NCBI RefSeq assembly: GCF_963664135.1
Contig: NZ_OY760905.1
Span: forward strand, 62,001-126,000
DNA: 64,000 bases
Direction of reading: 5' to 3'
Source: an uncultured Acetobacterium sp.
GTDB lineage: Bacteria; Bacillota; Clostridia; Eubacteriales; Eubacteriaceae
Part shown: positions 1 through 64,000 of the stretch, one piece after another
Numbering within the stretch: position 1 is the stretch's first letter
Layout: every line of letters begins with the position of its first letter
Notes under the pieces: generated by a model
The model's database searches: none
What the model saw: the letters and a program-made list of their open reading frames with translations, nothing else
What the model was told of the DNA's origin: nothing
Program-made: the position numbers and the translations under genes

Positions 1-978
1 TCTGACTTTATTTACGTCACCGTTTTTAAGTGCCTTTACCGGATCTTCTGGGAGGACAACCCCATCGAATACTGGCCAAAAACTAAAAGCATTAGGAACC
101 GTGGATTGATCGGATTTGATCATCGAGAGTGCTGCAAAAATATCACCCGGAAGATCTCTCAAGGCCTTCAGACCGGCTTGAGAATCTTCGATGCCATATA
201 AATCACAAAAGAGTTTACCGTTATCCAGCGTTTTTTCCATATCGCCACGATTGAGTACGGAAAATGCTGAAATTGAAAAGATCGAACCGCTTTCAATTAC
301 GGCCTGATGAAAAAGTCTTTTGGCCAGGGGCGAAAGCAAAAGCGCGGTGACACTGTAAGCACCAGCTGATTGACCGCCGATGGTGACTTGATCAGGATCG
401 CCGCCAAAAGCTGAAATGTTTTCCTGGATCCAGTGCAGTGCCTGAATCTGGTCGAGTAATCCGTAGTTACCAGCGGTCCCGGATTCGTCACGTAACCCCC
501 GGGTGGCCAGAAAACCCAGAGCACCAAGACGATAGTTAATGGTGACCACAACGACGCCTTCCTGGGCCATCCTGCTGCCGTCATAGACCATTTCAGACCC
601 AGAGCCAGAGGAAAAAGCACCGCCATGGATGAAGACGTAAACGGGAAATCGATCGACCTCTGTCCGGGCCGGTGTCCAAATATTTAAAAAGAGACAGTCT
701 TCACTTTTACCATCCATATGATAGGTACCGGGAGAATCGACCGTAATTCCTCCCATTTGCAGAGAGGTGTTACCATGTTTTGAGCAATCCCGGACTTCTT
801 CCCAGGGTGCCATCGATTCAGGTGCTCTAAATCGTCTTTGGCCGATTGGCGGTAGCGCATAGGGGATTCCTTTATAGCTGGAAACACCTTTTCGGAATTG
901 CCCCTGAACGGAGCCGCAGGGAGGATAAAGGATAGGTCGTTTCGGCATTTCTGTTTTTTCGGTGTTTAAAAATGGCAT
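1..978 (-). CDS. Type B carboxylesterase, N-terminal part (runs off the window)
   Basis: The reading frame opens with ATG at 978 behind an AAGGAG ribosome site and stays open for 326 codons to the window edge, so the C-terminus is missing. The alpha/beta-hydrolase features of the carboxylesterase/para-nitrobenzyl esterase family are clear: a YKGIPYALPPIG block near residue 35, EDCLFLNIWTP near 87-97, the oxyanion-hole HGG at 118-120, and the nucleophile elbow GQSAG with Ser204. The catalytic Glu and His would lie beyond the window. There is no signal peptide, so it is probably cytoplasmic and hydrolyses carboxylic esters; the natural substrate cannot be told. It is a monocistronic-looking gene next to tmcAL on the same strand. 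The family call is firm. Confidence 0.9.
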   Translation of the reverse strand, partial: MPFLNTEKTEMPKRPILYPPCGSVQGQFRKGVSSYKGIPYALPPIGQRRFRAPESMAPWEEVRDCSKHGNTSLQMGGITVDSPGTYHMDGKSEDCLFLNIWTPARTEVDRFPVYVFIHGGAFSSGSGSEMVYDGSRMAQEGVVVVTINYRLGALGFLATRGLRDESGTAGNYGLLDQIQALHWIQENISAFGGDPDQVTIGGQSAGAYSVTALLLSPLAKRLFHQAVIESGSIFSISAFSVLNRGDMEKTLDNGKLFCDLYGIEDSQAGLKALRDLPGDIFAALSMIKSDQSTVPNAFSFWPVFDGVVLPEDPVKALKNGDVNKVR

Positions 979-1006
979 ACAGATCTCCTTAGTTTTAATA
1001 GCTTTT

Positions 1007-1062
1007 AGGCTTTCGAGAATTTAAAAAACATTGAACAAAGCTCACAGCACTTTTGCAATTAC
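1007..1062 (+). repeat. Internally deleted copy of the MITE-like repeat (copy C)
   Basis: About 56 bp between the carboxylesterase and tmcAL. It matches both ends of the 169-bp element at 10179-10347: AAAAAACATTGAACAA on the left and AAGCTCACAGCACTTTTGCAATT on the right (first 20 bases of that arm shown by AAGCTCACAGCACTTTTGCA), with the roughly 110-bp middle missing. The junction falls at a shared ACAA. It looks like a deletion derivative of the same family. Confidence 0.6.
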
Positions 1063-1075
1063 TTGTTTAATAACT

Positions 1076-2329
1076 TTAGCATTTGCACGATTGCACTGGT
1101 CGTTGAATGTAATCTCGATGGTAGCAGTAGTTATTTTCGTAGAATTGATTATGTAAGTCAGTCGCCCGGCAATCATAGTATAGCATTTTTCGCTGCATCG
1201 GAGAAAGGGTGAAGCGGCTCTTTTTAAGGTTTGTTAATATCGGCAGGTCACCTTTTTCTTTAATCTGTTTGAGGATGGTTTTGCCTTTTTCGTTAAAACC
1301 CAATACCCGAAGGTAGGGGATATAGGACTCTGTTTGAAAAAGACTGAGCGTCTCTTTATCCAACTCTAAAAGTCGGTTGCAAAGAATGCGACGAACCCGG
1401 GTCAGGGGAATGCGCTTAGAAATAATCGCGTTGATGCATTCATCAAGATTCGTTGCGGTTTTTAAGGCATCTCTGATTTTATGTTCTAAGCCTTCACTGA
1501 CATAGGGTGTGTTTTTTAGATGATAAACATCCCGGGAAAGAATTTGCAGGCGCAGGGCATTCAGAAAAGCGTTATCGCCAGCGAGATTATGGTTTTGTTT
1601 AATTGGTATCAGCAATTCATCAATCGCGTAGGGAAGCTTATGATCTAATGCTTGTAAAATGACTTGTTCCGACTCCGGGTTTATTAGCGCATCGGTTAGG
1701 ATTCGCCGAATACCACTGGCGCTGAGATATTCAGATGGCTTCACGCTATGATAATCGGCACCCAGGCGTTTTACGGTCATCGGTGTGATGGTATTTCGTG
1801 TTTTGTAAAGGGCTTTAAGGTATTCAAGAGCCAAAATGTTATTGGGGGTTTTCAGAAGATTGCCAACCTCATTGCCTAAAAAAGACTGGATGGCAAGTTC
1901 TCTGGCTTTGGGAAAAGAAACTCCGGTAGCTAATTCTTGTTTAAGGAAGCTTTTAAATTCAGCGGGTTCATCAACCAATATTTTAGCCAGGCTATTCAGG
2001 GGTTTTAGGTAGCCGAATTCGGATCCAAAGGAGAGGACATCAATTACACCAGTGGCGTTAAAAATCTTAACCCCACCATGAGCAAAGGCTTCGGCACTTT
2101 GACAGGCATATCCGAAGGGCAGTTCGCAGACCAGATCAACACCAGATGACAAAGCCAGCCGGGTTCGTTCCCATTTGTTTAGAATTGCAAAATCACCGCG
2201 CTGCGTGATACTGCCACTCATTAAAACCATGACGCCATCACAGCCACTCTCTTTTTTTGATGATTCAATTTGCCAGGCATGTCCCTTGTGAAAGGGATTG
2301 TATTCGGCGATAATACCAAGAATTTTCAT
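1076..2329 (-). CDS. tmcAL: tRNA(Met) cytidine acetate ligase TmcAL (YlbM family)
   Basis: A 417-residue cytoplasmic enzyme that activates acetate with ATP as acetyl-AMP and acetylates cytidine 34 of elongator tRNA(Met). The N-terminus carries the nucleotidyltransferase signature GIIAEYNPFHKGH at residues 5-17, followed by GSITQRGDFA and a VCELPFGYACQSAEAFA segment, all diagnostic of the family. Length fits (about 400). It is divergent from ackA across a 149-bp intergenic region, an arrangement common in Clostridia; both enzymes use acetate and ATP. The final 20 residues are Tyr- and Cys-rich and look poorly conserved. Start is ATG at 2329 with AAGAGG upstream. Confidence 0.93.
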   Translation of the reverse strand: MKILGIIAEYNPFHKGHAWQIESSKKESGCDGVMVLMSGSITQRGDFAILNKWERTRLALSSGVDLVCELPFGYACQSAEAFAHGGVKIFNATGVIDVLSFGSEFGYLKPLNSLAKILVDEPAEFKSFLKQELATGVSFPKARELAIQSFLGNEVGNLLKTPNNILALEYLKALYKTRNTITPMTVKRLGADYHSVKPSEYLSASGIRRILTDALINPESEQVILQALDHKLPYAIDELLIPIKQNHNLAGDNAFLNALRLQILSRDVYHLKNTPYVSEGLEHKIRDALKTATNLDECINAIISKRIPLTRVRRILCNRLLELDKETLSLFQTESYIPYLRVLGFNEKGKTILKQIKEKGDLPILTNLKKSRFTLSPMQRKMLYYDCRATDLHNQFYENNYCYHRDYIQRPVQSCKC

Positions 2330-2478
2330 ATTAGCCTCTTTCTTTGTTAAAAAAATAGCAATTTTTTGATTTATTATCGAAATATGACAAAAAAATAATG
2401 GTATTCTTTGCTTATAACTGTTATTATATAGAACGTATGAAATGTAATCAATAAAAAACTAAAGGAGAGTAATTATTA

Positions 2479-3669
2479 ATGAATGTACTTGTTATTAACT
2501 GCGGTAGTTCTTCACTAAAATATCAGTTGCTTGATATGACCACTGAAGAAGTTTTGGCTAAAGGTTTAGTTGAGAGAATTGGTATTGAAGGATCTGTTTT
2601 GGTTCACGAAGCTCCAGGTCAAGACAAAGTAAAATTGGAACAACCAATGAAAACACACAAAGAAGCTTTGAATCTTGTCATGGCAGCGTTAGTTGATCCA
2701 GCTCATGGTGTAGTGAAGTCTTTGGAAGAAATTTCTGCTGTTGGTCATCGAGCTGTTCATGGTGCTGAAACTTTCTCTGATTCAGTCGTTATTGATGATG
2801 CGGTTATCAAAAGTTTGGAAGAGTGTTCAGAATTAGCACCACTTCATAACCCTGCAAACCTCATCGGAATTAATGCATGTCGGGAATTATTACCAAATGT
2901 ACCAATGGTCGCCGTATTTGATACCGCTTTCCATCAGACATTACCAGGCGAAGCTTTCATGTATCCACTCCCTTATGAATTATATGAAAAATTCAAGATC
3001 AGAAAATACGGCTTCCACGGAACATCTCACAAATTTGTGAGTCAGGCAGCTGCTGAATTAATGGGTAAAAAACTGGAAGATTTAAAATTGATTTCCTGTC
3101 ATTTAGGCAATGGCGCCAGCCTTTGTGCAATCAAAAATGGCAAATCGGTTGATACTTCAATGGGATTAACACCACTGGCTGGCTTAGAGATGGGAACCCG
3201 TTGTGGTGACATCGATCCTGCGATTATTCCTTTCTTGGTTAACAAAGGTTACACCGTAGAAGAAGTTGATAACATCATGAACAAAAAGTCTGGTGTCCTT
3301 GGCGTTTCTGGAATCAGCTCAGATTTCCGTGATGTTGAAGGTGCTGCTAATAATGGCAATAAACGTGCTCAATTAGCACTGGATATTTTCCATTACCGAG
3401 TCCGAACCACTATTGGTGCTTATGTTGCCGCGATGGACGGCGTCGATGGCATTATCTTCACCGCTGGTTTAGGAGAAAATTCAACAACTTCCCGAGCTGC
3501 AATTTGTGGTGGCTTGAAATTCTTAGGAATTACTTTAGATCCAGTTACCAACAGCAAACGGGGCGAAGCGACTGTTATCTCTGATAAAGACTCTAAAACA
3601 ACCGTAATGGTTATTCCAACCAACGAAGAATTAATGATTGCAAGAGACACCCTGGCTTTAGCTAAATAA
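2479..3669 (+). CDS. ackA: Acetate kinase
   Basis: Catalyses acetyl-phosphate + ADP to acetate + ATP, the ATP-yielding last step of acetogenesis. The 396 residues match the family length. Visible are signature 1 ([10 protein letters not shown], residues 7-16) and signature 2 (GFHGTSHK, with His180 and His184), then the phosphate-binding HLGNGAS loop and TRCGDIDP. The ribosome site AAAGGAGAG stands 8 bases before ATG. Codon use is more biased than in its neighbours (few rare codons), as expected for a highly expressed gene. No pta is adjacent inside the window. Confidence 0.98.
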
Positions 3670-3684
3670 TGTAAAGTATTTCAC

Positions 3685-3727
3685 TTGACAAAACGGGCAA
3701 TCGTCTATATAATGATGATTGCCCGTT
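3685..3727 (+). promoter_or_regulatory. Consensus sigma-A promoter embedded in an 11-bp-arm palindrome, upstream of yceD
   Basis: TTGACA at 3685-3690, a 17-base spacer and TATAAT at 3708-3713 form a perfect housekeeping promoter. AACGGGCAATC at 3692-3702 and its exact complement GATTGCCCGTT at 3717-3727 flank the -10 box with a 14-base gap. The palindrome begins just after the -35 box and ends 12 bases before the yceD start, so a repressor bound there would block RNA polymerase. It could alternatively fold as the ackA terminator, but no T-tract follows it. Confidence 0.75.
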
Positions 3728-3739
3728 TGGAGTGATAAA

Positions 3740-4198
3740 ATGAATTTTGAAATCAATAAGCTATTACAGGAAAAAATAATCCCTTTTGAATTTGTTGTGA
3801 AAAATACGGATTTAAATGACATAGAGGGAGAACTGGATGAAAATGGTGCATTGATCCGGGGAAACATTGAGAAATTATCGAAAGGTAATTTTCTGGTGAC
3901 TTTCACCATCGAGATGACCATGATCTATCCCTGTGCGCGTTGCCTAGAACCAACCCCAATCGATTGTCGTTATGACTATTCAGACACGGTAACGGTTGAA
4001 GATGATGTGACAATTGTAGATCTATTGCCCGTCGTTGAAGAATGCATTTATATTAATGAACCTTTCCGTGTATTATGCAGTGAAGATTGTGCGGGTTTGT
4101 GTCCAAAATGTGGCAATAATTTAAATCACGAGCAATGCGAATGTGACAAATTTGGTGATTATGATCCTCGATTTGAAGCGTTGAAAAATTTATTGTAA
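3740..4198 (+). CDS. yceD: DUF177 / YceD family protein
   Basis: A 152-residue small acidic protein of the YceD (DUF177) family, whose gene almost always precedes rpmF. The family is linked to 23S rRNA metabolism, but the biochemical role is unsettled. The conserved core is visible: a CARCLEP motif in the middle and C-terminal cysteine pairs CSEDCAGLCPKCG, which probably bind zinc in this lineage. ATG at 3740 is chosen over an in-frame TTG at 3719 because TTTGGAGTG lies 7 bases upstream and the predicted transcription start falls between the two. Confidence 0.85.
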   Translation: MNFEINKLLQEKIIPFEFVVKNTDLNDIEGELDENGALIRGNIEKLSKGNFLVTFTIEMTMIYPCARCLEPTPIDCRYDYSDTVTVEDDVTIVDLLPVVEECIYINEPFRVLCSEDCAGLCPKCGNNLNHEQCECDKFGDYDPRFEALKNLL

Positions 4199-4231
4199 GT
4201 GAAATGACTTTACTATTAGGAGGTGTGAGTG

Positions 4232-4411
4232 ATGGCTGTACCAAAGAGAAAAACTTCAAAATCAAGAAGAGACAAAAGAAGAACACATTACAAATTAAAT
4301 ATTCCAGGAATGAGTACTTGTCCAAAATGTGGTGAAATTAAATTACCTCATCGAGTTTGCAAGTCTTGTGGCACATACAAAGACGTTAGCGTTATCAGCT
4401 TTAACGAATAA
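4232..4411 (+). CDS. rpmF: 50S ribosomal protein L32
   Basis: A 59-residue zinc-ribbon ribosomal protein. It starts [17 protein letters not shown], the universal L32 opening, and carries the paired cysteines CPKCG and CKSCG. ATG at 4232 is preceded by TAGGAGGTG; the GTG three bases earlier is less likely. It sits 33 bp behind yceD in the usual yceD-rpmF-plsX order and is followed at once by a terminator. The four-cysteine (zinc-binding) form is present. Confidence 0.97.
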
Positions 4412-4435
4412 ACAGAGTTTAGACTCTGTTTTTTC
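4411..4435 (+). terminator. Rho-independent terminator after rpmF
   Basis: AACAGAGT and ACTCTGTT form a perfect 8-bp stem with a 4-base loop, followed by a T-run. It overlaps the last base of the rpmF stop codon and separates yceD-rpmF from plsX. Confidence 0.85.
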
Positions 4436-4479
4436 TCTATCTGGGATTATTTTAGACGGGATAATTTTTACCGATAGTA

Positions 4480-4508
4480 TTTACTGAATAGGTTTTTTCT
4501 GGGATAAT
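4480..4508 (+). promoter_or_regulatory. Probable promoter of plsX-acpP
   Basis: TTTACT, 17 bases, GATAAT, placed between the rpmF terminator and plsX. The -35 box is a moderate match and the -10 a good one. The predicted transcript would start about 20 bases before the plsX start codon. Confidence 0.45.
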
Positions 4509-4533
4509 AGACAGATATAATGGAGGCGTAATT

Positions 4534-5529
4534 TTGAATATATTTTTAGACGCTATGGGTGGTGATCATGCTCCCTACGAAATCATAAAGGGTGCCATTG
4601 ATGCCGTTAAAGAATATGATGTATCGCTCACTCTGGTAGGGCGAAGGTCTGCCATTGAAGAAGAACTTTCAAAATACGATTACCCTAAAGACAAAATTGA
4701 GATACTTCATGCTGAAACGGTGATTGAAAACACGGAAGACCCGGCCATGGCAATCCGGCGAAAGCCAGATTCATCATTGGTGGTGGCTTTGGATGAAATG
4801 AAAAACAGAGAAAATGCGGTTTTAATTTCAGCCGGCAGTACTGGGGCGCTTTTATCCGGCGGTCTTTTAAAATTGGGTCGGATCAAAGGAATCAAACGTC
4901 CAGCACTGGCCGCAACGCTGCCTAAAAGCGATGGCGTTTTTGTTTTGATTGATACGGGTGCCAATGCCGATTGTAAACCGGAATATTTGGAACAGTTTGC
5001 CCAATTGGGAAAAATTTATTCAGAAAATGTTTTAGGTAAAAAAAATCCGGGTATCGGTCTGATTAATATTGGTGCGGAAGCAAAAAAAGGAAACAGTCTT
5101 GTCAAAGCGGCTTATGAGCTTTTGGAAGCTGGGGAATTTAATTTTTTGGGCAATGTGGAAGCACGGGATATTCCCGATACAAAAGCCGATGTTTTAGTAT
5201 GTGATGGATTCACAGGTAACATTGTGTTGAAATTAACCGAAGGCATCGCGGATTATCTACTTAAAGGAATAAAGACCTCAATCATGAGCAACACCAAAGG
5301 TAAAATTGGGGGAATGCTGATTAAGGACAATTTAAAAAGCTTTAAGAAACAATTTGATTATGCAGAATATGGTGGAGCACCGTTTTTAGGTGTGAAAGGC
5401 GGCATCATCAAAGCCCATGGCAGCAGTGATGCATTTGCCATTAAAAATGCGGTCCGGCAGAGCATTAAGTTTATTGAAAATGATGTGCTGCAAAAGATAA
5501 CCGATAACGCAAAAAATATGGAGGCTTAA
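4534..5529 (+). CDS. plsX: Phosphate acyltransferase PlsX
   Basis: Converts acyl-ACP and phosphate to acyl-phosphate, the donor for PlsY in the first step of phosphatidic acid synthesis; peripheral on the inner membrane face. The 331 residues start with the family signature LDAMGGDHAP and contain the ISAGSTGAL and IDTGANADCKPEYL blocks. The start is TTG at 4534 with TGGAGG 6 bases upstream; no in-frame ATG fits the conserved N-terminus. acpP follows 3 bp later, so substrate carrier and enzyme are co-translated. The fab genes and fapR often found here are absent. Confidence 0.96.
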   Translation: MNIFLDAMGGDHAPYEIIKGAIDAVKEYDVSLTLVGRRSAIEEELSKYDYPKDKIEILHAETVIENTEDPAMAIRRKPDSSLVVALDEMKNRENAVLISAGSTGALLSGGLLKLGRIKGIKRPALAATLPKSDGVFVLIDTGANADCKPEYLEQFAQLGKIYSENVLGKKNPGIGLINIGAEAKKGNSLVKAAYELLEAGEFNFLGNVEARDIPDTKADVLVCDGFTGNIVLKLTEGIADYLLKGIKTSIMSNTKGKIGGMLIKDNLKSFKKQFDYAEYGGAPFLGVKGGIIKAHGSSDAFAIKNAVRQSIKFIENDVLQKITDNAKNMEA

Positions 5530-5532
5530 GTC

Positions 5533-5757
5533 ATGGATGAAAAATTTTTAAAAGTTACGGCAATTATTTCTGAACAACTTGATGTTGATATTGAAAAAAT
5601 TACGTTACAAACCTCACTCATTGATGATCTGGAAGCAGACTCATTGGATGTGGTTGAGTTGATTATGGCATTTGAAGATGAATTCGGAACAAAAATTGAC
5701 GAAACAGCATTAGAAAATATCCAAACAGTTGAAGATATTATCAATGCAATTTCTTAA
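5533..5757 (+). CDS. acpP: Acyl carrier protein
   Basis: A 74-residue acidic four-helix protein that carries fatty acyl chains on 4'-phosphopantetheine. The attachment serine is Ser37 in the motif EADSLDVVELIM, which matches the ACP consensus exactly. It lies 3 bp behind plsX, with GGAGG inside the plsX end as ribosome site. It is the primary fatty-acid ACP rather than a polyketide or D-alanyl carrier, judging from the plsX/rnc context and motif. Confidence 0.95.
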   Translation: MDEKFLKVTAIISEQLDVDIEKITLQTSLIDDLEADSLDVVELIMAFEDEFGTKIDETALENIQTVEDIINAIS

Positions 5758-5768
5758 AACAAACTAGT

Positions 5769-5795
5769 GAATGCCGCTGTGTAACAGCGGCATTC
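5769..5795 (+). terminator. Perfect hairpin after acpP (terminator-like, no T-tract)
   Basis: GAATGCCGCTG and CAGCGGCATTC form an 11-bp perfect stem around a TGTAA loop, 12 bp after the acpP stop. No run of T follows, so it may be an RNA-stabilising or processing hairpin rather than a true terminator. Confidence 0.5.
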
Positions 5796-5796
5796 A

Positions 5797-5903
5797 TCGT
5801 ACGAGCTAGGATGTATCAGTACCCATGCTTTAATCGGGGTATTTGGTAGAGACTAGCCTGGGAAACAGCGAGCAGTAGGCATGACGCTTGTCTCGTGATC
5901 GAT
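5797..5903 (+). other. Possibly structured leader of rnc
   Basis: Noncoding, between acpP and rnc. TACCC (5820-5824) can pair with GGGTA (5837-5841). GAGAC (5849-5853) pairs with GTCTC (5890-5894), enclosing GCCT/AGGC (5856-5859 and 5877-5880). These nested stems just before the RNase III gene resemble a substrate for RNase III autoregulation. That is known for E. coli rnc; here it is only inferred from pairing found by eye. Confidence 0.3.
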
Positions 5904-5918
5904 AAGGGGGGGTATTAA

Positions 5919-6584
5919 GTGACAATCGAAGAAAAGATCGATTACCGTTTCAAAAAAAAGGATTTATTAAAAGTAGCATTAACACATAGTTCACATTCAG
6001 GAAATTCAACCAACAACGAACGACTTGAATTCTTGGGGGATGCAGTATTGGAACTGATTATCAGTGAGTATTTATTTTTGTCTCACAAATTATCTGAGGG
6101 TAAAATGACGAAAATCCGTTCCAATATTGTATGTGCCGAGTCACTTTCCAAGGCTGCCTATGAGCTCCAACTGGGAGATCATATTTTCTTGGGAAAAGGT
6201 GAAATTGTAACCGGCGGCAGACAGCGTAAATCGAATCTTGCCAATGCATTTGAGGCCCTGATTGGGGCTGTTTTTTTAGACAGTAATTTTGAAACAACCC
6301 GGAAAGTCGTTTTAAAAATACTGGAGAGTAATATCCAGCTGGCTCTGTCAGGAGCTTTGGTCAAAGATTATAAAACCGAACTGCAGGAATATATCCAAAA
6401 AAATAATGACAATGTGATCGAATATGTTTTGGACCGATCCGAAGGGCCGGAACACAATAAAACCTTTTATATCAATTTGATTTTTAATGGTGACTGTGTC
6501 AGCCATGGGATCGGAAAAAGCAAAAAAGAAGGGGAGCAGGACGCTGCCAAAAACTACTTGATTAAAACCAAGAAACTAATTTGA
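5919..6584 (+). CDS. rnc: Ribonuclease III
   Basis: Double-stranded RNA endonuclease that matures rRNA and processes mRNAs. The 221 residues hold an N-terminal RNase III domain with the signature NERLEFLGDAVLEL near residues 33-46 (catalytic acidic residues). A C-terminal double-strand RNA binding domain starts near 150 (DYKTELQEYIQ) and ends with GKSKKEGEQDAAK. Start is GTG at 5919 behind a strong AAGGGGGGG site. It is 9 bp from smc, the usual Clostridia pair. Confidence 0.96.
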   Translation: MTIEEKIDYRFKKKDLLKVALTHSSHSGNSTNNERLEFLGDAVLELIISEYLFLSHKLSEGKMTKIRSNIVCAESLSKAAYELQLGDHIFLGKGEIVTGGRQRKSNLANAFEALIGAVFLDSNFETTRKVVLKILESNIQLALSGALVKDYKTELQEYIQKNNDNVIEYVLDRSEGPEHNKTFYINLIFNGDCVSHGIGKSKKEGEQDAAKNYLIKTKKLI

Positions 6585-6593
6585 GGTGAGGGC

Positions 6594-9500
6594 TTGTATT
6601 TAAAAAAATTGCGATTGTCGGGGTTTAAATCTTTTGCAGACCCTGTAAGCCTTGAGTTTTCAGAAGGTATTTCTGCAATTGTGGGCCCTAACGGCAGTGG
6701 GAAAAGTAATATTACAGACGCCATCAAATGGGTCTTAGGTGAACAAAGTATTAAATCCCTCCGGGGGAAAAAAATGGAAGATGTGATCTTCTCAGGAACA
6801 GAAAAAAAACAAGCCTCTGGTTATGCCGAGGTTGTTTTGATGTTAGATAATAAAGACGGATCATTGGAGAATTATCCCCAGGAAATTGCCATTTCGAGGA
6901 AGTTATTTCGATCCGGAGAAAGCGACTACGCGATCAATAAAAAAAGCTGTAAGCTTAAAGAAATACACAGTATTTTTATGGATACCGGGTTGGGTAAAAA
7001 TGGCTATTCGCTGATTAGTCAGGGCAGTATCGAAAATATCTTAGCCAGTAGTCCGACTGAACTGCGAAATATTTTTGAAGAGGCAGTTGGGATTGTATCC
7101 TACAAAACTAAAAAAAACGAGGCTGAGAAAAAGCTGGAACAAACCCAAAGTCATCTGGATCGCCTGCGGGATATTATGACGGAAATTGAAAAACAAGTGG
7201 GGCCATTAAAGAATCAGTCTCGTAAGGCCAAAAACTGGCTAACGCTTCATGATGAATTAAAAACCGTCGATCTGGTGATTTTTCATCGCAAAATGAGCAG
7301 TGCTGTTATCGAACTGGAAGATTTAAAAAAGCAACTGGAAGAACAGATCAAAGCATGCGAACGAATTGAAGCCACCATTTTGGAAAAAGATGGTTTGTAT
7401 CAGAAATTAACCATCGAAAACCGCGAATTGGATTTGCTGGCTGATACCGAAAAGAAAAGCCTTTCAGTGATCAGAGCCGATTTTGATCAGGTTCAGCGTG
7501 AGGATATCCGTTGTAAGAGTCAGTTGGAAGCCAATGAAATAACCCAGGAGCGTTTAAAAACTGAACAGGAAAATCTGGTAACGCGAATCAATGCAACCCT
7601 GGAACGGATTCGAGCCGTTGAGCTTGAAAAAGAAGTCCTGGTAGAGAACCTCAAAACCCAGGAAGTAAATAATCAGGAACTGGAAACGAGCTTAAACCGT
7701 TTGCTTTTGGAAGAACAGCAAGAAAAAGATCGGATCAAAGCCAATCAGGATGCGGTATTAAATCATCAGTCTCTTTGTGAACAGCTTGAGGTAAAGCGTT
7801 TAGAACTGCGAACAAGTATCCAGGAAGCTAAAACCGAGTCATCCTTTGTCGAAAAGCGTCTGGGCGAAATGGGTAATAGTCAAAGCCAATTAGAAGCAGA
7901 GCTCAAACATGTAAATGAAGAAACCAATAACCTGAAGGTGGAAAAACAAAACCTCGAAGACCAATATAAGCGCTTGCAAAATCAATATAACCATGATTCA
8001 GGCGAATATAAAAAACTGCAAAATCAGGTTCACTTAATCTCAAATAATTATAAGGTCAATACCTCTAAGGTTGAGTACCTGAAGAATATCCAGAAAAACT
8101 ATCAGGATTATTTTCCAACCATTCGTAAACTGATGACATCGGAAAAAATGTTGGGACCAGTCATTCATGAGGTTTACGGACCGGTGGGTGAACTCATCTC
8201 CACCGAGGCCAAATATCTCATGGCGATCGATATTGCCTTGGGCGGAAAAAGTCAAAATATTGTAGTTGCCAGTGTCAAAGTTGCCAGTGACTGCATTGAT
8301 CTGCTTAAAAAAGAGCGATTAGGTCGGGCAACATTTTTACCGCTTGATAATTTAAAATATAGTGCCATTGATCCGAAAACCAGAAAGGATCTTAGTGGGA
8401 TTCCAGGGTTCGAAGGAATCGCCAGCGACTTAGTCAAAACAGATGTGCGTTATCACGCGGCGATTGAAAGTCTGTTGGGACGCATTATTGTCGCCAGAGA
8501 TTTTTCATCCGGGAAAGAACTGCAGCGCAAAATGCTCTCTAAATATACCGTTGTAACCTTGGAGGGGGAAATATTTTACCCAGGTGGGGCAATTGTCGGT
8601 GGACAGACCAAGGATAACCGCCAGTCGCCGCTATCTAAGAAAATAGAAATTCAAAATCTTGAAAATGAAATGGCTGAGCAGCAAAAAACACTGATTGTAC
8701 TTAAAAATCAGGACGAAGCGACACAAGGTTCGCTGGCGCAAAAAGTCGATGCCTTAAAGGAACTTGAAAATCAATACAACCGCTGCAAACAGGCGTTGTG
8801 GGAAAAGAATAAAATCACTGAGGATTTGTCGGTAAAACAGCAAGTGGACATCCGAACGATGGCTGAACATGAGCAAAAACTGGAGCTTCTCAGTCAGAAG
8901 CTGGTGAAGTTAGACAAGGAATTTGCAGCCGTCGAAGAAGCCTACAACCAGGCTAAAGAAGCAACAAAAGGACAAGAAGTTGATGATATCGCTGAGGAAA
9001 TCAGGAATCAGCTGGATGACGTCCGTTTAAAAATTTCCGAAAGTCAAATGATTATGACTCAGATAAAGGGTGAAATTGCCGGATTTGATCAGCAAATCGT
9101 GTTAATGCAGGAACAGTTGGCTCATCAAACGACCAGAAAAAAAGCGCTGGAAGAAGAAATGAAAAATTACCAGCAAGACTCCCGGGAACTGATGGTTTTG
9201 CAGGAACGGCTGGCAGCAGATCACGAACGATTGAGCAAGGCCATTGAGTCCCATCGGGATAAAAATAAAAAATCAATGGAACTTCAGAAGCAAAATGCTC
9301 AGCGACTGGAGACCCTACAGGAAGAAATAAAAATGGATAATCACCAACTGATTATTGATAACGACAAAAAGAATACCCTTTCCACTCAATTAAGCAGTTT
9401 GCAGCTGCAGATGAATCATTGGGAAGAGAATATGTATAAAAGCTATGAAATGAACTATTTAATGGTGGAAGATGCCTACCAGCAATTAGCGCTCAATCAG

Positions 9501-10166
9501 CAGCTGGATGAACTGGATTTATCGGAAGAACGGCAACGTACCCTTAAAGACAAGATTGCCGCCTTGGGGAATGTTAATCTCAATGCCATTGAAGAATACG
9601 AAGAAATTCTAACCCGACATGCGTTTATGAAAGAACAGATGGATGATCTCAAAGCCGGAAAAAGCGAGCTGCTCGATATCATCAATACCTTATATGATGC
9701 CATGACGGAGCAGTTCAAGGCTAATTTCATCAAGCTTCAAGAAAATTTCACCCGGATCTTCAGTATCCTTTTTGAAGGCGGTCGCGCCTATTTGGAGTTT
9801 ACCGATCCAACCGGGGTTCTGGAAGGTGGCATTGAGCTGGTCGCCCAACCGCCGGGCAAACGCCTGCGGCATATTTCACTACTTTCTGGTGGTGAAAAGT
9901 CGATGGTGGCCATTGCGCTGTTGTTTTCATTTCTGGAAATTAACCCGTCACCATTTTGTGTGATCGATGAGGTGGATGCGGCACTGGATGACCATAATAT
10001 TTACCGCTATATCAATTATCTGAAAAAAGTATCGGCGCACAATCAGTTTATCACCATTACCCATCGACGAAAAACGTTAGAGGTCTGTGATAATCTTTAC
10101 GGTGTTTCGATGTCCAAGGATGGTGTATCTCAATTGGTGTCCGTCCGACTCACTGATTACGCTTAG
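6594..10166 (+). CDS. smc: Chromosome segregation/condensation protein SMC
   Basis: The ATPase that forms the SMC-ScpA-ScpB complex and organises the nucleoid. The 1190 residues follow the family plan: N-terminal head with Walker A GPNGSGKSN (about 32-40), a long coiled coil, the hinge (about 510-670, ending in a GGxxxGG-type GGAIVGGQ), a second coiled coil, and the C-terminal head with signature LLSGGEKS and Walker B FCVIDEVDAALDD. The start codon is TTG at 6594 with GAGGTGAGG before it. ftsY normally follows directly; here a MITE-like repeat lies between them. Confidence 0.97.
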   Translation: MYLKKLRLSGFKSFADPVSLEFSEGISAIVGPNGSGKSNITDAIKWVLGEQSIKSLRGKKMEDVIFSGTEKKQASGYAEVVLMLDNKDGSLENYPQEIAISRKLFRSGESDYAINKKSCKLKEIHSIFMDTGLGKNGYSLISQGSIENILASSPTELRNIFEEAVGIVSYKTKKNEAEKKLEQTQSHLDRLRDIMTEIEKQVGPLKNQSRKAKNWLTLHDELKTVDLVIFHRKMSSAVIELEDLKKQLEEQIKACERIEATILEKDGLYQKLTIENRELDLLADTEKKSLSVIRADFDQVQREDIRCKSQLEANEITQERLKTEQENLVTRINATLERIRAVELEKEVLVENLKTQEVNNQELETSLNRLLLEEQQEKDRIKANQDAVLNHQSLCEQLEVKRLELRTSIQEAKTESSFVEKRLGEMGNSQSQLEAELKHVNEETNNLKVEKQNLEDQYKRLQNQYNHDSGEYKKLQNQVHLISNNYKVNTSKVEYLKNIQKNYQDYFPTIRKLMTSEKMLGPVIHEVYGPVGELISTEAKYLMAIDIALGGKSQNIVVASVKVASDCIDLLKKERLGRATFLPLDNLKYSAIDPKTRKDLSGIPGFEGIASDLVKTDVRYHAAIESLLGRIIVARDFSSGKELQRKMLSKYTVVTLEGEIFYPGGAIVGGQTKDNRQSPLSKKIEIQNLENEMAEQQKTLIVLKNQDEATQGSLAQKVDALKELENQYNRCKQALWEKNKITEDLSVKQQVDIRTMAEHEQKLELLSQKLVKLDKEFAAVEEAYNQAKEATKGQEVDDIAEEIRNQLDDVRLKISESQMIMTQIKGEIAGFDQQIVLMQEQLAHQTTRKKALEEEMKNYQQDSRELMVLQERLAADHERLSKAIESHRDKNKKSMELQKQNAQRLETLQEEIKMDNHQLIIDNDKKNTLSTQLSSLQLQMNHWEENMYKSYEMNYLMVEDAYQQLALNQQLDELDLSEERQRTLKDKIAALGNVNLNAIEEYEEILTRHAFMKEQMDDLKAGKSELLDIINTLYDAMTEQFKANFIKLQENFTRIFSILFEGGRAYLEFTDPTGVLEGGIELVAQPPGKRLRHISLLSGGEKSMVAIALLFSFLEINPSPFCVIDEVDAALDDHNIYRYINYLKKVSAHNQFITITHRRKTLEVCDNLYGVSMSKDGVSQLVSVRLTDYA

Positions 10167-10178
10167 AGCACTTTATTT

Positions 10179-10347
10179 AGGCATTTGTGAAATTAAAAAA
10201 CATCGAACAACGGTTGCTTTAGGTGTGGTTTCCACATACAATTTCGTAACGTGTAGGTGAACAGTTCATCGAACTGTCCGCCGTACAGTGTAGAAATTGT
10301 TTTGTGCGAAACTGGGCACAAAGCTCATGGCACTTTCGCAATTGCCT
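10179..10347 (+). repeat. MITE-like repeat, copy A (about 169 bp)
   Basis: Fills most of the smc-ftsY gap. It is collinear with the reverse complement of 17058-17224; shared blocks include GTAACGTGTAGG, GAACAGTTCA and AACTGTCCGC. The ends carry imperfect inverted repeats, AGGCATTTGTGAAA on the left and TTTCGCAATTGCCT on the right. It has no coding capacity and an internal palindrome (GAACAGTTCATCGAACTGTCC). It has the size and form of a miniature inverted-repeat element; the target-site duplication is not clear. Confidence 0.7.
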
Positions 10348-10373
10348 GACATTTTAGTATTAGGGAGATAATA

Positions 10374-11276
10374 ATGGAATTAAGTTTATATGAACGAATG
10401 CGGAACAAGCTGGTTAAAACAGCGGATAATTTTAAAGAAAAAATCGAAAATGTTATGTACATGGGCAGTTTTGACGATGATTTTTTTGATGAACTGGAAG
10501 AAACCCTGATCCTTTCGGATTTAGGAGCTCATACGTCGGTTAAGATTACCGAAGCGCTGCGTGCCAAAATAATCGAAACCAAGTCCAAAAGCAAGGAAGA
10601 AGTTGTCGGCTTTTTAAAGCAAATCCTGATCGATATGGTTCAGGTAGAAAGCGAAAGCCTCCAGACACCCGTTATTATTTTAGTGGTAGGCGTTAATGGG
10701 GTAGGAAAAACCACCTCCATTGCCAAGCTATCTGAACGCTATAAAAAAGAAGGCAAAAAGGTGATTATTGCGGCGGCCGATACGTTCAGAGCCGCAGCTG
10801 TGGAACAACTGGATGAGTGGGCCAAGCGAGTGGGCGTGGATATTATTAAAAGTACGACCGGAGCCGATCCCAGTTCAGTTGTTTTTGACGCGATTGGGGC
10901 AGCTAAAGCTCGAAAAGCGGATGTCTTAATCTGTGATACCGCCGGACGCCTTCACAATAAGGTTAATCTGATGAAAGAACTTGAGAAAATAAGCAAGGTT
11001 ATTCAACGCGAAGGGACCGGTTTCAACATCCATAATCTGATTGTTTTAGATGCCACTACCGGTCAAAATGCGATTAATCAGGCCAAAGTTTTTCATGAAT
11101 GTGTCGATATCAGCGGGATTGTACTGACCAAACTGGACGGAACCGCCAAAGGTGGAATTGCCATTTCAATCATTGACGAAATGCAGATACCCATTGAATA
11201 TGTGGGAATTGGTGAAAAAGCTGAGGATCTAATCGATTTTGATCCCAAGAAATTTGTCGATCTTCTATTTGAATAA
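10374..11276 (+). CDS. ftsY: Signal recognition particle receptor FtsY
   Basis: The SRP-type GTPase that docks Ffh-ribosome complexes at the membrane translocon. The 300 residues form the NG domain only, with no long acidic A domain, as usual in Gram-positives. P-loop GVNGVGKTT is near residue 110, followed by ADTFRAAAVEQL, the G3 DTAGRLHNK and the G4 TKLDGTAKGG. The ribosome site GGGAGA stands before ATG at 10374. The partner ffh lies 500 bp downstream. Confidence 0.96.
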   Translation: MELSLYERMRNKLVKTADNFKEKIENVMYMGSFDDDFFDELEETLILSDLGAHTSVKITEALRAKIIETKSKSKEEVVGFLKQILIDMVQVESESLQTPVIILVVGVNGVGKTTSIAKLSERYKKEGKKVIIAAADTFRAAAVEQLDEWAKRVGVDIIKSTTGADPSSVVFDAIGAAKARKADVLICDTAGRLHNKVNLMKELEKISKVIQREGTGFNIHNLIVLDATTGQNAINQAKVFHECVDISGIVLTKLDGTAKGGIAISIIDEMQIPIEYVGIGEKAEDLIDFDPKKFVDLLFE

Positions 11277-11335
11277 AATTTTGAAAAAAATCTTAAAATT
11301 ATTGAAGAAATGACCCTGAGAATGGGAATAAAAGC

Positions 11336-11364
11336 TTGACTTTTTTGCGTCCAGGACTTACAAT
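11336..11364 (+). promoter_or_regulatory. Sigma-A promoter of the ylxM-ffh operon
   Basis: TTGACT at 11336-11341, 17 bases, TACAAT at 11359-11364. The transcript would start near 11372, and its leader can fold GTCGT(C)AAG with CTTTACGAC (11371-11396) right before the ylxM start, which might modulate translation. Confidence 0.75.
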
Positions 11365-11412
11365 AGTGAGGTCGTCAAGTAAATTTCCTTTACGACGATG
11401 ATGAAGGTGCTT

Positions 11413-11769
11413 ATGGAAAAAAAAGTCGGGGAACAATATTTATTTGATTTTTATGGTGAACTGTTGACGGATAAGCAGAAACAGATTTTAGAGTATTACT
11501 ACGACGATGATTATAGCCTGGCTGAAATTGCCGAGGTTATGGCAGTTACCCGACAGGGTATTTTCGATGTGATCAAACGCTCTAAAGCCATGATGGAAGC
11601 CTATGAAGAAAAACTGGGACTTATTGCCAAGTTTTTAAAATCTCAAATTCTGATGGAAGAAATAGAGAAAGATTTATTGGATTGTGCTGAACGGGAAAAA
11701 GACGAGCAGCTTAAATCTGAATTGATGCTGGTGGTTGAAAAGCTGAAAAAAGTCAGTGAAGAAAACTAG
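11413..11769 (+). CDS. ylxM: SRP-associated helix-turn-helix protein YlxM
   Basis: A 118-residue sigma-70 region-4-like helix-turn-helix protein encoded before ffh in most Bacillota. The LFDFYGELLTDKQKQILEYY opening and SLAEIAEVMAVTRQGIFDVI helix-turn-helix match the family. In streptococci and related bacteria YlxM stimulates SRP GTPase function; it is not thought to be a classical transcription factor. ATG at 11413 is preferred over two ATGs at 11398/11401 because AAGGTG precedes it and homologues begin at this point, but the upstream starts remain possible. The C-terminal third is an acidic coiled region. Confidence 0.9.
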   Translation: MEKKVGEQYLFDFYGELLTDKQKQILEYYYDDDYSLAEIAEVMAVTRQGIFDVIKRSKAMMEAYEEKLGLIAKFLKSQILMEEIEKDLLDCAEREKDEQLKSELMLVVEKLKKVSEEN

Positions 11770-11778
11770 AGGTGACAG

Positions 11779-13116
11779 ATGATCTTTGAAGGATTAAATG
11801 AAAAGTTTCAAAACATATTTTCCCAGCTAAAGCGCAAAGGAAAGCTCAATGAAAAAGACATTCAGGAAGTCAATCGTGAAATAAAGATGGCGCTTCTGGA
11901 AGCCGATGTCAATTTCAAAGTTGTTAAACAATTTACAAAAAATATCGGCGAACGTGCCATCGGTCAAGAGGTCTTAAGCAGCCTGACCCCAGGACAGCAG
12001 TTTATAAAAATTGTCAAAGATGAGATGACAACCCTGCTTGGCGGGGAAATTGAGCGAATGGATTTTGTTCAGGGACGCCAGAATGTTTATATGATGGTGG
12101 GTCTCCAAGGTGCCGGAAAAACGACAACGGCCGCTAAGCTTGCCAATTTATTAAAAAAAGAGAAAAAATTCAAACCCTTGCTGGTGGCCTGTGACGTCTA
12201 CCGTCCGGCGGCAATTAAGCAGCTTGAAATTTTGGGTGATGAATTAAAAATTGATGTCTACTCCGAACACGATGTTAAAGATCCGGTTGGTATTGCCAAA
12301 CGGGGATTGCAAAGATCGGTGGAAGGCCATTATGATCTGGTTATCTTTGATACTGCTGGTCGTTTACAGATTGATGAAGCACTGATGGATGAACTGGTCA
12401 ACATCAAAGCAGCCATTAATCCCACTGAGATTTTATTAACCGTTGATGGGATGACGGGTCAGGAATCCGTTAATGTTGCCAACGAGTTTAACCGCCTGTT
12501 GGATATTTCCGGCGTTATTTTAACCAAATTAGATGGGGACACCCGCGGTGGGGCCGCCTTATCGATTACCTACACCATTGGCAAAGCGATAAAATATATT
12601 GGTACCGGTGAAAAACTCACCGATATTGAACTCTTTTATCCGGATCGGATGGCTTCCCGAATTTTGGGAATGGGGGATGTGCTATCCTTTATTGACAAAG
12701 CCCAGAGTATGATGGATGACGAAAAAGCCAAAGAATTGGAAGAAAAGTTCAGAAATCAGGATTTTGATCTCAATGACTTTTTAGATCAGATTAAGCAAAT
12801 TGAGAAGATGGGTTCCATCAGCAGTTTACTGGAAATGATGCCAGGCGCTAACCGCAAAGCCATGAAAAACATGGATTTAAGTGGCGCCAATACAAAACAG
12901 ACGGAAGCGATTATTTTATCGATGACCATGGAAGAACGTCATAAACCAGGCATCATTAATGCCAGCCGCAGAAAACGAATCGCGTTGGGAAGTGGTACCA
13001 AAGTTGCTGATGTCAATCGACTATTAAAAGGTTTTGATCAGTCCAAGAAGATGATGAAACAATTGTCAAATCCGAATATTGCAAAAAAAGGTCGCATGAA
13101 GCTACCTTTTATGTAA
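11779..13116 (+). CDS. ffh: Signal recognition particle protein Ffh (SRP54)
   Basis: Binds signal sequences and 4.5S/6S SRP RNA and targets nascent membrane proteins. The 445 residues comprise the N helical bundle, the G domain with P-loop [10 protein letters not shown] near 107-116, DVYRPAA, DTAGRLQ and [10 protein letters not shown], and a Met-rich M domain from about 300 ([24 protein letters not shown] is the RNA-binding helix-turn-helix). It lies 9 bp behind ylxM with GAGGTGA as ribosome site. SRP RNA is not seen in this window. Confidence 0.97.
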
Positions 13117-13180
13117 ATTATTATTGTTATCAACGACACTATGTCATAAGATAAAAGATGTTAAGAAAGGGGGAACGAAC

Positions 13181-13426
13181 ATGGCAGTAAAAATTAGATT
13201 AAAAAGAATGGGTAAAAAGAAAAAACCTTTTTATAGAATCGTTGTTGCAGATGCACGAGCACCACGTGATGGTAAGTTCATCGAAGAAATTGGATACTAC
13301 AACCCTTGTGTTGACCCTGCGCTCGTAAAAGTAGATGCAGATAAAGCCAAAACTTGGTTGGCCAATGGTGCAAAACCAACGGATACCGTTAAGTATTTAT
13401 TAAAAAGAGAAAACGTAATCGAGTAG
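13181..13426 (+). CDS. rpsP: 30S ribosomal protein S16
   Basis: An 81-residue basic ribosomal protein opening with [20 protein letters not shown], the S16 signature, and containing [22 protein letters not shown]. The true start is ATG at 13181, 8 bases after AAAGGGGG; the longer in-frame extension to 13124 lacks a ribosome site and is not conserved. First gene of the rpsP-khpA-rimM-trmD-rplS series. Confidence 0.97.
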
Positions 13427-13442
13427 TACCAGGAGGTAAATG

Positions 13443-13673
13443 ATGAAAGAACTTGTGGAAATTATCGCTAAGGCTCTTGTTGAACACCCCGATGCTGTAT
13501 CTGTCCAGGAAGTTGAAGGCGAACAATCCATTATTTTGGAATTAAAGGTCGCTGACGACGATATGGGCAAAGTCATTGGAAAACAGGGGCGTATCGCAAA
13601 AGCAATTCGTACCGTCATAAAAGCCGCTGCCACGAAAGAAGATAAACGTGTCATGTTGGAAATTATCCAATAA
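13443..13673 (+). CDS. khpA: KH-domain RNA-binding protein KhpA (YlqC)
   Basis: A 76-residue single type-II KH domain, with the GxxG loop as GKQG in [19 protein letters not shown]. KhpA pairs with KhpB/Jag in many Bacillota and acts on RNA affecting cell division and length. It follows rpsP by 16 bp with AGGAGG at 13431-13436; ATG at 13443 has better spacing than the adjacent ATG at 13440. The function in this organism is inferred from family and locus. Confidence 0.92.
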
Positions 13674-13681
13674 TAGGCATT

Positions 13682-13708
13682 GGGCTGTGTAAACAGCTCT
13701 TTTTTTTT
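13682..13708 (+). terminator. Intra-operon terminator/attenuator between khpA and rimM
   Basis: GGGCTGT pairs with ACAGCTC (one G-U pair) around GTAA and is followed by nine T. It is a good intrinsic terminator inside an otherwise conserved operon, so it may reduce expression of rimM-trmD relative to rpsP-khpA. Confidence 0.75.
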
Positions 13709-13734
13709 AGGGGTTATTCGAAAAAGGAGAAAAA

Positions 13735-14247
13735 ATGGAAGATAATCGTTTAATTATCATTGGCCGTATTCTTGGTGTGCATGGAATCAAGGGAGAGCTA
13801 AAAGTTTTACCTCTCACCGACGATCCAGGACGTTTCTATGATCTGGATTCGGTAACCCTCATTCATGATAAAACCGAGGATGACTATCGTATAACCAATT
13901 GCCGGCTGCATAAAAATAATGTCTTACTATTTCTGGAAGGTATTGCTAACCGAAACGACGCAGAAGCCTTGATTGGCAGAAAAGTTGGTATTCCTAAAGA
14001 ATTAGCAGTGGAATTAGCCGAAGATGAATTTTTCATTGAAGAATTGCTGGGCTTGCCAGTTTACAACGAGGGTGTGCTGTTAGGCAAAATAACCGACGTA
14101 ATGCAAGCCGGTGGCGTGGACGTCTATACCATTTCAGAAGGCAAGAAAGTGTATTGTGTACCAGCGCGGAAGCTCTATTTCAAAGAGATCGATGTTAAAG
14201 CCGGACGAATCGAGGCAACGATTCCCCAGGAAATATTGGATTTATGA
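13735..14247 (+). CDS. rimM: Ribosome maturation factor RimM
   Basis: A 170-residue 16S processing factor that binds S19 and helps assemble the 30S head. The N-terminal domain opens with IIGRILGVHGIKGELKVLPL and the C-terminal PRC-barrel contains EDEFFIEELLGLPVYNEG and IPQEILDL at the very end, all typical. The ribosome site AAAAGGAG precedes ATG. Its stop overlaps the trmD start (ATGA). Confidence 0.95.
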   Translation: MEDNRLIIIGRILGVHGIKGELKVLPLTDDPGRFYDLDSVTLIHDKTEDDYRITNCRLHKNNVLLFLEGIANRNDAEALIGRKVGIPKELAVELAEDEFFIEELLGLPVYNEGVLLGKITDVMQAGGVDVYTISEGKKVYCVPARKLYFKEIDVKAGRIEATIPQEILDL

Positions 14248-14942
14248 GATTTTATTTTTTAACCCTGTTTCCGGAAATATTTGAAACCTATTTTCAAACA
14301 GGGATGATTGGTCGCGGGGTAAAAGCGGGCTTGATCGAATACGCAGTGATTAATATTCGGGATTTCTCTGGCAATAAGCATCATAAAGTGGACGATTCCC
14401 CTTATGGAGGCGGCGCCGGGATGGTAATGGCAGCGCCTCCGATTGTTAGTGCGCTTAAAAGCATTCCGGACTATCAGAATTATCCGGTGGTTTATTTAAC
14501 CCCTGGCGGCAAACCCTTTGAACAAAACGACGGGGTGGCCTTAGCAGAGCATCCGGGACTGATTTTTATCTGTGGTCATTATGAAGGGATCGATCAACGG
14601 GTCATTGACGGCTACGTGGATTTGGAGTTTTCGGTGGGTGACTATGTCTTAACTGGCGGAGAATTGCCGGCGCTGACGCTGGCTGATGCCATCGCCAGAC
14701 ACATTCCCGGTTTTTTGGGTAACTGTGACAGCTTGGCAGAAGAGTCTTTCGAAAGTCATTTACTGGAGTATCCACACTATACCAAACCCCGGGAATTTGA
14801 AGGGCAGGAAGTCCCCGCGGTGCTGTTATCTGGAAATCACGCCGAGATCAAAAAATGGCGAAAACAAAAAGCTGAAGACCGAACTCGGGAAAAGCGACCC
14901 GATTTATTTGAAAAATATAAATTTGAAAAAAGCTTGCATTAA
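14244..14942 (+). CDS. trmD: tRNA (guanine-N1)-methyltransferase TrmD
   Basis: SAM-dependent enzyme that methylates G37 of tRNAs to prevent frameshifting; a trefoil-knot SPOUT dimer. The 232 residues contain MRFYFLTLFPEIF, the SPYGGGAGMVM loop, LICGHYEGIDQR-type FICGHYEGIDQRVI and the knot segment SVGDYVLTGGELPAL. It is translationally coupled to rimM by a 4-bp overlap. The rplS promoter lies over its stop codon. Confidence 0.96.
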   Translation: MRFYFLTLFPEIFETYFQTGMIGRGVKAGLIEYAVINIRDFSGNKHHKVDDSPYGGGAGMVMAAPPIVSALKSIPDYQNYPVVYLTPGGKPFEQNDGVALAEHPGLIFICGHYEGIDQRVIDGYVDLEFSVGDYVLTGGELPALTLADAIARHIPGFLGNCDSLAEESFESHLLEYPHYTKPREFEGQEVPAVLLSGNHAEIKKWRKQKAEDRTREKRPDLFEKYKFEKSLH

Positions 14943-14962
14943 AAATAGACAAAGTGTATAAT
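14934..14962 (+). promoter_or_regulatory. Sigma-A promoter of rplS
   Basis: TTGCAT at 14934-14939, 17 bases, TATAAT at 14957-14962. The -35 box overlaps the end of trmD. The leader from about 14970 to 15029 holds small self-complementary pieces (GAGA/TCCTC, ACGT/ACGT) that could be an L19-type autoregulatory leader, but the fold is not convincing by eye. Confidence 0.75.
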
Positions 14963-15041
14963 ATATCAGTATGTTATTAAGAGAGACGGTCCTCTGTACG
15001 TGATGCACGAACGTCGGAAATCGAATTTTAAGGAGAAAAAA

Positions 15042-15386
15042 ATGGACATTATTAAGAAGATTCAATTAGAAAACATGAAGGCAGAACCACCAAAGTTTAG
15101 CGTTGGTGACACTGTAAAAGTTCATGTAAAAGTAATCGAAGGAAAAAAAGAACGAATTCAGATTTTTGAAGGCATTGTGCTAAAAAAACAAAACGGTGGC
15201 GTTGGCGAAACTTTTACGGTACGTAAAATATCTTCTGGTTTTGGTGTAGAAAGAACCTTCCTGGTCCACTCACCAAAAATCGAAAAAGTTGATATTGTTC
15301 GACACGGAAAAGTGCGTCGAGCTAAACTTAACTATCTTCGTGATCGTGTTGGTAAAGCAGCAAAAGTCAAAGAAAAAAGAGCGTAA
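15042..15386 (+). CDS. rplS: 50S ribosomal protein L19
   Basis: A 114-residue protein at the 30S-50S interface. It begins [13 protein letters not shown] and shows the L19 core [31 protein letters not shown] and [19 protein letters not shown] lies 6 bases before ATG 15042; an in-frame extension to 15000 is in the leader. It has its own promoter and terminator. Confidence 0.97.
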
Positions 15387-15389
15387 TTC

Positions 15390-15413
15390 AGAGGCTGACA
15401 AGCCTCTTTTTTG
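15390..15413 (+). terminator. Rho-independent terminator after rplS
   Basis: AGAGGCT and AGCCTCT pair around GACA, followed by six T and GG. It separates rplS from lepB. Confidence 0.88.
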
Positions 15414-15462
15414 GTTATATTTGCATTTAAAACTAAATAGCGATTAGCAAGGAAGTGAAAAA

Positions 15463-15990
15463 ATGAAAGACGATCAGGAATCTAAAGGTAATTTGGAACT
15501 TAAAGAATGGATACAATCCGCAGTGATTGCCATTGTGCTTGCTTTTATTATAAAAATGTTTTTATTCGACTTTGTCATGGTTCAGGGAAGCTCCATGTTT
15601 CCAACCCTTGTCCAGGGGGATCGACTGATTGTCAATAAAATTGGCTACACCATTGGTGAACCGGACTACGGCGACATTGTGATCCTCAGCTATAGTGATA
15701 GTGTCGAGTATGTCAAACGGGTTATTGGTAAGGGTGGCGATACCATCGAGATAAAAAATATGGTGGTTTATCGTAATGGCGAACCACTGGAAGAAGATTA
15801 TATTAATACCGATCCTTATGAAGATTTTGCTAAAGTTACTGTTCCAGAGGGAACCTATTTCGTAATGGGGGATAACCGGGCAAACAGTTCCGACAGCCGT
15901 TACCCAAGTCTTGGTTTTGTTAAAAAAGATGCCATCGACGGGCGCGTTATTTTCAGGATTTGGCCATTCACAGAAATTGGTACGGTCTAA
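15463..15990 (+). CDS. lepB: Signal peptidase I
   Basis: Membrane-bound serine peptidase that removes Sec/Tat signal peptides outside the membrane. The 175 residues start with one membrane anchor (about 18-38), then the catalytic dyad Ser44 (GSSMFPTL) and Lys85 (EYVKRVIGKGGD), and box E GDNRANSSDSR. Short Gram-positive type with a single transmembrane segment. It likely serves the secreted proteins farther downstream as well as the general exportome. It ends 1 bp before rbgA. Confidence 0.96.
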   Translation: MKDDQESKGNLELKEWIQSAVIAIVLAFIIKMFLFDFVMVQGSSMFPTLVQGDRLIVNKIGYTIGEPDYGDIVILSYSDSVEYVKRVIGKGGDTIEIKNMVVYRNGEPLEEDYINTDPYEDFAKVTVPEGTYFVMGDNRANSSDSRYPSLGFVKKDAIDGRVIFRIWPFTEIGTV

Positions 15991-15991
15991 T

Positions 15992-16834
15992 ATGTCGGAA
16001 GAAAAAATTGAATATATCCAATGGTACCCCGGTCACATGGCTAAAGCCAACCGGGAAATAAAAGAGAAACTTAAACTGATTAATGTGGTCATTGAGGTAG
16101 TCGATGCCCGGTTGCCGATTTCCAGTAAGAATCCCGAAATCAATCAGTATACCTGGAATAAACAGCATATTCTGTTACTGAATAAAGCCGATCTAGCTGA
16201 TCCAGAAGTTAGTCTTTTATGGATTGACTGGTTTAAAAAGAATACCGATATTCAGAAAATTGTCCTATATGATGCCTTTGATCGACGGATGAAAACAGAT
16301 CTGGTCAAAACCATTCATGAATTAAATATCAAAGAAAAGGCTCAGGTAAAATGCCTGGTTTGCGGGATCCCTAATGTTGGAAAATCAACGGTGATTAATA
16401 GTCTGATTGGCAAAAAGAAGACCCAGATTGGCAACAAACCAGGGGTTACCAAAGGTCAACAGTGGCTCAGTACACCAGATCATCTGATGTTATTGGATAC
16501 TCCGGGAATCTTATGGCCTAAATTTGAAGATCCTATGGTGGGTTTGCATTTAGCCTGGTTAGGCTCGATTAAAGATACGATTTATGAAAAAGAAAACATT
16601 GCCGCAGATCTTTTGAAATACTTGATTGCCTATTATCCCGACGAACTGGAAGCTATTTATAAGATTGAGTTGGACGATAAAAATTTGCCAGCGGTTTTTG
16701 ATGCCATAGCGAAAAGTCGAGGACTGCTGATTAAAGGCGGCGAATATGATTATGCCCGTACCAGTGTTCTCATTCTCAATGATTTTAAAAATGGCCGGAT
16801 TGGTCGGATTACCCTGGAACGTCCTGAAATTTGA
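15992..16834 (+). CDS. rbgA: Ribosome biogenesis GTPase RbgA (YlqF)
   Basis: A 280-residue circularly permuted GTPase needed for late 50S assembly. The motifs come in permuted order: G4 LLLNKADLAD (about 57-66), then G1 GIPNVGKSTVIN (about 122-133), G2 and G3 LLDTPGIL (about 167-174), with a C-terminal ANTAR-like helix domain. The opening IQWYPGHMAKANRE is diagnostic. ATG 15992 lies one base after the lepB stop; a longer frame starting inside lepB is rejected. Confidence 0.95.
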   Translation: MSEEKIEYIQWYPGHMAKANREIKEKLKLINVVIEVVDARLPISSKNPEINQYTWNKQHILLLNKADLADPEVSLLWIDWFKKNTDIQKIVLYDAFDRRMKTDLVKTIHELNIKEKAQVKCLVCGIPNVGKSTVINSLIGKKKTQIGNKPGVTKGQQWLSTPDHLMLLDTPGILWPKFEDPMVGLHLAWLGSIKDTIYEKENIAADLLKYLIAYYPDELEAIYKIELDDKNLPAVFDAIAKSRGLLIKGGEYDYARTSVLILNDFKNGRIGRITLERPEI

Positions 16835-16914
16835 TCATTAAATTATTGTAAAATTAATAAACAATGGCAGAGAATAGATTTGTGTTGATTAAATCTTAAA
16901 TCCTGTATGCTCGA

Positions 16915-16956
16915 AACAATCAATTTCTATTGAGATGGAAGTTGGTTGTTTTTTTA
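16915..16956 (+). terminator. Rho-independent terminator after rbgA
   Basis: AACAATCAATTTC pairs with GAAGTTGGTTGTT (13 bp with two G-U pairs) around a 10-base loop, then a T-run. It ends the lepB-rbgA unit. The 422-bp gap to the next gene otherwise contains only AT-rich sequence and repeat copy B. Confidence 0.8.
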
Positions 16957-17057
16957 TTGTCATTTTATAGATAAATTTTATTCGAGGACTGATCTTGCCA
17001 GAATATAGATTTAAATTTAAGAAAATAGGGTATATCTCATAAATATTGTAATGTGTG

Positions 17058-17224
17058 TATTTATAAAAGTGCGGTGAGCTTTGTGTCCAGTTTCGCACGA
17101 AACAATTTTTACACTGTACAGCGGACAGTTCGCTGAACTGTTCGCCTACACGTTACAAAATTGTTTGTGGAAACCGAACGCAAAGCAACTACTGTTCGCC
17201 GCTTATGAGTTTCGCAATTAGCCT
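17058..17224 (-). repeat. MITE-like repeat, copy B (inverted relative to copy A)
   Basis: About 167 bp whose reverse complement aligns along its whole length with 10179-10347, at roughly 75-80 per cent identity by eye. Its outer end near 17210 reads TTTCGCAATTAGCCT, which corresponds to the terminal inverted repeat of the family. It lies 32 bp before the start of the inserted glycosyltransferase. Confidence 0.7.
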
Positions 17225-17256
17225 ATATATATTTAATTTACTGAGGAGGACAATCC

Positions 17257-18846
17257 ATGCAAATTGCAATGGTGCACGGCTATTTTTTAAATGGCACAGG
17301 CAGCAATCTTTTGGTCCAAAATTTGTGTCGAGAGTTTTGTAAAATGGGTCACGATGTCCGTTTATTTTGTCAGGAAAATGATGGTAATGAATTTGATTTT
17401 ATCGAAAAAGTCTATGAGTTTGATGTTAACAATACTGTTCCAACACGTGTTCATCAAAAAGAAACCCCATATTTGGGGAAGTGTTTTTTGTATCGTCCAA
17501 ACTTAAATGGTTTTTTACCGGTTTTTGTGCATGATCATTATACTGGATATCGAGTAAAAGCGTTTGTCGATTGTACCCAGCAAGAAATCGAAAATTATCT
17601 TGACGCCAATAGAAATGCATTTAACAATGGCTTAAAAAGCGATGAGATCGACATGATCATATCCAATCACACAATTATGCAGCCTGTGTATATTGCCAGG
17701 AGCAGTTACGATCGGCTACGCAGTATTCATGTGATGATTATGCATGGGAGTTGCCTGAATTTTGCGGTTAGAAAAAGTGAACTGCTGCAAGGATATGCAG
17801 AAGAAAGCATTTTGGATGTTGATAAAATTGTATTTATCAGCAATTACTCCAAAGAAGAGTTTAGTTCTTTTTTTAATTGGGAAAAGAATTTCATCCTGGA
17901 AAAATCAGTAGTCATTCCGGGAGGGGTCGATTTAAATCAATTTCAGCCATTAAATGATTGTGAAGAAAAAAAGATCAAAATAATGAATGCTCTAACCGAA
18001 TTAAAGAAAGACAGGTCATCTTCAGCCGGTAATTCCTTTGAAGAGATTGATGGCTCAAAAGCAGATACCATTAAAAAGCTAAGTGGCATTGACTTTGAAC
18101 GAGAAGAAGTTGTAATTTATTATGGGAAATACTTATGGACAAAAGGACTCCATCTGCTAATCGCGGCGGCACCATTAATTATGCAAAAAAGCCCCAATGT
18201 TCGCTTTCTTTTTGTCGGGTTCGGATCCTCTCTCAGTTATTTTTATGCGATGATTGATGCCTTGGATAACCGAAGCAAAGTGGAATTCATTCAATTGATA
18301 GAGCATCCGGTTCGTTTTGGATATGAAGTGGATCAGACGACCGCCAGGTTTTTTAATTCGTTGATCAAAAAATTAGTGGAACCGTCATTTGCTGATGATT
18401 ATTTCAGGATAGCGGAAAATAAAATAAAAAAAGCCATTGTGATTGTTGGCTATTTAGGTCATGAACACTTAAACCCATTGATTGCCTGTTCAGCGTTAAT
18501 GGTAGCTCCGTCTATTTTTCCCGAAGCTTTTGGGTTGGTGGGAATTGAAGCTTTAGCATCTGGAATTATCCCGGTGCAAACAAATCAGAGTGGTTTTTCC
18601 GAAGTGGTTAATGTCTATCAAACAGAATTTGCAGATGAACTCAATCATCTGAATTTAAAAGAGTTGCGGCTGGATGAGCATCTTGTCGAGAATCTGGGCT
18701 TGAACATTGCGACCCTGCTAAGCTACAATCGGAATTTAAGTCCAGCGAAAAAGCAATTAATCCGAAAGAAGGCACATCAAATTTGTATCGATCACTATTC
18801 CTGGGAAATCATTGCCAAACAGTATCTGGAAATAAGCAATGATTAA
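17257..18846 (+). CDS. Glycosyltransferase, GT-B fold, family 4-like
   Basis: A 529-residue cytoplasmic glycosyltransferase. The N-terminal half starts with a donor/acceptor Rossmann motif (IAMVHGYFLNGTGSN). The C-terminal half has YYGKYLWTKGLHLLIAAAP and the nucleotide-sugar site PSIFPEAFGLVGIEALASG (the E-x7-E motif), typical of GT4. It is longer than usual GT4 enzymes because of a linker near 235-275 and an insert near 350-390. It has its own strong GAGGAGG site. In many Bacillota rbgA is followed directly by rnhB, so this gene together with repeat B looks inserted. Acceptor and donor sugar are unknown. Confidence 0.8.
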   Translation: MQIAMVHGYFLNGTGSNLLVQNLCREFCKMGHDVRLFCQENDGNEFDFIEKVYEFDVNNTVPTRVHQKETPYLGKCFLYRPNLNGFLPVFVHDHYTGYRVKAFVDCTQQEIENYLDANRNAFNNGLKSDEIDMIISNHTIMQPVYIARSSYDRLRSIHVMIMHGSCLNFAVRKSELLQGYAEESILDVDKIVFISNYSKEEFSSFFNWEKNFILEKSVVIPGGVDLNQFQPLNDCEEKKIKIMNALTELKKDRSSSAGNSFEEIDGSKADTIKKLSGIDFEREEVVIYYGKYLWTKGLHLLIAAAPLIMQKSPNVRFLFVGFGSSLSYFYAMIDALDNRSKVEFIQLIEHPVRFGYEVDQTTARFFNSLIKKLVEPSFADDYFRIAENKIKKAIVIVGYLGHEHLNPLIACSALMVAPSIFPEAFGLVGIEALASGIIPVQTNQSGFSEVVNVYQTEFADELNHLNLKELRLDEHLVENLGLNIATLLSYNRNLSPAKKQLIRKKAHQICIDHYSWEIIAKQYLEISND

Positions 18847-18925
18847 AATAGGTTATTTAATTTGTCTGGCTTATAGTATAATATCAAGATAATACAAAGT
18901 ATCAAATAACGAAGAAGAGGTAAGT

Positions 18926-19702
18926 ATGAATTCATTTCAGAATATGACCGTAACATCAATTAAAGACTATCTTGCATCTTTAGATATTTTATCATACCCA
19001 GATCTGATTCCGGAATTAAAGCAAGACTCACGGTCGGCGGTTCAAAAAATTGCGGAATCATTGGAGAAAAAGGTTTGTGCCAGAAACAAAGAAATCGAGC
19101 GGATCAAACAAATGAAATCCATTGAGGAAACCTATTATAGTAGGGGAATCCAGAGAATCGGTGGAATCGATGAGGTCGGACGGGGACCATTGGCTGGACC
19201 AGTAGTAACCTGCGTCATTATTCTAAAGCCAGACTCCAGTCGGTTATATGTCAATGATTCGAAGAAGGTGTCGAAAAAAAATCGGGAAGTATTGTGTCAA
19301 CTGTTATTGGAAGACGCAATGGACTATGCGATTGGTCAGGTCGATAGTGATGTGATTGATGATATTAATATATTGAATGCCACCAAAAAAGCGATGACCG
19401 ATTCATTAACCACGTTGTCAGCAACGCCGGAGCTCTTGCTTATTGATGCTCTGCATCTTGACACAAAAATTCCCCAAAAGTCGATTATTCACGGCGATGC
19501 CACCAGCTATGCCATTGCCGCCGCCAGTATTGTGGCCAAAGTGTACCGGGATAACTTGATGCAAATTTATCATGAGGAGTATCCGGAATATGGTTTTGAT
19601 CATAATATGGGCTATGGTACGGCAGAGCACATTGACGCCTTGCAAAAATTTGGACCAACGCCCATTCATCGAAAAAGCTTCATCCAGAATTTAGGTGTGT
19701 AA
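18926..19702 (+). CDS. rnhB: Ribonuclease HII
   Basis: Removes RNA from RNA-DNA hybrids and single ribonucleotides from DNA. The 258 residues have a roughly 70-residue N-terminal extension (as in B. subtilis RnhB), then IGGIDEVGRGPLAGPVV with catalytic Asp/Glu, VNDSKKVSKKNRE, LLIDALHL and the IAAASIVAKVYRD helix. Start ATG 18926 follows AAGAGG. Its stop overlaps the yraN start by one base. Confidence 0.96.
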   Translation: MNSFQNMTVTSIKDYLASLDILSYPDLIPELKQDSRSAVQKIAESLEKKVCARNKEIERIKQMKSIEETYYSRGIQRIGGIDEVGRGPLAGPVVTCVIILKPDSSRLYVNDSKKVSKKNREVLCQLLLEDAMDYAIGQVDSDVIDDINILNATKKAMTDSLTTLSATPELLLIDALHLDTKIPQKSIIHGDATSYAIAAASIVAKVYRDNLMQIYHEEYPEYGFDHNMGYGTAEHIDALQKFGPTPIHRKSFIQNLGV

Positions 19703-20067
19703 TGAAAACCCACAATCTGAAAAAAGGGAATGCCGGGGAAGCACTGGCGGTTACATTTTTAGAAAATGCGAATCATCTTATTTGTGATCGAAATTATAAA
19801 AAGCCATCAGGTGAAATTGATATTATTACCAGAGATGGCGATACCCTCGTTTTCATTGAAGTAAAGTATCGCAAAAATTTGGAATATGGATATCCCCGGG
19901 AAGCGGTAAACCGGGCAAAACAAAAAAGAATTACGAAAACAGCGCTTTGGTATTTAAAAGATAAAAAACAGGAAGACGTAAATGTACGTTTCGATGTGAT
20001 TGAAATTTATTATATGAGCGATGGAACCCAAGTCATCAATCATTTTGAAGGGGCATTTTCTTTTTAG
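19702..20067 (+). CDS. yraN: UPF0102 family protein YraN
   Basis: A 121-residue endonuclease-like protein of the UPF0102 family. It has the restriction-endonuclease-like core: GEALAVTFLENANHLICDRNY, PSGEIDIITRDGDTLVFIEVKYRK (PD-(D/E)xK-type D, E and K) and the REAVNRAKQKRI helix. Cellular role unproven; probably acts on nucleic acid. Coupled to rnhB through TAATG overlap. Confidence 0.92.
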   Translation: MKTHNLKKGNAGEALAVTFLENANHLICDRNYKKPSGEIDIITRDGDTLVFIEVKYRKNLEYGYPREAVNRAKQKRITKTALWYLKDKKQEDVNVRFDVIEIYYMSDGTQVINHFEGAFSF

Positions 20068-20094
20068 TTCAAAAATCCTGACTATAAATCAATA

Positions 20095-20140
20095 AAACAG
20101 GACTGTGGCAGTTATTCTGCAACAGTCCTGTTTATTTTAG
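20095..20140. terminator. Bidirectional terminator between yraN and the minus-strand gene
   Basis: AAACAGGACTGT and ACAGTCCTGTTT form a perfect 12-bp stem with an inner CAG/CTG. T-rich flanks lie on both strands (TTTATTTTA to the right, TTTTATT on the left when read on the minus strand). It ends yraN and the convergent gene at 20148-20468. Confidence 0.85.
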
Positions 20141-20147
20141 GTAGTCA

Positions 20148-20468
20148 TTATTGGCCATCATCTACAGAGATCAAAAAAACTTTTTCAGAGTAGGTACCTT
20201 TGTTTTCCTTATTCTGAATTTTTAGATAATCAATATGAAGTGGCTCATACTCAAAGGATTCTACAATTGCATCCAGTAGCTCATAAATATCCGAAAGTTC
20301 ATCTTCCGAGGGTCTTTTCAAAAATATTTGAGCTTTTTCAAGAAGCTTTTCTTTTAATGCATCTTTAACTTCTGATTCACCTAAGATTTTGTACTCACAG
20401 GTACGTCCGCTGCCTCTAATGATTTCAGGAATCTTATCCCGAACAATTTTATTGTACTCAACTTTCAT
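20148..20468 (-). CDS. MazG-like nucleotide pyrophosphohydrolase, YNKxVRDKIPE type
   Basis: A 106-residue all-alpha protein. The opening KVEYNKIVRDKIPEII is the hallmark of a small family annotated as phosphoribosyl-ATP or nucleoside triphosphate pyrophosphohydrolase. Downstream are KEKLLEKAQ and the acidic helix EDELSDIYELLDAI, where Glu/Asp residues would bind magnesium. Probably house-cleaning of non-canonical nucleotides; substrate unknown. It is monocistronic, with TGAGGTGA as ribosome site and its own promoter. Confidence 0.75.
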   Translation of the reverse strand: MKVEYNKIVRDKIPEIIRGSGRTCEYKILGESEVKDALKEKLLEKAQIFLKRPSEDELSDIYELLDAIVESFEYEPLHIDYLKIQNKENKGTYSEKVFLISVDDGQ

Positions 20469-20487
20469 AATCTATCACCTCAAGCTT

Positions 20488-20517
20488 ATTATACCCAATG
20501 GTTCTATTTAAAAACAA
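20488..20517 (-). promoter_or_regulatory. Promoter of the MazG-like gene
   Basis: On the minus strand TTGTTT (20512-20517), an 18-base spacer and TATAAT (20488-20493), about 20 bases before the start codon. Confidence 0.6.
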
Positions 20518-20534
20518 GAGGGATAATTTTATTT

Positions 20535-20893
20535 TAAGAAAAATCGGACTGCCTCCGATTTGATATTATGATATAATAAAATAATGTAATAATTGGAAAT
20601 AATGCCGCAAATTTCTGAGCAGAGAACAAGCTCGCAGTCCTTCCCTGTGTTTTTGTGGGAATTTTGGGTATGTATCTCTTAATTGATTGCGGTAGTCTTC
20701 TCGATTGAAAATCAAGACAAGCTGTTTACCTATAAAAATAAAACTAGTGCTTGTGTTTTTGGTAAAAAAACACTATTATAATTAGAATAGTTCTATTTTA
20801 AAACACGAGATAAGCGTTAAGTTTTATAACTACTGCAATCCTGAACAAATGCCTTAAAATTATTTGGTTAAATGTTGGAAGGAAGGTTTTATT
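20535..20893. other. Gene-free 425-bp region with candidate structured RNA
   Basis: No gene lies between 20469 and 20893. Read on the plus strand, TGCCGCAA (20603-20610) can pair with TTGCGGTA (20687-20694), enclosing GAGC/GCTC and TTCCC/GGGAA hairpins. A further hairpin GTCTT...AAGAC follows at 20694-20718, and GTGTTTTT/AAAAACAC at 20753-20773. Read on the minus strand, AAATCGGA/TCCGATTT followed by TTTC (20541-20561 and beyond) looks like a leftward terminator. It may be a leader of the beta-helix gene or a small RNA; no known class recognised. It does not match the c-di-GMP-I motif seen upstream of the two paralogues. Confidence 0.35.
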
Positions 20894-22141
20894 ATGAGTA
20901 AGCTAACAATCTCAGTATTAATACTGATCGTGATCAGTGCAACTGTTTTGGCATTCAACTTTATTAGTCCTGCGAAACTGGACTCATCAGAAAAGCTTTC
21001 TTCGAATCCGAATCAAATAAAAGAAGTAGAAGTGCCTACCGACAAAATAATAAATGCAAAGGATTACGGAGCAAAAGGAGATGGGTTAACAGATGATACA
21101 GCGGCCTTACAAGATGCAATTGATGAATCAAGTAAAGAAAAGGCGCTTTTGGTAATACCAGAATCGGAGCAGCCATATCTTATCACAAAACAATTGATAA
21201 TTAGTAAGGATGTGCATATTAGGGGTTACGGAGCAATATTATTTATGGCTCCAGAAGAAAGCACAATCAGAAACATGCTTTGGTCAAATCCCGATGACAC
21301 CGTTTCAAATATTTCAATTGAAGGGCTAACTTTAAAATCTGAAAACACAATTGTAGGTGTTGATTATTACGAAAATAGTATGGTCAGCAATGTCCAAGGA
21401 ATGTACTTTCAAGGCGTTGAGACGATGAAAATTAGTGATGTTTTTATGGATAATGTCTATGTCGGTTTGAAATTATCCCAGACCGGTAGTCTTAAAAATA
21501 AGGATATAAAGGTAAGTAATTTACGAATAGACAATTCTGGGATGCCAATACAGATTTCTGGCACCAATGGCTTTAGTATGGTTGATAGTATCCTGAATTC
21601 AAATAATGGAGGGACGAAATGGCTGCATTCTGCATATCTGAGAGGTGACAACAGTAATTTTTATTTTAATAATGTTGAGTTCAACAATGCGTCTGGAGGA
21701 GGAATAGCAATTGCTGGAAATCCACAGTATAGTAATGCACCTGAAAACATGATTTTTAAAGACTGTCGTATCAAAGATAGCGTTGTTGGCGTTCATATCA
21801 ATAGTGGCGCCAATAACATAACAATATCTGGCTTGGTTATCGAGGGGAGCAGTTTGGGCTTCAAAATCAACGAAGCATCTGAATTAACCATTGATGGTGT
21901 GAGCATCAGTGGATCAAAATGGAATGAGAATGACCATGGCGGCTTTAGTATTGAAAATGTTAAGCAATCATCAATTTCAAATGTTACAATTGATGCTACC
22001 GATATAACAGAATCCCTATGTTTGTTGATTGGAAATATTGAAGATTTGAAGTTGTCTTCGTTTGAAGATAACAACGTTAAAAAAATTCCCTTATACAGTG
22101 TTAACAGCACTGCAAAAATAAAGAATCTGATTATTGAGTAA
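20894..22141 (+). CDS. Membrane-anchored or secreted right-handed beta-helix (pectate-lyase-3-like) protein, paralogue 1
   Basis: 415 residues. An N-terminal hydrophobic segment (SKLTISVLILIVISATVLAF, about 2-21) acts as signal or anchor, a short linker follows, and then a pectate-lyase-superfamily domain opens with AKDYGAKGDGLTDDTAALQDA. The rest is parallel beta-helix repeats such as ISDVFMDNVYVGLKL and HINSGANNITISGL. Such folds cleave or bind acidic polysaccharides, or depolymerise exopolysaccharide. It is roughly half identical to the C-terminal domains of 42983-44581 and 44805-46745 and lacks their linkers. ATG 20894 is chosen because GGAAGG precedes it. Substrate unknown. Confidence 0.8.
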   Translation: MSKLTISVLILIVISATVLAFNFISPAKLDSSEKLSSNPNQIKEVEVPTDKIINAKDYGAKGDGLTDDTAALQDAIDESSKEKALLVIPESEQPYLITKQLIISKDVHIRGYGAILFMAPEESTIRNMLWSNPDDTVSNISIEGLTLKSENTIVGVDYYENSMVSNVQGMYFQGVETMKISDVFMDNVYVGLKLSQTGSLKNKDIKVSNLRIDNSGMPIQISGTNGFSMVDSILNSNNGGTKWLHSAYLRGDNSNFYFNNVEFNNASGGGIAIAGNPQYSNAPENMIFKDCRIKDSVVGVHINSGANNITISGLVIEGSSLGFKINEASELTIDGVSISGSKWNENDHGGFSIENVKQSSISNVTIDATDITESLCLLIGNIEDLKLSSFEDNNVKKIPLYSVNSTAKIKNLIIE

Positions 22142-22273
22142 GTGTATTAAATAATTGCATTGAATAATAAAAAAATTATAAATAAAAAGTTCTGATAATG
22201 GCATTTTAGAAATACTATCAAATCAATGAGCTAAGGTGACATCAATTTATGATGTTTTAGGAGGACGACAACA

Positions 22274-23380
22274 ATGACAGAGAAAATCTATCTGGCATCG
22301 CCACACATGAGTGATGAAGGATTTGAAATGGAATATATCAAGGAAGCTTTTGCTACCAATTGGATCGCACCGCTGGGTCCAAACGTGAATGAATTCGAAA
22401 AGGAATTTGCGTCAAAAGTTGGAGCTAAATATGCAGCGGCAGTGAATACCGGCACTGCAGCGATTCATCTAGCATTGAGAGCGGTTGGTGTTGGGGAAGG
22501 TGATATTGTTTTTTGTCCATCCCTCACTTTTTCAGCAACTGTCAATCCAATTATTTATGAAAAGGCGATTCCGGTATTTATCGATAGTGACGAAGAAACC
22601 TGGAACATGTGTCCGATTGCATTGGAAGAGGCTTTTCAGAAATATCCCCAGGTAAAAGCTGTGATTGTTGTTCATCTTTACGGTTTATCAGCCGATATGG
22701 ATAAAATCATGGCGATCTGCAATCGTTATGGGGTAACAGTAATCGAAGATGCTGCTGAATCTCTGGGAACCTTATACAAAGGCAGACAGACAGGCACCTT
22801 TGGTGAGTATGGCGTATTTAGTTTTAATGGAAATAAGATTATAACCACTTCTGGTGGTGGGATGCTGGTTTCAGATAATCAAGCAAAAATTGAAAAGGTA
22901 CGGTTCTGGTCGACCCAATCCCGAGATTCGGCAAGGCATTATCAGCATAGTGAATTAGGTTTCAATTATCGAATGAGTAATATTTCTGCCGGTATCGGCC
23001 GCGGGCAATTAAAAGTGCTGGATCAAAGAGTTGCCAAGAAAAAATACATATTTGAATTTTACAAAAGAGAACTGGAGCAATTGCCCGGGATTCAGTTTAT
23101 GCCGATCAATCATTGGAATGATCCAAATTACTGGTTGAGTTGTATAACCTTAGATAGCTCAATTAAACCGCTGGATATAATGGCGGCTCTAGAAGAAGAA
23201 AATATTGAATCGCGACCACTCTGGAAACCCATGCACCAGCAACCTTTTTTTGAGTGGTGTGACTATATCGGGGGAACGGTATCGGAAAAGCTGTTTAAAT
23301 CAGGTGTTTGCTTGCCCTCTGATACAAAGATGACAGATGCGGACCAGAAACGAATCTGTCAAATTATTAAAGGATTGTGA
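22274..23380 (+). CDS. epsN: PLP-dependent sugar aminotransferase, EpsN/PglE-like (DegT family)
   Basis: Predicted to aminate a UDP-4-keto-6-deoxy-GlcNAc intermediate to the 4-amino sugar (UDP-bacillosamine pathway). 368 residues with the DegT/DnrJ/EryC1 plan: MTEKIYLASPHMSDEGFE opening, IHLALRAVGVGEGD, EDAAESLGT and the PLP lysine in FSFNGNKIITTSGGG. The next two genes (sugar transferase and NeuD-type acetyltransferase) form the known epsN-L-M / pglE-C-D trio, which supports substrate assignment. The matching 4,6-dehydratase is at 50129-52000. GGAGGACGACAACA precedes ATG. First gene of the long polysaccharide operon; no clear promoter seen. Confidence 0.85.
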   Translation: MTEKIYLASPHMSDEGFEMEYIKEAFATNWIAPLGPNVNEFEKEFASKVGAKYAAAVNTGTAAIHLALRAVGVGEGDIVFCPSLTFSATVNPIIYEKAIPVFIDSDEETWNMCPIALEEAFQKYPQVKAVIVVHLYGLSADMDKIMAICNRYGVTVIEDAAESLGTLYKGRQTGTFGEYGVFSFNGNKIITTSGGGMLVSDNQAKIEKVRFWSTQSRDSARHYQHSELGFNYRMSNISAGIGRGQLKVLDQRVAKKKYIFEFYKRELEQLPGIQFMPINHWNDPNYWLSCITLDSSIKPLDIMAALEEENIESRPLWKPMHQQPFFEWCDYIGGTVSEKLFKSGVCLPSDTKMTDADQKRICQIIKGL

Positions 23381-23386
23381 TTGACG

Positions 23387-24004
23387 ATGATCTATAAAAG
23401 ATTTATAAAAAGACCGATGGATTTTTGTTTATCTTTTGCAGCAATCATGGTTCTCTCACCAGTGTTTTTGGTTTTAGTTCTGATGATCAGAAGAAAATTG
23501 GGCAGTCCGGTATTATTCAAACAAAAAAGACCTGGCTTAAATGAAAACATCTTTACACTTTATAAGTTTAGAACCATGACTGATCAGCGAGATGAAAAAG
23601 GTGAACTATTACCTGATGATAAGCGATTGACCAAGTTTGGCAATTTTTTAAGATCCACCAGTTTGGATGAGCTACCGGAACTTGTAAATGTGGTTAAAGG
23701 GGATATGGCCGTCATAGGTCCACGGCCTTTACTAGTACAATACTTGTCACTTTATAATAAAAAACAAAAAAGAAGGCATGAGGTCAGGCCGGGATTGTCT
23801 GGCTTGGCTCAAGTAAATGGGCGGAATGCCATTAGCTGGGAAGCAAAATTCGATCTGGACGTAGATTACGTCGACTCAATTAGCTTTGTGGGGGATTGGA
23901 AAATTATATTATTAACGTTAAAAAAAGTCTTCAAACGAGAAGGAATAAATGCGAATGACTCAACCACAATGGAGTTGTTTCAGGGAACAAGAATAGAAGA
24001 GTAA
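23387..24004 (+). CDS. epsL: Undecaprenyl-phosphate sugar-1-phosphate transferase, EpsL/PglC-like
   Basis: A 205-residue monotopic phosphoglycosyltransferase that loads the first sugar (predicted diNAcBac-1-phosphate) on undecaprenyl phosphate. It has one hydrophobic N-terminal re-entrant helix (about 12-33), then KFRTMT, the catalytic-region STSLDELPELVNVVKGD and MAVIGPRPLL, all PglC-family marks. Short form without the WbaP membrane domain. ATG 23387 is preferred to TTG 23381. It lies 6 bp behind the aminotransferase, so the two are co-transcribed. This is the likely initiating enzyme of the repeat unit. Confidence 0.88.
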   Translation: MIYKRFIKRPMDFCLSFAAIMVLSPVFLVLVLMIRRKLGSPVLFKQKRPGLNENIFTLYKFRTMTDQRDEKGELLPDDKRLTKFGNFLRSTSLDELPELVNVVKGDMAVIGPRPLLVQYLSLYNKKQKRRHEVRPGLSGLAQVNGRNAISWEAKFDLDVDYVDSISFVGDWKIILLTLKKVFKREGINANDSTTMELFQGTRIEE

Positions 24005-24053
24005 GAAGTTTGCTAAAAATTTCACGACACTAATCGAAAGGAGACATGGCATT

Positions 24054-24674
24054 GTGAAGAAAAAACTAATGATCATCGGGGCAAGTGGACACGGAAAAGT
24101 CGTCGTCGATATTGCAATAAGAATGAATAAGTGGAAAAATATTGTGTTTCTGGATGATGATGCATCAATTACTGAGTGTATGGGACTCAATGTTGTGGGA
24201 AAAACAGAGGATGCTTTAAAATTTGCAAATGATGCTGATATTTTTGTAGCCGTTGGAAACAATGAAATTAGAGAGCATGTTCAAAATAATCTTGAATCAG
24301 CTGGGATTGAGTTACCATTGTTAATTCATCCTGCGGCAACGATTGGCGCTAAGGTGGAAATTGGGGTTGGTTCGGTTATTATGGCAGGTGTTGTAATTAA
24401 CAGTGCTACTCAAATAGGCAAAGGTTGTATTATCAATACTGCGGCAACAGTAGACCACGATAATCGCATTGCAGACTTTGTTCATGTATCGCCCGGGGCA
24501 CATTTGGCAGGAATGGTGGAAATTGGCAAAAAAACCTGGATTGGAATTGGCAGTATCATCAGCAATAATCTGACCATTACCGGAAACTGTAAAATTGGAG
24601 CTGGTGCGGTTGTGGTAAAAGACATATCCGAATCTGGAACCTATGTGGGAGTTCCGGCAAGGAGTATCCGGTGA
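24054..24674 (+). CDS. epsM: Amino-sugar N-acetyltransferase, NeuD/PglD/EpsM-like
   Basis: A 206-residue left-handed beta-helix acetyltransferase that would convert UDP-4-amino sugar to UDP-diNAc-bacillosamine with acetyl-CoA. The N-terminal Rossmann-like part starts with LMIIGASGHGKVVVDIA. Hexapeptide repeats run from about 95 to 195, with the catalytic His in ATVDHDNRI. The end, GTYVGVPARSIR, is typical. Start GTG 24054, with GAAAGGAGA upstream; an ATG at 24046 is out of frame. Works with the preceding epsN and epsL homologues. Confidence 0.87.
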   Translation: MKKKLMIIGASGHGKVVVDIAIRMNKWKNIVFLDDDASITECMGLNVVGKTEDALKFANDADIFVAVGNNEIREHVQNNLESAGIELPLLIHPAATIGAKVEIGVGSVIMAGVVINSATQIGKGCIINTAATVDHDNRIADFVHVSPGAHLAGMVEIGKKTWIGIGSIISNNLTITGNCKIGAGAVVVKDISESGTYVGVPARSIR

Positions 24675-25927
24675 TGAAAAAAACGGTCTGGATTTGGAAT
24701 CATTATGCTACTAGCATGTATAAGGATCGTGCCGGCAGGCATTACTCTTTTGCCGAAAATTTAATCAAAAGAGGTTATAAACCAATCATTTTCTGCGCCT
24801 CAACCAATCATTTTTCAAATGAAAATATTGAAATAATGAATAAAAAATATATCGTCGATACAATTGATGAAATCACTTTTGTGATCGTAAAAACACCTGG
24901 TTACGTTGGAAATGCAAAAAAAAGACTGCAAAACATGCTGACCTTTTATAAAAACCTTTTCCCAGTAGCAAGAGAATATGCCAAGAAAAATGGAAAACCG
25001 GATGTAATCCTGGCTTCAAGTGTTCATCCTCTCACTTTGATTGCGGGGATTAAGATTGCGAGGAAGTTTGGAATCCCGTGCATTTGCGAAGTGCGGGATC
25101 TATGGCCAGAAAGTATTGTGGCCTATGGTGGTTTAAAAAGAACCAGCTTTATTGCGAAAATCCTTTATCGCGGTGAGAAATGGATTTATAAAAAAGCAGA
25201 TAAACTTATCTTTACCATGGAAGGTGGCTCAGATTACATCATTGAACGAGGGTGGAACAAACAAAATAGCGGTTCCATAGATCTTGAAAAAGTACATCAC
25301 ATAAATAATGGCGTCGATCTGGAAGCCTTTAAGAATAATCAAATTGTTTATAAATTTGAAGACCTGGATTTAGACAATGAAAGAACCTTTAAAGTGATTT
25401 ATACCGGGTCAATTCGTCTTGTGAATCATGTAAAAACCATTATTGATACCGCTCAAGTTGTTAAAAACAAGTCTGCCAATGAGATCATCTTCATTATTTA
25501 TGGCGATGGCAGCGATCGAAAAAACCTGGAAGACTTCTGTAAAGAGAAAAATATTAATAATGTTGTATTCAAAGGCTATGTCAATAAAAATAGAATTCCT
25601 TATGTTTTGAGCAAGTCAAATCTGAATATCATCCACTTTGAGGACAATCAGATAAAAAAATACGGGGCAAGCCTCAATAAAATGTTTGAGTACTTTGCCA
25701 GTGGAAAACCGACGGTTTCTGACTGTGAGTTTGGATATGATCTCATAAAAAAGTACAATTGCGGAATGGTAGTTGATCATGCTGATCCAGAACAATTGGC
25801 TAAAATCATTATTGAGTTCAGTAATATGCCCAAAAATCAATATGAACAATACTGTAAAAATGCCGTAACGGCTGCGAACGATTATGATTATCAACGATTA
25901 ACGGAAAAACTTATCGAATTAATTTAA
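24674..25927 (+). CDS. Glycosyltransferase family 4
   Basis: 417 residues, GT-B fold. The N-terminus (VWIWNHYATSMYKDRAGRHY) resembles the WbuB-type group of GT4. The middle has EVRDLWPESIVAYGG and the C-terminal domain VIYTGSIRLVNHVKT and KMFEYFASGKPTVSD in the donor site. It starts within the epsM stop (TGATG), showing translational coupling. It probably adds the second sugar to the bacillosamine-type lipid intermediate; donor not deducible. Confidence 0.82.
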   Translation: MKKTVWIWNHYATSMYKDRAGRHYSFAENLIKRGYKPIIFCASTNHFSNENIEIMNKKYIVDTIDEITFVIVKTPGYVGNAKKRLQNMLTFYKNLFPVAREYAKKNGKPDVILASSVHPLTLIAGIKIARKFGIPCICEVRDLWPESIVAYGGLKRTSFIAKILYRGEKWIYKKADKLIFTMEGGSDYIIERGWNKQNSGSIDLEKVHHINNGVDLEAFKNNQIVYKFEDLDLDNERTFKVIYTGSIRLVNHVKTIIDTAQVVKNKSANEIIFIIYGDGSDRKNLEDFCKEKNINNVVFKGYVNKNRIPYVLSKSNLNIIHFEDNQIKKYGASLNKMFEYFASGKPTVSDCEFGYDLIKKYNCGMVVDHADPEQLAKIIIEFSNMPKNQYEQYCKNAVTAANDYDYQRLTEKLIELI

Positions 25928-25941
25928 AGGGAGTTATAAAA

Positions 25942-27246
25942 ATGACGATCAAAGACAAATTAATTTCTAAAACAGCGATATTAGGTGTGGTCGGCCTTGG
26001 TTATGTGGGGCTTCCACTGGCAGTGGAGAAAGCGAAAGCAGGTTTTACAACCATTGGTTTTGATGTGCAAAAAGAAAAAATTGACATGGTTAATGCAGGC
26101 ATCAATTATATTGGGGATGTAGTGAATGAAGATCTGGAAAAAATTGTGAAGTCGGGTCTTCTTTCGGCGACAACGGATTTTTCCAAGGTAGCTGCCGCCG
26201 ATTGCGTGTGCATTTGTGTGCCAACGCCCCTCGATGATCATCAACAGCCAGATATTAGTTATGTCAAGTCTTCAGCAGAGAGTATTGTTCCATACATGCA
26301 CAAAGAAATGTTGATTGTCCTTGAATCGACCACCTATCCCGGAACGACAGAAGAACTTCTTAAACCAATTTTTGAGTCGTCCGGATTAAAATGCGGTGAA
26401 GATTTTTATCTCGCCTTTTCACCTGAGCGAGTTGATCCCGGAAACCTGATTTATAAGACGAAAAACACCCCAAAGGTGACCGGTGGCATCACTCCCCAGT
26501 GTACAGAAGTGGCAGCGGCTATGTATGAGAGTATTTTACAAGCCCCCATTTACCGGGTTTCATCACCGGCCGTAGCCGAAATGGAAAAGATTCTTGAAAA
26601 CACATATCGAAATATTAATATTGGGCTAGTGAATGAGCTGGCCATGCTGTGCCACAAAATGGGAATCAGTATCTGGGAGGTAATTGATGCCGCCAAATCA
26701 AAGCCTTATGGATTTCAGGCTTTTTATCCAGGACCAGGGGTCGGCGGCCATTGTATTCCACTGGATCCTTACTATCTTTCCTGGAAAGCCCGGGAATATG
26801 GATTTCACACATCAATGATTGAATCGTCAATGATGGTAAACGACCGGATGCCCGAGTATTGCGCTGAACGAGCCAGTAAAATTTTAAATCACCATAACAA
26901 AACACTGAAAGACTCGAAAATCCTCTTTCTTGGAGTCGCGTATAAACAGGATATCAGTGATTACAGAGAAAGCCCGGCAATAAAATTAATGGACGAAATC
27001 GAAAAAGAAGGTGCAGATGTCGTTTATTATGATTCATTTGTACCAGAATTTCAGGAACATGGAAAAGTACGCAAAGGTGAGGTTGAACTAACCATCGAGC
27101 TCATTGAATCGGCTGACCTGGTCATCGTCACAACCGCCCATACAAATATCGATTATAGTATGATTCAAAAACATGCTAAACTTATTTTTGATACAAAAAA
27201 TGCCATGAAAAACATTGAAGATAGAGAAAATATTGAACTGCTTTAA
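25942..27246 (+). CDS. wbpA: UDP-N-acetylglucosamine 6-dehydrogenase, WbpA-like
   Basis: Oxidises UDP-GlcNAc to UDP-GlcNAcA with two NAD+. 434 residues with the dinucleotide motif GVVGLGYVGLPLAVEKA, STTYPGTTEE, the catalytic cysteine in GPGVGGHCIPLDPYYLSW and the C-terminal domain from about 315. It differs from the second dehydrogenase at 48077 by being longer and matching the WbpA/WecC-like class. The next three genes are the exact continuation of the pathway (wbpB, wbpD, wbpE), which makes UDP-GlcNAc the likely substrate. Confidence 0.88.
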   Translation: MTIKDKLISKTAILGVVGLGYVGLPLAVEKAKAGFTTIGFDVQKEKIDMVNAGINYIGDVVNEDLEKIVKSGLLSATTDFSKVAAADCVCICVPTPLDDHQQPDISYVKSSAESIVPYMHKEMLIVLESTTYPGTTEELLKPIFESSGLKCGEDFYLAFSPERVDPGNLIYKTKNTPKVTGGITPQCTEVAAAMYESILQAPIYRVSSPAVAEMEKILENTYRNINIGLVNELAMLCHKMGISIWEVIDAAKSKPYGFQAFYPGPGVGGHCIPLDPYYLSWKAREYGFHTSMIESSMMVNDRMPEYCAERASKILNHHNKTLKDSKILFLGVAYKQDISDYRESPAIKLMDEIEKEGADVVYYDSFVPEFQEHGKVRKGEVELTIELIESADLVIVTTAHTNIDYSMIQKHAKLIFDTKNAMKNIEDRENIELL

Positions 27247-27258
27247 GGAGGTGTCACC

Positions 27259-28341
27259 TTGGGTTTAAAATATGCATTAATCGGATGTGGAAAAATTTCG
27301 GCCAATCATATTGCTGCCGCGCGCGCCAATGATCTTGATATTGTCGCGTTATGCGATGTCTACCCGGATAGTATGAATACGCTGATCGCAAAATTTGACT
27401 TACCGGAAACAATCCATCAGTATACCGATCATCAAGCGTTAATACAAAATGAAAAGCTGGATCTGGCAGCGATCTGTACTGAAAATGGCAAGCATGGGTC
27501 GATCGCGCTGGATTTTATTGATGCCGGCTGCAATTTGATCATTGAAAAACCAATTGCCCTTTCGCTAGAAGAAGCAGATGAAATCATCAAGCGATCCAAA
27601 GAAAAAAATGTCAAAGTCAGCGCCTGCCACCAGAACCGTTTTAATCAGTCGGTCATTAAAATCAGAGAAGCCCTGGATCAAAAACGTTTTGGGAAACTAT
27701 TTTACGGGACCGCCCATATCCGCTGGAACCGGGGTAGTGAATACTATGCCGGATCGAAATGGCGGGGAACCTGGGAACATGACGGTGGCGCCCTGATGAA
27801 TCAATGCATTCATAATATTGATCTGCTGAGATGGATGATGGGGGATGATATTATCGAAGTGGTGGGGATGACAGATAATCTCAATCATCCCTATATTGAA
27901 GCGGAAGACTTCGGGATTGCCCTGATCCGGTTTGCCAATGGCAGTTATGGCATTGTTGAAGGAACGACGGCAATTTACCCCAAAAATCTGGAAGAAACAC
28001 TTTACCTGTTTGGCGAAAAGGGAACGGTCAAAGCAGCCGGTCAGTCGGTCAACATTATTGAAGAATGGCAATTTTCTGATCCTTTGGATGACTCCGGGGA
28101 AGTTAAAGAACGGTTCAGTAAGAATCCTCCTAACGACTATGGCTACGGACATACACCCTATTATGCCGATGTGATTGATGCGATTAAAAATGACCGGGAA
28201 CCATCCATCACAGCGGAAGACGGTCGCAGAGCAGTGGAACTTATTCTGGCAATCTACAAATCTGCTGCAGACGGACAGCGGATAATGTTGCCATTGGAAA
28301 AATGTAGTACCACAGATTTTAAAGGGAGATTTGAAAAATGA
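27259..28341 (+). CDS. wbpB: UDP-GlcNAcA 3-dehydrogenase, WbpB/WlbA-like (Gfo/Idh/MocA family)
   Basis: Oxidises C3 of UDP-GlcNAcA to the 3-keto sugar, recycling NAD+ with 2-oxoglutarate. 360 residues: Rossmann motif YALIGCGKISANH, catalytic EKPIALS, and GGALMNQCIHNIDLLRWMMG in the C-terminal domain. Start is TTG 27259 with AAGGAGGTG ahead. It lies 12 bp behind wbpA and overlaps wbpD by 4 bp. Confidence 0.88.
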   Translation: MGLKYALIGCGKISANHIAAARANDLDIVALCDVYPDSMNTLIAKFDLPETIHQYTDHQALIQNEKLDLAAICTENGKHGSIALDFIDAGCNLIIEKPIALSLEEADEIIKRSKEKNVKVSACHQNRFNQSVIKIREALDQKRFGKLFYGTAHIRWNRGSEYYAGSKWRGTWEHDGGALMNQCIHNIDLLRWMMGDDIIEVVGMTDNLNHPYIEAEDFGIALIRFANGSYGIVEGTTAIYPKNLEETLYLFGEKGTVKAAGQSVNIIEEWQFSDPLDDSGEVKERFSKNPPNDYGYGHTPYYADVIDAIKNDREPSITAEDGRRAVELILAIYKSAADGQRIMLPLEKCSTTDFKGRFEK

Positions 28342-28898
28342 GCTATTTTATCCATGAAAGCAGTTATATCGATAAAGATGTTAAAATTGGTGAAGGAACA
28401 AAGGTCTGGCATTTTTGCCACGTACAAGAGGGGGCGCATATTGGCGAAAATTGTTCGCTTGGCCAAAATGTCAATATTGGCAGTCGCGTAAAAATCGGGA
28501 GTGGGGTAAAAATTCAAAACAATGTTTCGGTCTATGAAGGAGTCGAACTGGAAGACTATGCTTTTTGTGGACCATCAATGGTTTTTACAAACGATCTGAC
28601 CCCACGAAGTAAATATCCCAAAGGCCCGGGCGGTTTTAAAAAGACCCTGGTGCGTTACGGGGCATCAATTGGCGCAAATGCGACCATCGTTTGTGGCAAC
28701 ACCATCGGCCGCTGGGCGATGATTGCTTCGGGGGCAGTAGTAACCAAAGATGTTAAAGACTATGCGCTGATGGCAGGGGTGCCGGCAAAACAAATCGGTT
28801 GGGTTTGTGAATGCGGAACACCATTAAAAGAAGGACTATCCTGTGAAGTTTGTGGAAGGGCATATAACCTGGAGAATAATCAGTTAATCGAAAAGTAA
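28338..28898 (+). CDS. wbpD: UDP-3-amino-GlcNAcA N-acetyltransferase, WbpD/WlbB-like
   Basis: A 186-residue hexapeptide-repeat acetyltransferase adding the 3-N-acetyl group. It opens YFIHESSYIDKDVKIGEGT, has FTNDLTPRSKYP and ANATIVCGNTIGRW, both conserved in WbpD. The C-terminus carries a small zinc-ribbon tail (CECG, CEVCG), present in many but not all members. ATGA overlap with wbpB. Gene order here is A-B-D-E, as in Pseudomonas and Bordetella clusters. Confidence 0.88.
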   Translation: MSYFIHESSYIDKDVKIGEGTKVWHFCHVQEGAHIGENCSLGQNVNIGSRVKIGSGVKIQNNVSVYEGVELEDYAFCGPSMVFTNDLTPRSKYPKGPGGFKKTLVRYGASIGANATIVCGNTIGRWAMIASGAVVTKDVKDYALMAGVPAKQIGWVCECGTPLKEGLSCEVCGRAYNLENNQLIEK

Positions 28899-28927
28899 AC
28901 GAATAATGCGAATGGAGAGTGATTTCA

Positions 28928-30049
28928 ATGGAGTTCAGAGATTTAAAAACGCAGTATCAAAAATACAAAGATGAAATTGATGGAGCCATTCAAAAAGTTC
29001 TGGTAAAAGCTGACTTTGTCAGCGGAGCAGAAATTCAAATTTTAGAAAAAAGACTGGCCAAATACGTTGGCGTCAAACATTGCATTTCCTGTGCCAATGG
29101 CACTGAAGCCATGACACTGGTATTGATGGCCTGGAGAATTGAAAAAGATGATGCGATCTTTGTGCCGGATTTTACTTTCTTTTCAACTGGTGAAGTTGTG
29201 TCTTTAAGAGGTGCAACACCTATATTTGTTGACGTCGATCCAAATACTTTTAATATTGACACGATAAAATTAGAAAAAGCCATTCAAAGAGTAATCCAGG
29301 AAGGTGAACTCAAACCAAAAGCTATTATTCCGGTGGATCTATTTGGTCTGCCGGCAGATCACAGCGAGATTGGTCGGATTGCTGAAAAATATAATCTGCT
29401 TGTTTTGGAAGATGCAGCCCAGGGCTTTGGGGGCAGTATTAACGGTCAGAAGGCCGGCAGTTTCGGTAAGGCTGCCACGACATCATTTTTTCCGGCAAAA
29501 CCACTCGGTTGCTATGGCGATGGCGGTGCGATTTTCACAAATGATGATCAATTAGCCAGTCTGCTCAATTCCTACAAGGTTCATGGTAAAGGAATAAATA
29601 AATATGATAATGTCAGGATCGGACTTAATTCCCGGTTGGACACCATCCAGGCAGCGGTGTTAAATGTCAAACTAACCGCATTTATTAACCATGAACTTGA
29701 GGATATCAACAAAATCTATCGTCTATATAACAAAAAATTGGATGGCGCTGTCGGAATCCCGGTGATGCCGGCGGGTTATTATTCGAGCTTTGCCCAGTAC
29801 ACCATTAAACTTAAGAACAAATCAGAACGAGACGCGCTAAAAACCAGATTAAGTGAGCATAAGATTCCGAGTATGATTTACTATTCAAAACCAATGCACC
29901 AACAGGAAGCTTTTAATACCCGGGAATATGATGAGTCGGACTATCCGGTCGTTAGAGAACTTTGCGATACAGTGATATCATTACCGATGCATCCCTATCT
30001 GGCTGAGGAAGAAATCGACGAAGTTTGCAATTTAATTTTGAAGCGTTAG
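28928..30049 (+). CDS. wbpE: UDP-3-keto-GlcNAcA aminotransferase, WbpE/WlbC-like
   Basis: PLP enzyme aminating the 3-keto sugar with glutamate. 373 residues, opening MEFRDLKTQYQKYKDEID, with CANGTEAMTLVLMA, VDLFGLPAD, EDAAQGFGG and the PLP lysine in SFFPAKPLGCYGDGG. Paired with wbpB, whose 2-oxoglutarate it regenerates. Start ATG 28928 behind GGAGAG; a GTG 9 bases earlier is less likely. The product with wbpD is UDP-2,3-diacetamido-2,3-dideoxy-glucuronate. No wbpI epimerase is seen. Confidence 0.88.
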   Translation: MEFRDLKTQYQKYKDEIDGAIQKVLVKADFVSGAEIQILEKRLAKYVGVKHCISCANGTEAMTLVLMAWRIEKDDAIFVPDFTFFSTGEVVSLRGATPIFVDVDPNTFNIDTIKLEKAIQRVIQEGELKPKAIIPVDLFGLPADHSEIGRIAEKYNLLVLEDAAQGFGGSINGQKAGSFGKAATTSFFPAKPLGCYGDGGAIFTNDDQLASLLNSYKVHGKGINKYDNVRIGLNSRLDTIQAAVLNVKLTAFINHELEDINKIYRLYNKKLDGAVGIPVMPAGYYSSFAQYTIKLKNKSERDALKTRLSEHKIPSMIYYSKPMHQQEAFNTREYDESDYPVVRELCDTVISLPMHPYLAEEEIDEVCNLILKR

Positions 30050-30061
30050 AGGATCCCGGAG

Positions 30062-31159
30062 ATGAATGTTTTACATGTGAATTCCTATTATGCCCAAGGA
30101 TCTTTTTATAAGCATTTATATGATGAACAGATACGAACTGGAATGGCCATCGATGTTTATGTTCCGACGCCAATTTCGGTCAATCGTGATCTGGGAAACT
30201 ATACAACCGTCAGTATTAACCATAAAAAATATGATCGCTATTTATTCTATTTAAAACACACAAAAATTTATCGGGACATAAAAAAAAAATATCAACTTGA
30301 TGATTATACGGTGGTTCATGCCCATTCGTTATTTTCCAACGGATACATAGCCATGCGAATAAAAAAGGACTTTGGCATTCCCTATATCGTTGCAGTGAGA
30401 GATACCGATGCAAATGTGTTTTTTAAACACATGGTCTGGCTGAGAAAACTCGGGATTAGTATTTTAAAAGAAGCTTCACAGATAATATTTCTGTCAACAA
30501 CATATCGAGATGCCGTGATTAAAAAATATGTACCAGAACAGTTTCAAGAGGAGATCTTTGCTAAGTGTACAGTTATTCCCAATGGCATTGATAAATTCTG
30601 GCTGGATAATTTGGGTGCTCCCAAAATTAAGCAGAATAATAATGAACTTAGCCTTTTATTTGTTGGATTGATCAATAAAAGAAAAAATATTCCATCAACC
30701 ATCAAAGCGATTAAACGATTAAAACTTCAGGGATATGAGGTGACATTTACGGTTGTTGGCAAAGTCAATGACACGTCAATTTTTAAGCAAATTGAAAAGG
30801 AAGATTTTATCCAATATATTTCCCATTGTTCTAAAGAAAAGTTGATTGAGATTTACCGAAGCAATGACATATTTGTGATGCCTTCAATTACAGAGACCTT
30901 TGGCCTAGTTTATCCCGAAGCAATGAGTCAGGGATTGCCAGTGATTTATACAAAAGGACAAGGTTTTGATGGTCAATTTGCCGATGGTGAAGTTGGGTTT
31001 GCTGTAAATTGTTTTGACATTGAAGATATTACCAATAAGATAATCCAAATAAAAAATCACTACAGTGATTTGTCGCAAAATGCAGTAACGAATGCCCGAA
31101 AATTCTGCTGGACTAATATTTGTCAGGAATACAGAAAAATATATGAAGCGGTCGAGTAA
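30062..31159 (+). CDS. Glycosyltransferase family 4
   Basis: 365 residues. The N-terminal domain begins MNVLHVNSYYAQGSFYKHL and the C-terminal domain has LSLLFVGLINKRKNIPS and SITETFGLVYPEAMSQGLPV with the E-x7-E donor-site motif. Located between wbpE and another GT4, 12 bp after wbpE, so it probably transfers a sugar of the repeat unit, perhaps the diacetamido-uronate. Retaining mechanism expected from the family. Specificity unknown. Confidence 0.83.
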   Translation: MNVLHVNSYYAQGSFYKHLYDEQIRTGMAIDVYVPTPISVNRDLGNYTTVSINHKKYDRYLFYLKHTKIYRDIKKKYQLDDYTVVHAHSLFSNGYIAMRIKKDFGIPYIVAVRDTDANVFFKHMVWLRKLGISILKEASQIIFLSTTYRDAVIKKYVPEQFQEEIFAKCTVIPNGIDKFWLDNLGAPKIKQNNNELSLLFVGLINKRKNIPSTIKAIKRLKLQGYEVTFTVVGKVNDTSIFKQIEKEDFIQYISHCSKEKLIEIYRSNDIFVMPSITETFGLVYPEAMSQGLPVIYTKGQGFDGQFADGEVGFAVNCFDIEDITNKIIQIKNHYSDLSQNAVTNARKFCWTNICQEYRKIYEAVE

Positions 31160-31187
31160 AAATGATTTTGAAGAGGGGGGATAGGCC

Positions 31188-32375
31188 ATGATGCAAAAAA
31201 AACATATTTGCTTTGTTGTACCAAACTATCCGACACAAAATGATCCGGTTTATACCTTTGTGAGAGAGCTGGTCTGCTCAATAGCTGAGCAGGGATATCC
31301 ATGTTCGGTAATTGCACCGCAAAGTATCACAAAAAAGTTCCTGAAAAAAAAGTCAGACCGACCACTTTTCTGGCAAGATCATATAAAAGATGGCGTGTGG
31401 GTGGATGTTTACCAGCCCAGAGTCATATCATTTTCCAATATCCAGCTATTTGGAAGAAATATTTCAACAGTTATTGCACAAAAAGCAGTGATCAGATGTT
31501 TTGCTAAAATAAAACCAGTACCTGATATTCTATATGCTCACTTTTGGCATTCCGGTGTAATGGCTGGTTTGCTCAGTAAGAAGTATGGCATTCCCTTTTT
31601 TGTAGCAACAGGTGAAAGTAAGATTTGGGTGGAAAGTCTCTATACCCGCAAGACGATTAAAAAAGCCCTCGCTGATATAAACGGTGTAATCTGTGTATCA
31701 ACTAAAAATTTGAACGAAAGTATTGAACTGAAACTTGCGCCGCAAGATAAGATGGTTGTGATTCCAAACGCTATTGATCCAGAAAAGTTTTACAAAATTG
31801 ATAAATGTGAAATCAGAAACAAACTGGGATTCAATGAGGAGGACTTTATTGTTTCATTCATGGGTTCATTTGATCAACGCAAGGGTGTCTTACGTTTGTC
31901 GGAAGCAGTGAAGCAAGTGGATCAGGCGAAAGCAATTTTTATTGGATCAGGTGAACTGACTCCCAAAGGTGATGAAATTCTTTTTGTTGGTAAGCTTCCC
32001 CATGGACAGATCTGTGAATATTTAAATTGTTCAGATATTTTTGTGCTACCAACACTTGCTGAAGGTTGTAGCAATGCTATTTTGGAAGCAATGGCCTGTG
32101 GTTTGCCAATTATCTCTTCAAATCTGGAATTTAATGATGATATTTTAACCGTACATAATTCCATCCGAATTGATAGTATGAATGTGGAAGCCATCGCAGC
32201 AGCGATTAATCGTCTTAAGAATGACCACAGCTTACGTAATAAAATGGCAGAAAGTGCTTTAGCGCATTCACAAAAATATCATATCAAAAATAGAACTGAG
32301 AAAATTCTGTCGTATATAGAAACTGCAATTGATGACGAAAAAGAGGTTCAACATGATAATCAAGAAATCGACTAA
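31188..32375 (+). CDS. Glycosyltransferase family 4
   Basis: 395 residues, GT-B. N-terminal VVPNYPTQNDPVYTFVRELV, central KMVVIPNAIDPEKFY, and C-terminal FVLPTLAEGCSNAILEAMACGLP define GT4. It has a GAGGGGGG ribosome site. Its last 23 bp overlap the start of the polymerase gene, indicating one operon. Confidence 0.83.
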   Translation: MMQKKHICFVVPNYPTQNDPVYTFVRELVCSIAEQGYPCSVIAPQSITKKFLKKKSDRPLFWQDHIKDGVWVDVYQPRVISFSNIQLFGRNISTVIAQKAVIRCFAKIKPVPDILYAHFWHSGVMAGLLSKKYGIPFFVATGESKIWVESLYTRKTIKKALADINGVICVSTKNLNESIELKLAPQDKMVVIPNAIDPEKFYKIDKCEIRNKLGFNEEDFIVSFMGSFDQRKGVLRLSEAVKQVDQAKAIFIGSGELTPKGDEILFVGKLPHGQICEYLNCSDIFVLPTLAEGCSNAILEAMACGLPIISSNLEFNDDILTVHNSIRIDSMNVEAIAAAINRLKNDHSLRNKMAESALAHSQKYHIKNRTEKILSYIETAIDDEKEVQHDNQEID

Positions 32376-33687
32376 TTCCATTGCCATACTGGCAATAGCA
32401 TTAATATTAATTGTGATCGGGCTTTCGAACAGTCTCTTTTTAATAATAGGAATAATTATAGCGAGTGCATACATTTTTTTTAGTGGCTCAGATGGAATTT
32501 ATGGACTGTTCTTCATGTTGCCCTTTTCTCCTATATTAAAATTCACACCAGGCGGAAACACTTTTTTTAATATTTTGATAGCTGTTTATATACTTCGAAT
32601 GATTTTTTTTAATAAAGCGTTCAAAGTTGCTCTATATCAAATTTTATCCATATTATTGTTAATTATCTTCTCATTATTTCATGTAAATGATACAAATCTA
32701 ATTGAAATAGTCAATCTCGTTATTTATTTCATATTAGCCATATTGGTAATGAACGACAGAGAAAACATAAACATCAGAAAACTAGTGATGTTCTTTGCAG
32801 CAGGTATCATTATTGCAGCCTTGTTAGGCTATTTTAGTGATTATATACCAGGTCTAAGTCAGTTTATCAGGGAAACACGAGTAAAACTAAGCGATGGCGA
32901 TGTATTTGCCAGATTTTCCGGAATTCAAACAAATCCGAATTTTTATACCATGGATATAACAATTGCCATTTCAGCGCTGTTATACATGATCGGAATGAAA
33001 AAGCATCAGTGGTATGACTATGTTTTGGTGATTATTTTGTTAGGATTTGGTGTGCTATCATTAAGCCAATCGTTTATACTAACAATTGGAATGGTCTTTT
33101 TGTTATATTTTATTTATAAGTTATTTCAACTGCCGAAAATCACCTTTGATGTCAAAGTAATTTTGAGAGGAACGCTTTTTATTTTTTTCACTTTGTTCAT
33201 TATCACCCAAATAAGCAATCTTCCTTACATGGATATTTATATCCAAAGATTGGGGATCGGCAGTTATGCGGTTCGAAATCTATCAGATCTTACCACTGGA
33301 CGTTCGGATATCTGGTCAGATTATTTAAATCTATATTTAAGTGACTGGAGAATCTTCCTTTTTGGAGTGGGGTTTTCCGTTGATGCCTATAATTTAAGAC
33401 AGGCACATAATTTTTTTCTCGAGCTGTTAGTGTATTTAGGAATCATTGGAACAGCCGTTTATCTAAATGTATTGAATTCTATTTTCAAGCCATTTTCAAT
33501 GAAAATAAAGGGTCGAATCCTTTGTCTTTTACCTTTAATCGCATTGATAATAAGGGGATTGGGCATCAATTTATTTTTTCGAGAAAATTTTATATTTTAC
33601 CTAATTATCTGTGCTCTAATCATGGCAGATTATGACATAGACGATGGTTTAAAACTGCCTTGGAATGGAGATTCGGATGAAAAATAA
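32353..33687 (+). CDS. wzy: O-antigen ligase/polymerase-like membrane protein (Wzy)
   Basis: 444 residues, about 11-12 hydrophobic helices and a larger extracytoplasmic loop near 280-330 (YIQRLGIGSYAVRNLSDLTTGRSDIW) as in Wzy/WaaL. The motif RQAHNFFLELLVYLGI with the conserved H is typical of the O-antigen polymerase family. It would join repeat units on the outer face. ATG 32353 with AAGAGG is chosen; the frame extends upstream inside the previous gene. Sequence alone does not separate polymerase from ligase, but wzx genes and wall-attachment LCP support Wzy. Confidence 0.78.
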   Translation: MIIKKSTNSIAILAIALILIVIGLSNSLFLIIGIIIASAYIFFSGSDGIYGLFFMLPFSPILKFTPGGNTFFNILIAVYILRMIFFNKAFKVALYQILSILLLIIFSLFHVNDTNLIEIVNLVIYFILAILVMNDRENINIRKLVMFFAAGIIIAALLGYFSDYIPGLSQFIRETRVKLSDGDVFARFSGIQTNPNFYTMDITIAISALLYMIGMKKHQWYDYVLVIILLGFGVLSLSQSFILTIGMVFLLYFIYKLFQLPKITFDVKVILRGTLFIFFTLFIITQISNLPYMDIYIQRLGIGSYAVRNLSDLTTGRSDIWSDYLNLYLSDWRIFLFGVGFSVDAYNLRQAHNFFLELLVYLGIIGTAVYLNVLNSIFKPFSMKIKGRILCLLPLIALIIRGLGINLFFRENFIFYLIICALIMADYDIDDGLKLPWNGDSDEK

Positions 33688-34387
33688 ATTAATTTTGCTG
33701 GAGTTTAACGGTATTCCTGGTTCAGGAAAAACAACGCTATCAAATAGAATAATTACAAATATGAAGGATATGAATTATGCCATTGAATCCTATCATCAGG
33801 TAATAAAAAAACCAACAAGAAAAAATTTAAGACATTTAACGCGGTATCTATTCAGTATAAAACCGTCAAGCTTTAAAATGGGATATTTTGCTGTGATGTA
33901 TCTGTTCACAAATAAAATATTCAACCATGAAAATTAGTTAAGGGTAATTTCATTAATTATTCTTTTTGATCTTTATCAAAAAAAAAGTTTGGAAAATAAT
34001 GATGAAGTTATTGTGATCGATCAGGGAATTATACAACAAATTATTTCCATGCTCTACAAGTCTGAGTTGATTGCAGACAAATATATAAAAAAAATAATTA
34101 AATATACAAAAGAGAAAGATCTGGGATTAAATATTATCAATGTTGATCTGGATATCAAAGCATCTTTTGAACGGCTGAACCAGCGCAAAGGAAATGTCTC
34201 GAGAATTCAAACACTGAGCAATGAGATGGCCATTCTTACATTAAACACACAACAAAATAATCTTTATAAAATCAGAGAAATTATCAATGAAATTGATCTA
34301 GAGAGTATTGATATCAACACGCAAGAGAGTATTGATAAAAACGTCCTCTTGCTTGAAAATTATATAATGAAAATAAAAAAACAATGA
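33677..34387 (+). pseudogene. P-loop kinase-like protein interrupted by one in-frame amber codon
   Basis: One frame of 236 codons runs from ATG 33677 to the stop at 34385-34387, broken only by TAG at 33935-33937 (codon 87). The N-terminal part has LLEFNGIPGSGKTTLSNR (Walker A, as in thymidylate-kinase-like or adenylylsulfate-kinase-like enzymes). The part after the TAG continues without another stop (VIVIDQGIIQQIIS, then an arginine-rich lid FERLNQRKGNVSR). It overlaps the wzy end by 11 bp. Either a recent nonsense mutation, a sequencing error, or readthrough. In polysaccharide clusters such kinases may phosphorylate a sugar or carrier; role unknown. Confidence 0.7.
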
Positions 34388-34471
34388 ATAATTAGCATTA
34401 GGATACAATCGATCCAGTCTATTCATTGCAGATAAATAATAGCCTTAAATCGGATAGGGTCAGGGGGAGCA

Positions 34472-35434
34472 ATGAAAAATGAAATAATAGTCAGTGTGAG
34501 CTGTATCACTTTTAATCATGAGAATTATATTGCTGAGGCTATAGAGAGCTTTATCATGCAAAAAACCAGTTTTAAGTATGAAATACTGATACATGATGAT
34601 GCGTCTACGGACAAAACAGCGGAAATAATACATAAGTATGAAAAAGAATATCCGGAATTAATAAAAGCAATTTATCAAAAAGAAAATCTCTATTCAAAAG
34701 ATGTTGATGTGGATGATCTGAATACTGAAAGGGCTAAAGGGAAGTATATAGCACTGTGCGAAGGTGATGATTATTGGCTAGATCCTTATAAACTTCAGAA
34801 ACAAGTTGATTATATGGAGGCGCATTCTGATTGTACATTGTGTGTTCATGCGGCATATATTGTCAACGTCATGGGTAAAAAAATTAAGCCGATTCGAGCG
34901 AATCTGGGGAATAAAATATTTTCTGTTGAAGAAATAATTGAAGGTGGCGGTGGATTGTTTGCGACAAATACGATGATGTATCCGCGTTACTTAGATTTGA
35001 ATAAACCAGATTTTTATAAAAAAGCACCGGTGACGGATTATCCTCTTGCTATATATCTTGCGCTTAAAGGAAAAGTATATTACATTGATGAATACATGGC
35101 AGCTTATCGTAAAGGTGTTAGTGGTTCATGGACAAATACGGAACAATCTAGTCTTGAGAAAATAATAAAACATGTCAATAATACAGAAATAATGTTGGAT
35201 CATCTCAATCAGCATACGGGGTATCAATTCAATAAAGCAATAGAAAACAAAAAGAATATAAATTTATTTAAAATACTAATTGCGCAAGAACGGTTTAAAG
35301 AATTAAGGGAAGGCAAATTCAAGTCAGTTTACAAAAACATAACGACAAAAGAAAAAACAAAGATATTGATTAAACAGTACTTTCCGCGTAGCGTGAAAAT
35401 ATACAAAAGAATAAGACGAAAGTATAAATTGTAG
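34472..35434 (+). CDS. Glycosyltransferase family 2
   Basis: 320 residues, GT-A fold, inverting. N-terminal VSVSCITFNHENYIAEAIES, then LIHDDASTDKTAEII (nucleotide binding) and LCEGDDYWLDPYKL, the D-x-D-like acid pair binding metal and nucleotide-sugar. WxxDPxKLxKQVxYM is typical of a common GT2 branch. Weak start context: GGGGGAGCA before ATG. It follows the broken kinase after 84 bp and is the only GT-A enzyme in the cluster. Confidence 0.85.
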   Translation: MKNEIIVSVSCITFNHENYIAEAIESFIMQKTSFKYEILIHDDASTDKTAEIIHKYEKEYPELIKAIYQKENLYSKDVDVDDLNTERAKGKYIALCEGDDYWLDPYKLQKQVDYMEAHSDCTLCVHAAYIVNVMGKKIKPIRANLGNKIFSVEEIIEGGGGLFATNTMMYPRYLDLNKPDFYKKAPVTDYPLAIYLALKGKVYYIDEYMAAYRKGVSGSWTNTEQSSLEKIIKHVNNTEIMLDHLNQHTGYQFNKAIENKKNINLFKILIAQERFKELREGKFKSVYKNITTKEKTKILIKQYFPRSVKIYKRIRRKYKL

Positions 35435-35519
35435 TGATATTAATAAAACCGGGCTGACAAATTGATTTTAGAAACTAATGATACAGGTGTAAATTTATGA
35501 TGAAAATGGGGGTGTGAAG

Positions 35520-36395
35520 ATGATATTGCAGAAATTCAAGACAGGATTATTGAAAATCGATGACATTGTTCTGAATGGGATTTTAAAAGCATTTTACATA
35601 CGTAATATTAAATATCGAGGAAAAGCATACGAATTAACTGATGATCTATATTTTCCACCGCACACTGATTCAAATAAAAGCATAAGAATGGGTTCAACAG
35701 GCGAGTTATTAGCGATCGGAGGAGATTGGAAAGCTGATCGAATTATACATGCATATAAAAGTGGAGTATATCCAGTCTCGTTCAAAGATCAACCCATTCT
35801 CTGGTGGACTTCGGAGGTTCATTGTGTTATGAAACCCAATGAGATTCATATAGCAAAGAATATGCGGACACTAATCCGCCAGGATAAATTTAAACTGACA
35901 GTAGATAAAGCCTTTCAAGCTGTAGTTAGTGCTTGTTCAGAAACGCGAAAAGGATATACATGGCTAACGCATGAACAAGTGGAAGCATTTCATAACCTGT
36001 ATGCGTTGGGATTTGCTCATTCTGTTGAAGTATGGCAAGACGAAAAACTGGTAGGTGGATTGTTTGGAATTTCATTTGGTTCATATTTTCATGGTGAGTC
36101 AATGTTTGCCAGAGTGAACCATGCCTCAAAACTGGCTTATATTGCACTATCTCTTCGTTTGGCAGAAATGGACAATTTCATAATGGATTGTGGTATTTGG
36201 CCGACGGAACATATGAAAAGTCTGGGTGCCACTGTCATTTCACGTGATGAGTTTCTTAAGATTCTTGATATAAGCAAGGATGTTCCTGATGTAATCAATA
36301 ACTGGGAAGATTTGTTTAACAACTGGGATTTGAAGCAAGCTGTCGAACAACATCAAAATGGTTTGACTTCTAAGAAGGAAGGAGTTTTGACATGA
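35520..36395 (+). CDS. Leucyl/phenylalanyl-tRNA-protein transferase-like (Aat-like) protein 1
   Basis: 291 residues with the Aat fold (GNAT-like): a 45-residue N-terminal extension, then LLAIGGDWKADRIIHAYKSG, QPILWWTSEVHCVM, GYTWLTHEQVEAF, HSVEVWQDEKLVGGLFG, HGESMFARVNHASK and MDCGIWPTEHMKSLGA. Classical Aat moves Leu/Phe from tRNA to N-terminal Lys/Arg for degradation. Here the family motif DCQ (catalytic Gln188 of E. coli) reads DCG, while the Glu of GESMF is kept. It overlaps the vioA-like gene by 4 bp and sits among sugar genes. I infer transfer of an amino acid to an amino sugar rather than N-degron work. Confidence 0.8.
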   Translation: MILQKFKTGLLKIDDIVLNGILKAFYIRNIKYRGKAYELTDDLYFPPHTDSNKSIRMGSTGELLAIGGDWKADRIIHAYKSGVYPVSFKDQPILWWTSEVHCVMKPNEIHIAKNMRTLIRQDKFKLTVDKAFQAVVSACSETRKGYTWLTHEQVEAFHNLYALGFAHSVEVWQDEKLVGGLFGISFGSYFHGESMFARVNHASKLAYIALSLRLAEMDNFIMDCGIWPTEHMKSLGATVISRDEFLKILDISKDVPDVINNWEDLFNNWDLKQAVEQHQNGLTSKKEGVLT

Positions 36396-37504
36396 AAGAG
36401 CTTATCAACGTAACCCGGTCATCGATGCCAGATTTTGACGAGTTCATGGAGGAAATAAAAGACCTATGGGAGACACATTGGCTGACTAATATGGGCGAAA
36501 AGCATAAGAAATTTGCAAAATGCTTAAGAAGCTACTTAGATGTAGAAATGATTACGCTTTTAGCAAATGGTCACCTTGCGCTAGAATGCGCAATTGCAGC
36601 TTTTGACTTACAGGGAGAAGTAATTACAACACCTTTTACATTTGCATCGACGACGCATGCAATTGTCAGAAATGGTTTGGAACCAGTCTTTTGCGATATT
36701 GATGAAAATGATTATAACATTGATGCAAAAAAAATAGAAAACCTAATTACTGAAAAAACATGTGCAATTGTTCCCGTTCATTTATATGGAAATGTTTGTG
36801 ATACAGAAAAAATAGAAGATATTGCTAAAAAATACAATTTAAAGGTTGTTTATGATGCGGCACATGCTTTCGGAGAAACTGTAAATGGCATCGGTATTGG
36901 TAATTTCGGTGATGCCTCAACCTTTAGTTTCCATGCGACAAAGGTATTTAATACGATAGAAGGAGGAGCAGTAACCTATAATAATGAAGAGCTGAAAAAA
37001 ACACTTTATTTTCTTAAAAATTTCGGCATAACTGGTCCTGAGACTGTGGAGTTTGTTGGAGGAAATGCAAAAATGAATGAGTTTCAGGCGGCAATGGGAA
37101 TTTGCAATCTTCGTCATATAGATGGCGAAATTATGAAGCGGCAGCTAGTTGTACAGCGCTACCGGGAAAATTTGGAAAATATAAAAGGAATCAAACTGCT
37201 TAAACCGCAAGCTGGAGTTAAAAGTAATTATGCATACTTCCCAGTTATATTTAATGACAAAACAAATTTAAGGGATTTTGTTTTCGACGAACTGGAAATC
37301 AATAATATTATTCCCAGAAAGTACTTTTATCCATTAACAACAGATTATGAATGCTATACCGGGCGATTCAACTCAGCACACACACCGGTCGCAAAAAATA
37401 TTTCGAATCGTGTGCTGACTTTACCACTGTACGCAGATTTGGAATTAAAAGATGTTGATCGGATTTGTAGAATTATCACGAAATCAATATCAACAGGAAT
37501 ATGA
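36392..37504 (+). CDS. VioA-like dTDP-4-amino-4,6-dideoxyglucose transaminase (DegT family)
   Basis: 370 residues. Opening INVTRSSMPDFDEFMEEIKD, HWLTNMGEKHKKF, EVITTPFTFASTTHAIVRNG and the PLP-lysine segment FSFHATKVFNTIEGGA resemble VioA, which makes dTDP-Qui4N from dTDP-4-keto-6-deoxyglucose. Some other 4-keto sugar substrate is possible; rmlA/rmlB are not in the window. Translationally coupled to the Aat-like gene (overlapping ATGA). The free 4-amino group of such a sugar is a plausible acceptor for an aminoacyl group. Confidence 0.78.
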   Translation: MKELINVTRSSMPDFDEFMEEIKDLWETHWLTNMGEKHKKFAKCLRSYLDVEMITLLANGHLALECAIAAFDLQGEVITTPFTFASTTHAIVRNGLEPVFCDIDENDYNIDAKKIENLITEKTCAIVPVHLYGNVCDTEKIEDIAKKYNLKVVYDAAHAFGETVNGIGIGNFGDASTFSFHATKVFNTIEGGAVTYNNEELKKTLYFLKNFGITGPETVEFVGGNAKMNEFQAAMGICNLRHIDGEIMKRQLVVQRYRENLENIKGIKLLKPQAGVKSNYAYFPVIFNDKTNLRDFVFDELEINNIIPRKYFYPLTTDYECYTGRFNSAHTPVAKNISNRVLTLPLYADLELKDVDRICRIITKSISTGI

Positions 37505-37624
37505 AAATTGCTGCTTGTTTAAAGATCTGTTTGAATGTGAGTGTTCAAATCGTCGAAATATTCTATAAAAATAATCGACTATCCTGACTGGGGAGAATTG
37601 CAAAGCGAAGGTGGGTAACAGCGG

Positions 37625-39115
37625 ATGAAGGGATCAAACAAAGACAAAGCATTTTTAGGTGTTTATTGGATGACAATCATGGGACTTGCTGGCGTTGGCA
37701 TCAGGTTACTAATTACCATGACTTTATCCAGGTTGTTACTTCCAGAAGAATTTGGTCAAGTCGCAACAATCCAAATAATAATTAGTTTTGCTGAAATATT
37801 CTGGATGATGGGTATAGGAAGTGCCATCATCCAAAAGAAACAAATAAATGATGACTATATTGCAACTGGGAATACTTTAAACTTACTGCTGGGTCTTATT
37901 ATTTATCTTACTATTTTCATATTTGCAGAATCCATCGCTAGAATTGTAGGGTCGGATGATATCTTTATGTTGCGGGTGCTTTCAGTAGTATTTGTGATCC
38001 ATAGTATTTCAGGGGTTTCGGAGGCCTTGCTTCAAAAAGAAATGCATTTCAAGGTTATCAGCATTATAAACACAGTCGCAGCTGTAACCAATGGCGTTTT
38101 TGCGATCGGATTTGCTTTAAATGGATTTGGTGCATGGTCACTTGTTTTTGCACAGTTAATAAGTGTAATGATACAAACGATCTTATCATTAATAAATAAG
38201 CCAATTAAGTTTAGCATAAAAATTGAAAAGCAATCGGCGAAAGAATTAATTAATCTGGGTTCCGGATTTGCTCTATCAAAAGTATTTAATAATATTGCCA
38301 ATCAAGGCGATTACTTTGTTGTGAGTCAAACCCTGGGCAGTACTGCTTTGGGATTTTACAATCGAGCCTATCAATTGTTACTAGTACCAACAAATTTGAT
38401 TGCAACAGTGATGGAACGGGTTTTATTTCCCTTATTGGCTATGTATCAGGATGAACATGAAAAAATAAGGTATGTAGTTTTGAATTTAACTGCTTTAATC
38501 GCAATCTTAGCCTTTCCGATCACAATTATATCATTGACAATGGGAGCCGATTTAGTTCAAGTGGTATTAGGTTCAAAATGGGAAGAGACCATTCTTCCAT
38601 TTAAAATACTAATCGCAAGTTTGTTTTTTAGAATGGCATATAAAATAGGTGATGCTCTTGTACGGTCATTAGGTGCAGTCTATAAACGGCTTTGGGTTCA
38701 AATATTTTATGCAGCTCTTGTTATCGGAGGCGCGTATATTGGGAAAGATTGGGGAATAGTGGGAGTTGCAATAACAACAACCATAGCAATTATTATTAAC
38801 TATTTTGTTATGACTTTGCTGATTGGGCATTTAGTTGAATTGAAAATCAGAGAATTGTTGAGATATTTAACGCCAATCATTTTAGTTAGTTTAGTAGTTG
38901 GAATCATATGCTACTTTCTAAAAATGCCCATTGCAAATTTATCATTTGCACTTGTTAGGCTTGTTGCAATGACTTTAGCAGTAGGTATAATGTACCTCGT
39001 TGCATTTAAGTTTTTTATTATCAAAGTTATGCCTGAAGATTTCAAAGACTTTATTGATGTCGTCAAAACTCAGACCATTGGGAAGCTGGCGCCAAAAGAC
39101 AAGACCATCAAATAA
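37625..39115 (+). CDS. Polysaccharide flippase 1 (Wzx, MOP superfamily)
   Basis: 496 residues with about 12-14 membrane helices, N-terminal AFLGVYWMTIMGLAGVGIRLL and LSRLLLPEEFGQVATIQI, the polysaccharide-synthase/MOP signature. Later NNIANQGDYFVVSQTLGSTALGFYNRAYQ is characteristic. It would translocate lipid-linked repeat units outward. It is followed by a second flippase after 20 bp. The 120 bp before it hold no clear promoter. Confidence 0.85.
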   Translation: MKGSNKDKAFLGVYWMTIMGLAGVGIRLLITMTLSRLLLPEEFGQVATIQIIISFAEIFWMMGIGSAIIQKKQINDDYIATGNTLNLLLGLIIYLTIFIFAESIARIVGSDDIFMLRVLSVVFVIHSISGVSEALLQKEMHFKVISIINTVAAVTNGVFAIGFALNGFGAWSLVFAQLISVMIQTILSLINKPIKFSIKIEKQSAKELINLGSGFALSKVFNNIANQGDYFVVSQTLGSTALGFYNRAYQLLLVPTNLIATVMERVLFPLLAMYQDEHEKIRYVVLNLTALIAILAFPITIISLTMGADLVQVVLGSKWEETILPFKILIASLFFRMAYKIGDALVRSLGAVYKRLWVQIFYAALVIGGAYIGKDWGIVGVAITTTIAIIINYFVMTLLIGHLVELKIRELLRYLTPIILVSLVVGIICYFLKMPIANLSFALVRLVAMTLAVGIMYLVAFKFFIIKVMPEDFKDFIDVVKTQTIGKLAPKDKTIK

Positions 39116-39135
39116 TAGAACTTGGAAGAAGAAAT

Positions 39136-40593
39136 ATGAATGATAAGCAAATAAAATCTAAAGTTATTTCATCACTATTCTGGAAATTCATGGAGCGACT
39201 TGGAACTCAAGGAATACAATTTATAGTTCAAATTGCATTGGCTCGGCTCCTTTTACCAGAAGAATACGGATCAATAGCATTGATATCCATTTTTATTGCT
39301 TTTGCAAATGTATTTGTTCAATATGGATTTAATACAGCCCTTGTTCAAAAGAAGAATGCAGATGATACTGATTTCTCTTCAGTGTTTTTTTTAAGTATGG
39401 CTATTGCAGGGTTATGTTATATTATTTTGTTTTTCTCAGCCCCACTGATCGCATCATTCTATGAAAATTCACTGCTCATACCACTTCTTAGAGTATTATC
39501 ACTTACGTTATTTTTTGGAGCAGTAAATTCTATTCAAAATGCTGTTGTATCGAGAAATATGGAATTTAAGAAATTATTTTATAGTAGTTTAGGGGCAGTA
39601 GTGGTATCTGGAATAGTAGGTATTGGGATGGCTTTTAGTGGTTATGGCACCTGGGCGCTGGTAGTCCAACAGCTAACAAATCAGTTTATTATTGCATTGA
39701 TTCTGTGGTTTACTGTTAAGTGGCGCCCCAAACTTCTTTTATCAATAGAAAGTTTGAAAGATCTATTTTCTTTTGGTTGGAAGCTTTTAGTTTCGGCACT
39801 TATAAATATGCTTTACACGAATGCTCAAAGTTTGTTTATTGCAAAAATCTATAATCCAGCGATGTTAGGTTATTTTAATCGAGGTCAACAGTTTCCTTCG
39901 CTGATAGTATCAAATATTAATGGTTCAATTCAATCGGTAATGTTCCCGGCACTCTCATTAGAACAAGATAATGTTCATAGAGTTAAAGAAATGGTGAGAA
40001 GAGCTATCATTACCAGTGCATTTTTTATATTTCCCATGATGGTTGGATTGGCGGTTATTGCGGAACCTCTGGTTAAAATTTTACTGACTGATAAATGGTT
40101 GCCCTGTGTTCCGTTTTTGCAGATTTCATGTGCAGCGTATGCTCTATTGCCAATTCATACGGCAAATCTTCAGGCGATTAATGCACTAGGCCGCAGTGAT
40201 ATATTTTTAAAACTGGAGATCATTAAAAATGTTGTTAGTTTTGCGATTTTGGGGATATCATTGTTTTATGGTATCTATGCAATTGCTGCCGGTATGTTTT
40301 TAAGCAGCCTTGCCTGCTCGTTTATAAATGCCTATCCGAATAAAAAACTCCTTGATTACAGTTATTTTCAGCAGATAAAAGATGTGATGCCATCACTTTT
40401 ATTAGCTTTGGCAATGGGTATCGTTATATATTGCTTTTTATGGCTTAATTTGAATCCGGGGCTAACCTTAGTAATGCAAGTAAGTGTCGGTGTGATAATC
40501 TACTTGGGAATGGCAAAAATATTGAAATTTGAGAGCTTAACATATTTATTGATAACTGGGAAAGAAATGCTGAATAATAGAAATAAGAGTTAA
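39136..40593 (+). CDS. Polysaccharide flippase 2 (Wzx, MOP superfamily)
   Basis: 485 residues, about 12-14 helices, with VISSLFWKFMERLGTQGIQF, ARLLLPEEYGSIALISI and ALINMLYTNAQSLFIAKIYN. It is alignable to the preceding gene but diverged (roughly 30 per cent by eye), so this is an old duplication or separate acquisition. Two flippases with one polymerase suggest two substrates or a modified and an unmodified repeat unit. Confidence 0.85.
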   Translation: MNDKQIKSKVISSLFWKFMERLGTQGIQFIVQIALARLLLPEEYGSIALISIFIAFANVFVQYGFNTALVQKKNADDTDFSSVFFLSMAIAGLCYIILFFSAPLIASFYENSLLIPLLRVLSLTLFFGAVNSIQNAVVSRNMEFKKLFYSSLGAVVVSGIVGIGMAFSGYGTWALVVQQLTNQFIIALILWFTVKWRPKLLLSIESLKDLFSFGWKLLVSALINMLYTNAQSLFIAKIYNPAMLGYFNRGQQFPSLIVSNINGSIQSVMFPALSLEQDNVHRVKEMVRRAIITSAFFIFPMMVGLAVIAEPLVKILLTDKWLPCVPFLQISCAAYALLPIHTANLQAINALGRSDIFLKLEIIKNVVSFAILGISLFYGIYAIAAGMFLSSLACSFINAYPNKKLLDYSYFQQIKDVMPSLLLALAMGIVIYCFLWLNLNPGLTLVMQVSVGVIIYLGMAKILKFESLTYLLITGKEMLNNRNKS

Positions 40594-40663
40594 TAAGATG
40601 ATTAGTAATTACTGCAAAAAAACAGGTAACATAGATGCTAGATTTAAGATGCGAGGTAAAGAT

Positions 40664-41383
40664 ATGAATATATCAATAATGCAACCTTATTTATTTCCAT
40701 ACATTGGATATTATCAAATGATAAATTGTTCGGACAGTTTCGTTATTGCAGATGATGTTCAGTTTATAAAGCAAGGATGGATTAATAGAAATCGGATATT
40801 GTTAAATGGTGAACCGTCAATGATCACTTTACCAATAAGTAGAGACAGCACATATCTGAAAATATGTGAGCGAAGTTTTGAAAATCAAACTGGTTCGAAG
40901 GGCAGGATTAGGTTCTTGAACAAAATTCACAACTCCTATCATAAGGCTCCAGAATTTATAAATATGTATCCTCTTATTGAAAAGATAATAAATTTCGAAA
41001 ATAACAATGTTACAGAATACTTATTTAACAGCATAAAAGAAATTTGTTTATATTTGGATATTAATACTGAGATTTTATTGGAGTCATCATTCAATTTATC
41101 TCCAGAACTAGATTATCAGGATTCCGTAATTTATGTTTGTAAGAACCTGAACGCAGATCGATACATTAACTCGATTGGTGGAATGAACTTATACTCGGCA
41201 CAAAAATTCACAGCAAATGATATTGAATTGAAGTTCATAAAGACAAAAGAATCACTAGAATACAAACAGTTTTATAATAAATTTGTCTCCAATTTATCGA
41301 TCATTGATGTTTTGATGTTTAATTCTCTGGTTGAAATCAAAAAACTGTTAAGTGAGTATGACCTGATTGATGGTAGAAACTAG
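40664..41383 (+). CDS. WbqC family protein
   Basis: 239 residues. MNISIMQPYLFPYIGYYQMI opens the family, with DDVQFIKQGWINRNRIL and ITLPISRDSTYLKI soon after; C-terminal NSIGGMNLYSAQKF. WbqC-like proteins lie in O-antigen clusters; from memory, one relative (WbnG) was suggested to attach glycine to an amino sugar, but no activity is proven. Start ATG 40664 follows GAGG; an in-frame extension to 40598 is not family-like. It is convergent with the second Aat-like gene 12 bp away, which strengthens a shared role in amino-acid substitution. Confidence 0.85.
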   Translation: MNISIMQPYLFPYIGYYQMINCSDSFVIADDVQFIKQGWINRNRILLNGEPSMITLPISRDSTYLKICERSFENQTGSKGRIRFLNKIHNSYHKAPEFINMYPLIEKIINFENNNVTEYLFNSIKEICLYLDINTEILLESSFNLSPELDYQDSVIYVCKNLNADRYINSIGGMNLYSAQKFTANDIELKFIKTKESLEYKQFYNKFVSNLSIIDVLMFNSLVEIKKLLSEYDLIDGRN

Positions 41384-41395
41384 GTTTTAGCGGAT

Positions 41396-42259
41396 TTATG
41401 AAATTGGGTCAAGCTGATTTTTATCGATGTGGTTTTTTACAGCCTGACAAAAATCCCAATTTTCAAACAGGTCTTTCCAGCTCTCGATAATATTAGGAGC
41501 CTCAATGCTTTGATTTAATAGTTCAAGGAACTCATCACGCTGGATAATGACAGCGCCCATGCTTTTCAGATGATCTGTTGGCCAAGTTCCACAGTCCAAC
41601 AAAGAATAGTTTAGTTCTTCCAATCGAATCGCTAAGGCAATCATTGCAAATTTGGAAGCATGGTTCACACGTGTGAACATTGACGATATGTAGAAATATG
41701 AACCAAGAGTGAAACCAAATAACCCTGCAACCAATTTTCCATCCTGCCAGACTTCGACAGAGTGTTTATAATCTAAATCATGTAATTCACAACAGGATTT
41801 TATCCGGTCAGGGGTAAGCCAGGTGTAATCTTTTCTTGCTTCAGCACAGGAATTAACAACATCATTAAAAGCACTATCTATAGTCAAGTGAAAATTGTTG
41901 TGTTTTATTAATCGCCACATAACTTTCGAAATATGTATGTTTTTGGTAAATAAAACACAACGGATTTCTGAAGTCCACCAGAGAATGGGCTGTCCTTTGA
42001 CAGAGGATGGATAAATTCCATTTTTAAATGCAAGAATAATTCGTTCAGGTGTCAGATCTCCCCCAACAGCTAATAGTTGGTCTTCTGGTCCCATTCGCAC
42101 ATTCTTATTCGATGATGAATGAGGAGGGAAAAATAATTCATCTGTAAGAAGGTATGCTTTTCCTCGGTACATGAAATGCTCAGCGTAAAATGACTTGATG
42201 TGTCCGTTTAAAAAGCGCGCATCTATTTCTAAAAGGTGTGATTTTATGCTTTTAGGCAT
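41396..42259 (-). CDS. Leucyl/phenylalanyl-tRNA-protein transferase-like (Aat-like) protein 2
   Basis: 287 residues, about half identical to the gene at 35520 over the whole length: LLAVGGDLTPERIILAFKNG, QPILWWTSEIRCVL, DYTWLTPDRI, HSVEVWQDGKLVAGLFG, SSMFTRVNHASK and LDCGTWPTDHLKSMGA. Like copy 1 it has DCG in place of DCQ. It has also lost the acidic residue of GESMF (here ISSMF). It is on the opposite strand from the rest of the cluster with its own ribosome site (AAGGAGGGAA), so it is separately expressed. Probably still binds aminoacyl-tRNA (W-rich pocket kept), with a new acceptor or none. Confidence 0.8.
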   Translation of the reverse strand: MPKSIKSHLLEIDARFLNGHIKSFYAEHFMYRGKAYLLTDELFFPPHSSSNKNVRMGPEDQLLAVGGDLTPERIILAFKNGIYPSSVKGQPILWWTSEIRCVLFTKNIHISKVMWRLIKHNNFHLTIDSAFNDVVNSCAEARKDYTWLTPDRIKSCCELHDLDYKHSVEVWQDGKLVAGLFGFTLGSYFYISSMFTRVNHASKFAMIALAIRLEELNYSLLDCGTWPTDHLKSMGAVIIQRDEFLELLNQSIEAPNIIESWKDLFENWDFCQAVKNHIDKNQLDPIS

Positions 42260-42453
42260 ACGATTCCCTCCTTACTGATTTTGCTAGGGCGAGTATATCA
42301 GTTATAGTAGCTGTTTATATTTTATAATTACCCTTAAAACAATAGTTTGAATCAAAAAAGTAAAGAAATGTAGTCATTGATTTGATAGAAAAAAGTAGTG
42401 ATTTCAATTAAAAAAGTTAAAAATAAATTTCTGTAGAAAAATATAAAATTGTG

Positions 42454-42482
42454 TTGACTAATTGGTGAATGCATGATATATT
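42454..42482 (+). promoter_or_regulatory. Sigma-A promoter of the riboswitch-controlled beta-helix gene
   Basis: TTGACT at 42454-42459, 17 bases, TATATT at 42477-42482. The transcript would begin near 42490 and have an approximately 490-base leader containing three riboswitches. A small hairpin AACCTAA/TTGGGTT lies at 42502-42530. The rest of the 723-bp intergenic region (42260-42453) is AT-rich with nothing else recognised. Confidence 0.75.
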
Positions 42483-42645
42483 GACGCCATAAAAGTAAAT
42501 AACCTAATATGCTAATGTTGGGTTGTTCTAGTCAATATGGCTTGATAATTCTTGAACAAAGTTAAAATCGAGTCATTATAACAAACTTCACATAATTAGC
42601 AACTATGGACTATTATGGGAATAATTTGTAAGTTTGTTGTTTTCT

Positions 42646-42722
42646 ACGATAAAAGCAAACCTGTTGAAAAACCGGGACGCAAAGCTAGAGGGCCTGTAAA
42701 ATGGCAGCCAGCTACCGAAAGG
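42646..42722 (+). promoter_or_regulatory. c-di-GMP-I (GEMM-I) riboswitch 1 of the tandem triplet
   Basis: Contains the conserved elements in order: GCAAACC, a GAAA tetraloop on GTT/AAC, GGGACGCAAAGC, GGGCCTGTAAAATGGCAGCC and GCTACCGAAA. The outer stem P1 is short (TTTCT with AGGAA). No obvious terminator directly follows it. Confidence 0.93.
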
Positions 42723-42779
42723 AAGGTCTCAAAACCAGAAAGTGCTAACAATTATCAAATTAAATAACTGTCGTGGAAT

Positions 42780-42879
42780 AACTTTCCAACGATAAAGGCA
42801 AACCTGTCGAAAGATGGGGACGCAAAACTAAAGGGCCTGTAAAATGGCAGCCAGTTACCGAAGGGAGAGTTTTTTATTT
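42780..42879 (+). promoter_or_regulatory. c-di-GMP-I riboswitch 2 with terminator-like P1
   Basis: Core from 42789: GGCAAACC, CGAAAG loop, GGGACGCAAAAC, GGGCCTGTAAAATGGCAGCC, GTTACCGAA. P1 pairs AACTTTCC (42780-42787) with GGAGAGTT (42864-42871; one G-U pair), and a T-run follows at once (42870-42879). Ligand-stabilised P1 would thus act as a terminator stem, predicting an OFF switch. Confidence 0.93.
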
Positions 42880-42890
42880 GCAATTAATCG

Positions 42891-42979
42891 TTATTCAACG
42901 ATAAAGGCAAACCAACTGAAAAGTTGGGACGCAAAGCCAAGGGCCTGTAAAATGGCAGCCGGATACCGAAAGGAATACC
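42891..42979 (+). promoter_or_regulatory. c-di-GMP-I riboswitch 3 overlapping the ribosome binding site
   Basis: Core from 42898: GGCAAACC, CAACT-GAAA-AGTTG hairpin, GGGACGCAAAGCC, GGGCCTGTAAAATGGCAGCC, GATACCGAAAGG. P1 pairs TATTC upstream with GAATA at 42973-42977, next to or covering the AAAGG ribosome site 8 bases before the ATG at 42983. This suggests translational control. Confidence 0.93.
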
Positions 42980-42982
42980 ATC

Positions 42983-44581
42983 ATGAAAAAATTATCTGCT
43001 TTTTTAGTCACATTATTTGTATTATTTAGTGTAATGCCTGTAAATGCGGCATACGCAAGAGTTAGACACCCGAAACAACCTGTAACTGTAACAACGCCAA
43101 CGACAACAACGCCAACGACAACAACACCAACGACAACAACACCAACGACAACAACACCAACGACAACAACCCCAACGACCACAACGCCAACGACCACAAC
43201 GCCAACGACCACGACACCAACGACGACACCACCAGTAAATCAGACACTCAGTGTCAAAGATTTTGGTGCAAAAGGTGATGGCGTAACCGATGATACCGCA
43301 GCCATTCAAAAAGCCATCAATGACGCAAGTGCAAAAAATGTAGCCTTGACAATTCCGGCGTCGACCTATGTGGTTGCCAGTCAGCTTCAAATTAAAAGCA
43401 ACACCAAAATAAGCGGTTATGGAGCAGTCTTGTATATGGCTCCCCAACAGGCTGCAGTCAATAATATTCTTTGGTCAGACCCGGCAGCATACATCTCTAA
43501 CGTTACAATCGAAGGATTGACATTAAAGTCTCAGAATACTATCCCGGGAACCGAATATTATGCCAACAGCATGATTAGTAATGTTCAGGGAATGTTTTTT
43601 CAAGGAATCAGTAACCTGACAATCAAAGATGTTTCCATGGACAGCATGTACGTCGGAGTAAAGATGGGACAATCTGGAAGTCAGCGAAATCAGGGAATCA
43701 CCGTCAGTAATCTTAAAATTAATAACACTGGCATGCCCATTCAAGTCTCTGGAACCAATGATTTAATCATGACAGATAGTATCCTCAATGCGAATGCTGG
43801 CGGAACAAAATGGTTACATGCAGCCTATATTCGCGGGGATAACAGTAATTTTCTTTTTAGAAACGTTGAGTTTAACAATGCCCCTGGCGGCGGAATTGCA
43901 GTTGCCGGGAATGAAAAATTCCCAACTCCGCCTGATCATATTGTATTTGAAAACTGTCGCGTTAAAAATAGTGTTGTCGGTGTTCACATCAATACTGGCG
44001 CAAACAACGTATCAATTACAGGATTAACGATTGAAGGGAGCGGACTGGCTTTCAAAATAGCTGATGCAAACAATCTGAACATTAAAGATGTAAACATCCG
44101 TGGTGCTGTGCCATCAACCACCGATCTCGGTGCATTCAGTATTGGAAACAGCTTCCAGTCAACCATATCAAATGTAACAGTCGATTCAACCGGTATGGCC
44201 GGTGCAATGTTCTGGTTTATCGGCGAAGTTAAAGATACCAATATTTCAGGAATGAATGTTACAAATATGGAAAAAATTCCCTTGATCAGTGCCAGCAGTG
44301 CATCTAAAACAACCAATGTTGTTTTAGAGAATTCAAGCTTTGAATATAACAATATTGACAAATACGGCATCGGATTCAGAGGCGTAGGATCACAGGCCGT
44401 TCTCAAAAACAATACTTTTACAAATAGTGGTGCTGCTTATTCGTATCTGATTTATAATCCTGAAGGGACAAACATCCAGGTATCAGACAATTCATACCAG
44501 GGATTCCAGAGATTGAATTCCAGCTCTGACTTCTCAGTAGCCACCAACAATTTCAATCTCCTGACAGCTAAAGCTGATTGA
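42983..44581 (+). CDS. Secreted beta-helix (pectate-lyase-like) protein with Thr/Pro linker, paralogue 2
   Basis: 532 residues: signal peptide 1-25 (KKLSAFLVTLFVLFSVMPVNA, cut near AYA), a Pro-Thr linker of about 45 residues (PTTTT units), then a 448-residue pectate-lyase-superfamily domain starting SVKDFGAKGDGVTDDTAAIQ. Parallel beta-helix repeats fill the rest. The Thr-rich linker is a likely O-glycosylation site or wall-spanning spacer. No sortase motif. The domain is nearly identical to that of 44805-46745. Expression is under three c-di-GMP riboswitches. Likely binds or cleaves a uronic-acid polymer, perhaps the one made by the neighbouring cluster; catalytic residues not assigned. Confidence 0.85.
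   Translation: MKKLSAFLVTLFVLFSVMPVNAAYARVRHPKQPVTVTTPTTTTPTTTTPTTTTPTTTTPTTTTPTTTTPTTTTPTTTTPTTTPPVNQTLSVKDFGAKGDGVTDDTAAIQKAINDASAKNVALTIPASTYVVASQLQIKSNTKISGYGAVLYMAPQQAAVNNILWSDPAAYISNVTIEGLTLKSQNTIPGTEYYANSMISNVQGMFFQGISNLTIKDVSMDSMYVGVKMGQSGSQRNQGITVSNLKINNTGMPIQVSGTNDLIMTDSILNANAGGTKWLHAAYIRGDNSNFLFRNVEFNNAPGGGIAVAGNEKFPTPPDHIVFENCRVKNSVVGVHINTGANNVSITGLTIEGSGLAFKIADANNLNIKDVNIRGAVPSTTDLGAFSIGNSFQSTISNVTVDSTGMAGAMFWFIGEVKDTNISGMNVTNMEKIPLISASSASKTTNVVLENSSFEYNNIDKYGIGFRGVGSQAVLKNNTFTNSGAAYSYLIYNPEGTNIQVSDNSYQGFQRLNSSSDFSVATNNFNLLTAKAD
43097..43228 (+). repeat. 15-bp minisatellite coding PTTTT
   Basis: About eight and a half in-frame copies of a CCAACGACAACAACG-type unit, with wobble variants (ACA/ACG/ACC). 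Copy number changes in steps of 15 bp would lengthen or shorten the linker without frameshift. On the minus strand it yields long artefactual valine/glycine-rich frames. Confidence 0.9.
43235..44581 (+). repeat. 1347-bp duplicated module, copy 1
   Basis: Aligned without gaps to 45399-46745 at a fixed offset of 2164 bp. I counted about 22 mismatches by eye (around 98 per cent identity), giving five amino-acid differences. Similarity stops at the linker upstream and at the stop codon downstream. Confidence 0.92.
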
Positions 44582-44639
44582 TAGATTATAAAATACATCA
44601 TATCAATTATAGACTAATTATAATTCAATAAAGCAATTA

Positions 44640-44680
44640 GTAAAAGCTTTGCTCAATTGAACAAGGCTTTTACTTTTTTA
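44640..44680 (+). terminator. Rho-independent terminator after paralogue 2
   Basis: GTAAAAGC pairs with GCTTTTAC (8 bp, extended by TTG/CAA), followed by TTTTTT. Only about 35 bp separate it from riboswitch 4, so the next gene has either a weak promoter here or relies on readthrough. Confidence 0.85.
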
Positions 44681-44715
44681 GATACAACAACGGCAATTAT
44701 TGAGTAACCATATCC

Positions 44716-44791
44716 ACGATAAAGGCAAACCAACTAAAAAGTTGGGACGCAAAGCTAAGGGCCTGTAAAATGGTAGCCGGCTACCGAAAGG
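44716..44791 (+). promoter_or_regulatory. c-di-GMP-I riboswitch 4 (variant tetraloop)
   Basis: GGCAAACC, CAACT-AAAA-AGTTG, GGGACGCAAAGC, GGGCCTGTAAAATGGTAGCC, GCTACCGAAAGG. It differs from the other three by an AAAA instead of GAAA loop and by GGTAGCC instead of GGCAGCC. The AAAGGAG ribosome site of 44805 forms its 3' edge, implying translational control. Confidence 0.9.
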
Positions 44792-44804
44792 AGCAATATA
44801 TAAT

Positions 44805-46745
44805 ATGGAACATAATATAAAGAGAATTAGCGTGAGTATGGCTTTGACATTAACATTGACTCTATTGATACTAGTTATTGTTTTTTCTTCACATGTTTTT
44901 GCAGCGACTTTAGAAACAGAAGCAACTGATACGATTGGAGTAACCTATCGTACCCATATTCAGAATGAAGGTTGGACACAGGGATGGATGAGTAATAGCC
45001 AACTTTCCGGCTCAGAAGGAAAGAGCCTTCGTTTAGAAGGTATAGAGATAAAACTGACAGGAAATGTACCTGCTGGTTTGGGAATCGAATACCGGACACA
45101 TGTTCAGAACAAAGGATGGGAGCAGAAATGGGCAACCAACGGCGGCTTTTCAGGATCGGAAGGCGAGGGTCTTCGATTAGAAGCAGTTCAGATCAGATTA
45201 ACGGGTACGAATACAGCAGGCTATTCTGTAAAATATCGAACGCATATCCAGAATGAAGGTTGGACCCAAGGATGGGTTTCCGATGGCGCTTTATCTGGAT
45301 CGGAAGGAAAAGGCCTTCGTTTAGAAGCAATAGAAATTATTATTGAAAAATTACCTGTTGGGACAACGGCACCACCACCAACGACGACACCACCACCAGT
45401 AAATCAGACACTCAGTGTCAAAGATTTTGGTGCAAAAGGTGATGGCGTAACCGATGATACCGCAGCTATTCAAAAAGCCATCAATGACGCAAGTGCAAAA
45501 AATGTAGCCTTGACAATTCCGGCGTCGACCTATGTGGTCGCCAGTCAGCTTCAAATTAAAAGCAACACCAAAATAAGCGGTTATGGAGCAGTCTTGTATA
45601 TGGCTCCCCAACAGGCTGCAGTCAGTAATATTCTTTGGTCAGACCCGGCAGCATACATCTCTAACGTTACAATCGAAGGGTTGACATTAAAGTCTCAGAA
45701 TACTATCCCGGGAACCGAATATTATGCCAACAGCATGATTAGTAATGTTCAGGGAATGTTTTTTCAAGGAATCAGTAACCTGACAATCAAAGATGTTTCC
45801 ATGGACAGCATGTACGTCGGAGTGAAGATGGGACAATCTGGAAGTCAGCGAAATCAGGGAATCACCGTCAGTAATCTTAAAATTAATAACACTGGCATGC
45901 CCATTCAAGTCTCTGGAACCAATGATTTAACCATGACAGATAGTATTCTCAATGCGAATGCTGGCGGAACAAAATGGTTACATGCAGCCTATATTCGCGG
46001 GGATAACAGTAATTTTCTTTTTAGAAACGTTGAGTTTAACAACGCCCCTGGCGGCGGAATTGCAGTTGCCGGGAATGAAAAATTCCCAACTCCGCCTGAT
46101 CATATTGTATTTGAAAACTGTCGCGTTAAAAATAGTGTTGTCGGTGTTCACATCAATACTGGCGCAAATAACGTATCAATTACAGGCTTAACGATTGAAG
46201 GGAGCGGACTGGCTTTCAAAATAGCTGATGCAAACAATCTGAACATTAAAGATGTAAACATCCGTGGTGCTGTGCCATCAACCACCGATCTCGGTGCATT
46301 CAGTATTGGAAACAGCTTCCAGTCAACCATATCAAATGTAACAGTCGATTCAACCGGTATGGCCGGTGCAATGTTCTGGTTTATCGGCGAAGTTAAAGAT
46401 ACCAATATTTCAGGAATGGATGTTACAAATATGGAAAAAATTCCCTTGATCAGTGCCAGCAGCACATCTAAAACAACCAATGTTGTTTTAGAGAATTCAA
46501 GCTTTGAATATAACAATATTGACAAATATGGCATCGGATTCAGAGGCGTAGGATCACAGGCCGTTCTCAAAAACAATACTTTTACAAATAGTGGTGCTGC
46601 TTATTCGTACCTGATTTATAATCCTGAAGGGACAAACATCCAGGTATCGGACAATTCATACCAGGGATTCCAGAGATTGAATTCCAGCTCTGACTTCTCA
46701 GTTGTCACCAATAATTTCAACCTCCTGACAGCTAAAGCGGATTAA
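44805..46745 (+). CDS. Secreted ChW-repeat beta-helix (pectate-lyase-like) protein, paralogue 3
   Basis: 646 residues: signal peptide about 1-33 (cut near VFA), three ChW repeats of about 47 residues each (YRTHIQNEGWTQGWMSN, YRTHVQNKGWEQKWATN, YRTHIQNEGWTQGWVSD; each with GSEG and LRLE), a short TTPPP linker, then the same pectate-lyase-like domain as paralogue 2. ChW (clostridial hydrophobic-W) repeats are surface- or polysaccharide-binding modules. The family thus swaps N-terminal anchors on a fixed catalytic or binding domain. Controlled by riboswitch 4. Confidence 0.87.
   Translation: MEHNIKRISVSMALTLTLTLLILVIVFSSHVFAATLETEATDTIGVTYRTHIQNEGWTQGWMSNSQLSGSEGKSLRLEGIEIKLTGNVPAGLGIEYRTHVQNKGWEQKWATNGGFSGSEGEGLRLEAVQIRLTGTNTAGYSVKYRTHIQNEGWTQGWVSDGALSGSEGKGLRLEAIEIIIEKLPVGTTAPPPTTTPPPVNQTLSVKDFGAKGDGVTDDTAAIQKAINDASAKNVALTIPASTYVVASQLQIKSNTKISGYGAVLYMAPQQAAVSNILWSDPAAYISNVTIEGLTLKSQNTIPGTEYYANSMISNVQGMFFQGISNLTIKDVSMDSMYVGVKMGQSGSQRNQGITVSNLKINNTGMPIQVSGTNDLTMTDSILNANAGGTKWLHAAYIRGDNSNFLFRNVEFNNAPGGGIAVAGNEKFPTPPDHIVFENCRVKNSVVGVHINTGANNVSITGLTIEGSGLAFKIADANNLNIKDVNIRGAVPSTTDLGAFSIGNSFQSTISNVTVDSTGMAGAMFWFIGEVKDTNISGMDVTNMEKIPLISASSTSKTTNVVLENSSFEYNNIDKYGIGFRGVGSQAVLKNNTFTNSGAAYSYLIYNPEGTNIQVSDNSYQGFQRLNSSSDFSVVTNNFNLLTAKAD
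45399..46745 (+). repeat. 1347-bp duplicated module, copy 2
   Basis: See copy 1 at 43235-44581. Most mismatches are synonymous and scattered; a small cluster lies in the last 50 bp. Confidence 0.92.
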
Positions 46746-46782
46746 TGTGGTTTAAAATTTGGAAAAAAATAAAGATAGCATT

Positions 46783-46815
46783 TAGGTCTCGCATATAGCA
46801 AGGCCTATTTTTTTT
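46783..46815 (+). terminator. Rho-independent terminator after paralogue 3
   Basis: TAGGTCT pairs with AGGCCTA (one G-U pair) around an 11-base loop, followed by eight T. Confidence 0.82.
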
Positions 46816-46976
46816 GTCATTGTTAATAAAAATCTAATTAAAAAAGAAAAAGCTGGATTTCGGAATGAATATACTATAAATTAGTGGTAAGAAGAAGCAG
46901 AAAAGGGTAAAATACTACTAAATAATATAGTCAGATAGATAAACAAAATAAAAATCACAAAAAGGTGGACGGAGCG

Positions 46977-47990
46977 ATGAAAATATTAATCACTGGGGTG
47001 GCAGGTTTTATTGGTTTTCACTTAGCCAAGCTACTACTTGAGGAAAAACATAAAATAATAGGAATTGATAATCTGAACAATTATTATGATCCGTCATTAA
47101 AAACAAATCGTTTGTCTATTTTGGAACACCATCAGAATTTTCAATTTCATAAAATTGATTTAAAAAACAAAAGCTCAGTCGATGAAGTTTTTGAACTGAA
47201 TCATCCTGATTATGTGGTTAATCTGGCAGCTCAGGCGGGTGTGCGTTATTCAATCACAAACCCATATGCATATGTCGATTCAAACCTTATTGGATTTATA
47301 AATATTCTTGAAGCTTGTCGGAATTATCCGGTTCGACATCTTTTGTATGCGTCATCAAGTTCGGTGTATGGGGGGAATAAAAAGGTTCCTTTTTCGACAA
47401 ATCATAATGTGGATCACCCGGTATCCCTGTATGCTGCGACCAAGAAATCAAATGAACTGATGGCTCATGCATACAGTCATTTATATAACATTCCAACAAC
47501 GGGTTTAAGGTTTTTCACTGTTTATGGTCCATATGGAAGACCGGATATGGCCTATTTCTCTTTTGCAAGGGATATCCTCGAAGGAAACCCGATCACGGTC
47601 TTTAATTATGGGGAAATGGAAAGAGACTTTACATACGTGGACGATATTGTTGAAAGTATTAGTCAGTTGCTTGATAAGATTCCAGTTGCAAATATAGATT
47701 GGGACGAATCGATCAATGACTTGAGTAGCAGTTTTGCTCCCTATAAGATTTATAATATTGGAAACAATAATCCAGTAAACTTAATGCAATTTATTACGAT
47801 TCTTGAAAATCAATTAGGAAAAAAAGCTGAAAAGGTTTTTATGGATATGCAGCCTGGAGACGTTTTAAAAACCTATGCAGATGTGAGTGATCTTGAAAAA
47901 GATATTGGTTTTAAACCCAGTACAAGTATTGAAGAAGGATTGGATCTATTTGTAAAATGGTATAAAACCTATTATAAAATTGAGGTCTAA
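46977..47990 (+). CDS. NAD-dependent epimerase, UDP-glucuronate 4-epimerase-like
   Basis: 337 residues, extended SDR: MKILITGVAGFIGFHLAK, NLAAQAGVRYSI, catalytic SLYAATKKSNE (Y-x3-K), and RFFTVYGPYGRPDMAYFSFA, which is typical of UDP-GlcA 4-epimerases (CapI/LspL). It would convert UDP-GlcA to UDP-GalA. The UDP-glucose dehydrogenase that makes its substrate is next. ATG 46977 with GGAG ahead. UDP-glucose 4-epimerase is a less likely alternative. Confidence 0.82.
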   Translation: MKILITGVAGFIGFHLAKLLLEEKHKIIGIDNLNNYYDPSLKTNRLSILEHHQNFQFHKIDLKNKSSVDEVFELNHPDYVVNLAAQAGVRYSITNPYAYVDSNLIGFINILEACRNYPVRHLLYASSSSVYGGNKKVPFSTNHNVDHPVSLYAATKKSNELMAHAYSHLYNIPTTGLRFFTVYGPYGRPDMAYFSFARDILEGNPITVFNYGEMERDFTYVDDIVESISQLLDKIPVANIDWDESINDLSSSFAPYKIYNIGNNNPVNLMQFITILENQLGKKAEKVFMDMQPGDVLKTYADVSDLEKDIGFKPSTSIEEGLDLFVKWYKTYYKIEV

Positions 47991-48076
47991 TTAAAATACA
48001 AACAGTTTATTGATGGATAAGATAAATTGAGTTCACAATTACTGAAAATTCAGTGAAACGTCGGGAGGATATCCAA

Positions 48077-49243
48077 ATGAAAATAACAATCGCTGGAACG
48101 GGTTATGTTGGTTTGTCAAACGCTATTTTATTGGCTCAGAATAATGAAGTTATCGCACTTGACATTTTAAAAGAAAAAGTTGAAATGATCAACAATAAAA
48201 TTTCTCCAATTATTGACCCTGAAATTGAAGAGTATTTAAATACCAAACAGTTGAATTTAAGGGCAACAACCGATAATTATGAGGCTTTTAAAGATGCCGA
48301 ATATGTTATTGTTTCCACCCCAACAAATTATGATCCAGATAAGAATCATTTTAACACCCGGACGGTTGAAGCGGTTATTGCAAATGTATTAGCCATTAAT
48401 CCAGATGCGATAATGATCATAAAATCAACCATACCAGTAGGATATACGGAATCAATTAAAGAAAAATTTGAAACTGGTAATATTATTTTTTCACCAGAGT
48501 TTTTAAGAGAGGGACATGCCTTATACGACAATCTTTATCCATCACGAATCGTAGTTGGCGAACAATCAGAACGGGCGCGAGTGTTTGCAGAATTACTGTC
48601 ACAAGGTGCAATAAAAAAAGATATTCCAATACTATTTACCAATTCAACTGAAGCCGAAGCCATCAAACTTTTTGCTAATACCTATCTGGCGTTGCGGGTT
48701 GCATATTTTAATGAACTTGACTCTTATGCAGAAATAAGAGGCCTCAATACTTTTGATATCATCCAAGGAGTTAGTTTGGATCCGAGAATCGGTAATTATT
48801 ATAATAATCCATCCTTTGGTTACGGTGGCTATTGTTTACCTAAAGATACCAAGCAATTACTTGCGAATTATGCGGATATCCCCCAGAATATTATGTCAGC
48901 AATTGTTGATGCAAATCGAACCAGGAAAGACCATGTTGCAGACATGATTATTAAAAGAAAACCAAAAACTGTGGGGATTTTCAGGTTGACGATGAAAATG
49001 AACTCAGATAATTTCCGGGAATCTGCAATTCAAGGGGTCATGAAAAGGATTAAAGCAAAAGGAATAGAAGTTGTGGTCTTTGAACCGACTCTGGAAGAAA
49101 ATGATTTTTTCAATTCCAGAATTATCAAAGACTTGGAAGAATTCAAAAGAATATCCGATGTCATCGTAGCCAATCGACTATCAGATGAGATAAAAGATGT
49201 GGTCGACAAAGTATATACCCGTGATTTATTCAGTCGAGATTAG
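48077..49243 (+). CDS. ugd: UDP-glucose 6-dehydrogenase
   Basis: 388 residues of the short Ugd class (like streptococcal HasB/Cap3A). [47 protein letters not shown] and the catalytic cysteine in [15 protein letters not shown]. Produces UDP-glucuronate. ATG 48077 is preceded by GGGAGGA; a GTG-initiated extension is unlikely. With the epimerase before it, it supplies GlcA and GalA for an acidic polymer. Confidence 0.92.
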
Positions 49244-49301
49244 ATGGATTAATCAAATATGAAAGAAACTATTTTATTGAGAATGTAAAGAGAGTGATAT
49301 T

Positions 49302-50051
49302 ATGATTGATACACACATACATATGGTGCCAGGAGTAGATGATGGTGCAAAAGATTTGGATACTTCAATAAGTATGATAAAACTGGCCATGAATGAGGGT
49401 GTAAATGAAATGATTTTGACACCGCATTTCAATTTGCCGACCTATCACAATGAAAATGTTAAAGAGCAATTTCAGTTACTGAATAATTATATTAGACTAG
49501 AGAAAATTGACTTTAAAATTCACTTGGGTAACGAGATTCATTTAAGCGAAGAGACGATGGCTGGTATAAAACAAGGACAAGCCAATACGATGGGTGATAG
49601 CAAGTACTTATTAATTGAGTTACCCATCTATCATTATTATCCATTTCATGAGGCGATGCTGATGGAGCTTCAGGAAAGTGGCTTCAAGGTTATTCTTGCT
49701 CATGTTGAGCGTTATGAGATTTTTTTAAATAAACCGCAAAAATTAGTGGAATTGAGTGAAAACGGAATCTACTGTCAGATAACATCTCATTATATTATGG
49801 ACAGTAAAACCAGAAAAAGAGCACTCAAATTAATAGAAAGTGGGATCATTCATGTTGTTGCATCAGATGCGCATGATGTGATAAAAAGACCGCCAGTGAT
49901 GAAAATGGCCTATGAGATTGTTGCGAAAAATTTTGGAGAAGCATGCGGACAAATGTTATTTGTTGAAAACCCAGGGATGATGATTCGAGATTGTGAATTG
50001 ACGGTACCTGTTTCGCAGAAAACGAGGGGATTTAGATTTCATCGCAGATAA
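49302..50051 (+). CDS. Tyrosine-protein phosphatase, PHP type (CpsB/CapC/YwqE)
   Basis: 249 residues: metal-binding MIDTHIHMVPGVDDGAKDLD, LTPHFNLP, HLGNEIHL, LAHVERYE and VASDAHDV are the PHP metal ligands. It dephosphorylates the capsule tyrosine kinase encoded at 53771. Same order of phosphatase, chain-length regulator and kinase as capsule clusters, though a dehydratase and LCP gene lie in between. Soluble and manganese-dependent by family. Confidence 0.92.
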   Translation: MIDTHIHMVPGVDDGAKDLDTSISMIKLAMNEGVNEMILTPHFNLPTYHNENVKEQFQLLNNYIRLEKIDFKIHLGNEIHLSEETMAGIKQGQANTMGDSKYLLIELPIYHYYPFHEAMLMELQESGFKVILAHVERYEIFLNKPQKLVELSENGIYCQITSHYIMDSKTRKRALKLIESGIIHVVASDAHDVIKRPPVMKMAYEIVAKNFGEACGQMLFVENPGMMIRDCELTVPVSQKTRGFRFHRR

Positions 50052-50128
50052 AAAAGATTGTGTAAGTTTAATTTCAAGAAAATTAGTTAAAAATTGTCAA
50101 AAATTATCTGTCAAAAGTGAGGAAGTCT

Positions 50129-52000
50129 ATGGAAACAAAATTAAGCAGACAATTATTTCTGATTGTAGCAGATGTTATAGCAGTCAATTTTGCATTCGTG
50201 TTAACTCTTTTTTTACATTATGAAGGAAGTATTCCGTCATCAATCATTAATATTTATTTAAGCAGTATCTTTATTTTTACTGTGGGTAAACTCCTGATTT
50301 ATCGGTACTTTGATTTATACAACAGTTTGTGGGCCTATGCCTCGGTAGAAGAATTAATGAAAATTCTGCTTGCCGGGTTTATATCCAATGTATTTGGGTT
50401 TATATACCTTTTTTATATGGGTGAAAGACTTTACTTTGGGATTTACCTGACAACCATGCTTTTTGAAATTGCGATTATTAGTAGTATTCGCTTTAGTTAT
50501 CGGTTTATCAGAAGCTTGAAAAATAGAAAAATATTTATGAAACAGGATTCTGAAAAGAAAATTCTAATTATTGGTAGCGGAGCGACAGCAACTTTAATTG
50601 CAACAGAAATCAAAAATCATGTTAATAATTACGGACAAGTCGTCGGGTTTATTGATGAAGATGCGAATAAACTGAATAAAACAATTGCCGGAGTTAAAGT
50701 CCTGGGAAATAATTATGATATTGGCAGCATCGTTCATAAATTTGGGGTCAATGAGATTATCATCGCAACGCCAACAACAGATCCCACAACGTTAAGAATG
50801 ATAGTCAGTGAATGCAAACGAACTCCTGCCAAAGTTAGAATTGTACCGGGCATTCGCGAAATGATCGATGGGCAAGTCTCGCTTAGCAAAATTCGAGATG
50901 TCGAAATAGAGGATTTGCTCGGAAGAGAAACGGTGAACCTGAATATAAGAGAAGTTGTTAGTTACATTGAAGGCAAAATTATCATGGTTACCGGTGGCGG
51001 CGGATCGATTGGCTCAGAACTATGCAGACAGATTGCCAGGTTTAACCCGGGAAAGTTAATTATTTTAGACAATTATGAAAATAATGCCTATGAAATTCAA
51101 AATGAACTGATTAATGATTATGAAAATAAGTTGAATTTGGACGTCCTAATTGCTTCAGTAAGGGATCGAGATGACGTTTTTTCAATTATTGAAACCTATC
51201 ACCCAGATGTTATCTTTCATGCGGCAGCGCACAAACATGTCCCATTGATGGAACGCTCACCCAATGAAGCTATTAAGAATAATGTTTTTGGTACCAAAAA
51301 TGTCGCTGAAGCTGCTCACGAGTTTGGTGTTGATCGATTTGTTATGGTCTCTACGGATAAAGCAGTCAATCCCACCAACATTATGGGCGCAAGTAAGCGG
51401 ATCTGTGAAATGATCGTTCAAGGTCTTGCTCGACAAAGTAAGACAAAGTTTACAGCAGTACGTTTTGGTAACGTGCTGGGAAGCAACGGTTCTGTTGTGC
51501 CTCTTTTTAAGAAGCAGATAAAAGAAGGCGGCCCGGTTACGGTTACTCATAAAGAAATTATCCGATATTTTATGACCATCCCAGAAGCAGCTCAATTAGT
51601 GATACAATCTGGAGCTATTGCAAAGGGGGGAGAAATATTTGTACTTGATATGGGTCAACCAGTAAAGATTTACGATTTAGCGGTAGACTTGATTAAACTT
51701 TCAGGTTTAAAACTAAATGAAGATGTCGAGATTGAAATCATTGGATTAAGACCCGGCGAAAAGCTTTATGAAGAATTGCTAATGGATGAAGAAGGGTTAA
51801 CAGAAACTCGATTTGAGAAAATTCGCGTAGGGAGACCTGGAGAGGTTGACTATATCGAGTTGAAAAAATCCCTTGAAGAACTGAAGCCTTTCTTAAATAT
51901 GGCAAATAGAAAAGCGCTGGTTGGTATGGTAAAAAGTTTAGTCCCCACTTATAAAGACAATAGCGAAGTGAATAATATAAATAGTGGTTTTCTGGAATAG
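50129..52000 (+). CDS. epsC: Membrane nucleotide-sugar 4,6-dehydratase, EpsC/PglF/CapD-like
   Basis: 623 residues. Four membrane helices in the first 130, a CoA-binding-like Rossmann domain (ILIIGSGATATLIATEI, about 145-260), then an SDR domain with MVTGGGGSIGSELCRQIARF, HAAAHKHVPLMERSP and STDKAVNPTNIMGASKR. It would form UDP-4-keto-6-deoxy-GlcNAc, the substrate of the EpsN-like aminotransferase, completing the diNAcBac route from a separate operon. ATG 50129 behind GAGGAAG is preferred over GTG 50117. Confidence 0.9.
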   Translation: METKLSRQLFLIVADVIAVNFAFVLTLFLHYEGSIPSSIINIYLSSIFIFTVGKLLIYRYFDLYNSLWAYASVEELMKILLAGFISNVFGFIYLFYMGERLYFGIYLTTMLFEIAIISSIRFSYRFIRSLKNRKIFMKQDSEKKILIIGSGATATLIATEIKNHVNNYGQVVGFIDEDANKLNKTIAGVKVLGNNYDIGSIVHKFGVNEIIIATPTTDPTTLRMIVSECKRTPAKVRIVPGIREMIDGQVSLSKIRDVEIEDLLGRETVNLNIREVVSYIEGKIIMVTGGGGSIGSELCRQIARFNPGKLIILDNYENNAYEIQNELINDYENKLNLDVLIASVRDRDDVFSIIETYHPDVIFHAAAHKHVPLMERSPNEAIKNNVFGTKNVAEAAHEFGVDRFVMVSTDKAVNPTNIMGASKRICEMIVQGLARQSKTKFTAVRFGNVLGSNGSVVPLFKKQIKEGGPVTVTHKEIIRYFMTIPEAAQLVIQSGAIAKGGEIFVLDMGQPVKIYDLAVDLIKLSGLKLNEDVEIEIIGLRPGEKLYEELLMDEEGLTETRFEKIRVGRPGEVDYIELKKSLEELKPFLNMANRKALVGMVKSLVPTYKDNSEVNNINSGFLE

Positions 52001-52066
52001 CATTTCTTGCTTGTATTTAGAATATTGGAATTCTGATTTGAGAAATTGAGAAAGGCGTTAAAATTT

Positions 52067-53035
52067 ATGAAAAACAGAAAAAAAATACTCATTATATCAA
52101 GTCTGTTTGCTTTGGGTGTAGCAATTACTATTTTATTTTTCGTAAGTACCAATATGAATGGCGGTTCGTTATTTTCAGGTAGTTTTCAAAATTCTGATTC
52201 GTCCACTAATAAAAACTCAGAGCAGTCTTTAGAAGATGTTTTGAATAAAAATAATGAAGAGTTGCTCCAATTAGTCGATACGAGAAAAACCATTATTTTT
52301 GCTCTTTACGGAACAGATGAACGATCTGATGAAACCGGAAGAAGCGATATTATCATAGTAGTTATGTATGATCCAGTTCAACAAAAAATGGTAATGGCTT
52401 CTTTGCCAAGAGATTTACGAGTTAATATTCCTGGGTACGGATTGGATAAAATAAATCATGCCTATGCATATGGAGGAAGAGCGTTAGTTGATCAAACCAT
52501 TGAAGAACTGCTTGGCATTAAACTGGACTTTTCAGTAAAAATTGATTTTGATACTTTTTCCAAAATTATTAATGATGTTGGAGGCGTTAAGATAGTTGCC
52601 CAGAAAGCCTTCTACAAAAACGAAAATACATTGGTTATCAGTCCTGGTGAACAAGTATTGAATGGAAAAAATGCACTCTTTTATGTAAGATTCCGCAGCG
52701 ATAGTGATGGCGATTATGGCCGGATTGGCAGACAGCAGGAAGTGATTAAATCGCTAATGGAGACATTGTCAACCATGAGTCTGAAAAAGAAATTTCAATT
52801 GATCGAGACCTATTATAATAATGGCGTTGAAACTGATGCCAATGTGTCGAAGATTAAAGAATATCTTAACATGAGTGGTGGAGATACGAGTCTCAGCTTT
52901 GAAAATTATCGTTTAAAAACCTATTCTCAAATCATTGATGGATTGTGGTACGAGCTCTATAATCAGGAAGATCTGGATTTTATTAAGAACTTGTTTGTTG
53001 TTAAGGAAGATGTGAATCAAGAAAACTGGAATTAA
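52067..53035 (+). CDS. LytR-CpsA-Psr (LCP) family wall ligase
   Basis: 322 residues: one N-terminal membrane anchor (KKILIISSLFALGVAITILF), a stalk, then the LCP domain with GTDERSDETGRSDIIIVV, SLPRDLRVNIPG, DKINHAYAYGG and DYGRIGRQQEVI (conserved Arg/Asp pyrophosphate-lipid pocket). It transfers lipid-linked glycopolymers to peptidoglycan outside the membrane. ATG 52067 has AGAAAGG ahead. It fits wall attachment of the polymer made here. Confidence 0.93.
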   Translation: MKNRKKILIISSLFALGVAITILFFVSTNMNGGSLFSGSFQNSDSSTNKNSEQSLEDVLNKNNEELLQLVDTRKTIIFALYGTDERSDETGRSDIIIVVMYDPVQQKMVMASLPRDLRVNIPGYGLDKINHAYAYGGRALVDQTIEELLGIKLDFSVKIDFDTFSKIINDVGGVKIVAQKAFYKNENTLVISPGEQVLNGKNALFYVRFRSDSDGDYGRIGRQQEVIKSLMETLSTMSLKKKFQLIETYYNNGVETDANVSKIKEYLNMSGGDTSLSFENYRLKTYSQIIDGLWYELYNQEDLDFIKNLFVVKEDVNQENWN

Positions 53036-53076
53036 GAGAAACACAATCTAAATCGTTTATTTAAAAGGAGATCAGT

Positions 53077-53769
53077 ATGGATACGTCAAAAGAAGTCAAT
53101 TTCAAAGAATTATTAGAGATTATTATTAAAAAATGGTGGTTAATTGTATTACTTACAGCATTTGGTTTTGGAGTGGCTTATGTCTACACAGTTAAGTACA
53201 TAACCCCCATTTATGAAGCTAAAACGGTTTTATATATCGGTCAGGAAGGCGGAAGTCTGGGGTCGATCGATGTTTCATTAGGTCAATTGAATGCAAATAG
53301 TCAATTACTCGTTGACTACAAGCAAATTGCATCAACGCGTTTAGTTACCAATGAAGTTATAAAAAACTTAGGGTTAAACATGTCATATGAAGAGTTTCAA
53401 AGCAACATTCTCGTTGAAAGTATCCTTGATTCGCGACTTTTTACTGTTGGATTCAAAAACCCGGATCCCCAAGTTGCTAAACTTGTTTCGGATGAACTGG
53501 CCAAGCAATTGACAGTAGCGGTATTGCAAATTGTTGGGGTGGAAAATATTCGAATATTGGATCAGGCATTAGTACCTCAAGTGCCCATATCACCAAATAA
53601 AATGATTAATTCCATCATTGGTGGTTTACTGGGCTTTTTCATATCATTGTTTGTTATCATATTATTGTTCCTGATTAATGATACGATCAAGAGTGAAGAG
53701 GACATAGAGAATTTGATTGGAGTATCAGTTTTAGGTGATATTCCAGAATTTAAAGGGGAGGTTCGATAA
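53077..53769 (+). CDS. Chain-length regulator / kinase activator (Wzz, CpsC/YveK)
   Basis: 230 residues with two membrane helices (about 21-41 and 174-196) framing an extracytoplasmic coiled domain. KWWLIVLLTAFGFGVAYVYT and the proline-rich ALVPQVPISPNKMINSIIGG before TM2 are Wzz signatures. It activates the neighbouring tyrosine kinase and sets polymer length. AAAAGGAGA precedes ATG; the kinase start is 1 bp after its stop. Confidence 0.92.
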   Translation: MDTSKEVNFKELLEIIIKKWWLIVLLTAFGFGVAYVYTVKYITPIYEAKTVLYIGQEGGSLGSIDVSLGQLNANSQLLVDYKQIASTRLVTNEVIKNLGLNMSYEEFQSNILVESILDSRLFTVGFKNPDPQVAKLVSDELAKQLTVAVLQIVGVENIRILDQALVPQVPISPNKMINSIIGGLLGFFISLFVIILLFLINDTIKSEEDIENLIGVSVLGDIPEFKGEVR

Positions 53770-53770
53770 A

Positions 53771-54454
53771 ATGGTTTCATTAAGTTTGGTAACATTAAGC
53801 GACCCAGCTTCATTTGTAACGGAAAGTTATAAATTATTACGAACCAATTTGAATTTTAAAAATTCAAACAATCGGTTTCAGGTAATGTTAGTGACCAGTG
53901 CCGGAAAAGAAGAAGGGAAAAGCACGACGATCAGTAATTTAGCAATTACTTTTGCTCAGTCCGACAAGCGGGTGTTGCTAATTGATGCAGATTTAAGACT
54001 ACCTCATATAAGTACGATTTTTGATATCAATAAAAGAAAAAAGGGTTTGTCAAATTTGCTTGTCGAGGATCTTCCTCTAGACTCTCTGGTAACTAAAATA
54101 GATAATCTAGACAAATTAGAAATCCTGTCAGCAGGAAATAAACATGTATCTCCAACTGAACTATTGAATTCTGAAGCATTTGAGGCGTTGATCATAAAGT
54201 GCAGAGATGAATACGATGTTATTCTTATCGATACGCCCCCCGTATTAAGTTTTGCTGATGCAAGCATCATTTCTAAAGTAGCGGATGGGGTATTGTTAGT
54301 TGTAGCCGCTCATGAAACGAAAAAATCAACGGTTATCGAGGCAAAAAAGAATCTTGATAAGGTTGGAGCCACGGTTATTGGAGTTATTTTGACAAAAGTG
54401 AAATTCAAGAAGAATGCGAATTATTACCGATACAATTCAGAGAAAGGAAAGTAA
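53771..54454 (+). CDS. Capsule tyrosine kinase (CpsD/CapB/EpsB, BY-kinase)
   Basis: 227 residues: Walker A SAGKEEGKSTTISNLA (about 41-56), Walker A' LLIDADLRLP, Walker B VILIDTPP, and a C-terminal tyrosine cluster YYRYNSEKGK for autophosphorylation. Works with the Wzz-like protein before it, which supplies the membrane-embedded activator. The PHP phosphatase (49302) reverses phosphorylation. GGGGAGG at 53756 supports ATG 53771. Confidence 0.93.
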   Translation: MVSLSLVTLSDPASFVTESYKLLRTNLNFKNSNNRFQVMLVTSAGKEEGKSTTISNLAITFAQSDKRVLLIDADLRLPHISTIFDINKRKKGLSNLLVEDLPLDSLVTKIDNLDKLEILSAGNKHVSPTELLNSEAFEALIIKCRDEYDVILIDTPPVLSFADASIISKVADGVLLVVAAHETKKSTVIEAKKNLDKVGATVIGVILTKVKFKKNANYYRYNSEKGK

Positions 54455-54541
54455 AAATTATCAGCAACAATAATGTAATAATATTTTGCAAAAAGACTGG
54501 AAAAAAGACATCAAAAAGGATATAATAATACGGCTTATGAT

Positions 54542-54582
54542 AGAGGCTCTTATCGATATTATGATAATGGCCTCTTCTTTTC
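54542..54582 (+). terminator. Probable terminator after the tyrosine kinase
   Basis: AGAGGC pairs with GCCTCT, with an inner TATC/GATA, then TTCTTTTC. It closes the polysaccharide region. Confidence 0.55.
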
Positions 54583-54713
54583 GCAAAGCAGTGAGCATTA
54601 ATAGATATTGAGCATTTTTATATTTGTGAATTGATAAAAATGGCAGTTTGAATAAATAGGAGTTATTTTATAATTGCTATTACTAATAAAAAATAGTGGA
54701 GGATTATTGATTA

Positions 54714-56306
54714 ATGATAACAGTATCAGAACTAAGTTTGAATTTTAGCGGAACAAATCTTTTTACCAATGTAAATATAAAATTTACTCCGGGGAATTGT
54801 TATGGGGTTATTGGGGCGAATGGTGCCGGAAAGACCACCTTTTTAAAAATTCTATCTGGCGAGCTTGAGCCATCAACCGGTAATGTGTTTATTCCCGAAA
54901 ACATGCGGATGTCGGTTCTAAAACAGGATCATTACGCATTTGATGCGTTTTCTGTTCTTGACACCATAATGATGGGAAATCAGCATCTCTATTCAGTGAT
55001 GAAAGAAAAAGATGCCTTATACATGAAGGAAGACTTTACCGATGAGGATGGCATCCGAGCTGGCGAACTTGAAGGCGAATTTGCCGAAATGGGTGGCTGG
55101 GAAGCGGAATCTGATGCATCCAGAATTATTCAGGGTTTGGGTTTAGGCGTTGAGATTCTTGACGCCAACATGGATGGGCTTTCCGGCAATGAAAAAGTTA
55201 AGGTTTTATTAGCCCAGGCGTTGTTTGGTAAACCTGAAATTATTCTACTTGATGAGCCCACCAACCATTTGGATATCCAGGCCGTGGAGTGGTTAGAAGA
55301 ATTTTTAATGGACTATGAGGGAACCGTCATCGTGGTATCCCATGACCGTTATTTCTTAAACAACGTGTGTACCCATATTGTGGATATTGATTTTGGTAAA
55401 ATCAAGGTTTATGTGGGTAACTACGATTTCTGGTATGAATCCAGCCAATTAATTCAACGTTTATTGAAAGATCAAAACAAGAAAAACGAAGATAAAGCCA
55501 AAGAACTGCAAAGTTTTATTGCCCGGTTCTCGGCCAATAAATCCAAATCCAAACAAGCAACTTCCCGAAAGAAAATGCTTGATAAGTTAAACATCGAGGA
55601 CATGCCATCATCATCCCGAAAATATCCATGGGTCGGATTCCAGATCGACCGCGAGCCAGGCAAAGAAATCTTAACCGTCGAACATTTATCAAAAACCATT
55701 GATGGTGTTAAAGTCTTAAACAACGTCAGTTTTCGGGTCAATAAGGATGAAAAAATCGCTTTTGTTGCGGATAATGAAATAGCCATGACGACGCTTTTCA
55801 GAATTTTAATGGAAGAAATTGAACCAGACGAAGGCAGCTTTAAATGGGGCGTCAGTACCACCCAGTCATATTTCCCCAAAGATAACAGCGACTATTTTAA
55901 CGGCTGTACCTTGAATATCTGCCAATGGTTACAGCAATATACCGAAGAGATCACCGAAACTTATATCCGTGGATTCCTGGGACGGATGTTGTTTTCAGGA
56001 GATGATATTTATAAAGAAGTCCAGGTTCTTTCCGGGGGCGAAAAAGTACGTTGCATGCTTTCAAAAATGATGATGTTTGGTTCAAACGTCCTGGTTTTGG
56101 ATCAGCCAACCAATCACCTGGATTTGGAATCCATCACCGCTGTCAATAACGGTCTCATTGATTTCAAAGGCATCTTGCTCTTTGCCAGCCATGACCACCA
56201 GTTCATGCAAACCGTAGCCAATCGAATTATTGAAATCAGAGAAGAAGGTATTCTGGATCGATTATCGAGCTATGATGAGTTTATTGACTATAAAAAAACG
56301 CTTTAA
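54714..56306 (+). CDS. ABC-F family ATPase (YkpA/YbiT-like)
   Basis: 530 residues, two ABC domains without membrane part: first Walker A GANGAGKTT and signature LSGNEKVKVLLAQALF with Walker B IILLDEPTNHLD. Then a P-site tRNA interaction linker (about 240-300) and a second domain whose Walker A is degenerate (VADNEIAMTT in place of GxxGxGKST), signature LSGGEKVRCMLS and VLVLDQPTNHLDLE. ABC-F proteins act on ribosomes. The degenerate second P-loop and DQPTN (Asp-Gln rather than Asp-Glu) are features of the YkpA/YbiT group. Not a target-protection resistance gene by context. Confidence 0.88.
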   Translation: MITVSELSLNFSGTNLFTNVNIKFTPGNCYGVIGANGAGKTTFLKILSGELEPSTGNVFIPENMRMSVLKQDHYAFDAFSVLDTIMMGNQHLYSVMKEKDALYMKEDFTDEDGIRAGELEGEFAEMGGWEAESDASRIIQGLGLGVEILDANMDGLSGNEKVKVLLAQALFGKPEIILLDEPTNHLDIQAVEWLEEFLMDYEGTVIVVSHDRYFLNNVCTHIVDIDFGKIKVYVGNYDFWYESSQLIQRLLKDQNKKNEDKAKELQSFIARFSANKSKSKQATSRKKMLDKLNIEDMPSSSRKYPWVGFQIDREPGKEILTVEHLSKTIDGVKVLNNVSFRVNKDEKIAFVADNEIAMTTLFRILMEEIEPDEGSFKWGVSTTQSYFPKDNSDYFNGCTLNICQWLQQYTEEITETYIRGFLGRMLFSGDDIYKEVQVLSGGEKVRCMLSKMMMFGSNVLVLDQPTNHLDLESITAVNNGLIDFKGILLFASHDHQFMQTVANRIIEIREEGILDRLSSYDEFIDYKKTL

Positions 56307-56343
56307 AAGCAATATATTGGCCAACATTTTTAAATTTACTTTA

Positions 56344-56371
56344 AAACAGTCTTTCAAAAGGCTGTTTTTTT
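56344..56371 (+). terminator. Rho-independent terminator after the ABC-F gene
   Basis: AAACAGTCTTT pairs with AAAGGCTGTTT (one G-U pair) followed by seven T. Confidence 0.85.
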
Positions 56372-56463
56372 GTCCCGAAAGATTGATCAAGTGATTTGTA
56401 TTTAATAGTTTGCCGCGAATAATTGTTTAATTTTTAGATCGTTTATAATGAATTAAATAACTG

Positions 56464-56490
56464 TTGCGAAACCATTAAAAATGATATAAT
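56464..56490 (+). promoter_or_regulatory. Possible promoter of the GGDEF-EAL gene
   Basis: TATAAT at 56485-56490 is perfect; the nearest -35 candidate TTGCGA (56464-56469) is only 15 bases away, shorter than ideal. Confidence 0.4.
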
Positions 56491-56528
56491 TCAAGCATAC
56501 CATTTTTACAATAGCAATGAGGTGTTTC

Positions 56529-59500
56529 ATGCAAAGCATGGCGTTCGTTTTTTCGATAATATTTTTTATTTTTTTTATAATTTACATTTCTTTAGGACTG
56601 TACGTTTTTTTGACTGAGTCTAAAGAAGCCATCAATAAGGTTCTTATTGCGCTGCTTTTCTCCCTTGGTGTGTGGACATTTGGCTTTACCATTGCGATCT
56701 CAGCCAGTGATTATCAAGCTTGCTTGTTCTGGCGTCGTTTTTCGGCTCTTGGATGGGGATCGTTTTTTGCGATTCTTTTACATTTTTCGTTACTATTTAC
56801 GGAAAAGAAAAACATTCTGAAACAATGGTGGATTTATTTCTTAATCTATTTACCCGCTGCAATGGTCATCTTCGTTTTTTCAATTTCAAATAATCTGGCC
56901 CCACCTCTTTATGCCCTCGTTAATACCCAATGGGGTTGGATTAATGTGGCTCAAAATACAAGTTGGGATGTTTTCCATGGCATTTATTATATTGCCTATT
57001 CAATGATCAGTATGATACTCGTTTGGCGTTGGAGTCGTAAGAAAAATGAGATAATGATCAAAAAACAAGCATTAACGATTATTGGTTCGTATTTTTTAGT
57101 TTTTCTGCTGGCAACGTTAACGGATATTCTCAGTAATACCTATCTGGGTATTACCATACCTCAGATGGCACCGATATTTATGGCCTTGCCGATGTTTATC
57201 ATGTTCTATAACAAAAACTATTTTGGTCTCATTATTCCTCGGTCAGTGGAATCGGATGGGGCGATCCTCAATGTGATCGCTATAAAAAAAGTCTATGTTT
57301 ACCTATCGATCGCTCTGATTTTAGGAGGTATCCTTAATTTTATCACTCAATATTTGATGAGTAAGGAGTCGACGCTGACAGAAGTTTTGATTTTAAGCGG
57401 TGTGCTGATTAGTTTTGGGATTATCCTTCAGCTGGTGCAACGACTGGATCTGACCGAGCGTCATAAGGATTTAGTCAGTGTATGTTTACTTGCGCTGCTG
57501 ATTCCGATTGTAACTTTAAAGTTCACTGAATATGGAGGTGTTACAATTTGGGCCTTTCCATTTGTATTGATTATTGCTTTTTTAGTATTTCGAGAAAAAA
57601 TCCTTTTGGGAATTATGGCCCTCTCGATTATTATCACTCAGATCATCATTTGGGTGGTAATGCCGATCACCTATGTAAAAGTAAGTGGGGTCGATTATTC
57701 GGTGCGAATCGGTCTTTTTTGCATCGCAATTTGGCTGTGCTATTATATAAACAAACTATTTTTATTGAGGCTGAATGAAACTTCTGGGAAAATGAAATTA
57801 CAAGAGCTGATCACCCAGATTTCGACGGATTGTGTTGGTATCAATCAGCAGAATTTTGATGAAAACATCGATTATTTATTAAAAACAAGCTGTGAGTTTT
57901 TTGCGGTAGATCGAACCTATATCTGCTTGTTTGACCGAGAGCGAAAAACATTTTCAGGGCTAAAAGATTATTGTCGCCCAGGCATTGAATCCGGAATCGA
58001 TCGGATTCAAAATATTCCGATTGATTCCGGTCACTGGCGGATGGAAAAAATCCTTGGTAATGAATTATTTGTCGCTTCAGATGTCAGCAAACTTCCGGAA
58101 TTTGTTAATGCTGAATTATTTAATCTTGACGTTAATTTACTTAAATCTGAGATTATCGCGCCGATAACAAGCAAAGATAAGGTCATTGGATTTTGGGGAT
58201 TTGATACCGAAACCAAGATTATCAAATGGCAGGATGATCACCTCAATTTCGTCAAGATAATCGCCAATATTCTGGGGGATACGTTGACACGGATTGATGC
58301 TGAAAAAGAATTAAGTTTCATCGCGCATTACGACGAGGTCACCAAGCTGCCAAACCGAAATCTGTTTACAAATTACGTTTATTTCAGCATCGTCAAGCAG
58401 GAGTTTTCGGACAATCATCTGGGTGTTATTTTTCTTGATCTGGACTCATTTAAAACCGTTAATGATACGGTCGGTCATAGCATGGGTGATGAATTACTCT
58501 ATCTGGTGGGCGAAAAAATCAAACGTGTTCTTTGTAAAAATGATCTGGTTTCACGTTTCAGTGGCGATGAATTTTTAGTGATGATCAATAATGTAAGTGA
58601 CGAAGGCCAAATCATTTCGATTGCCGAAAAGTTAATGAATCTTTTTTATGAGCCCTTTATCCTGAAAGGACAGGAGTTTTTTATGACCGCCAGTGCCGGG
58701 ATCGCAATCTATCCCATTGATGGGAAAGATCCGGAAGAACTGATTATGAATGCCGACATTGCAAAATTCAAGGCGAAAGAAAAAGGCAGAAATCAATACC
58801 TACTATGCTCGGCAGCGATAAAAGGCGAAGTGATCCGACAGAATCAACTGACCAGCGCACTGTATCGTGCGCTTGAAAAAAATGAGCTATTTATCAATTA
58901 TCAACCCCAGGTATGCTTGAGCAACGGAAAGGTTACTGGAGTCGAATCCCTGCTACGATGGCAGCATCCAGAATTGGGTTTAATTTCACCAGCGGTGATT
59001 ATCCCATTAGCGGAACAGACAAGTCTGATCAACCCAATCGGAGAATGGGTGCTGGAAACCGCTTGTCGTCAAAGTATGGCTTGGCAGGATATGGGTATGG
59101 ATCCCATTATTATGGCGGTTAATATTTCAGCCAGCCAGTTTAAAAATCCACAGTTTATCAGTCAGGTTGAAGGAATCCTTAAAAAAACCGGTCTTCAGCC
59201 GGAATATCTGGAAGTGGAAATTACAGAAAGTACAGCCATATTAGAGTTTGAAGAAATTATTGAAAAACTCAATGGGTTAAAACAAATTGGCGTTTCAATT
59301 GCAATCGATGACTTTGGAACGGAATATTCCTCTCTGGGTCGATTAAAAATGCTACCATTGGATCGGCTCAAAATGGACAAGCAGTTTATTGATGGTATCG
59401 GTCATAATCACAAGGATCAGGCGATTGCCAATGCTATAATCCAGCTGGGAAAAAGTCTGGGCTTATCAATCGTAGCTGAAGGGGTTGAAGATGAGGATCA

Positions 59501-59606
59501 GATCGCTTTTTTAAAAACATCACAATGCGATTTAATCCAGGGATATTACTACTACAAACCCCTTGATGCAACAGCCGTTGAGGAAATACTAAAACAGCAG
59601 ATCTAA
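56529..59606 (+). CDS. Membrane GGDEF-EAL protein (c-di-GMP synthesis/degradation)
   Basis: About 1025 residues. An N-terminal 7TM sensor of the histidine-kinase 7TM type (FWRRFSALGWGSFFAILLHF, about 70-90) is followed by four or five more helices, a GAF domain (about 425-590), GGDEF (about 590-760) and EAL (about 775-1020). The GGDEF signature reads RFSGDEF (678-682), allowed in active enzymes. The RxxD inhibitory site is absent (CKND). EAL residues look complete: ESLLRWQHP (E806), NISASQF, EITES, IDDFGTEYSS, KMDKQF, AEGVE. So probably a phosphodiesterase with possible cyclase activity. ATG 56529 follows GAGGTG; ATG 56517 is possible. Confidence 0.9.
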   Translation: MQSMAFVFSIIFFIFFIIYISLGLYVFLTESKEAINKVLIALLFSLGVWTFGFTIAISASDYQACLFWRRFSALGWGSFFAILLHFSLLFTEKKNILKQWWIYFLIYLPAAMVIFVFSISNNLAPPLYALVNTQWGWINVAQNTSWDVFHGIYYIAYSMISMILVWRWSRKKNEIMIKKQALTIIGSYFLVFLLATLTDILSNTYLGITIPQMAPIFMALPMFIMFYNKNYFGLIIPRSVESDGAILNVIAIKKVYVYLSIALILGGILNFITQYLMSKESTLTEVLILSGVLISFGIILQLVQRLDLTERHKDLVSVCLLALLIPIVTLKFTEYGGVTIWAFPFVLIIAFLVFREKILLGIMALSIIITQIIIWVVMPITYVKVSGVDYSVRIGLFCIAIWLCYYINKLFLLRLNETSGKMKLQELITQISTDCVGINQQNFDENIDYLLKTSCEFFAVDRTYICLFDRERKTFSGLKDYCRPGIESGIDRIQNIPIDSGHWRMEKILGNELFVASDVSKLPEFVNAELFNLDVNLLKSEIIAPITSKDKVIGFWGFDTETKIIKWQDDHLNFVKIIANILGDTLTRIDAEKELSFIAHYDEVTKLPNRNLFTNYVYFSIVKQEFSDNHLGVIFLDLDSFKTVNDTVGHSMGDELLYLVGEKIKRVLCKNDLVSRFSGDEFLVMINNVSDEGQIISIAEKLMNLFYEPFILKGQEFFMTASAGIAIYPIDGKDPEELIMNADIAKFKAKEKGRNQYLLCSAAIKGEVIRQNQLTSALYRALEKNELFINYQPQVCLSNGKVTGVESLLRWQHPELGLISPAVIIPLAEQTSLINPIGEWVLETACRQSMAWQDMGMDPIIMAVNISASQFKNPQFISQVEGILKKTGLQPEYLEVEITESTAILEFEEIIEKLNGLKQIGVSIAIDDFGTEYSSLGRLKMLPLDRLKMDKQFIDGIGHNHKDQAIANAIIQLGKSLGLSIVAEGVEDEDQIAFLKTSQCDLIQGYYYYKPLDATAVEEILKQQI

Positions 59607-59631
59607 AGTGTATTATTAGGCATATGGAGGC

Positions 59632-60400
59632 TTTATGGTTCAAACGCAGATCAAAATAAAAAACGCTATACCATTTTAATCGTATTGGTTCTAATAGTAT
59701 TGGCCGCCATATTTGTGATTGAGCGCTTAGGTTCAACGAACAACAAATTCGCCAAATTGGATTAAATTAGTGCCTCCCAAACAGCTGAGAATGAGGTAAT
59801 AGTGGAAAATCGTCAGGCAGATATGACTTTGAGATCCATGACGATGGCTGCCTATACTATTAACAGGAAGGTTTTTTTAACCTGAGAATTGTCGAGGACT
59901 TGCCTGATTATACCAATAATTTTCGATTAGGCGTTGTTAATTCTCAACCCATGCTTCGGGATTTTTTGAATAAAGGGATTGCAACCCTGACGCCTCAGGA
60001 GGTCCAAAAAATTCTCAATCAATATGTCTCCATCACGGTTGAGTCATACGATTATGAATTAATTACCTGGATTTGGTGTCGTAATTCTGTTAAGCTTCCT
60101 GTATATTCGACAACTGGGGAAATTAAATAAGCAACTGGAGCTGCGTCAAAGTGAATTAGAAATAACGAGTCAATACCTGAGAGCGGACATTCTTGCCAGA
60201 AAGGCTTTGGAGAGGCCTTACGAACCAGCGAGGAACAATATCGACTGCTTTTTGAAAACGCAGTGGAAGCCATTGTTGTGATACAAGATGGCAAACCGCG
60301 GCGTTGTAATCAAAAAACGGTGGAATTATCTGGTTATCAAAAAGAAGAATTGTTGTCATTGCCATATGTTGTTTATGAAATAAACCTTATTTTATGGACT
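59632..60400 (+). pseudogene. Relic of a periplasmic-binding/PAS sensor kinase
   Basis: Occupies most of the 894-bp gap after the EAL gene. Three frames carry recognisable pieces. They are a membrane helix (TILIVLVLIVLAAIFVIE near 59670), the tail of an SBP-3 solute-binding domain (LRDFLNKGIATLTPQEVQKI near 59955-60025, a BvgS-type signature), and a PAS start (EEQYRLLFENAVEAIVVIQD near 60230-60290). These are joined by frameshifts and stops (60128 and others) and the catalytic end is missing. It is a decayed sensor, perhaps once a kinase or a cyclase with the same layout as the gene at 62986. Confidence 0.75.
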
Positions 60401-60435
60401 TAGACCCAATTACTGTGTTCGTTTTCAAGTAAAAA

Positions 60436-60464
60436 TTTACAAAGTTGAAGTATTGGTTTATAAT
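60436..60464 (+). promoter_or_regulatory. Sigma-A promoter of the QueG-like gene
   Basis: TTTACA at 60436-60441, 17 bases, TATAAT at 60459-60464; GAGAGGC provides the ribosome site before 60501. Confidence 0.75.
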
Positions 60465-60500
60465 GAAAGTAAAATGTGAAATCTGATCGAGAGGCTTAAA

Positions 60501-61337
60501 ATGGACAAAAACGATATCGTACAAGTAGCATCAAACTTTATCGAAGCATCATCATTTAATCAGATAAAGATGGAAAATAATACACCAAAAGATTTAGTTG
60601 GAAAAAGAATCTATGATGGTCCTATTTTTGGGTTTTGTGATGCCAGTGATGAGACATTTGCAATCCTCAAAGAGCCGGAAGTCATTGGTTGTCATTTCAG
60701 AAATCCCCGGGAATGGCTGCCAACGGCTAAAACAGTGATTTCCTTTTTTCTGCCTTTTTCTGAGGCGGTAAAGGCCAGCAACCGGGAGCATAAAATATGG
60801 CCTTCCTGGGGATGGTTGGTTGGTCGAATTGAAGGCCATCAATTATTACGAAGTCTGCTGATTCATTTGCAAAGCAGTATCAATCAGGCTGGTTTCAAGA
60901 CTGTAATTCCTTCCATGGATAAGAAGTTTTTCAGTATTACGGAGCCGATCGAAGAACTGTGCGGAGAACCATTGGCTTTTACCAGTAATTGGTCGGAGCG
61001 ACATATTGCCTATCTCGCGGGATTGGGTACCTTTGGGCTTTCAAAAGGACTGATCACCGAAAAGGGAATTGCCGGAAGGTTTGGAAGTCTGGTTACCGAA
61101 CTTGAGTTGGAATCGAATCAACACCCGTACGAAGTTTATAATGCCTATTGTACCAAGTGTGGTGCCTGTGTGAAACAATGTCCAGTTAAAGCTATTTCTC
61201 TTCGGAAGGGAAAAGATCACCGATTATGCAGTATTTTTCTCGATAAAACCGCAGAAAAATTCAAGCCTCGGTATGGTTGTGGAAAATGCCAGGTCAATGT
61301 ACCCTGTGAGAGTGGGATACCAGGCAATATGGAGTAA
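60501..61337 (+). CDS. QueG-like 4Fe-4S protein (epoxyqueuosine reductase family relative)
   Basis: 278 residues. N-terminal corrinoid-domain-like part with EWLPTAKTVISFFLPFSEA, then RHIAYLAGLGTFGLSKGLIT and RFGSLVTELEL, the QueG-type core. A ferredoxin motif CTKCGACVKQCPVKAI (about 214-229) is followed by a later CGKCQVNVPCESG. Shorter than QueG (about 310-380) with only part of the second cluster set, so a subfamily member rather than QueG itself. Cytoplasmic; probably a reductase, possibly B12-linked. The next gene begins 4 bp later, suggesting a functional pair. Confidence 0.75.
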   Translation: MDKNDIVQVASNFIEASSFNQIKMENNTPKDLVGKRIYDGPIFGFCDASDETFAILKEPEVIGCHFRNPREWLPTAKTVISFFLPFSEAVKASNREHKIWPSWGWLVGRIEGHQLLRSLLIHLQSSINQAGFKTVIPSMDKKFFSITEPIEELCGEPLAFTSNWSERHIAYLAGLGTFGLSKGLITEKGIAGRFGSLVTELELESNQHPYEVYNAYCTKCGACVKQCPVKAISLRKGKDHRLCSIFLDKTAEKFKPRYGCGKCQVNVPCESGIPGNME

Positions 61338-61341
61338 TAAA

Positions 61342-61887
61342 ATGTTAACAGAAAAGTTTAAAAAGTCAGAAGAATTAGAAAAACTAATGCAGTTTACCTA
61401 TCCGGGAATTACCTTGCTGATCCGAGACACCAATCTTGGCGATCTGGGATCAAAATATAAGGTTGGGATGATCTTAAAGGAACTGGGTTTTACTGATGCC
61501 AGTTTGCGAAGAGGGGGGATGGTCACGACGCATCGTTTAGCAATTTTGTCCAATCATTATGCCAATATGCAAGCCTATGAGCACAATACCCATTGGGGGC
61601 TTTGTGTCATTGATTCAGGTTCGCGTTTTAAGGTTTTGGATACCTATACGTTGGGAAACAAGACTCAGATTATTTTGCTGCACCTACCTGAAAAAGGCTG
61701 GGAAGTCTTTGATGAGGTTGCAACGGATATTGATCAGGAGGTTGTTGGTATTGTTCGGGAAGGCTTTAAACATTGCCTCAATTTGCCACCGATTCCGGAA
61801 CTTAGTAGTACAAACTGGTTGAATCGATGTCACTATCCGGTTGGCATGTCTGAAACTGGTGATTATTTCCCTCTCGGGGACTATTAG
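61342..61887 (+). CDS. Conserved-looking protein of unknown function
   Basis: 181 residues, not recognised. Features: TYPGITLLIRDTNLGDLGSK near 20-39, RRGGMVTTHRLAILSNHYAN, THWGLCVIDSGSRFKVLDTY (a mixed alpha-beta core) and a C-terminal PVGMSETGDYFPLGDY. No signal peptide, membrane helix or metal motif beyond scattered His/Cys. ATG 61342 with GGAG ahead, 4 bp after the QueG-like gene; the frame extends back to 61273 inside that gene. Likely co-transcribed with it and the stomatin homologue 15 bp downstream. Confidence 0.7.
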   Translation: MLTEKFKKSEELEKLMQFTYPGITLLIRDTNLGDLGSKYKVGMILKELGFTDASLRRGGMVTTHRLAILSNHYANMQAYEHNTHWGLCVIDSGSRFKVLDTYTLGNKTQIILLHLPEKGWEVFDEVATDIDQEVVGIVREGFKHCLNLPPIPELSSTNWLNRCHYPVGMSETGDYFPLGDY

Positions 61888-61902
61888 AAGGAGTATAAAA
61901 AC

Positions 61903-62757
61903 ATGATTTTATTTTTATTGATTCTCGTTCTTGCGTTAGCTTTTTTTCTGGCTGGGGTTCGGATTATTCGACCAACAAGTCGTGGTCTAATTGAAACATT
62001 TGGAAAGTACACAAAGTATGCAGAACCCGGTTTTCACTGGATCATAATCGGGGTGCAAAAAATTTATATTGTAAACGTCACGGAGCAAATGTTTAATGCT
62101 GAGCCGCAGGTCATTATTACCAATGATAATCTTAATGCAACCGTTGATGCTCAGATTTATTTTAAGGTCAAGCCTGATGAGGAGAGTGTCAAGAACTCCG
62201 TTTACAACGTCAATAATTATAAGGTGCAGATTGTCAACCTTGCCCGGACCACCTTACGTAATATCATCGGGACAATGACATTAAAATCGGCAAATAGTGA
62301 ACGAAGTATTATTAATACTGACTTGCTTAAAACATTAAAAGAAGAAACGGACAAATGGGGCATCGATATTGTTCGGGCCGAGTTAAGAGAAATTGATCCG
62401 CCTCAGGATGTTCAGGAAACCATGAACAAGGTCGTTAAAGCAGAAAATGAAAAAGTTGCGGCGATCGATTTTGCCACTGCAGCAGAAACGACTGCAGATG
62501 GGGTAAAACGTGCGGAAATCAAAAAAGCAGAGGGGATCAAACAAGCCCGAATTCTTGAAGCAGAAGGCGAAGCATTTGCAATCAAATTAGTTAATGAAGC
62601 GGCAGAAGAGTATTTTGTTGGGAATGCTCAATTATTAAAGCAATTGCAGACCACCGAAATCGCCTTAAAAAACAATGCTAAAATTGTTGTACCATCAAAT
62701 GCCCAACTGATTAATGTAATCGGTGAAATGTCGGGAATTTTACCAATTGAAAAATAA
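61903..62757 (+). CDS. SPFH/band-7 (stomatin-like) membrane protein
   Basis: 284 residues: N-terminal hairpin anchor (LFLLILVLALAFFLAGV), then the band-7 domain RIIRPTSRGLIETFGKYTKY, PGFHWIIIGVQKIYIVNVTEQM, DAQIYFKVKPDEESV, GTMTLKSANSERSIIN. The C-terminal Ala/Glu-rich coiled coil (AEIKKAEGIKQARILEAEGE) mediates oligomers. Stomatin-like proteins organise membrane microdomains and often pair with a NfeD protein, but no nfeD is visible. AGAAGGAG precedes ATG. Confidence 0.92.
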   Translation: MILFLLILVLALAFFLAGVRIIRPTSRGLIETFGKYTKYAEPGFHWIIIGVQKIYIVNVTEQMFNAEPQVIITNDNLNATVDAQIYFKVKPDEESVKNSVYNVNNYKVQIVNLARTTLRNIIGTMTLKSANSERSIINTDLLKTLKEETDKWGIDIVRAELREIDPPQDVQETMNKVVKAENEKVAAIDFATAAETTADGVKRAEIKKAEGIKQARILEAEGEAFAIKLVNEAAEEYFVGNAQLLKQLQTTEIALKNNAKIVVPSNAQLINVIGEMSGILPIEK

Positions 62758-62759
62758 TT

Positions 62760-62810
62760 AATAAACACAAGCACTGATCATAAGATTGGTGCTTGTGTTT
62801 ATTGTTTTTT
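62760..62810 (+). terminator. Strong rho-independent terminator after the stomatin gene
   Basis: AATAAACACAAGCAC pairs perfectly with GTGCTTGTGTTTATT (15 bp) around a 14-base loop, then TTTTTT appears after one G. The 175 bp following it show nothing recognisable. Confidence 0.9.
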
Positions 62811-62985
62811 GATCATCGAAGAAAGTTTTAGTAGGATAAAATAAATTGCAAATGATTAGCAGGGAGGATTCAGGGGTAGATAGTTTAATAATAAACTGAA
62901 TTCAGTCTACCATAAAGAAGTTGGCACAATATAAAATAGACTTAGACCAGTAGCAACTGAACAGAATTTGATTGGGGTGAATAAA

Positions 62986-64000
62986 ATGGATGTTCAGAAA
63001 AACGACCAGCGTTACAATAAAGAATCTTTTTTTGAAGAACTATTTAGACACAATCAGGAAATCATGCTTCTGATCAATCCGGATTCATTAAAAATCGAAG
63101 ATTGCAATCGCTCCGCCTGTTTGTTTTATGGTTTAACACATGATGAAATGGTCACAAAAAAAATTGGCGATTTTAATTGCTTAAATGAAGAAATGCTCAA
63201 GAAAGAAGTCGAAAGCGCCAAAGAAAGCAAAAGAAATAAGTTTTATTTTAAACATCGATTGTCAAATGGCGAAATCAGAGATGTTGAAGTACACGCAAGT
63301 CCCTTATCACTGGCAGGTGATGATTATTTGTTATCAACTGTGAGAGATATTACTGATGATCAAATGGATAGTCAGGCACTCAGAAAAGAAAATATCCTTT
63401 TGGAAAAACGGGTATCAGAACGAACCTATGAACTGGAAGAGCTCAATAAGCAGCTTGCTACCGCAAAAGCAGAATTGGAACGCGAGCTGGTTTTTGTCAG
63501 AGCTTTGTTTGAGAGCATTCCCGGATATCTTTATGTATATGATGAAAGCGGAAGACTGATTAAATGGAATAAAAAACACGCTGAAATGACGGGGTATTCA
63601 TCAGCCGAATTGGCCCAAATGACCATTGATAAATGGTTTGAAGGGGACGATTTAGTTCGTGTTTTGGCAGCGGTTGACCAGGTTTTTAAAACGGGATATG
63701 GCGAAGTAGAAGCTAATTTAATCAAAAAAAATGGCGAAAAGCTGCTTATTCGTTCAAACGGCGTCGTCATGACGCTTGATGGAAAGAAATATTTTACGGG
63801 TATTGGCCTTGATATTACCGAACAGCGCCAATTGGAAGCGCAACTGGCAAAAGATAGTAAGTTATTGGAAACAACATTAATCTCGGTTGGGGATGGTGTG
63901 ATTTCCTGCGATCAGGAGGGGCGGGTTTTATTTATTAATCGGGTGGCAGAGAATTTGACCGGCTGGACCAAAAAAGAGGCGTTAAATAAACCCATCGAAT
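62986..64000 (+). CDS. Multi-PAS sensor protein, N-terminal part (runs off the window)
   Basis: 338 codons visible from ATG 62986 (GGGGTG 6 bases upstream), open to the window end. Three PAS/PAC units: about 15-125 (QEIMLLINPDSLKIEDCNRS ... VRDITDDQ), about 160-285 after a coiled coil (FESIPGYLYVYDESGRLIKW ... GLDITEQR), and one starting near 295 (LISVGDGVISCDQEGRVLFI, TGWTKKEALNKP). No membrane helix or signal, so a cytoplasmic sensor. The output (kinase, GGDEF, EAL or HD-GYP) lies outside. Given the neighbours, a c-di-GMP enzyme is plausible. Confidence 0.85.
   Translation, partial: MDVQKNDQRYNKESFFEELFRHNQEIMLLINPDSLKIEDCNRSACLFYGLTHDEMVTKKIGDFNCLNEEMLKKEVESAKESKRNKFYFKHRLSNGEIRDVEVHASPLSLAGDDYLLSTVRDITDDQMDSQALRKENILLEKRVSERTYELEELNKQLATAKAELERELVFVRALFESIPGYLYVYDESGRLIKWNKKHAEMTGYSSAELAQMTIDKWFEGDDLVRVLAAVDQVFKTGYGEVEANLIKKNGEKLLIRSNGVVMTLDGKKYFTGIGLDITEQRQLEAQLAKDSKLLETTLISVGDGVISCDQEGRVLFINRVAENLTGWTKKEALNKPIE

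Follow-up and report, generated by a model that had tools for sequence, protein, structure and literature searches.

In L/F-transferase (Aat), we take D186 to be the catalytic Asp, and Gln188, the catalytic Gln of the DCQ motif, together with Trp49 to be functional positions. A step of the kind proposed here for relatives of this enzyme, in which tRNA donates an amino acid to an amine group, is also described from a different family. Orf11 of BD-12, a FemABX-type enzyme, carries out tRNA-dependent glycylation of streptothrisamine, an amino-sugar natural product intermediate (PMC12945691), and the Aat and FemABX lineages are both assigned to the GNAT fold (PMC2922099). The acceptor of FemABX enzymes is an antibiotic or peptidoglycan, whereas a polysaccharide is proposed here. 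Aminoacylated Qui4N and Qui3N, amino-dideoxyhexoses whose 4- or 3-amine carries an amino acid, occur in bacterial polysaccharides and represent the product class considered below; the passages on them report N-acylated Qui4N and Qui3N as structures from O-antigens and capsules of Gram-negative bacteria and name no enzyme for the aminoacyl step (PMC3210612). The polysaccharide cluster of the acetate producer Acetobacterium described in the following suggests that relatives of a protein-tagging enzyme, with an altered active site, have come to aminoacylate an amino sugar.

The cluster lies in a 64,000-nt stretch (the window) from an uncultured Acetobacterium sp. (GCF_963664135.1, contig NZ_OY760905.1, positions 62,001–126,000 of the forward strand; Table 1). 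Two full-length Aat-like genes, whose products are 54% identical, bracket a sugar aminotransferase, two flippases and a WbqC-family gene. This arrangement was claimed in a first-pass annotation and is confirmed by open reading frames and Pfam matches, as is the 4-bp overlap (ATGA) of the copy 1 stop with the aminotransferase start. Both copies exceed the cut-off (143.55 bits) of the NCBIfam aat model TIGR00667, with 165.6 bits for copy 1 and 147.2 bits for copy 2. No window protein has a Pfam match to a Fem-type domain, and at E up to 0.001 the Aats match PF03588 alone. The label “VioA-like” given earlier to the aminotransferase is approximate: the DegT family assignment stands, but no curated equivalog cut-off is reached, the best curated model being DesI (TIGR04427; 279 bits against a cut-off of 650) and the best PDB match 2po3. 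RmlB is above cut-off in nine of nine genomes, including that of the window. The genes starting at 25942, 27259, 28338 and 28919 form what we take to be a set resembling the UDP-GlcNAc3N-uronate pathway. The family 2 glycosyltransferase belongs to the set retained in a divergent locus (G014), and alignment of WbqC relatives begins at the internal ATG of the window gene. Adjacent to the cluster are genes for secreted pectate-lyase-fold proteins with ChW repeats.

Table 1. Genes of the polysaccharide cluster, in window coordinates.
Feature	Position	Strand	Length	Profile match	Remark
NeuD/PglB/VioB-family sugar acetyltransferase	24054-24674	+		TIGR03570, above cut-off	
Hexapeptide acyltransferase of sugar pathway	28338-28898	+		best model TIGR03570, below cut-off	
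Second sugar aminotransferase	28919-30049	+		best NCBIfam model PseC, below cut-off	
Wzy/O-antigen ligase-like membrane protein	32329-33687	+		PF04932, slightly below cut-off	
Family 2 glycosyltransferase	34472-35434	+			upstream of Aat copy 1
Aat copy 1	35514-36395	+	293 aa	PF03588, E 1.6e-55	GTG start, in-frame ATG at 35520
DegT/DnrJ-family sugar aminotransferase	36392-37504	+	370 aa	PF01041, E 2.4e-97	
Wzx-type flippase 1	37625-39115	+		PF13440	
Wzx-type flippase 2	39136-40593	+		PF13440	
WbqC-family protein	40598-41383	+		PF08889, E 1.3e-63	internal ATG at 40664
Aat copy 2	41396-42259	-	287 aa	PF03588, E 2.7e-54	

A survey of 18 Acetobacterium genomes found 13 Aats of this type in eight of them. 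Copy 1 is also carried by the record of A. dehalogenans DSM 11527 (L016). They form a single clade (100/100) that is separate from the clostridial DCQ Aats. With the E. coli L/F-transferase (2z3k, 2dps, 2cxa) they share the TIGR00667/PF03588 profile and, in 13 of 13, residues D186 (Asp225 in copy 1), W111, F153, S157 and K167; the catalytic frame is therefore largely retained. The differences lie elsewhere. The position of Q188 is Gly in all 13, whereas each of the 89 comparison rows, from 87 distinct genes, has Gln there. This agrees with the DCG-for-DCQ exchange noted at the outset. The Trp at position 49 is absent from all 13 and present in all 89 rows, and E156 is lost in four of the 13. 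At the positions of Q188, W49 and E156, copy 1 has Gly, Val and Glu, and copy 2 has Gly, Ser and Ser. A new motif, D-x-G-x-WPT, is fixed in all 13, and a conserved C-terminal tail of 33–44 residues with an invariant W and WD, an addition relative to L/F-transferase, is common to the group. The genes are under purifying selection (dN/dS 0.08–0.12 where unsaturated). Without W49 and Q188, aminoacyl-tRNA is no assured substrate, and with E156 also missing from 4/13 the aminoacyl donor may have changed.

The surroundings of these genes were compared in eight loci, the window and seven others (L046–L052). A polysaccharide cluster surrounds all 13 Aats (8/8 loci), and a DegT aminotransferase is found in every locus, against one of 18 DCQ-type control loci, a set obtained with Acetobacterium queries that is mostly Bacteroidota, has shortened flanks in three cases and does not extend to the ten DCQ loci of clostridia, each 3.5 kb long. 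An Aat gene lies immediately upstream of the aminotransferase in seven of the eight loci, with a 4-bp overlap in five. Chance placement was rejected on the DegT gene found by Aat in the window and 7/7 fetched loci, against 1/18. Within Acetobacterium, homologues are not scattered without sugar-gene linkage; elsewhere, the lower-ranked ones were read in part.

WbqC is present in seven of the eight Acetobacterium loci. The co-occurrence expected with vioA and wbqC was found for the aminotransferase, but WbqC is not a fixed partner. One genome (G010) has an Aat, no WbqC match, and a different aminotransferase approximately 5 kb from the Aat with its own hexapeptide transferase. In another (G003), copy 1 is decayed and copy 2 missing, with the aminotransferase, flippases and WbqC kept. 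An obligate Aat-WbqC pair was rejected on these two genomes, and the Aat step looks optional, since G003 has the aminotransferase and WbqC without an intact Aat. The window gene is a clear member of the WbqC family (PF08889), the role of which is putative; the Pfam text proposes glycine transfer. Among the open-licence papers listed on WbqC, none was seen to confirm this, and the PDB contains no sequence relative (one match at E 0.54).

The samples searched bear out the statement that Aat is uncommon in Bacillota. In the class, 14 of 391 genomes gave a match, this genome included, and in the phylum two of 398, namely this one and a weak match that is below cut-off and broken by stops. The A2 profile matched 297 of 345 genomes in the phylum of a Bacteroidota genome and 305 of 349 in that of a Pseudomonadota genome. 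The best 30 loci of each phylum and one further locus were all D-x-Q, with no member of the D-x-G branch, in a reading that covered neither the matches ranked lower nor the second of the two copies present in nine genomes. A contig scan relied on exact short peptides, which detect close relatives only. The D-x-G branch was seen in Acetobacterium alone but may occur more widely. No match of at least 60% identity came from the collections of plasmids and phages (38 and 6 records).

We propose, at about an even chance, that these proteins are a neofunctionalised Aat branch acting in the synthesis of a polysaccharide repeat unit, where they would aminoacylate an amino sugar from tRNA, and not in N-degron tagging. 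On the best reading, the acceptor would be a 3- or 4-amino-dideoxyhexose in the repeat unit, through its free amine. We infer the following order of steps. RmlB, encoded elsewhere, possibly supplies dTDP-4-keto-6-deoxyglucose, from which the aminotransferase next to copy 1 most likely makes a nucleotide-linked 4-amino-4,6-dideoxyhexose. The Aat-type enzyme would then transfer an amino acid, carried by tRNA as an ester, to the free sugar amine, either while the sugar is still bound to its nucleotide or once it is part of the lipid-linked unit, and Wzx would flip the aminoacylated unit before polymerisation. The two copies are likely to use different amino acids or acceptors, because their active-site positions differ. 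It is doubtful, but conceivable, that the two paralogous enzymes act in succession on the amino sugar of an exopolysaccharide repeat unit and, drawing on charged tRNAs, give it an amino-acid or dipeptide side chain. The tRNA-dependent aminoacylation put forward in the first-pass annotation survives in part: amino-sugar genes accompany Aat in 8/8 loci and aminoacyl-Qui4N and -Qui3N are known (PMC3210612), but WbqC has dropped out as a fixed partner. The probability of the sugar-aminoacylation reading is slightly lowered because the 4-amine could be served by the acetyltransferase at 24054-24674, which belongs to a model including VioB and may acetylate it instead.

Both copies exceed the equivalog cut-off of TIGR00667, as would be expected of ordinary N-degron L/F-transferases that had come to lie in a polysaccharide cluster by accident. 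This is nevertheless very unlikely, since ClpS is absent from all 15 Acetobacterium genomes tested, including that of the window, whereas all ten clostridia tested that have a DCQ-type Aat encode it. The absence of ClpS, the loss of Q188 and W49 and the consistent linkage to sugar genes led us to reject an N-degron function, the alternative that had been set against the sugar role; the patchy presence in 8/18 genomes of the genus likewise disagrees with it. The lost catalytic Gln and the fate of the genes in G003 would also fit decaying or non-catalytic Aat remnants. The low dN/dS and the selection for function indicated by the fixed new motif and conserved tail make this extremely unlikely, and pseudogenes were rejected for the window copies on the same dN/dS values.

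The remaining alternatives concern donor and acceptor. The enzymes may descend from Aat but act as tRNA-independent N-acyltransferases on the same sugar amine and, like many GNAT-fold enzymes, use a carrier- or CoA-bound acyl or aminoacyl donor. The linkage evidence is identical for this explanation, and the loss of W49 and Q188 in 13/13 favours it, but the five other residues are kept throughout and no carrier-protein gene was recognised among the listed window ORFs above approximately 80–100 aa; we consider it unlikely. Alternatively, transfer may depend on tRNA and be directed to a sugar hydroxyl (as an ester), another lipid-linked intermediate, the amine of a glycyl group added by WbqC, or an envelope protein at its N-terminus. 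In favour of this, WbqC occurs in most loci, and the secreted ChW-repeat proteins are encoded nearby. The adjacency and overlap of Aat and aminotransferase (7/8 loci) point instead to an amino sugar, and G010 has an Aat without WbqC; an acceptor of any of these kinds is unlikely.

If aminoacylation of an amino sugar is correct, a family hitherto associated with protein degradation has been recruited to glycan synthesis, and a concrete candidate enzyme is at hand for the amino-acid substituents on amino sugars of bacterial polysaccharides. The first-pass annotation knew of no Aat-type enzyme acting on a polysaccharide, and we found none acting on a glycan in the open-licence literature, judged by title and the start of the abstract. 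With aminoacyl-tRNA as donor, translation substrates would be linked to matrix chemistry, and successive action of the two copies would parallel, in the Aat lineage, that of the peptidoglycan FemXAB ligases, as a tRNA-coupled decoration of a glycopolymer. The presence and absence of Aat within one culturable and harmless genus makes a comparison of polysaccharides possible. The window's genome encodes a second WbqC, which lies near a NeuB-family gene and without an Aat.

Between about 22 and 54 kb, the window reads as a polysaccharide cluster of the Wzx/Wzy type. As described in the first-pass annotation, it contains two homologues of the L/F-transferase Aat (PF03588), together with WbqC, a pair of flippases and a DegT-type aminotransferase gene with a start codon that shares bases with the stop codon of Aat copy 1. 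The Acetobacterium genome (G000; window at G000:C1:62001-126000) is a single contig of 4.08 Mb, and no third Aat was found in a whole-genome search. Two further gene sets (see table) suggest that the repeat unit is rich in amino sugars. Three sugar aminotransferases (at 22274, 28919 and 36392, the first assigned from BLAST similarity alone) are set against two recognised hexapeptide acetyltransferases (24054 and 28338), so that one sugar amine may lack a dedicated acetyltransferase; the argument carries little weight, as VioB is among the proteins covered by the model that 24054 matches.

Aat genes sit among polysaccharide genes in all eight loci of the genus (the window and L046-L052, stretches from seven compared genomes). 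An orthologue of the window aminotransferase at 36392 occurs in seven of these loci, WbqC likewise in seven, and the gene immediately upstream of the orthologue is in every case an Aat, with a 4-bp overlap at five junctions, a 1-base gap at one and a 57-base gap at one. The locus of G014 is divergent (aminotransferase 69% identical, Aats 45-54%). The set of glycosyltransferase, flippase, Aat, aminotransferase and WbqC is retained there, with Aat and WbqC in three copies each. At the eighth locus, in G010, the Aat lies ~5-6 kb from a set read as a 3-amino-dideoxyhexose pathway, made up of FdtA, a hexapeptide transferase and a DegT aminotransferase other than that of the window; WbqC has no match in this genome. 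When 18 control loci with Aats of the usual DCQ type were searched with ten polysaccharide queries, one of the 18 matched any query (a DegT gene ~3 kb from the Aat in a Thermoguttaceae MAG); the queries derive from Acetobacterium and favour the genus loci, yet this distant DegT gene was detected all the same.

The distribution of the family was examined by profile search. Of 18 Acetobacterium genomes, 8 carry PF03588, with 13 genes in all; none of 23 genomes from the rest of the family and order does. Fourteen of 391 genomes in a class sample carry it, four of them Acetobacterium and the remaining ten, all D-C-Q, from two other families; a phylum sample gave 2 of 398, namely G000 and one weak match. 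Where both genes were searched for (18 genomes of the genus), Aat and the aminotransferase occur together in seven, Aat alone in one, the aminotransferase alone in one and neither in nine (Fisher p 0.003, relatedness not corrected for). This table covers only genomes of the Aat search, and so excludes G1491, a further genome of the window's own species (81% complete, 670 contigs), in which neither WbqC nor the aminotransferase was found. G003 retains the orthologous cluster without an Aat match: copy 1 is only a decayed C-terminal remnant and copy 2 is gone, and the reading frames of aminotransferase, flippases and WbqC are open. This genome speaks against a strict requirement for Aat and fits an optional decoration step. 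In G006, a WbqC fragment is all that remains.

In a tree of 100 rows, the 13 Acetobacterium Aats group as a single clade with 100/100 support, and the ten clostridial Aats do not attach to it; the program flagged long branches, and placement of the clade beside Pseudomonadota genes (98/86) was not relied on. W49, E156, D186 and Q188 (E. coli numbers) are present in all 89 comparison rows from outside Acetobacterium (87 distinct), which combine the 18 DCQ-type control loci with the ten clostridial genes and the top-scoring loci from wider profile searches, and by this selection are nearest relatives, not a random sample. We take the roles of these residues, and of W111, to be those given in the structural literature on the E. 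coli enzyme. The Acetobacterium Aats have D186 in 13/13, Gly in place of Q188 in 13/13 and Trp at 49 in 0/13; E156 is kept in 9/13, with Glu in window copy 1 and Ser in copy 2. D-x-G-x-WPT is invariant in the 13 (one G014 gene being an ORF without the N-terminal part), as are W and WD in a C-terminal tail of 33-44 residues; in the comparison rows, the median tail length is 8 (range 1-44). dN/dS was 0.08-0.11 for copy 1 (three pairs; two further pairs were saturated) and 0.10-0.12 for copy 2 (three pairs; one copy-2 sequence entered the calculation a codon out of register, whence a flag on its terminal stop).

ClpS is the adaptor of the N-degron pathway. It is present in 10/10 clostridial genomes with a DCQ-type Aat and in 0/15 of the Acetobacterium genomes tested (of 18), including all eight Aat carriers, which argues strongly against an N-degron role in this genus. 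The proteins match the family profile but, because two family-wide residues and ClpS are missing, we do not class them as working L/F-transferases. Judged by gene context, they appear to be a branch of the Aat family repurposed in glycan synthesis, seen so far in one genus.

The Aat-type reaction transfers an amino acid from its ester on tRNA to an amine. This is the kind of reaction that the proposal calls for. RmlB, which would give dTDP-4-keto-6-deoxyglucose, scored over cut-off in 9/9 genomes tested; the aminotransferase could act on this product, or on a UDP-sugar, and the resulting sugar amine would be aminoacylated by such a transfer. In other bacteria, Qui4N can bear N-acetylglycyl or acylated alanyl groups, and Qui3N an N-acetyl-alanyl group (PMC3210612). 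A Plasmodium homologue with an Aat-like fold is reported to have arginyl-transferase activity, a change of amino acid (PMC6135404). Since the reaction suits, such sugars are known and the fold has changed its amino acid before, the most likely reading, about as probable as not, is that the Acetobacterium Aats aminoacylate a 3- or 4-amino-dideoxyhexose; donor, acceptor and amino acid are what we infer. The first-pass observation is confirmed, and its proposal of tRNA-dependent aminoacylation of an amino sugar is supported in part: the consistent polysaccharide linkage and the lack of ClpS speak for it, the loss of two family-wide residues and the G003 cluster that persists without Aat against it. 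The loss of these residues, fixed in the comparison rows, leaves a tRNA-free acyltransferase derived from Aat as a serious, though less likely, rival.

Features of the window (plain coordinates) and of related stretches (prefixed L)
Feature	Coordinates	Strand	Remark
Amino-sugar gene set: aminotransferase, sugar-phosphate transferase-like, NeuD/PglB/VioB acetyltransferase	22274-24674	+	
Amino-sugar gene set: dehydrogenase, oxidoreductase, acyltransferase, aminotransferase	25942-30049	+	
Two ORFs matching the halves of one P-loop protein	33665-33937, 33989-34387	+	
Aat copy 1	35514-36395	+	
DegT-type aminotransferase	36392-37504	+	
WbqC	40598-41383	+	PF08889
Aat copy 2	41396-42259	-	
Three c-di-GMP-I-GGC riboswitch aptamers (RF03167)	42645-42720, 42788-42863, 42897-42971	+	tandem, ahead of gene 42983; above gathering score
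Pectate-lyase-fold protein	42983-44581	+	TTTP repeat
c-di-GMP-I-GGC riboswitch aptamer (RF03167)	44715-44789	+	ahead of gene 44805; above gathering score
Pectate-lyase-fold protein	44805-46745	+	ChW repeats
P-loop protein, 374-401 aa	L048:11261-12421, L049:11426-12550, L050:7271-8476		weak thymidylate-kinase match
Second WbqC-family gene of G000	L137:9251-9982 (G000:C1, ~1.206 Mb)		adjoins NeuB-family gene, without Aat
Aat-family protein, Xanthomonas phage PhiXhv-16 (229 kb)	L146:2357-3190		PF03588, E 7.8e-30

The second WbqC locus of G000 suggests that WbqC is independent of Aat. The P-loop gene at 33665-34387 looks broken in the window, as its two ORFs match the halves of a protein of 238-242 aa with a single open frame in five relatives (L046-L050). 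The longer P-loop gene lies between the aminotransferase and the first flippase only in G001, G002 and G004, which have copy 1 without copy 2; it is absent from the three copy-2 genomes, and its product may provide an alternative step. The C-terminal parts of the two pectate-lyase-fold proteins are nearly identical, and relatives have one or two copies of such genes; repeats resembling RF03167 aptamers were seen by eye in G003. The phage Aat-family protein has Asp-Met-Glu at the usual DCQ position, and its gene overlaps another whose 545 aa product gives GNAT matches.
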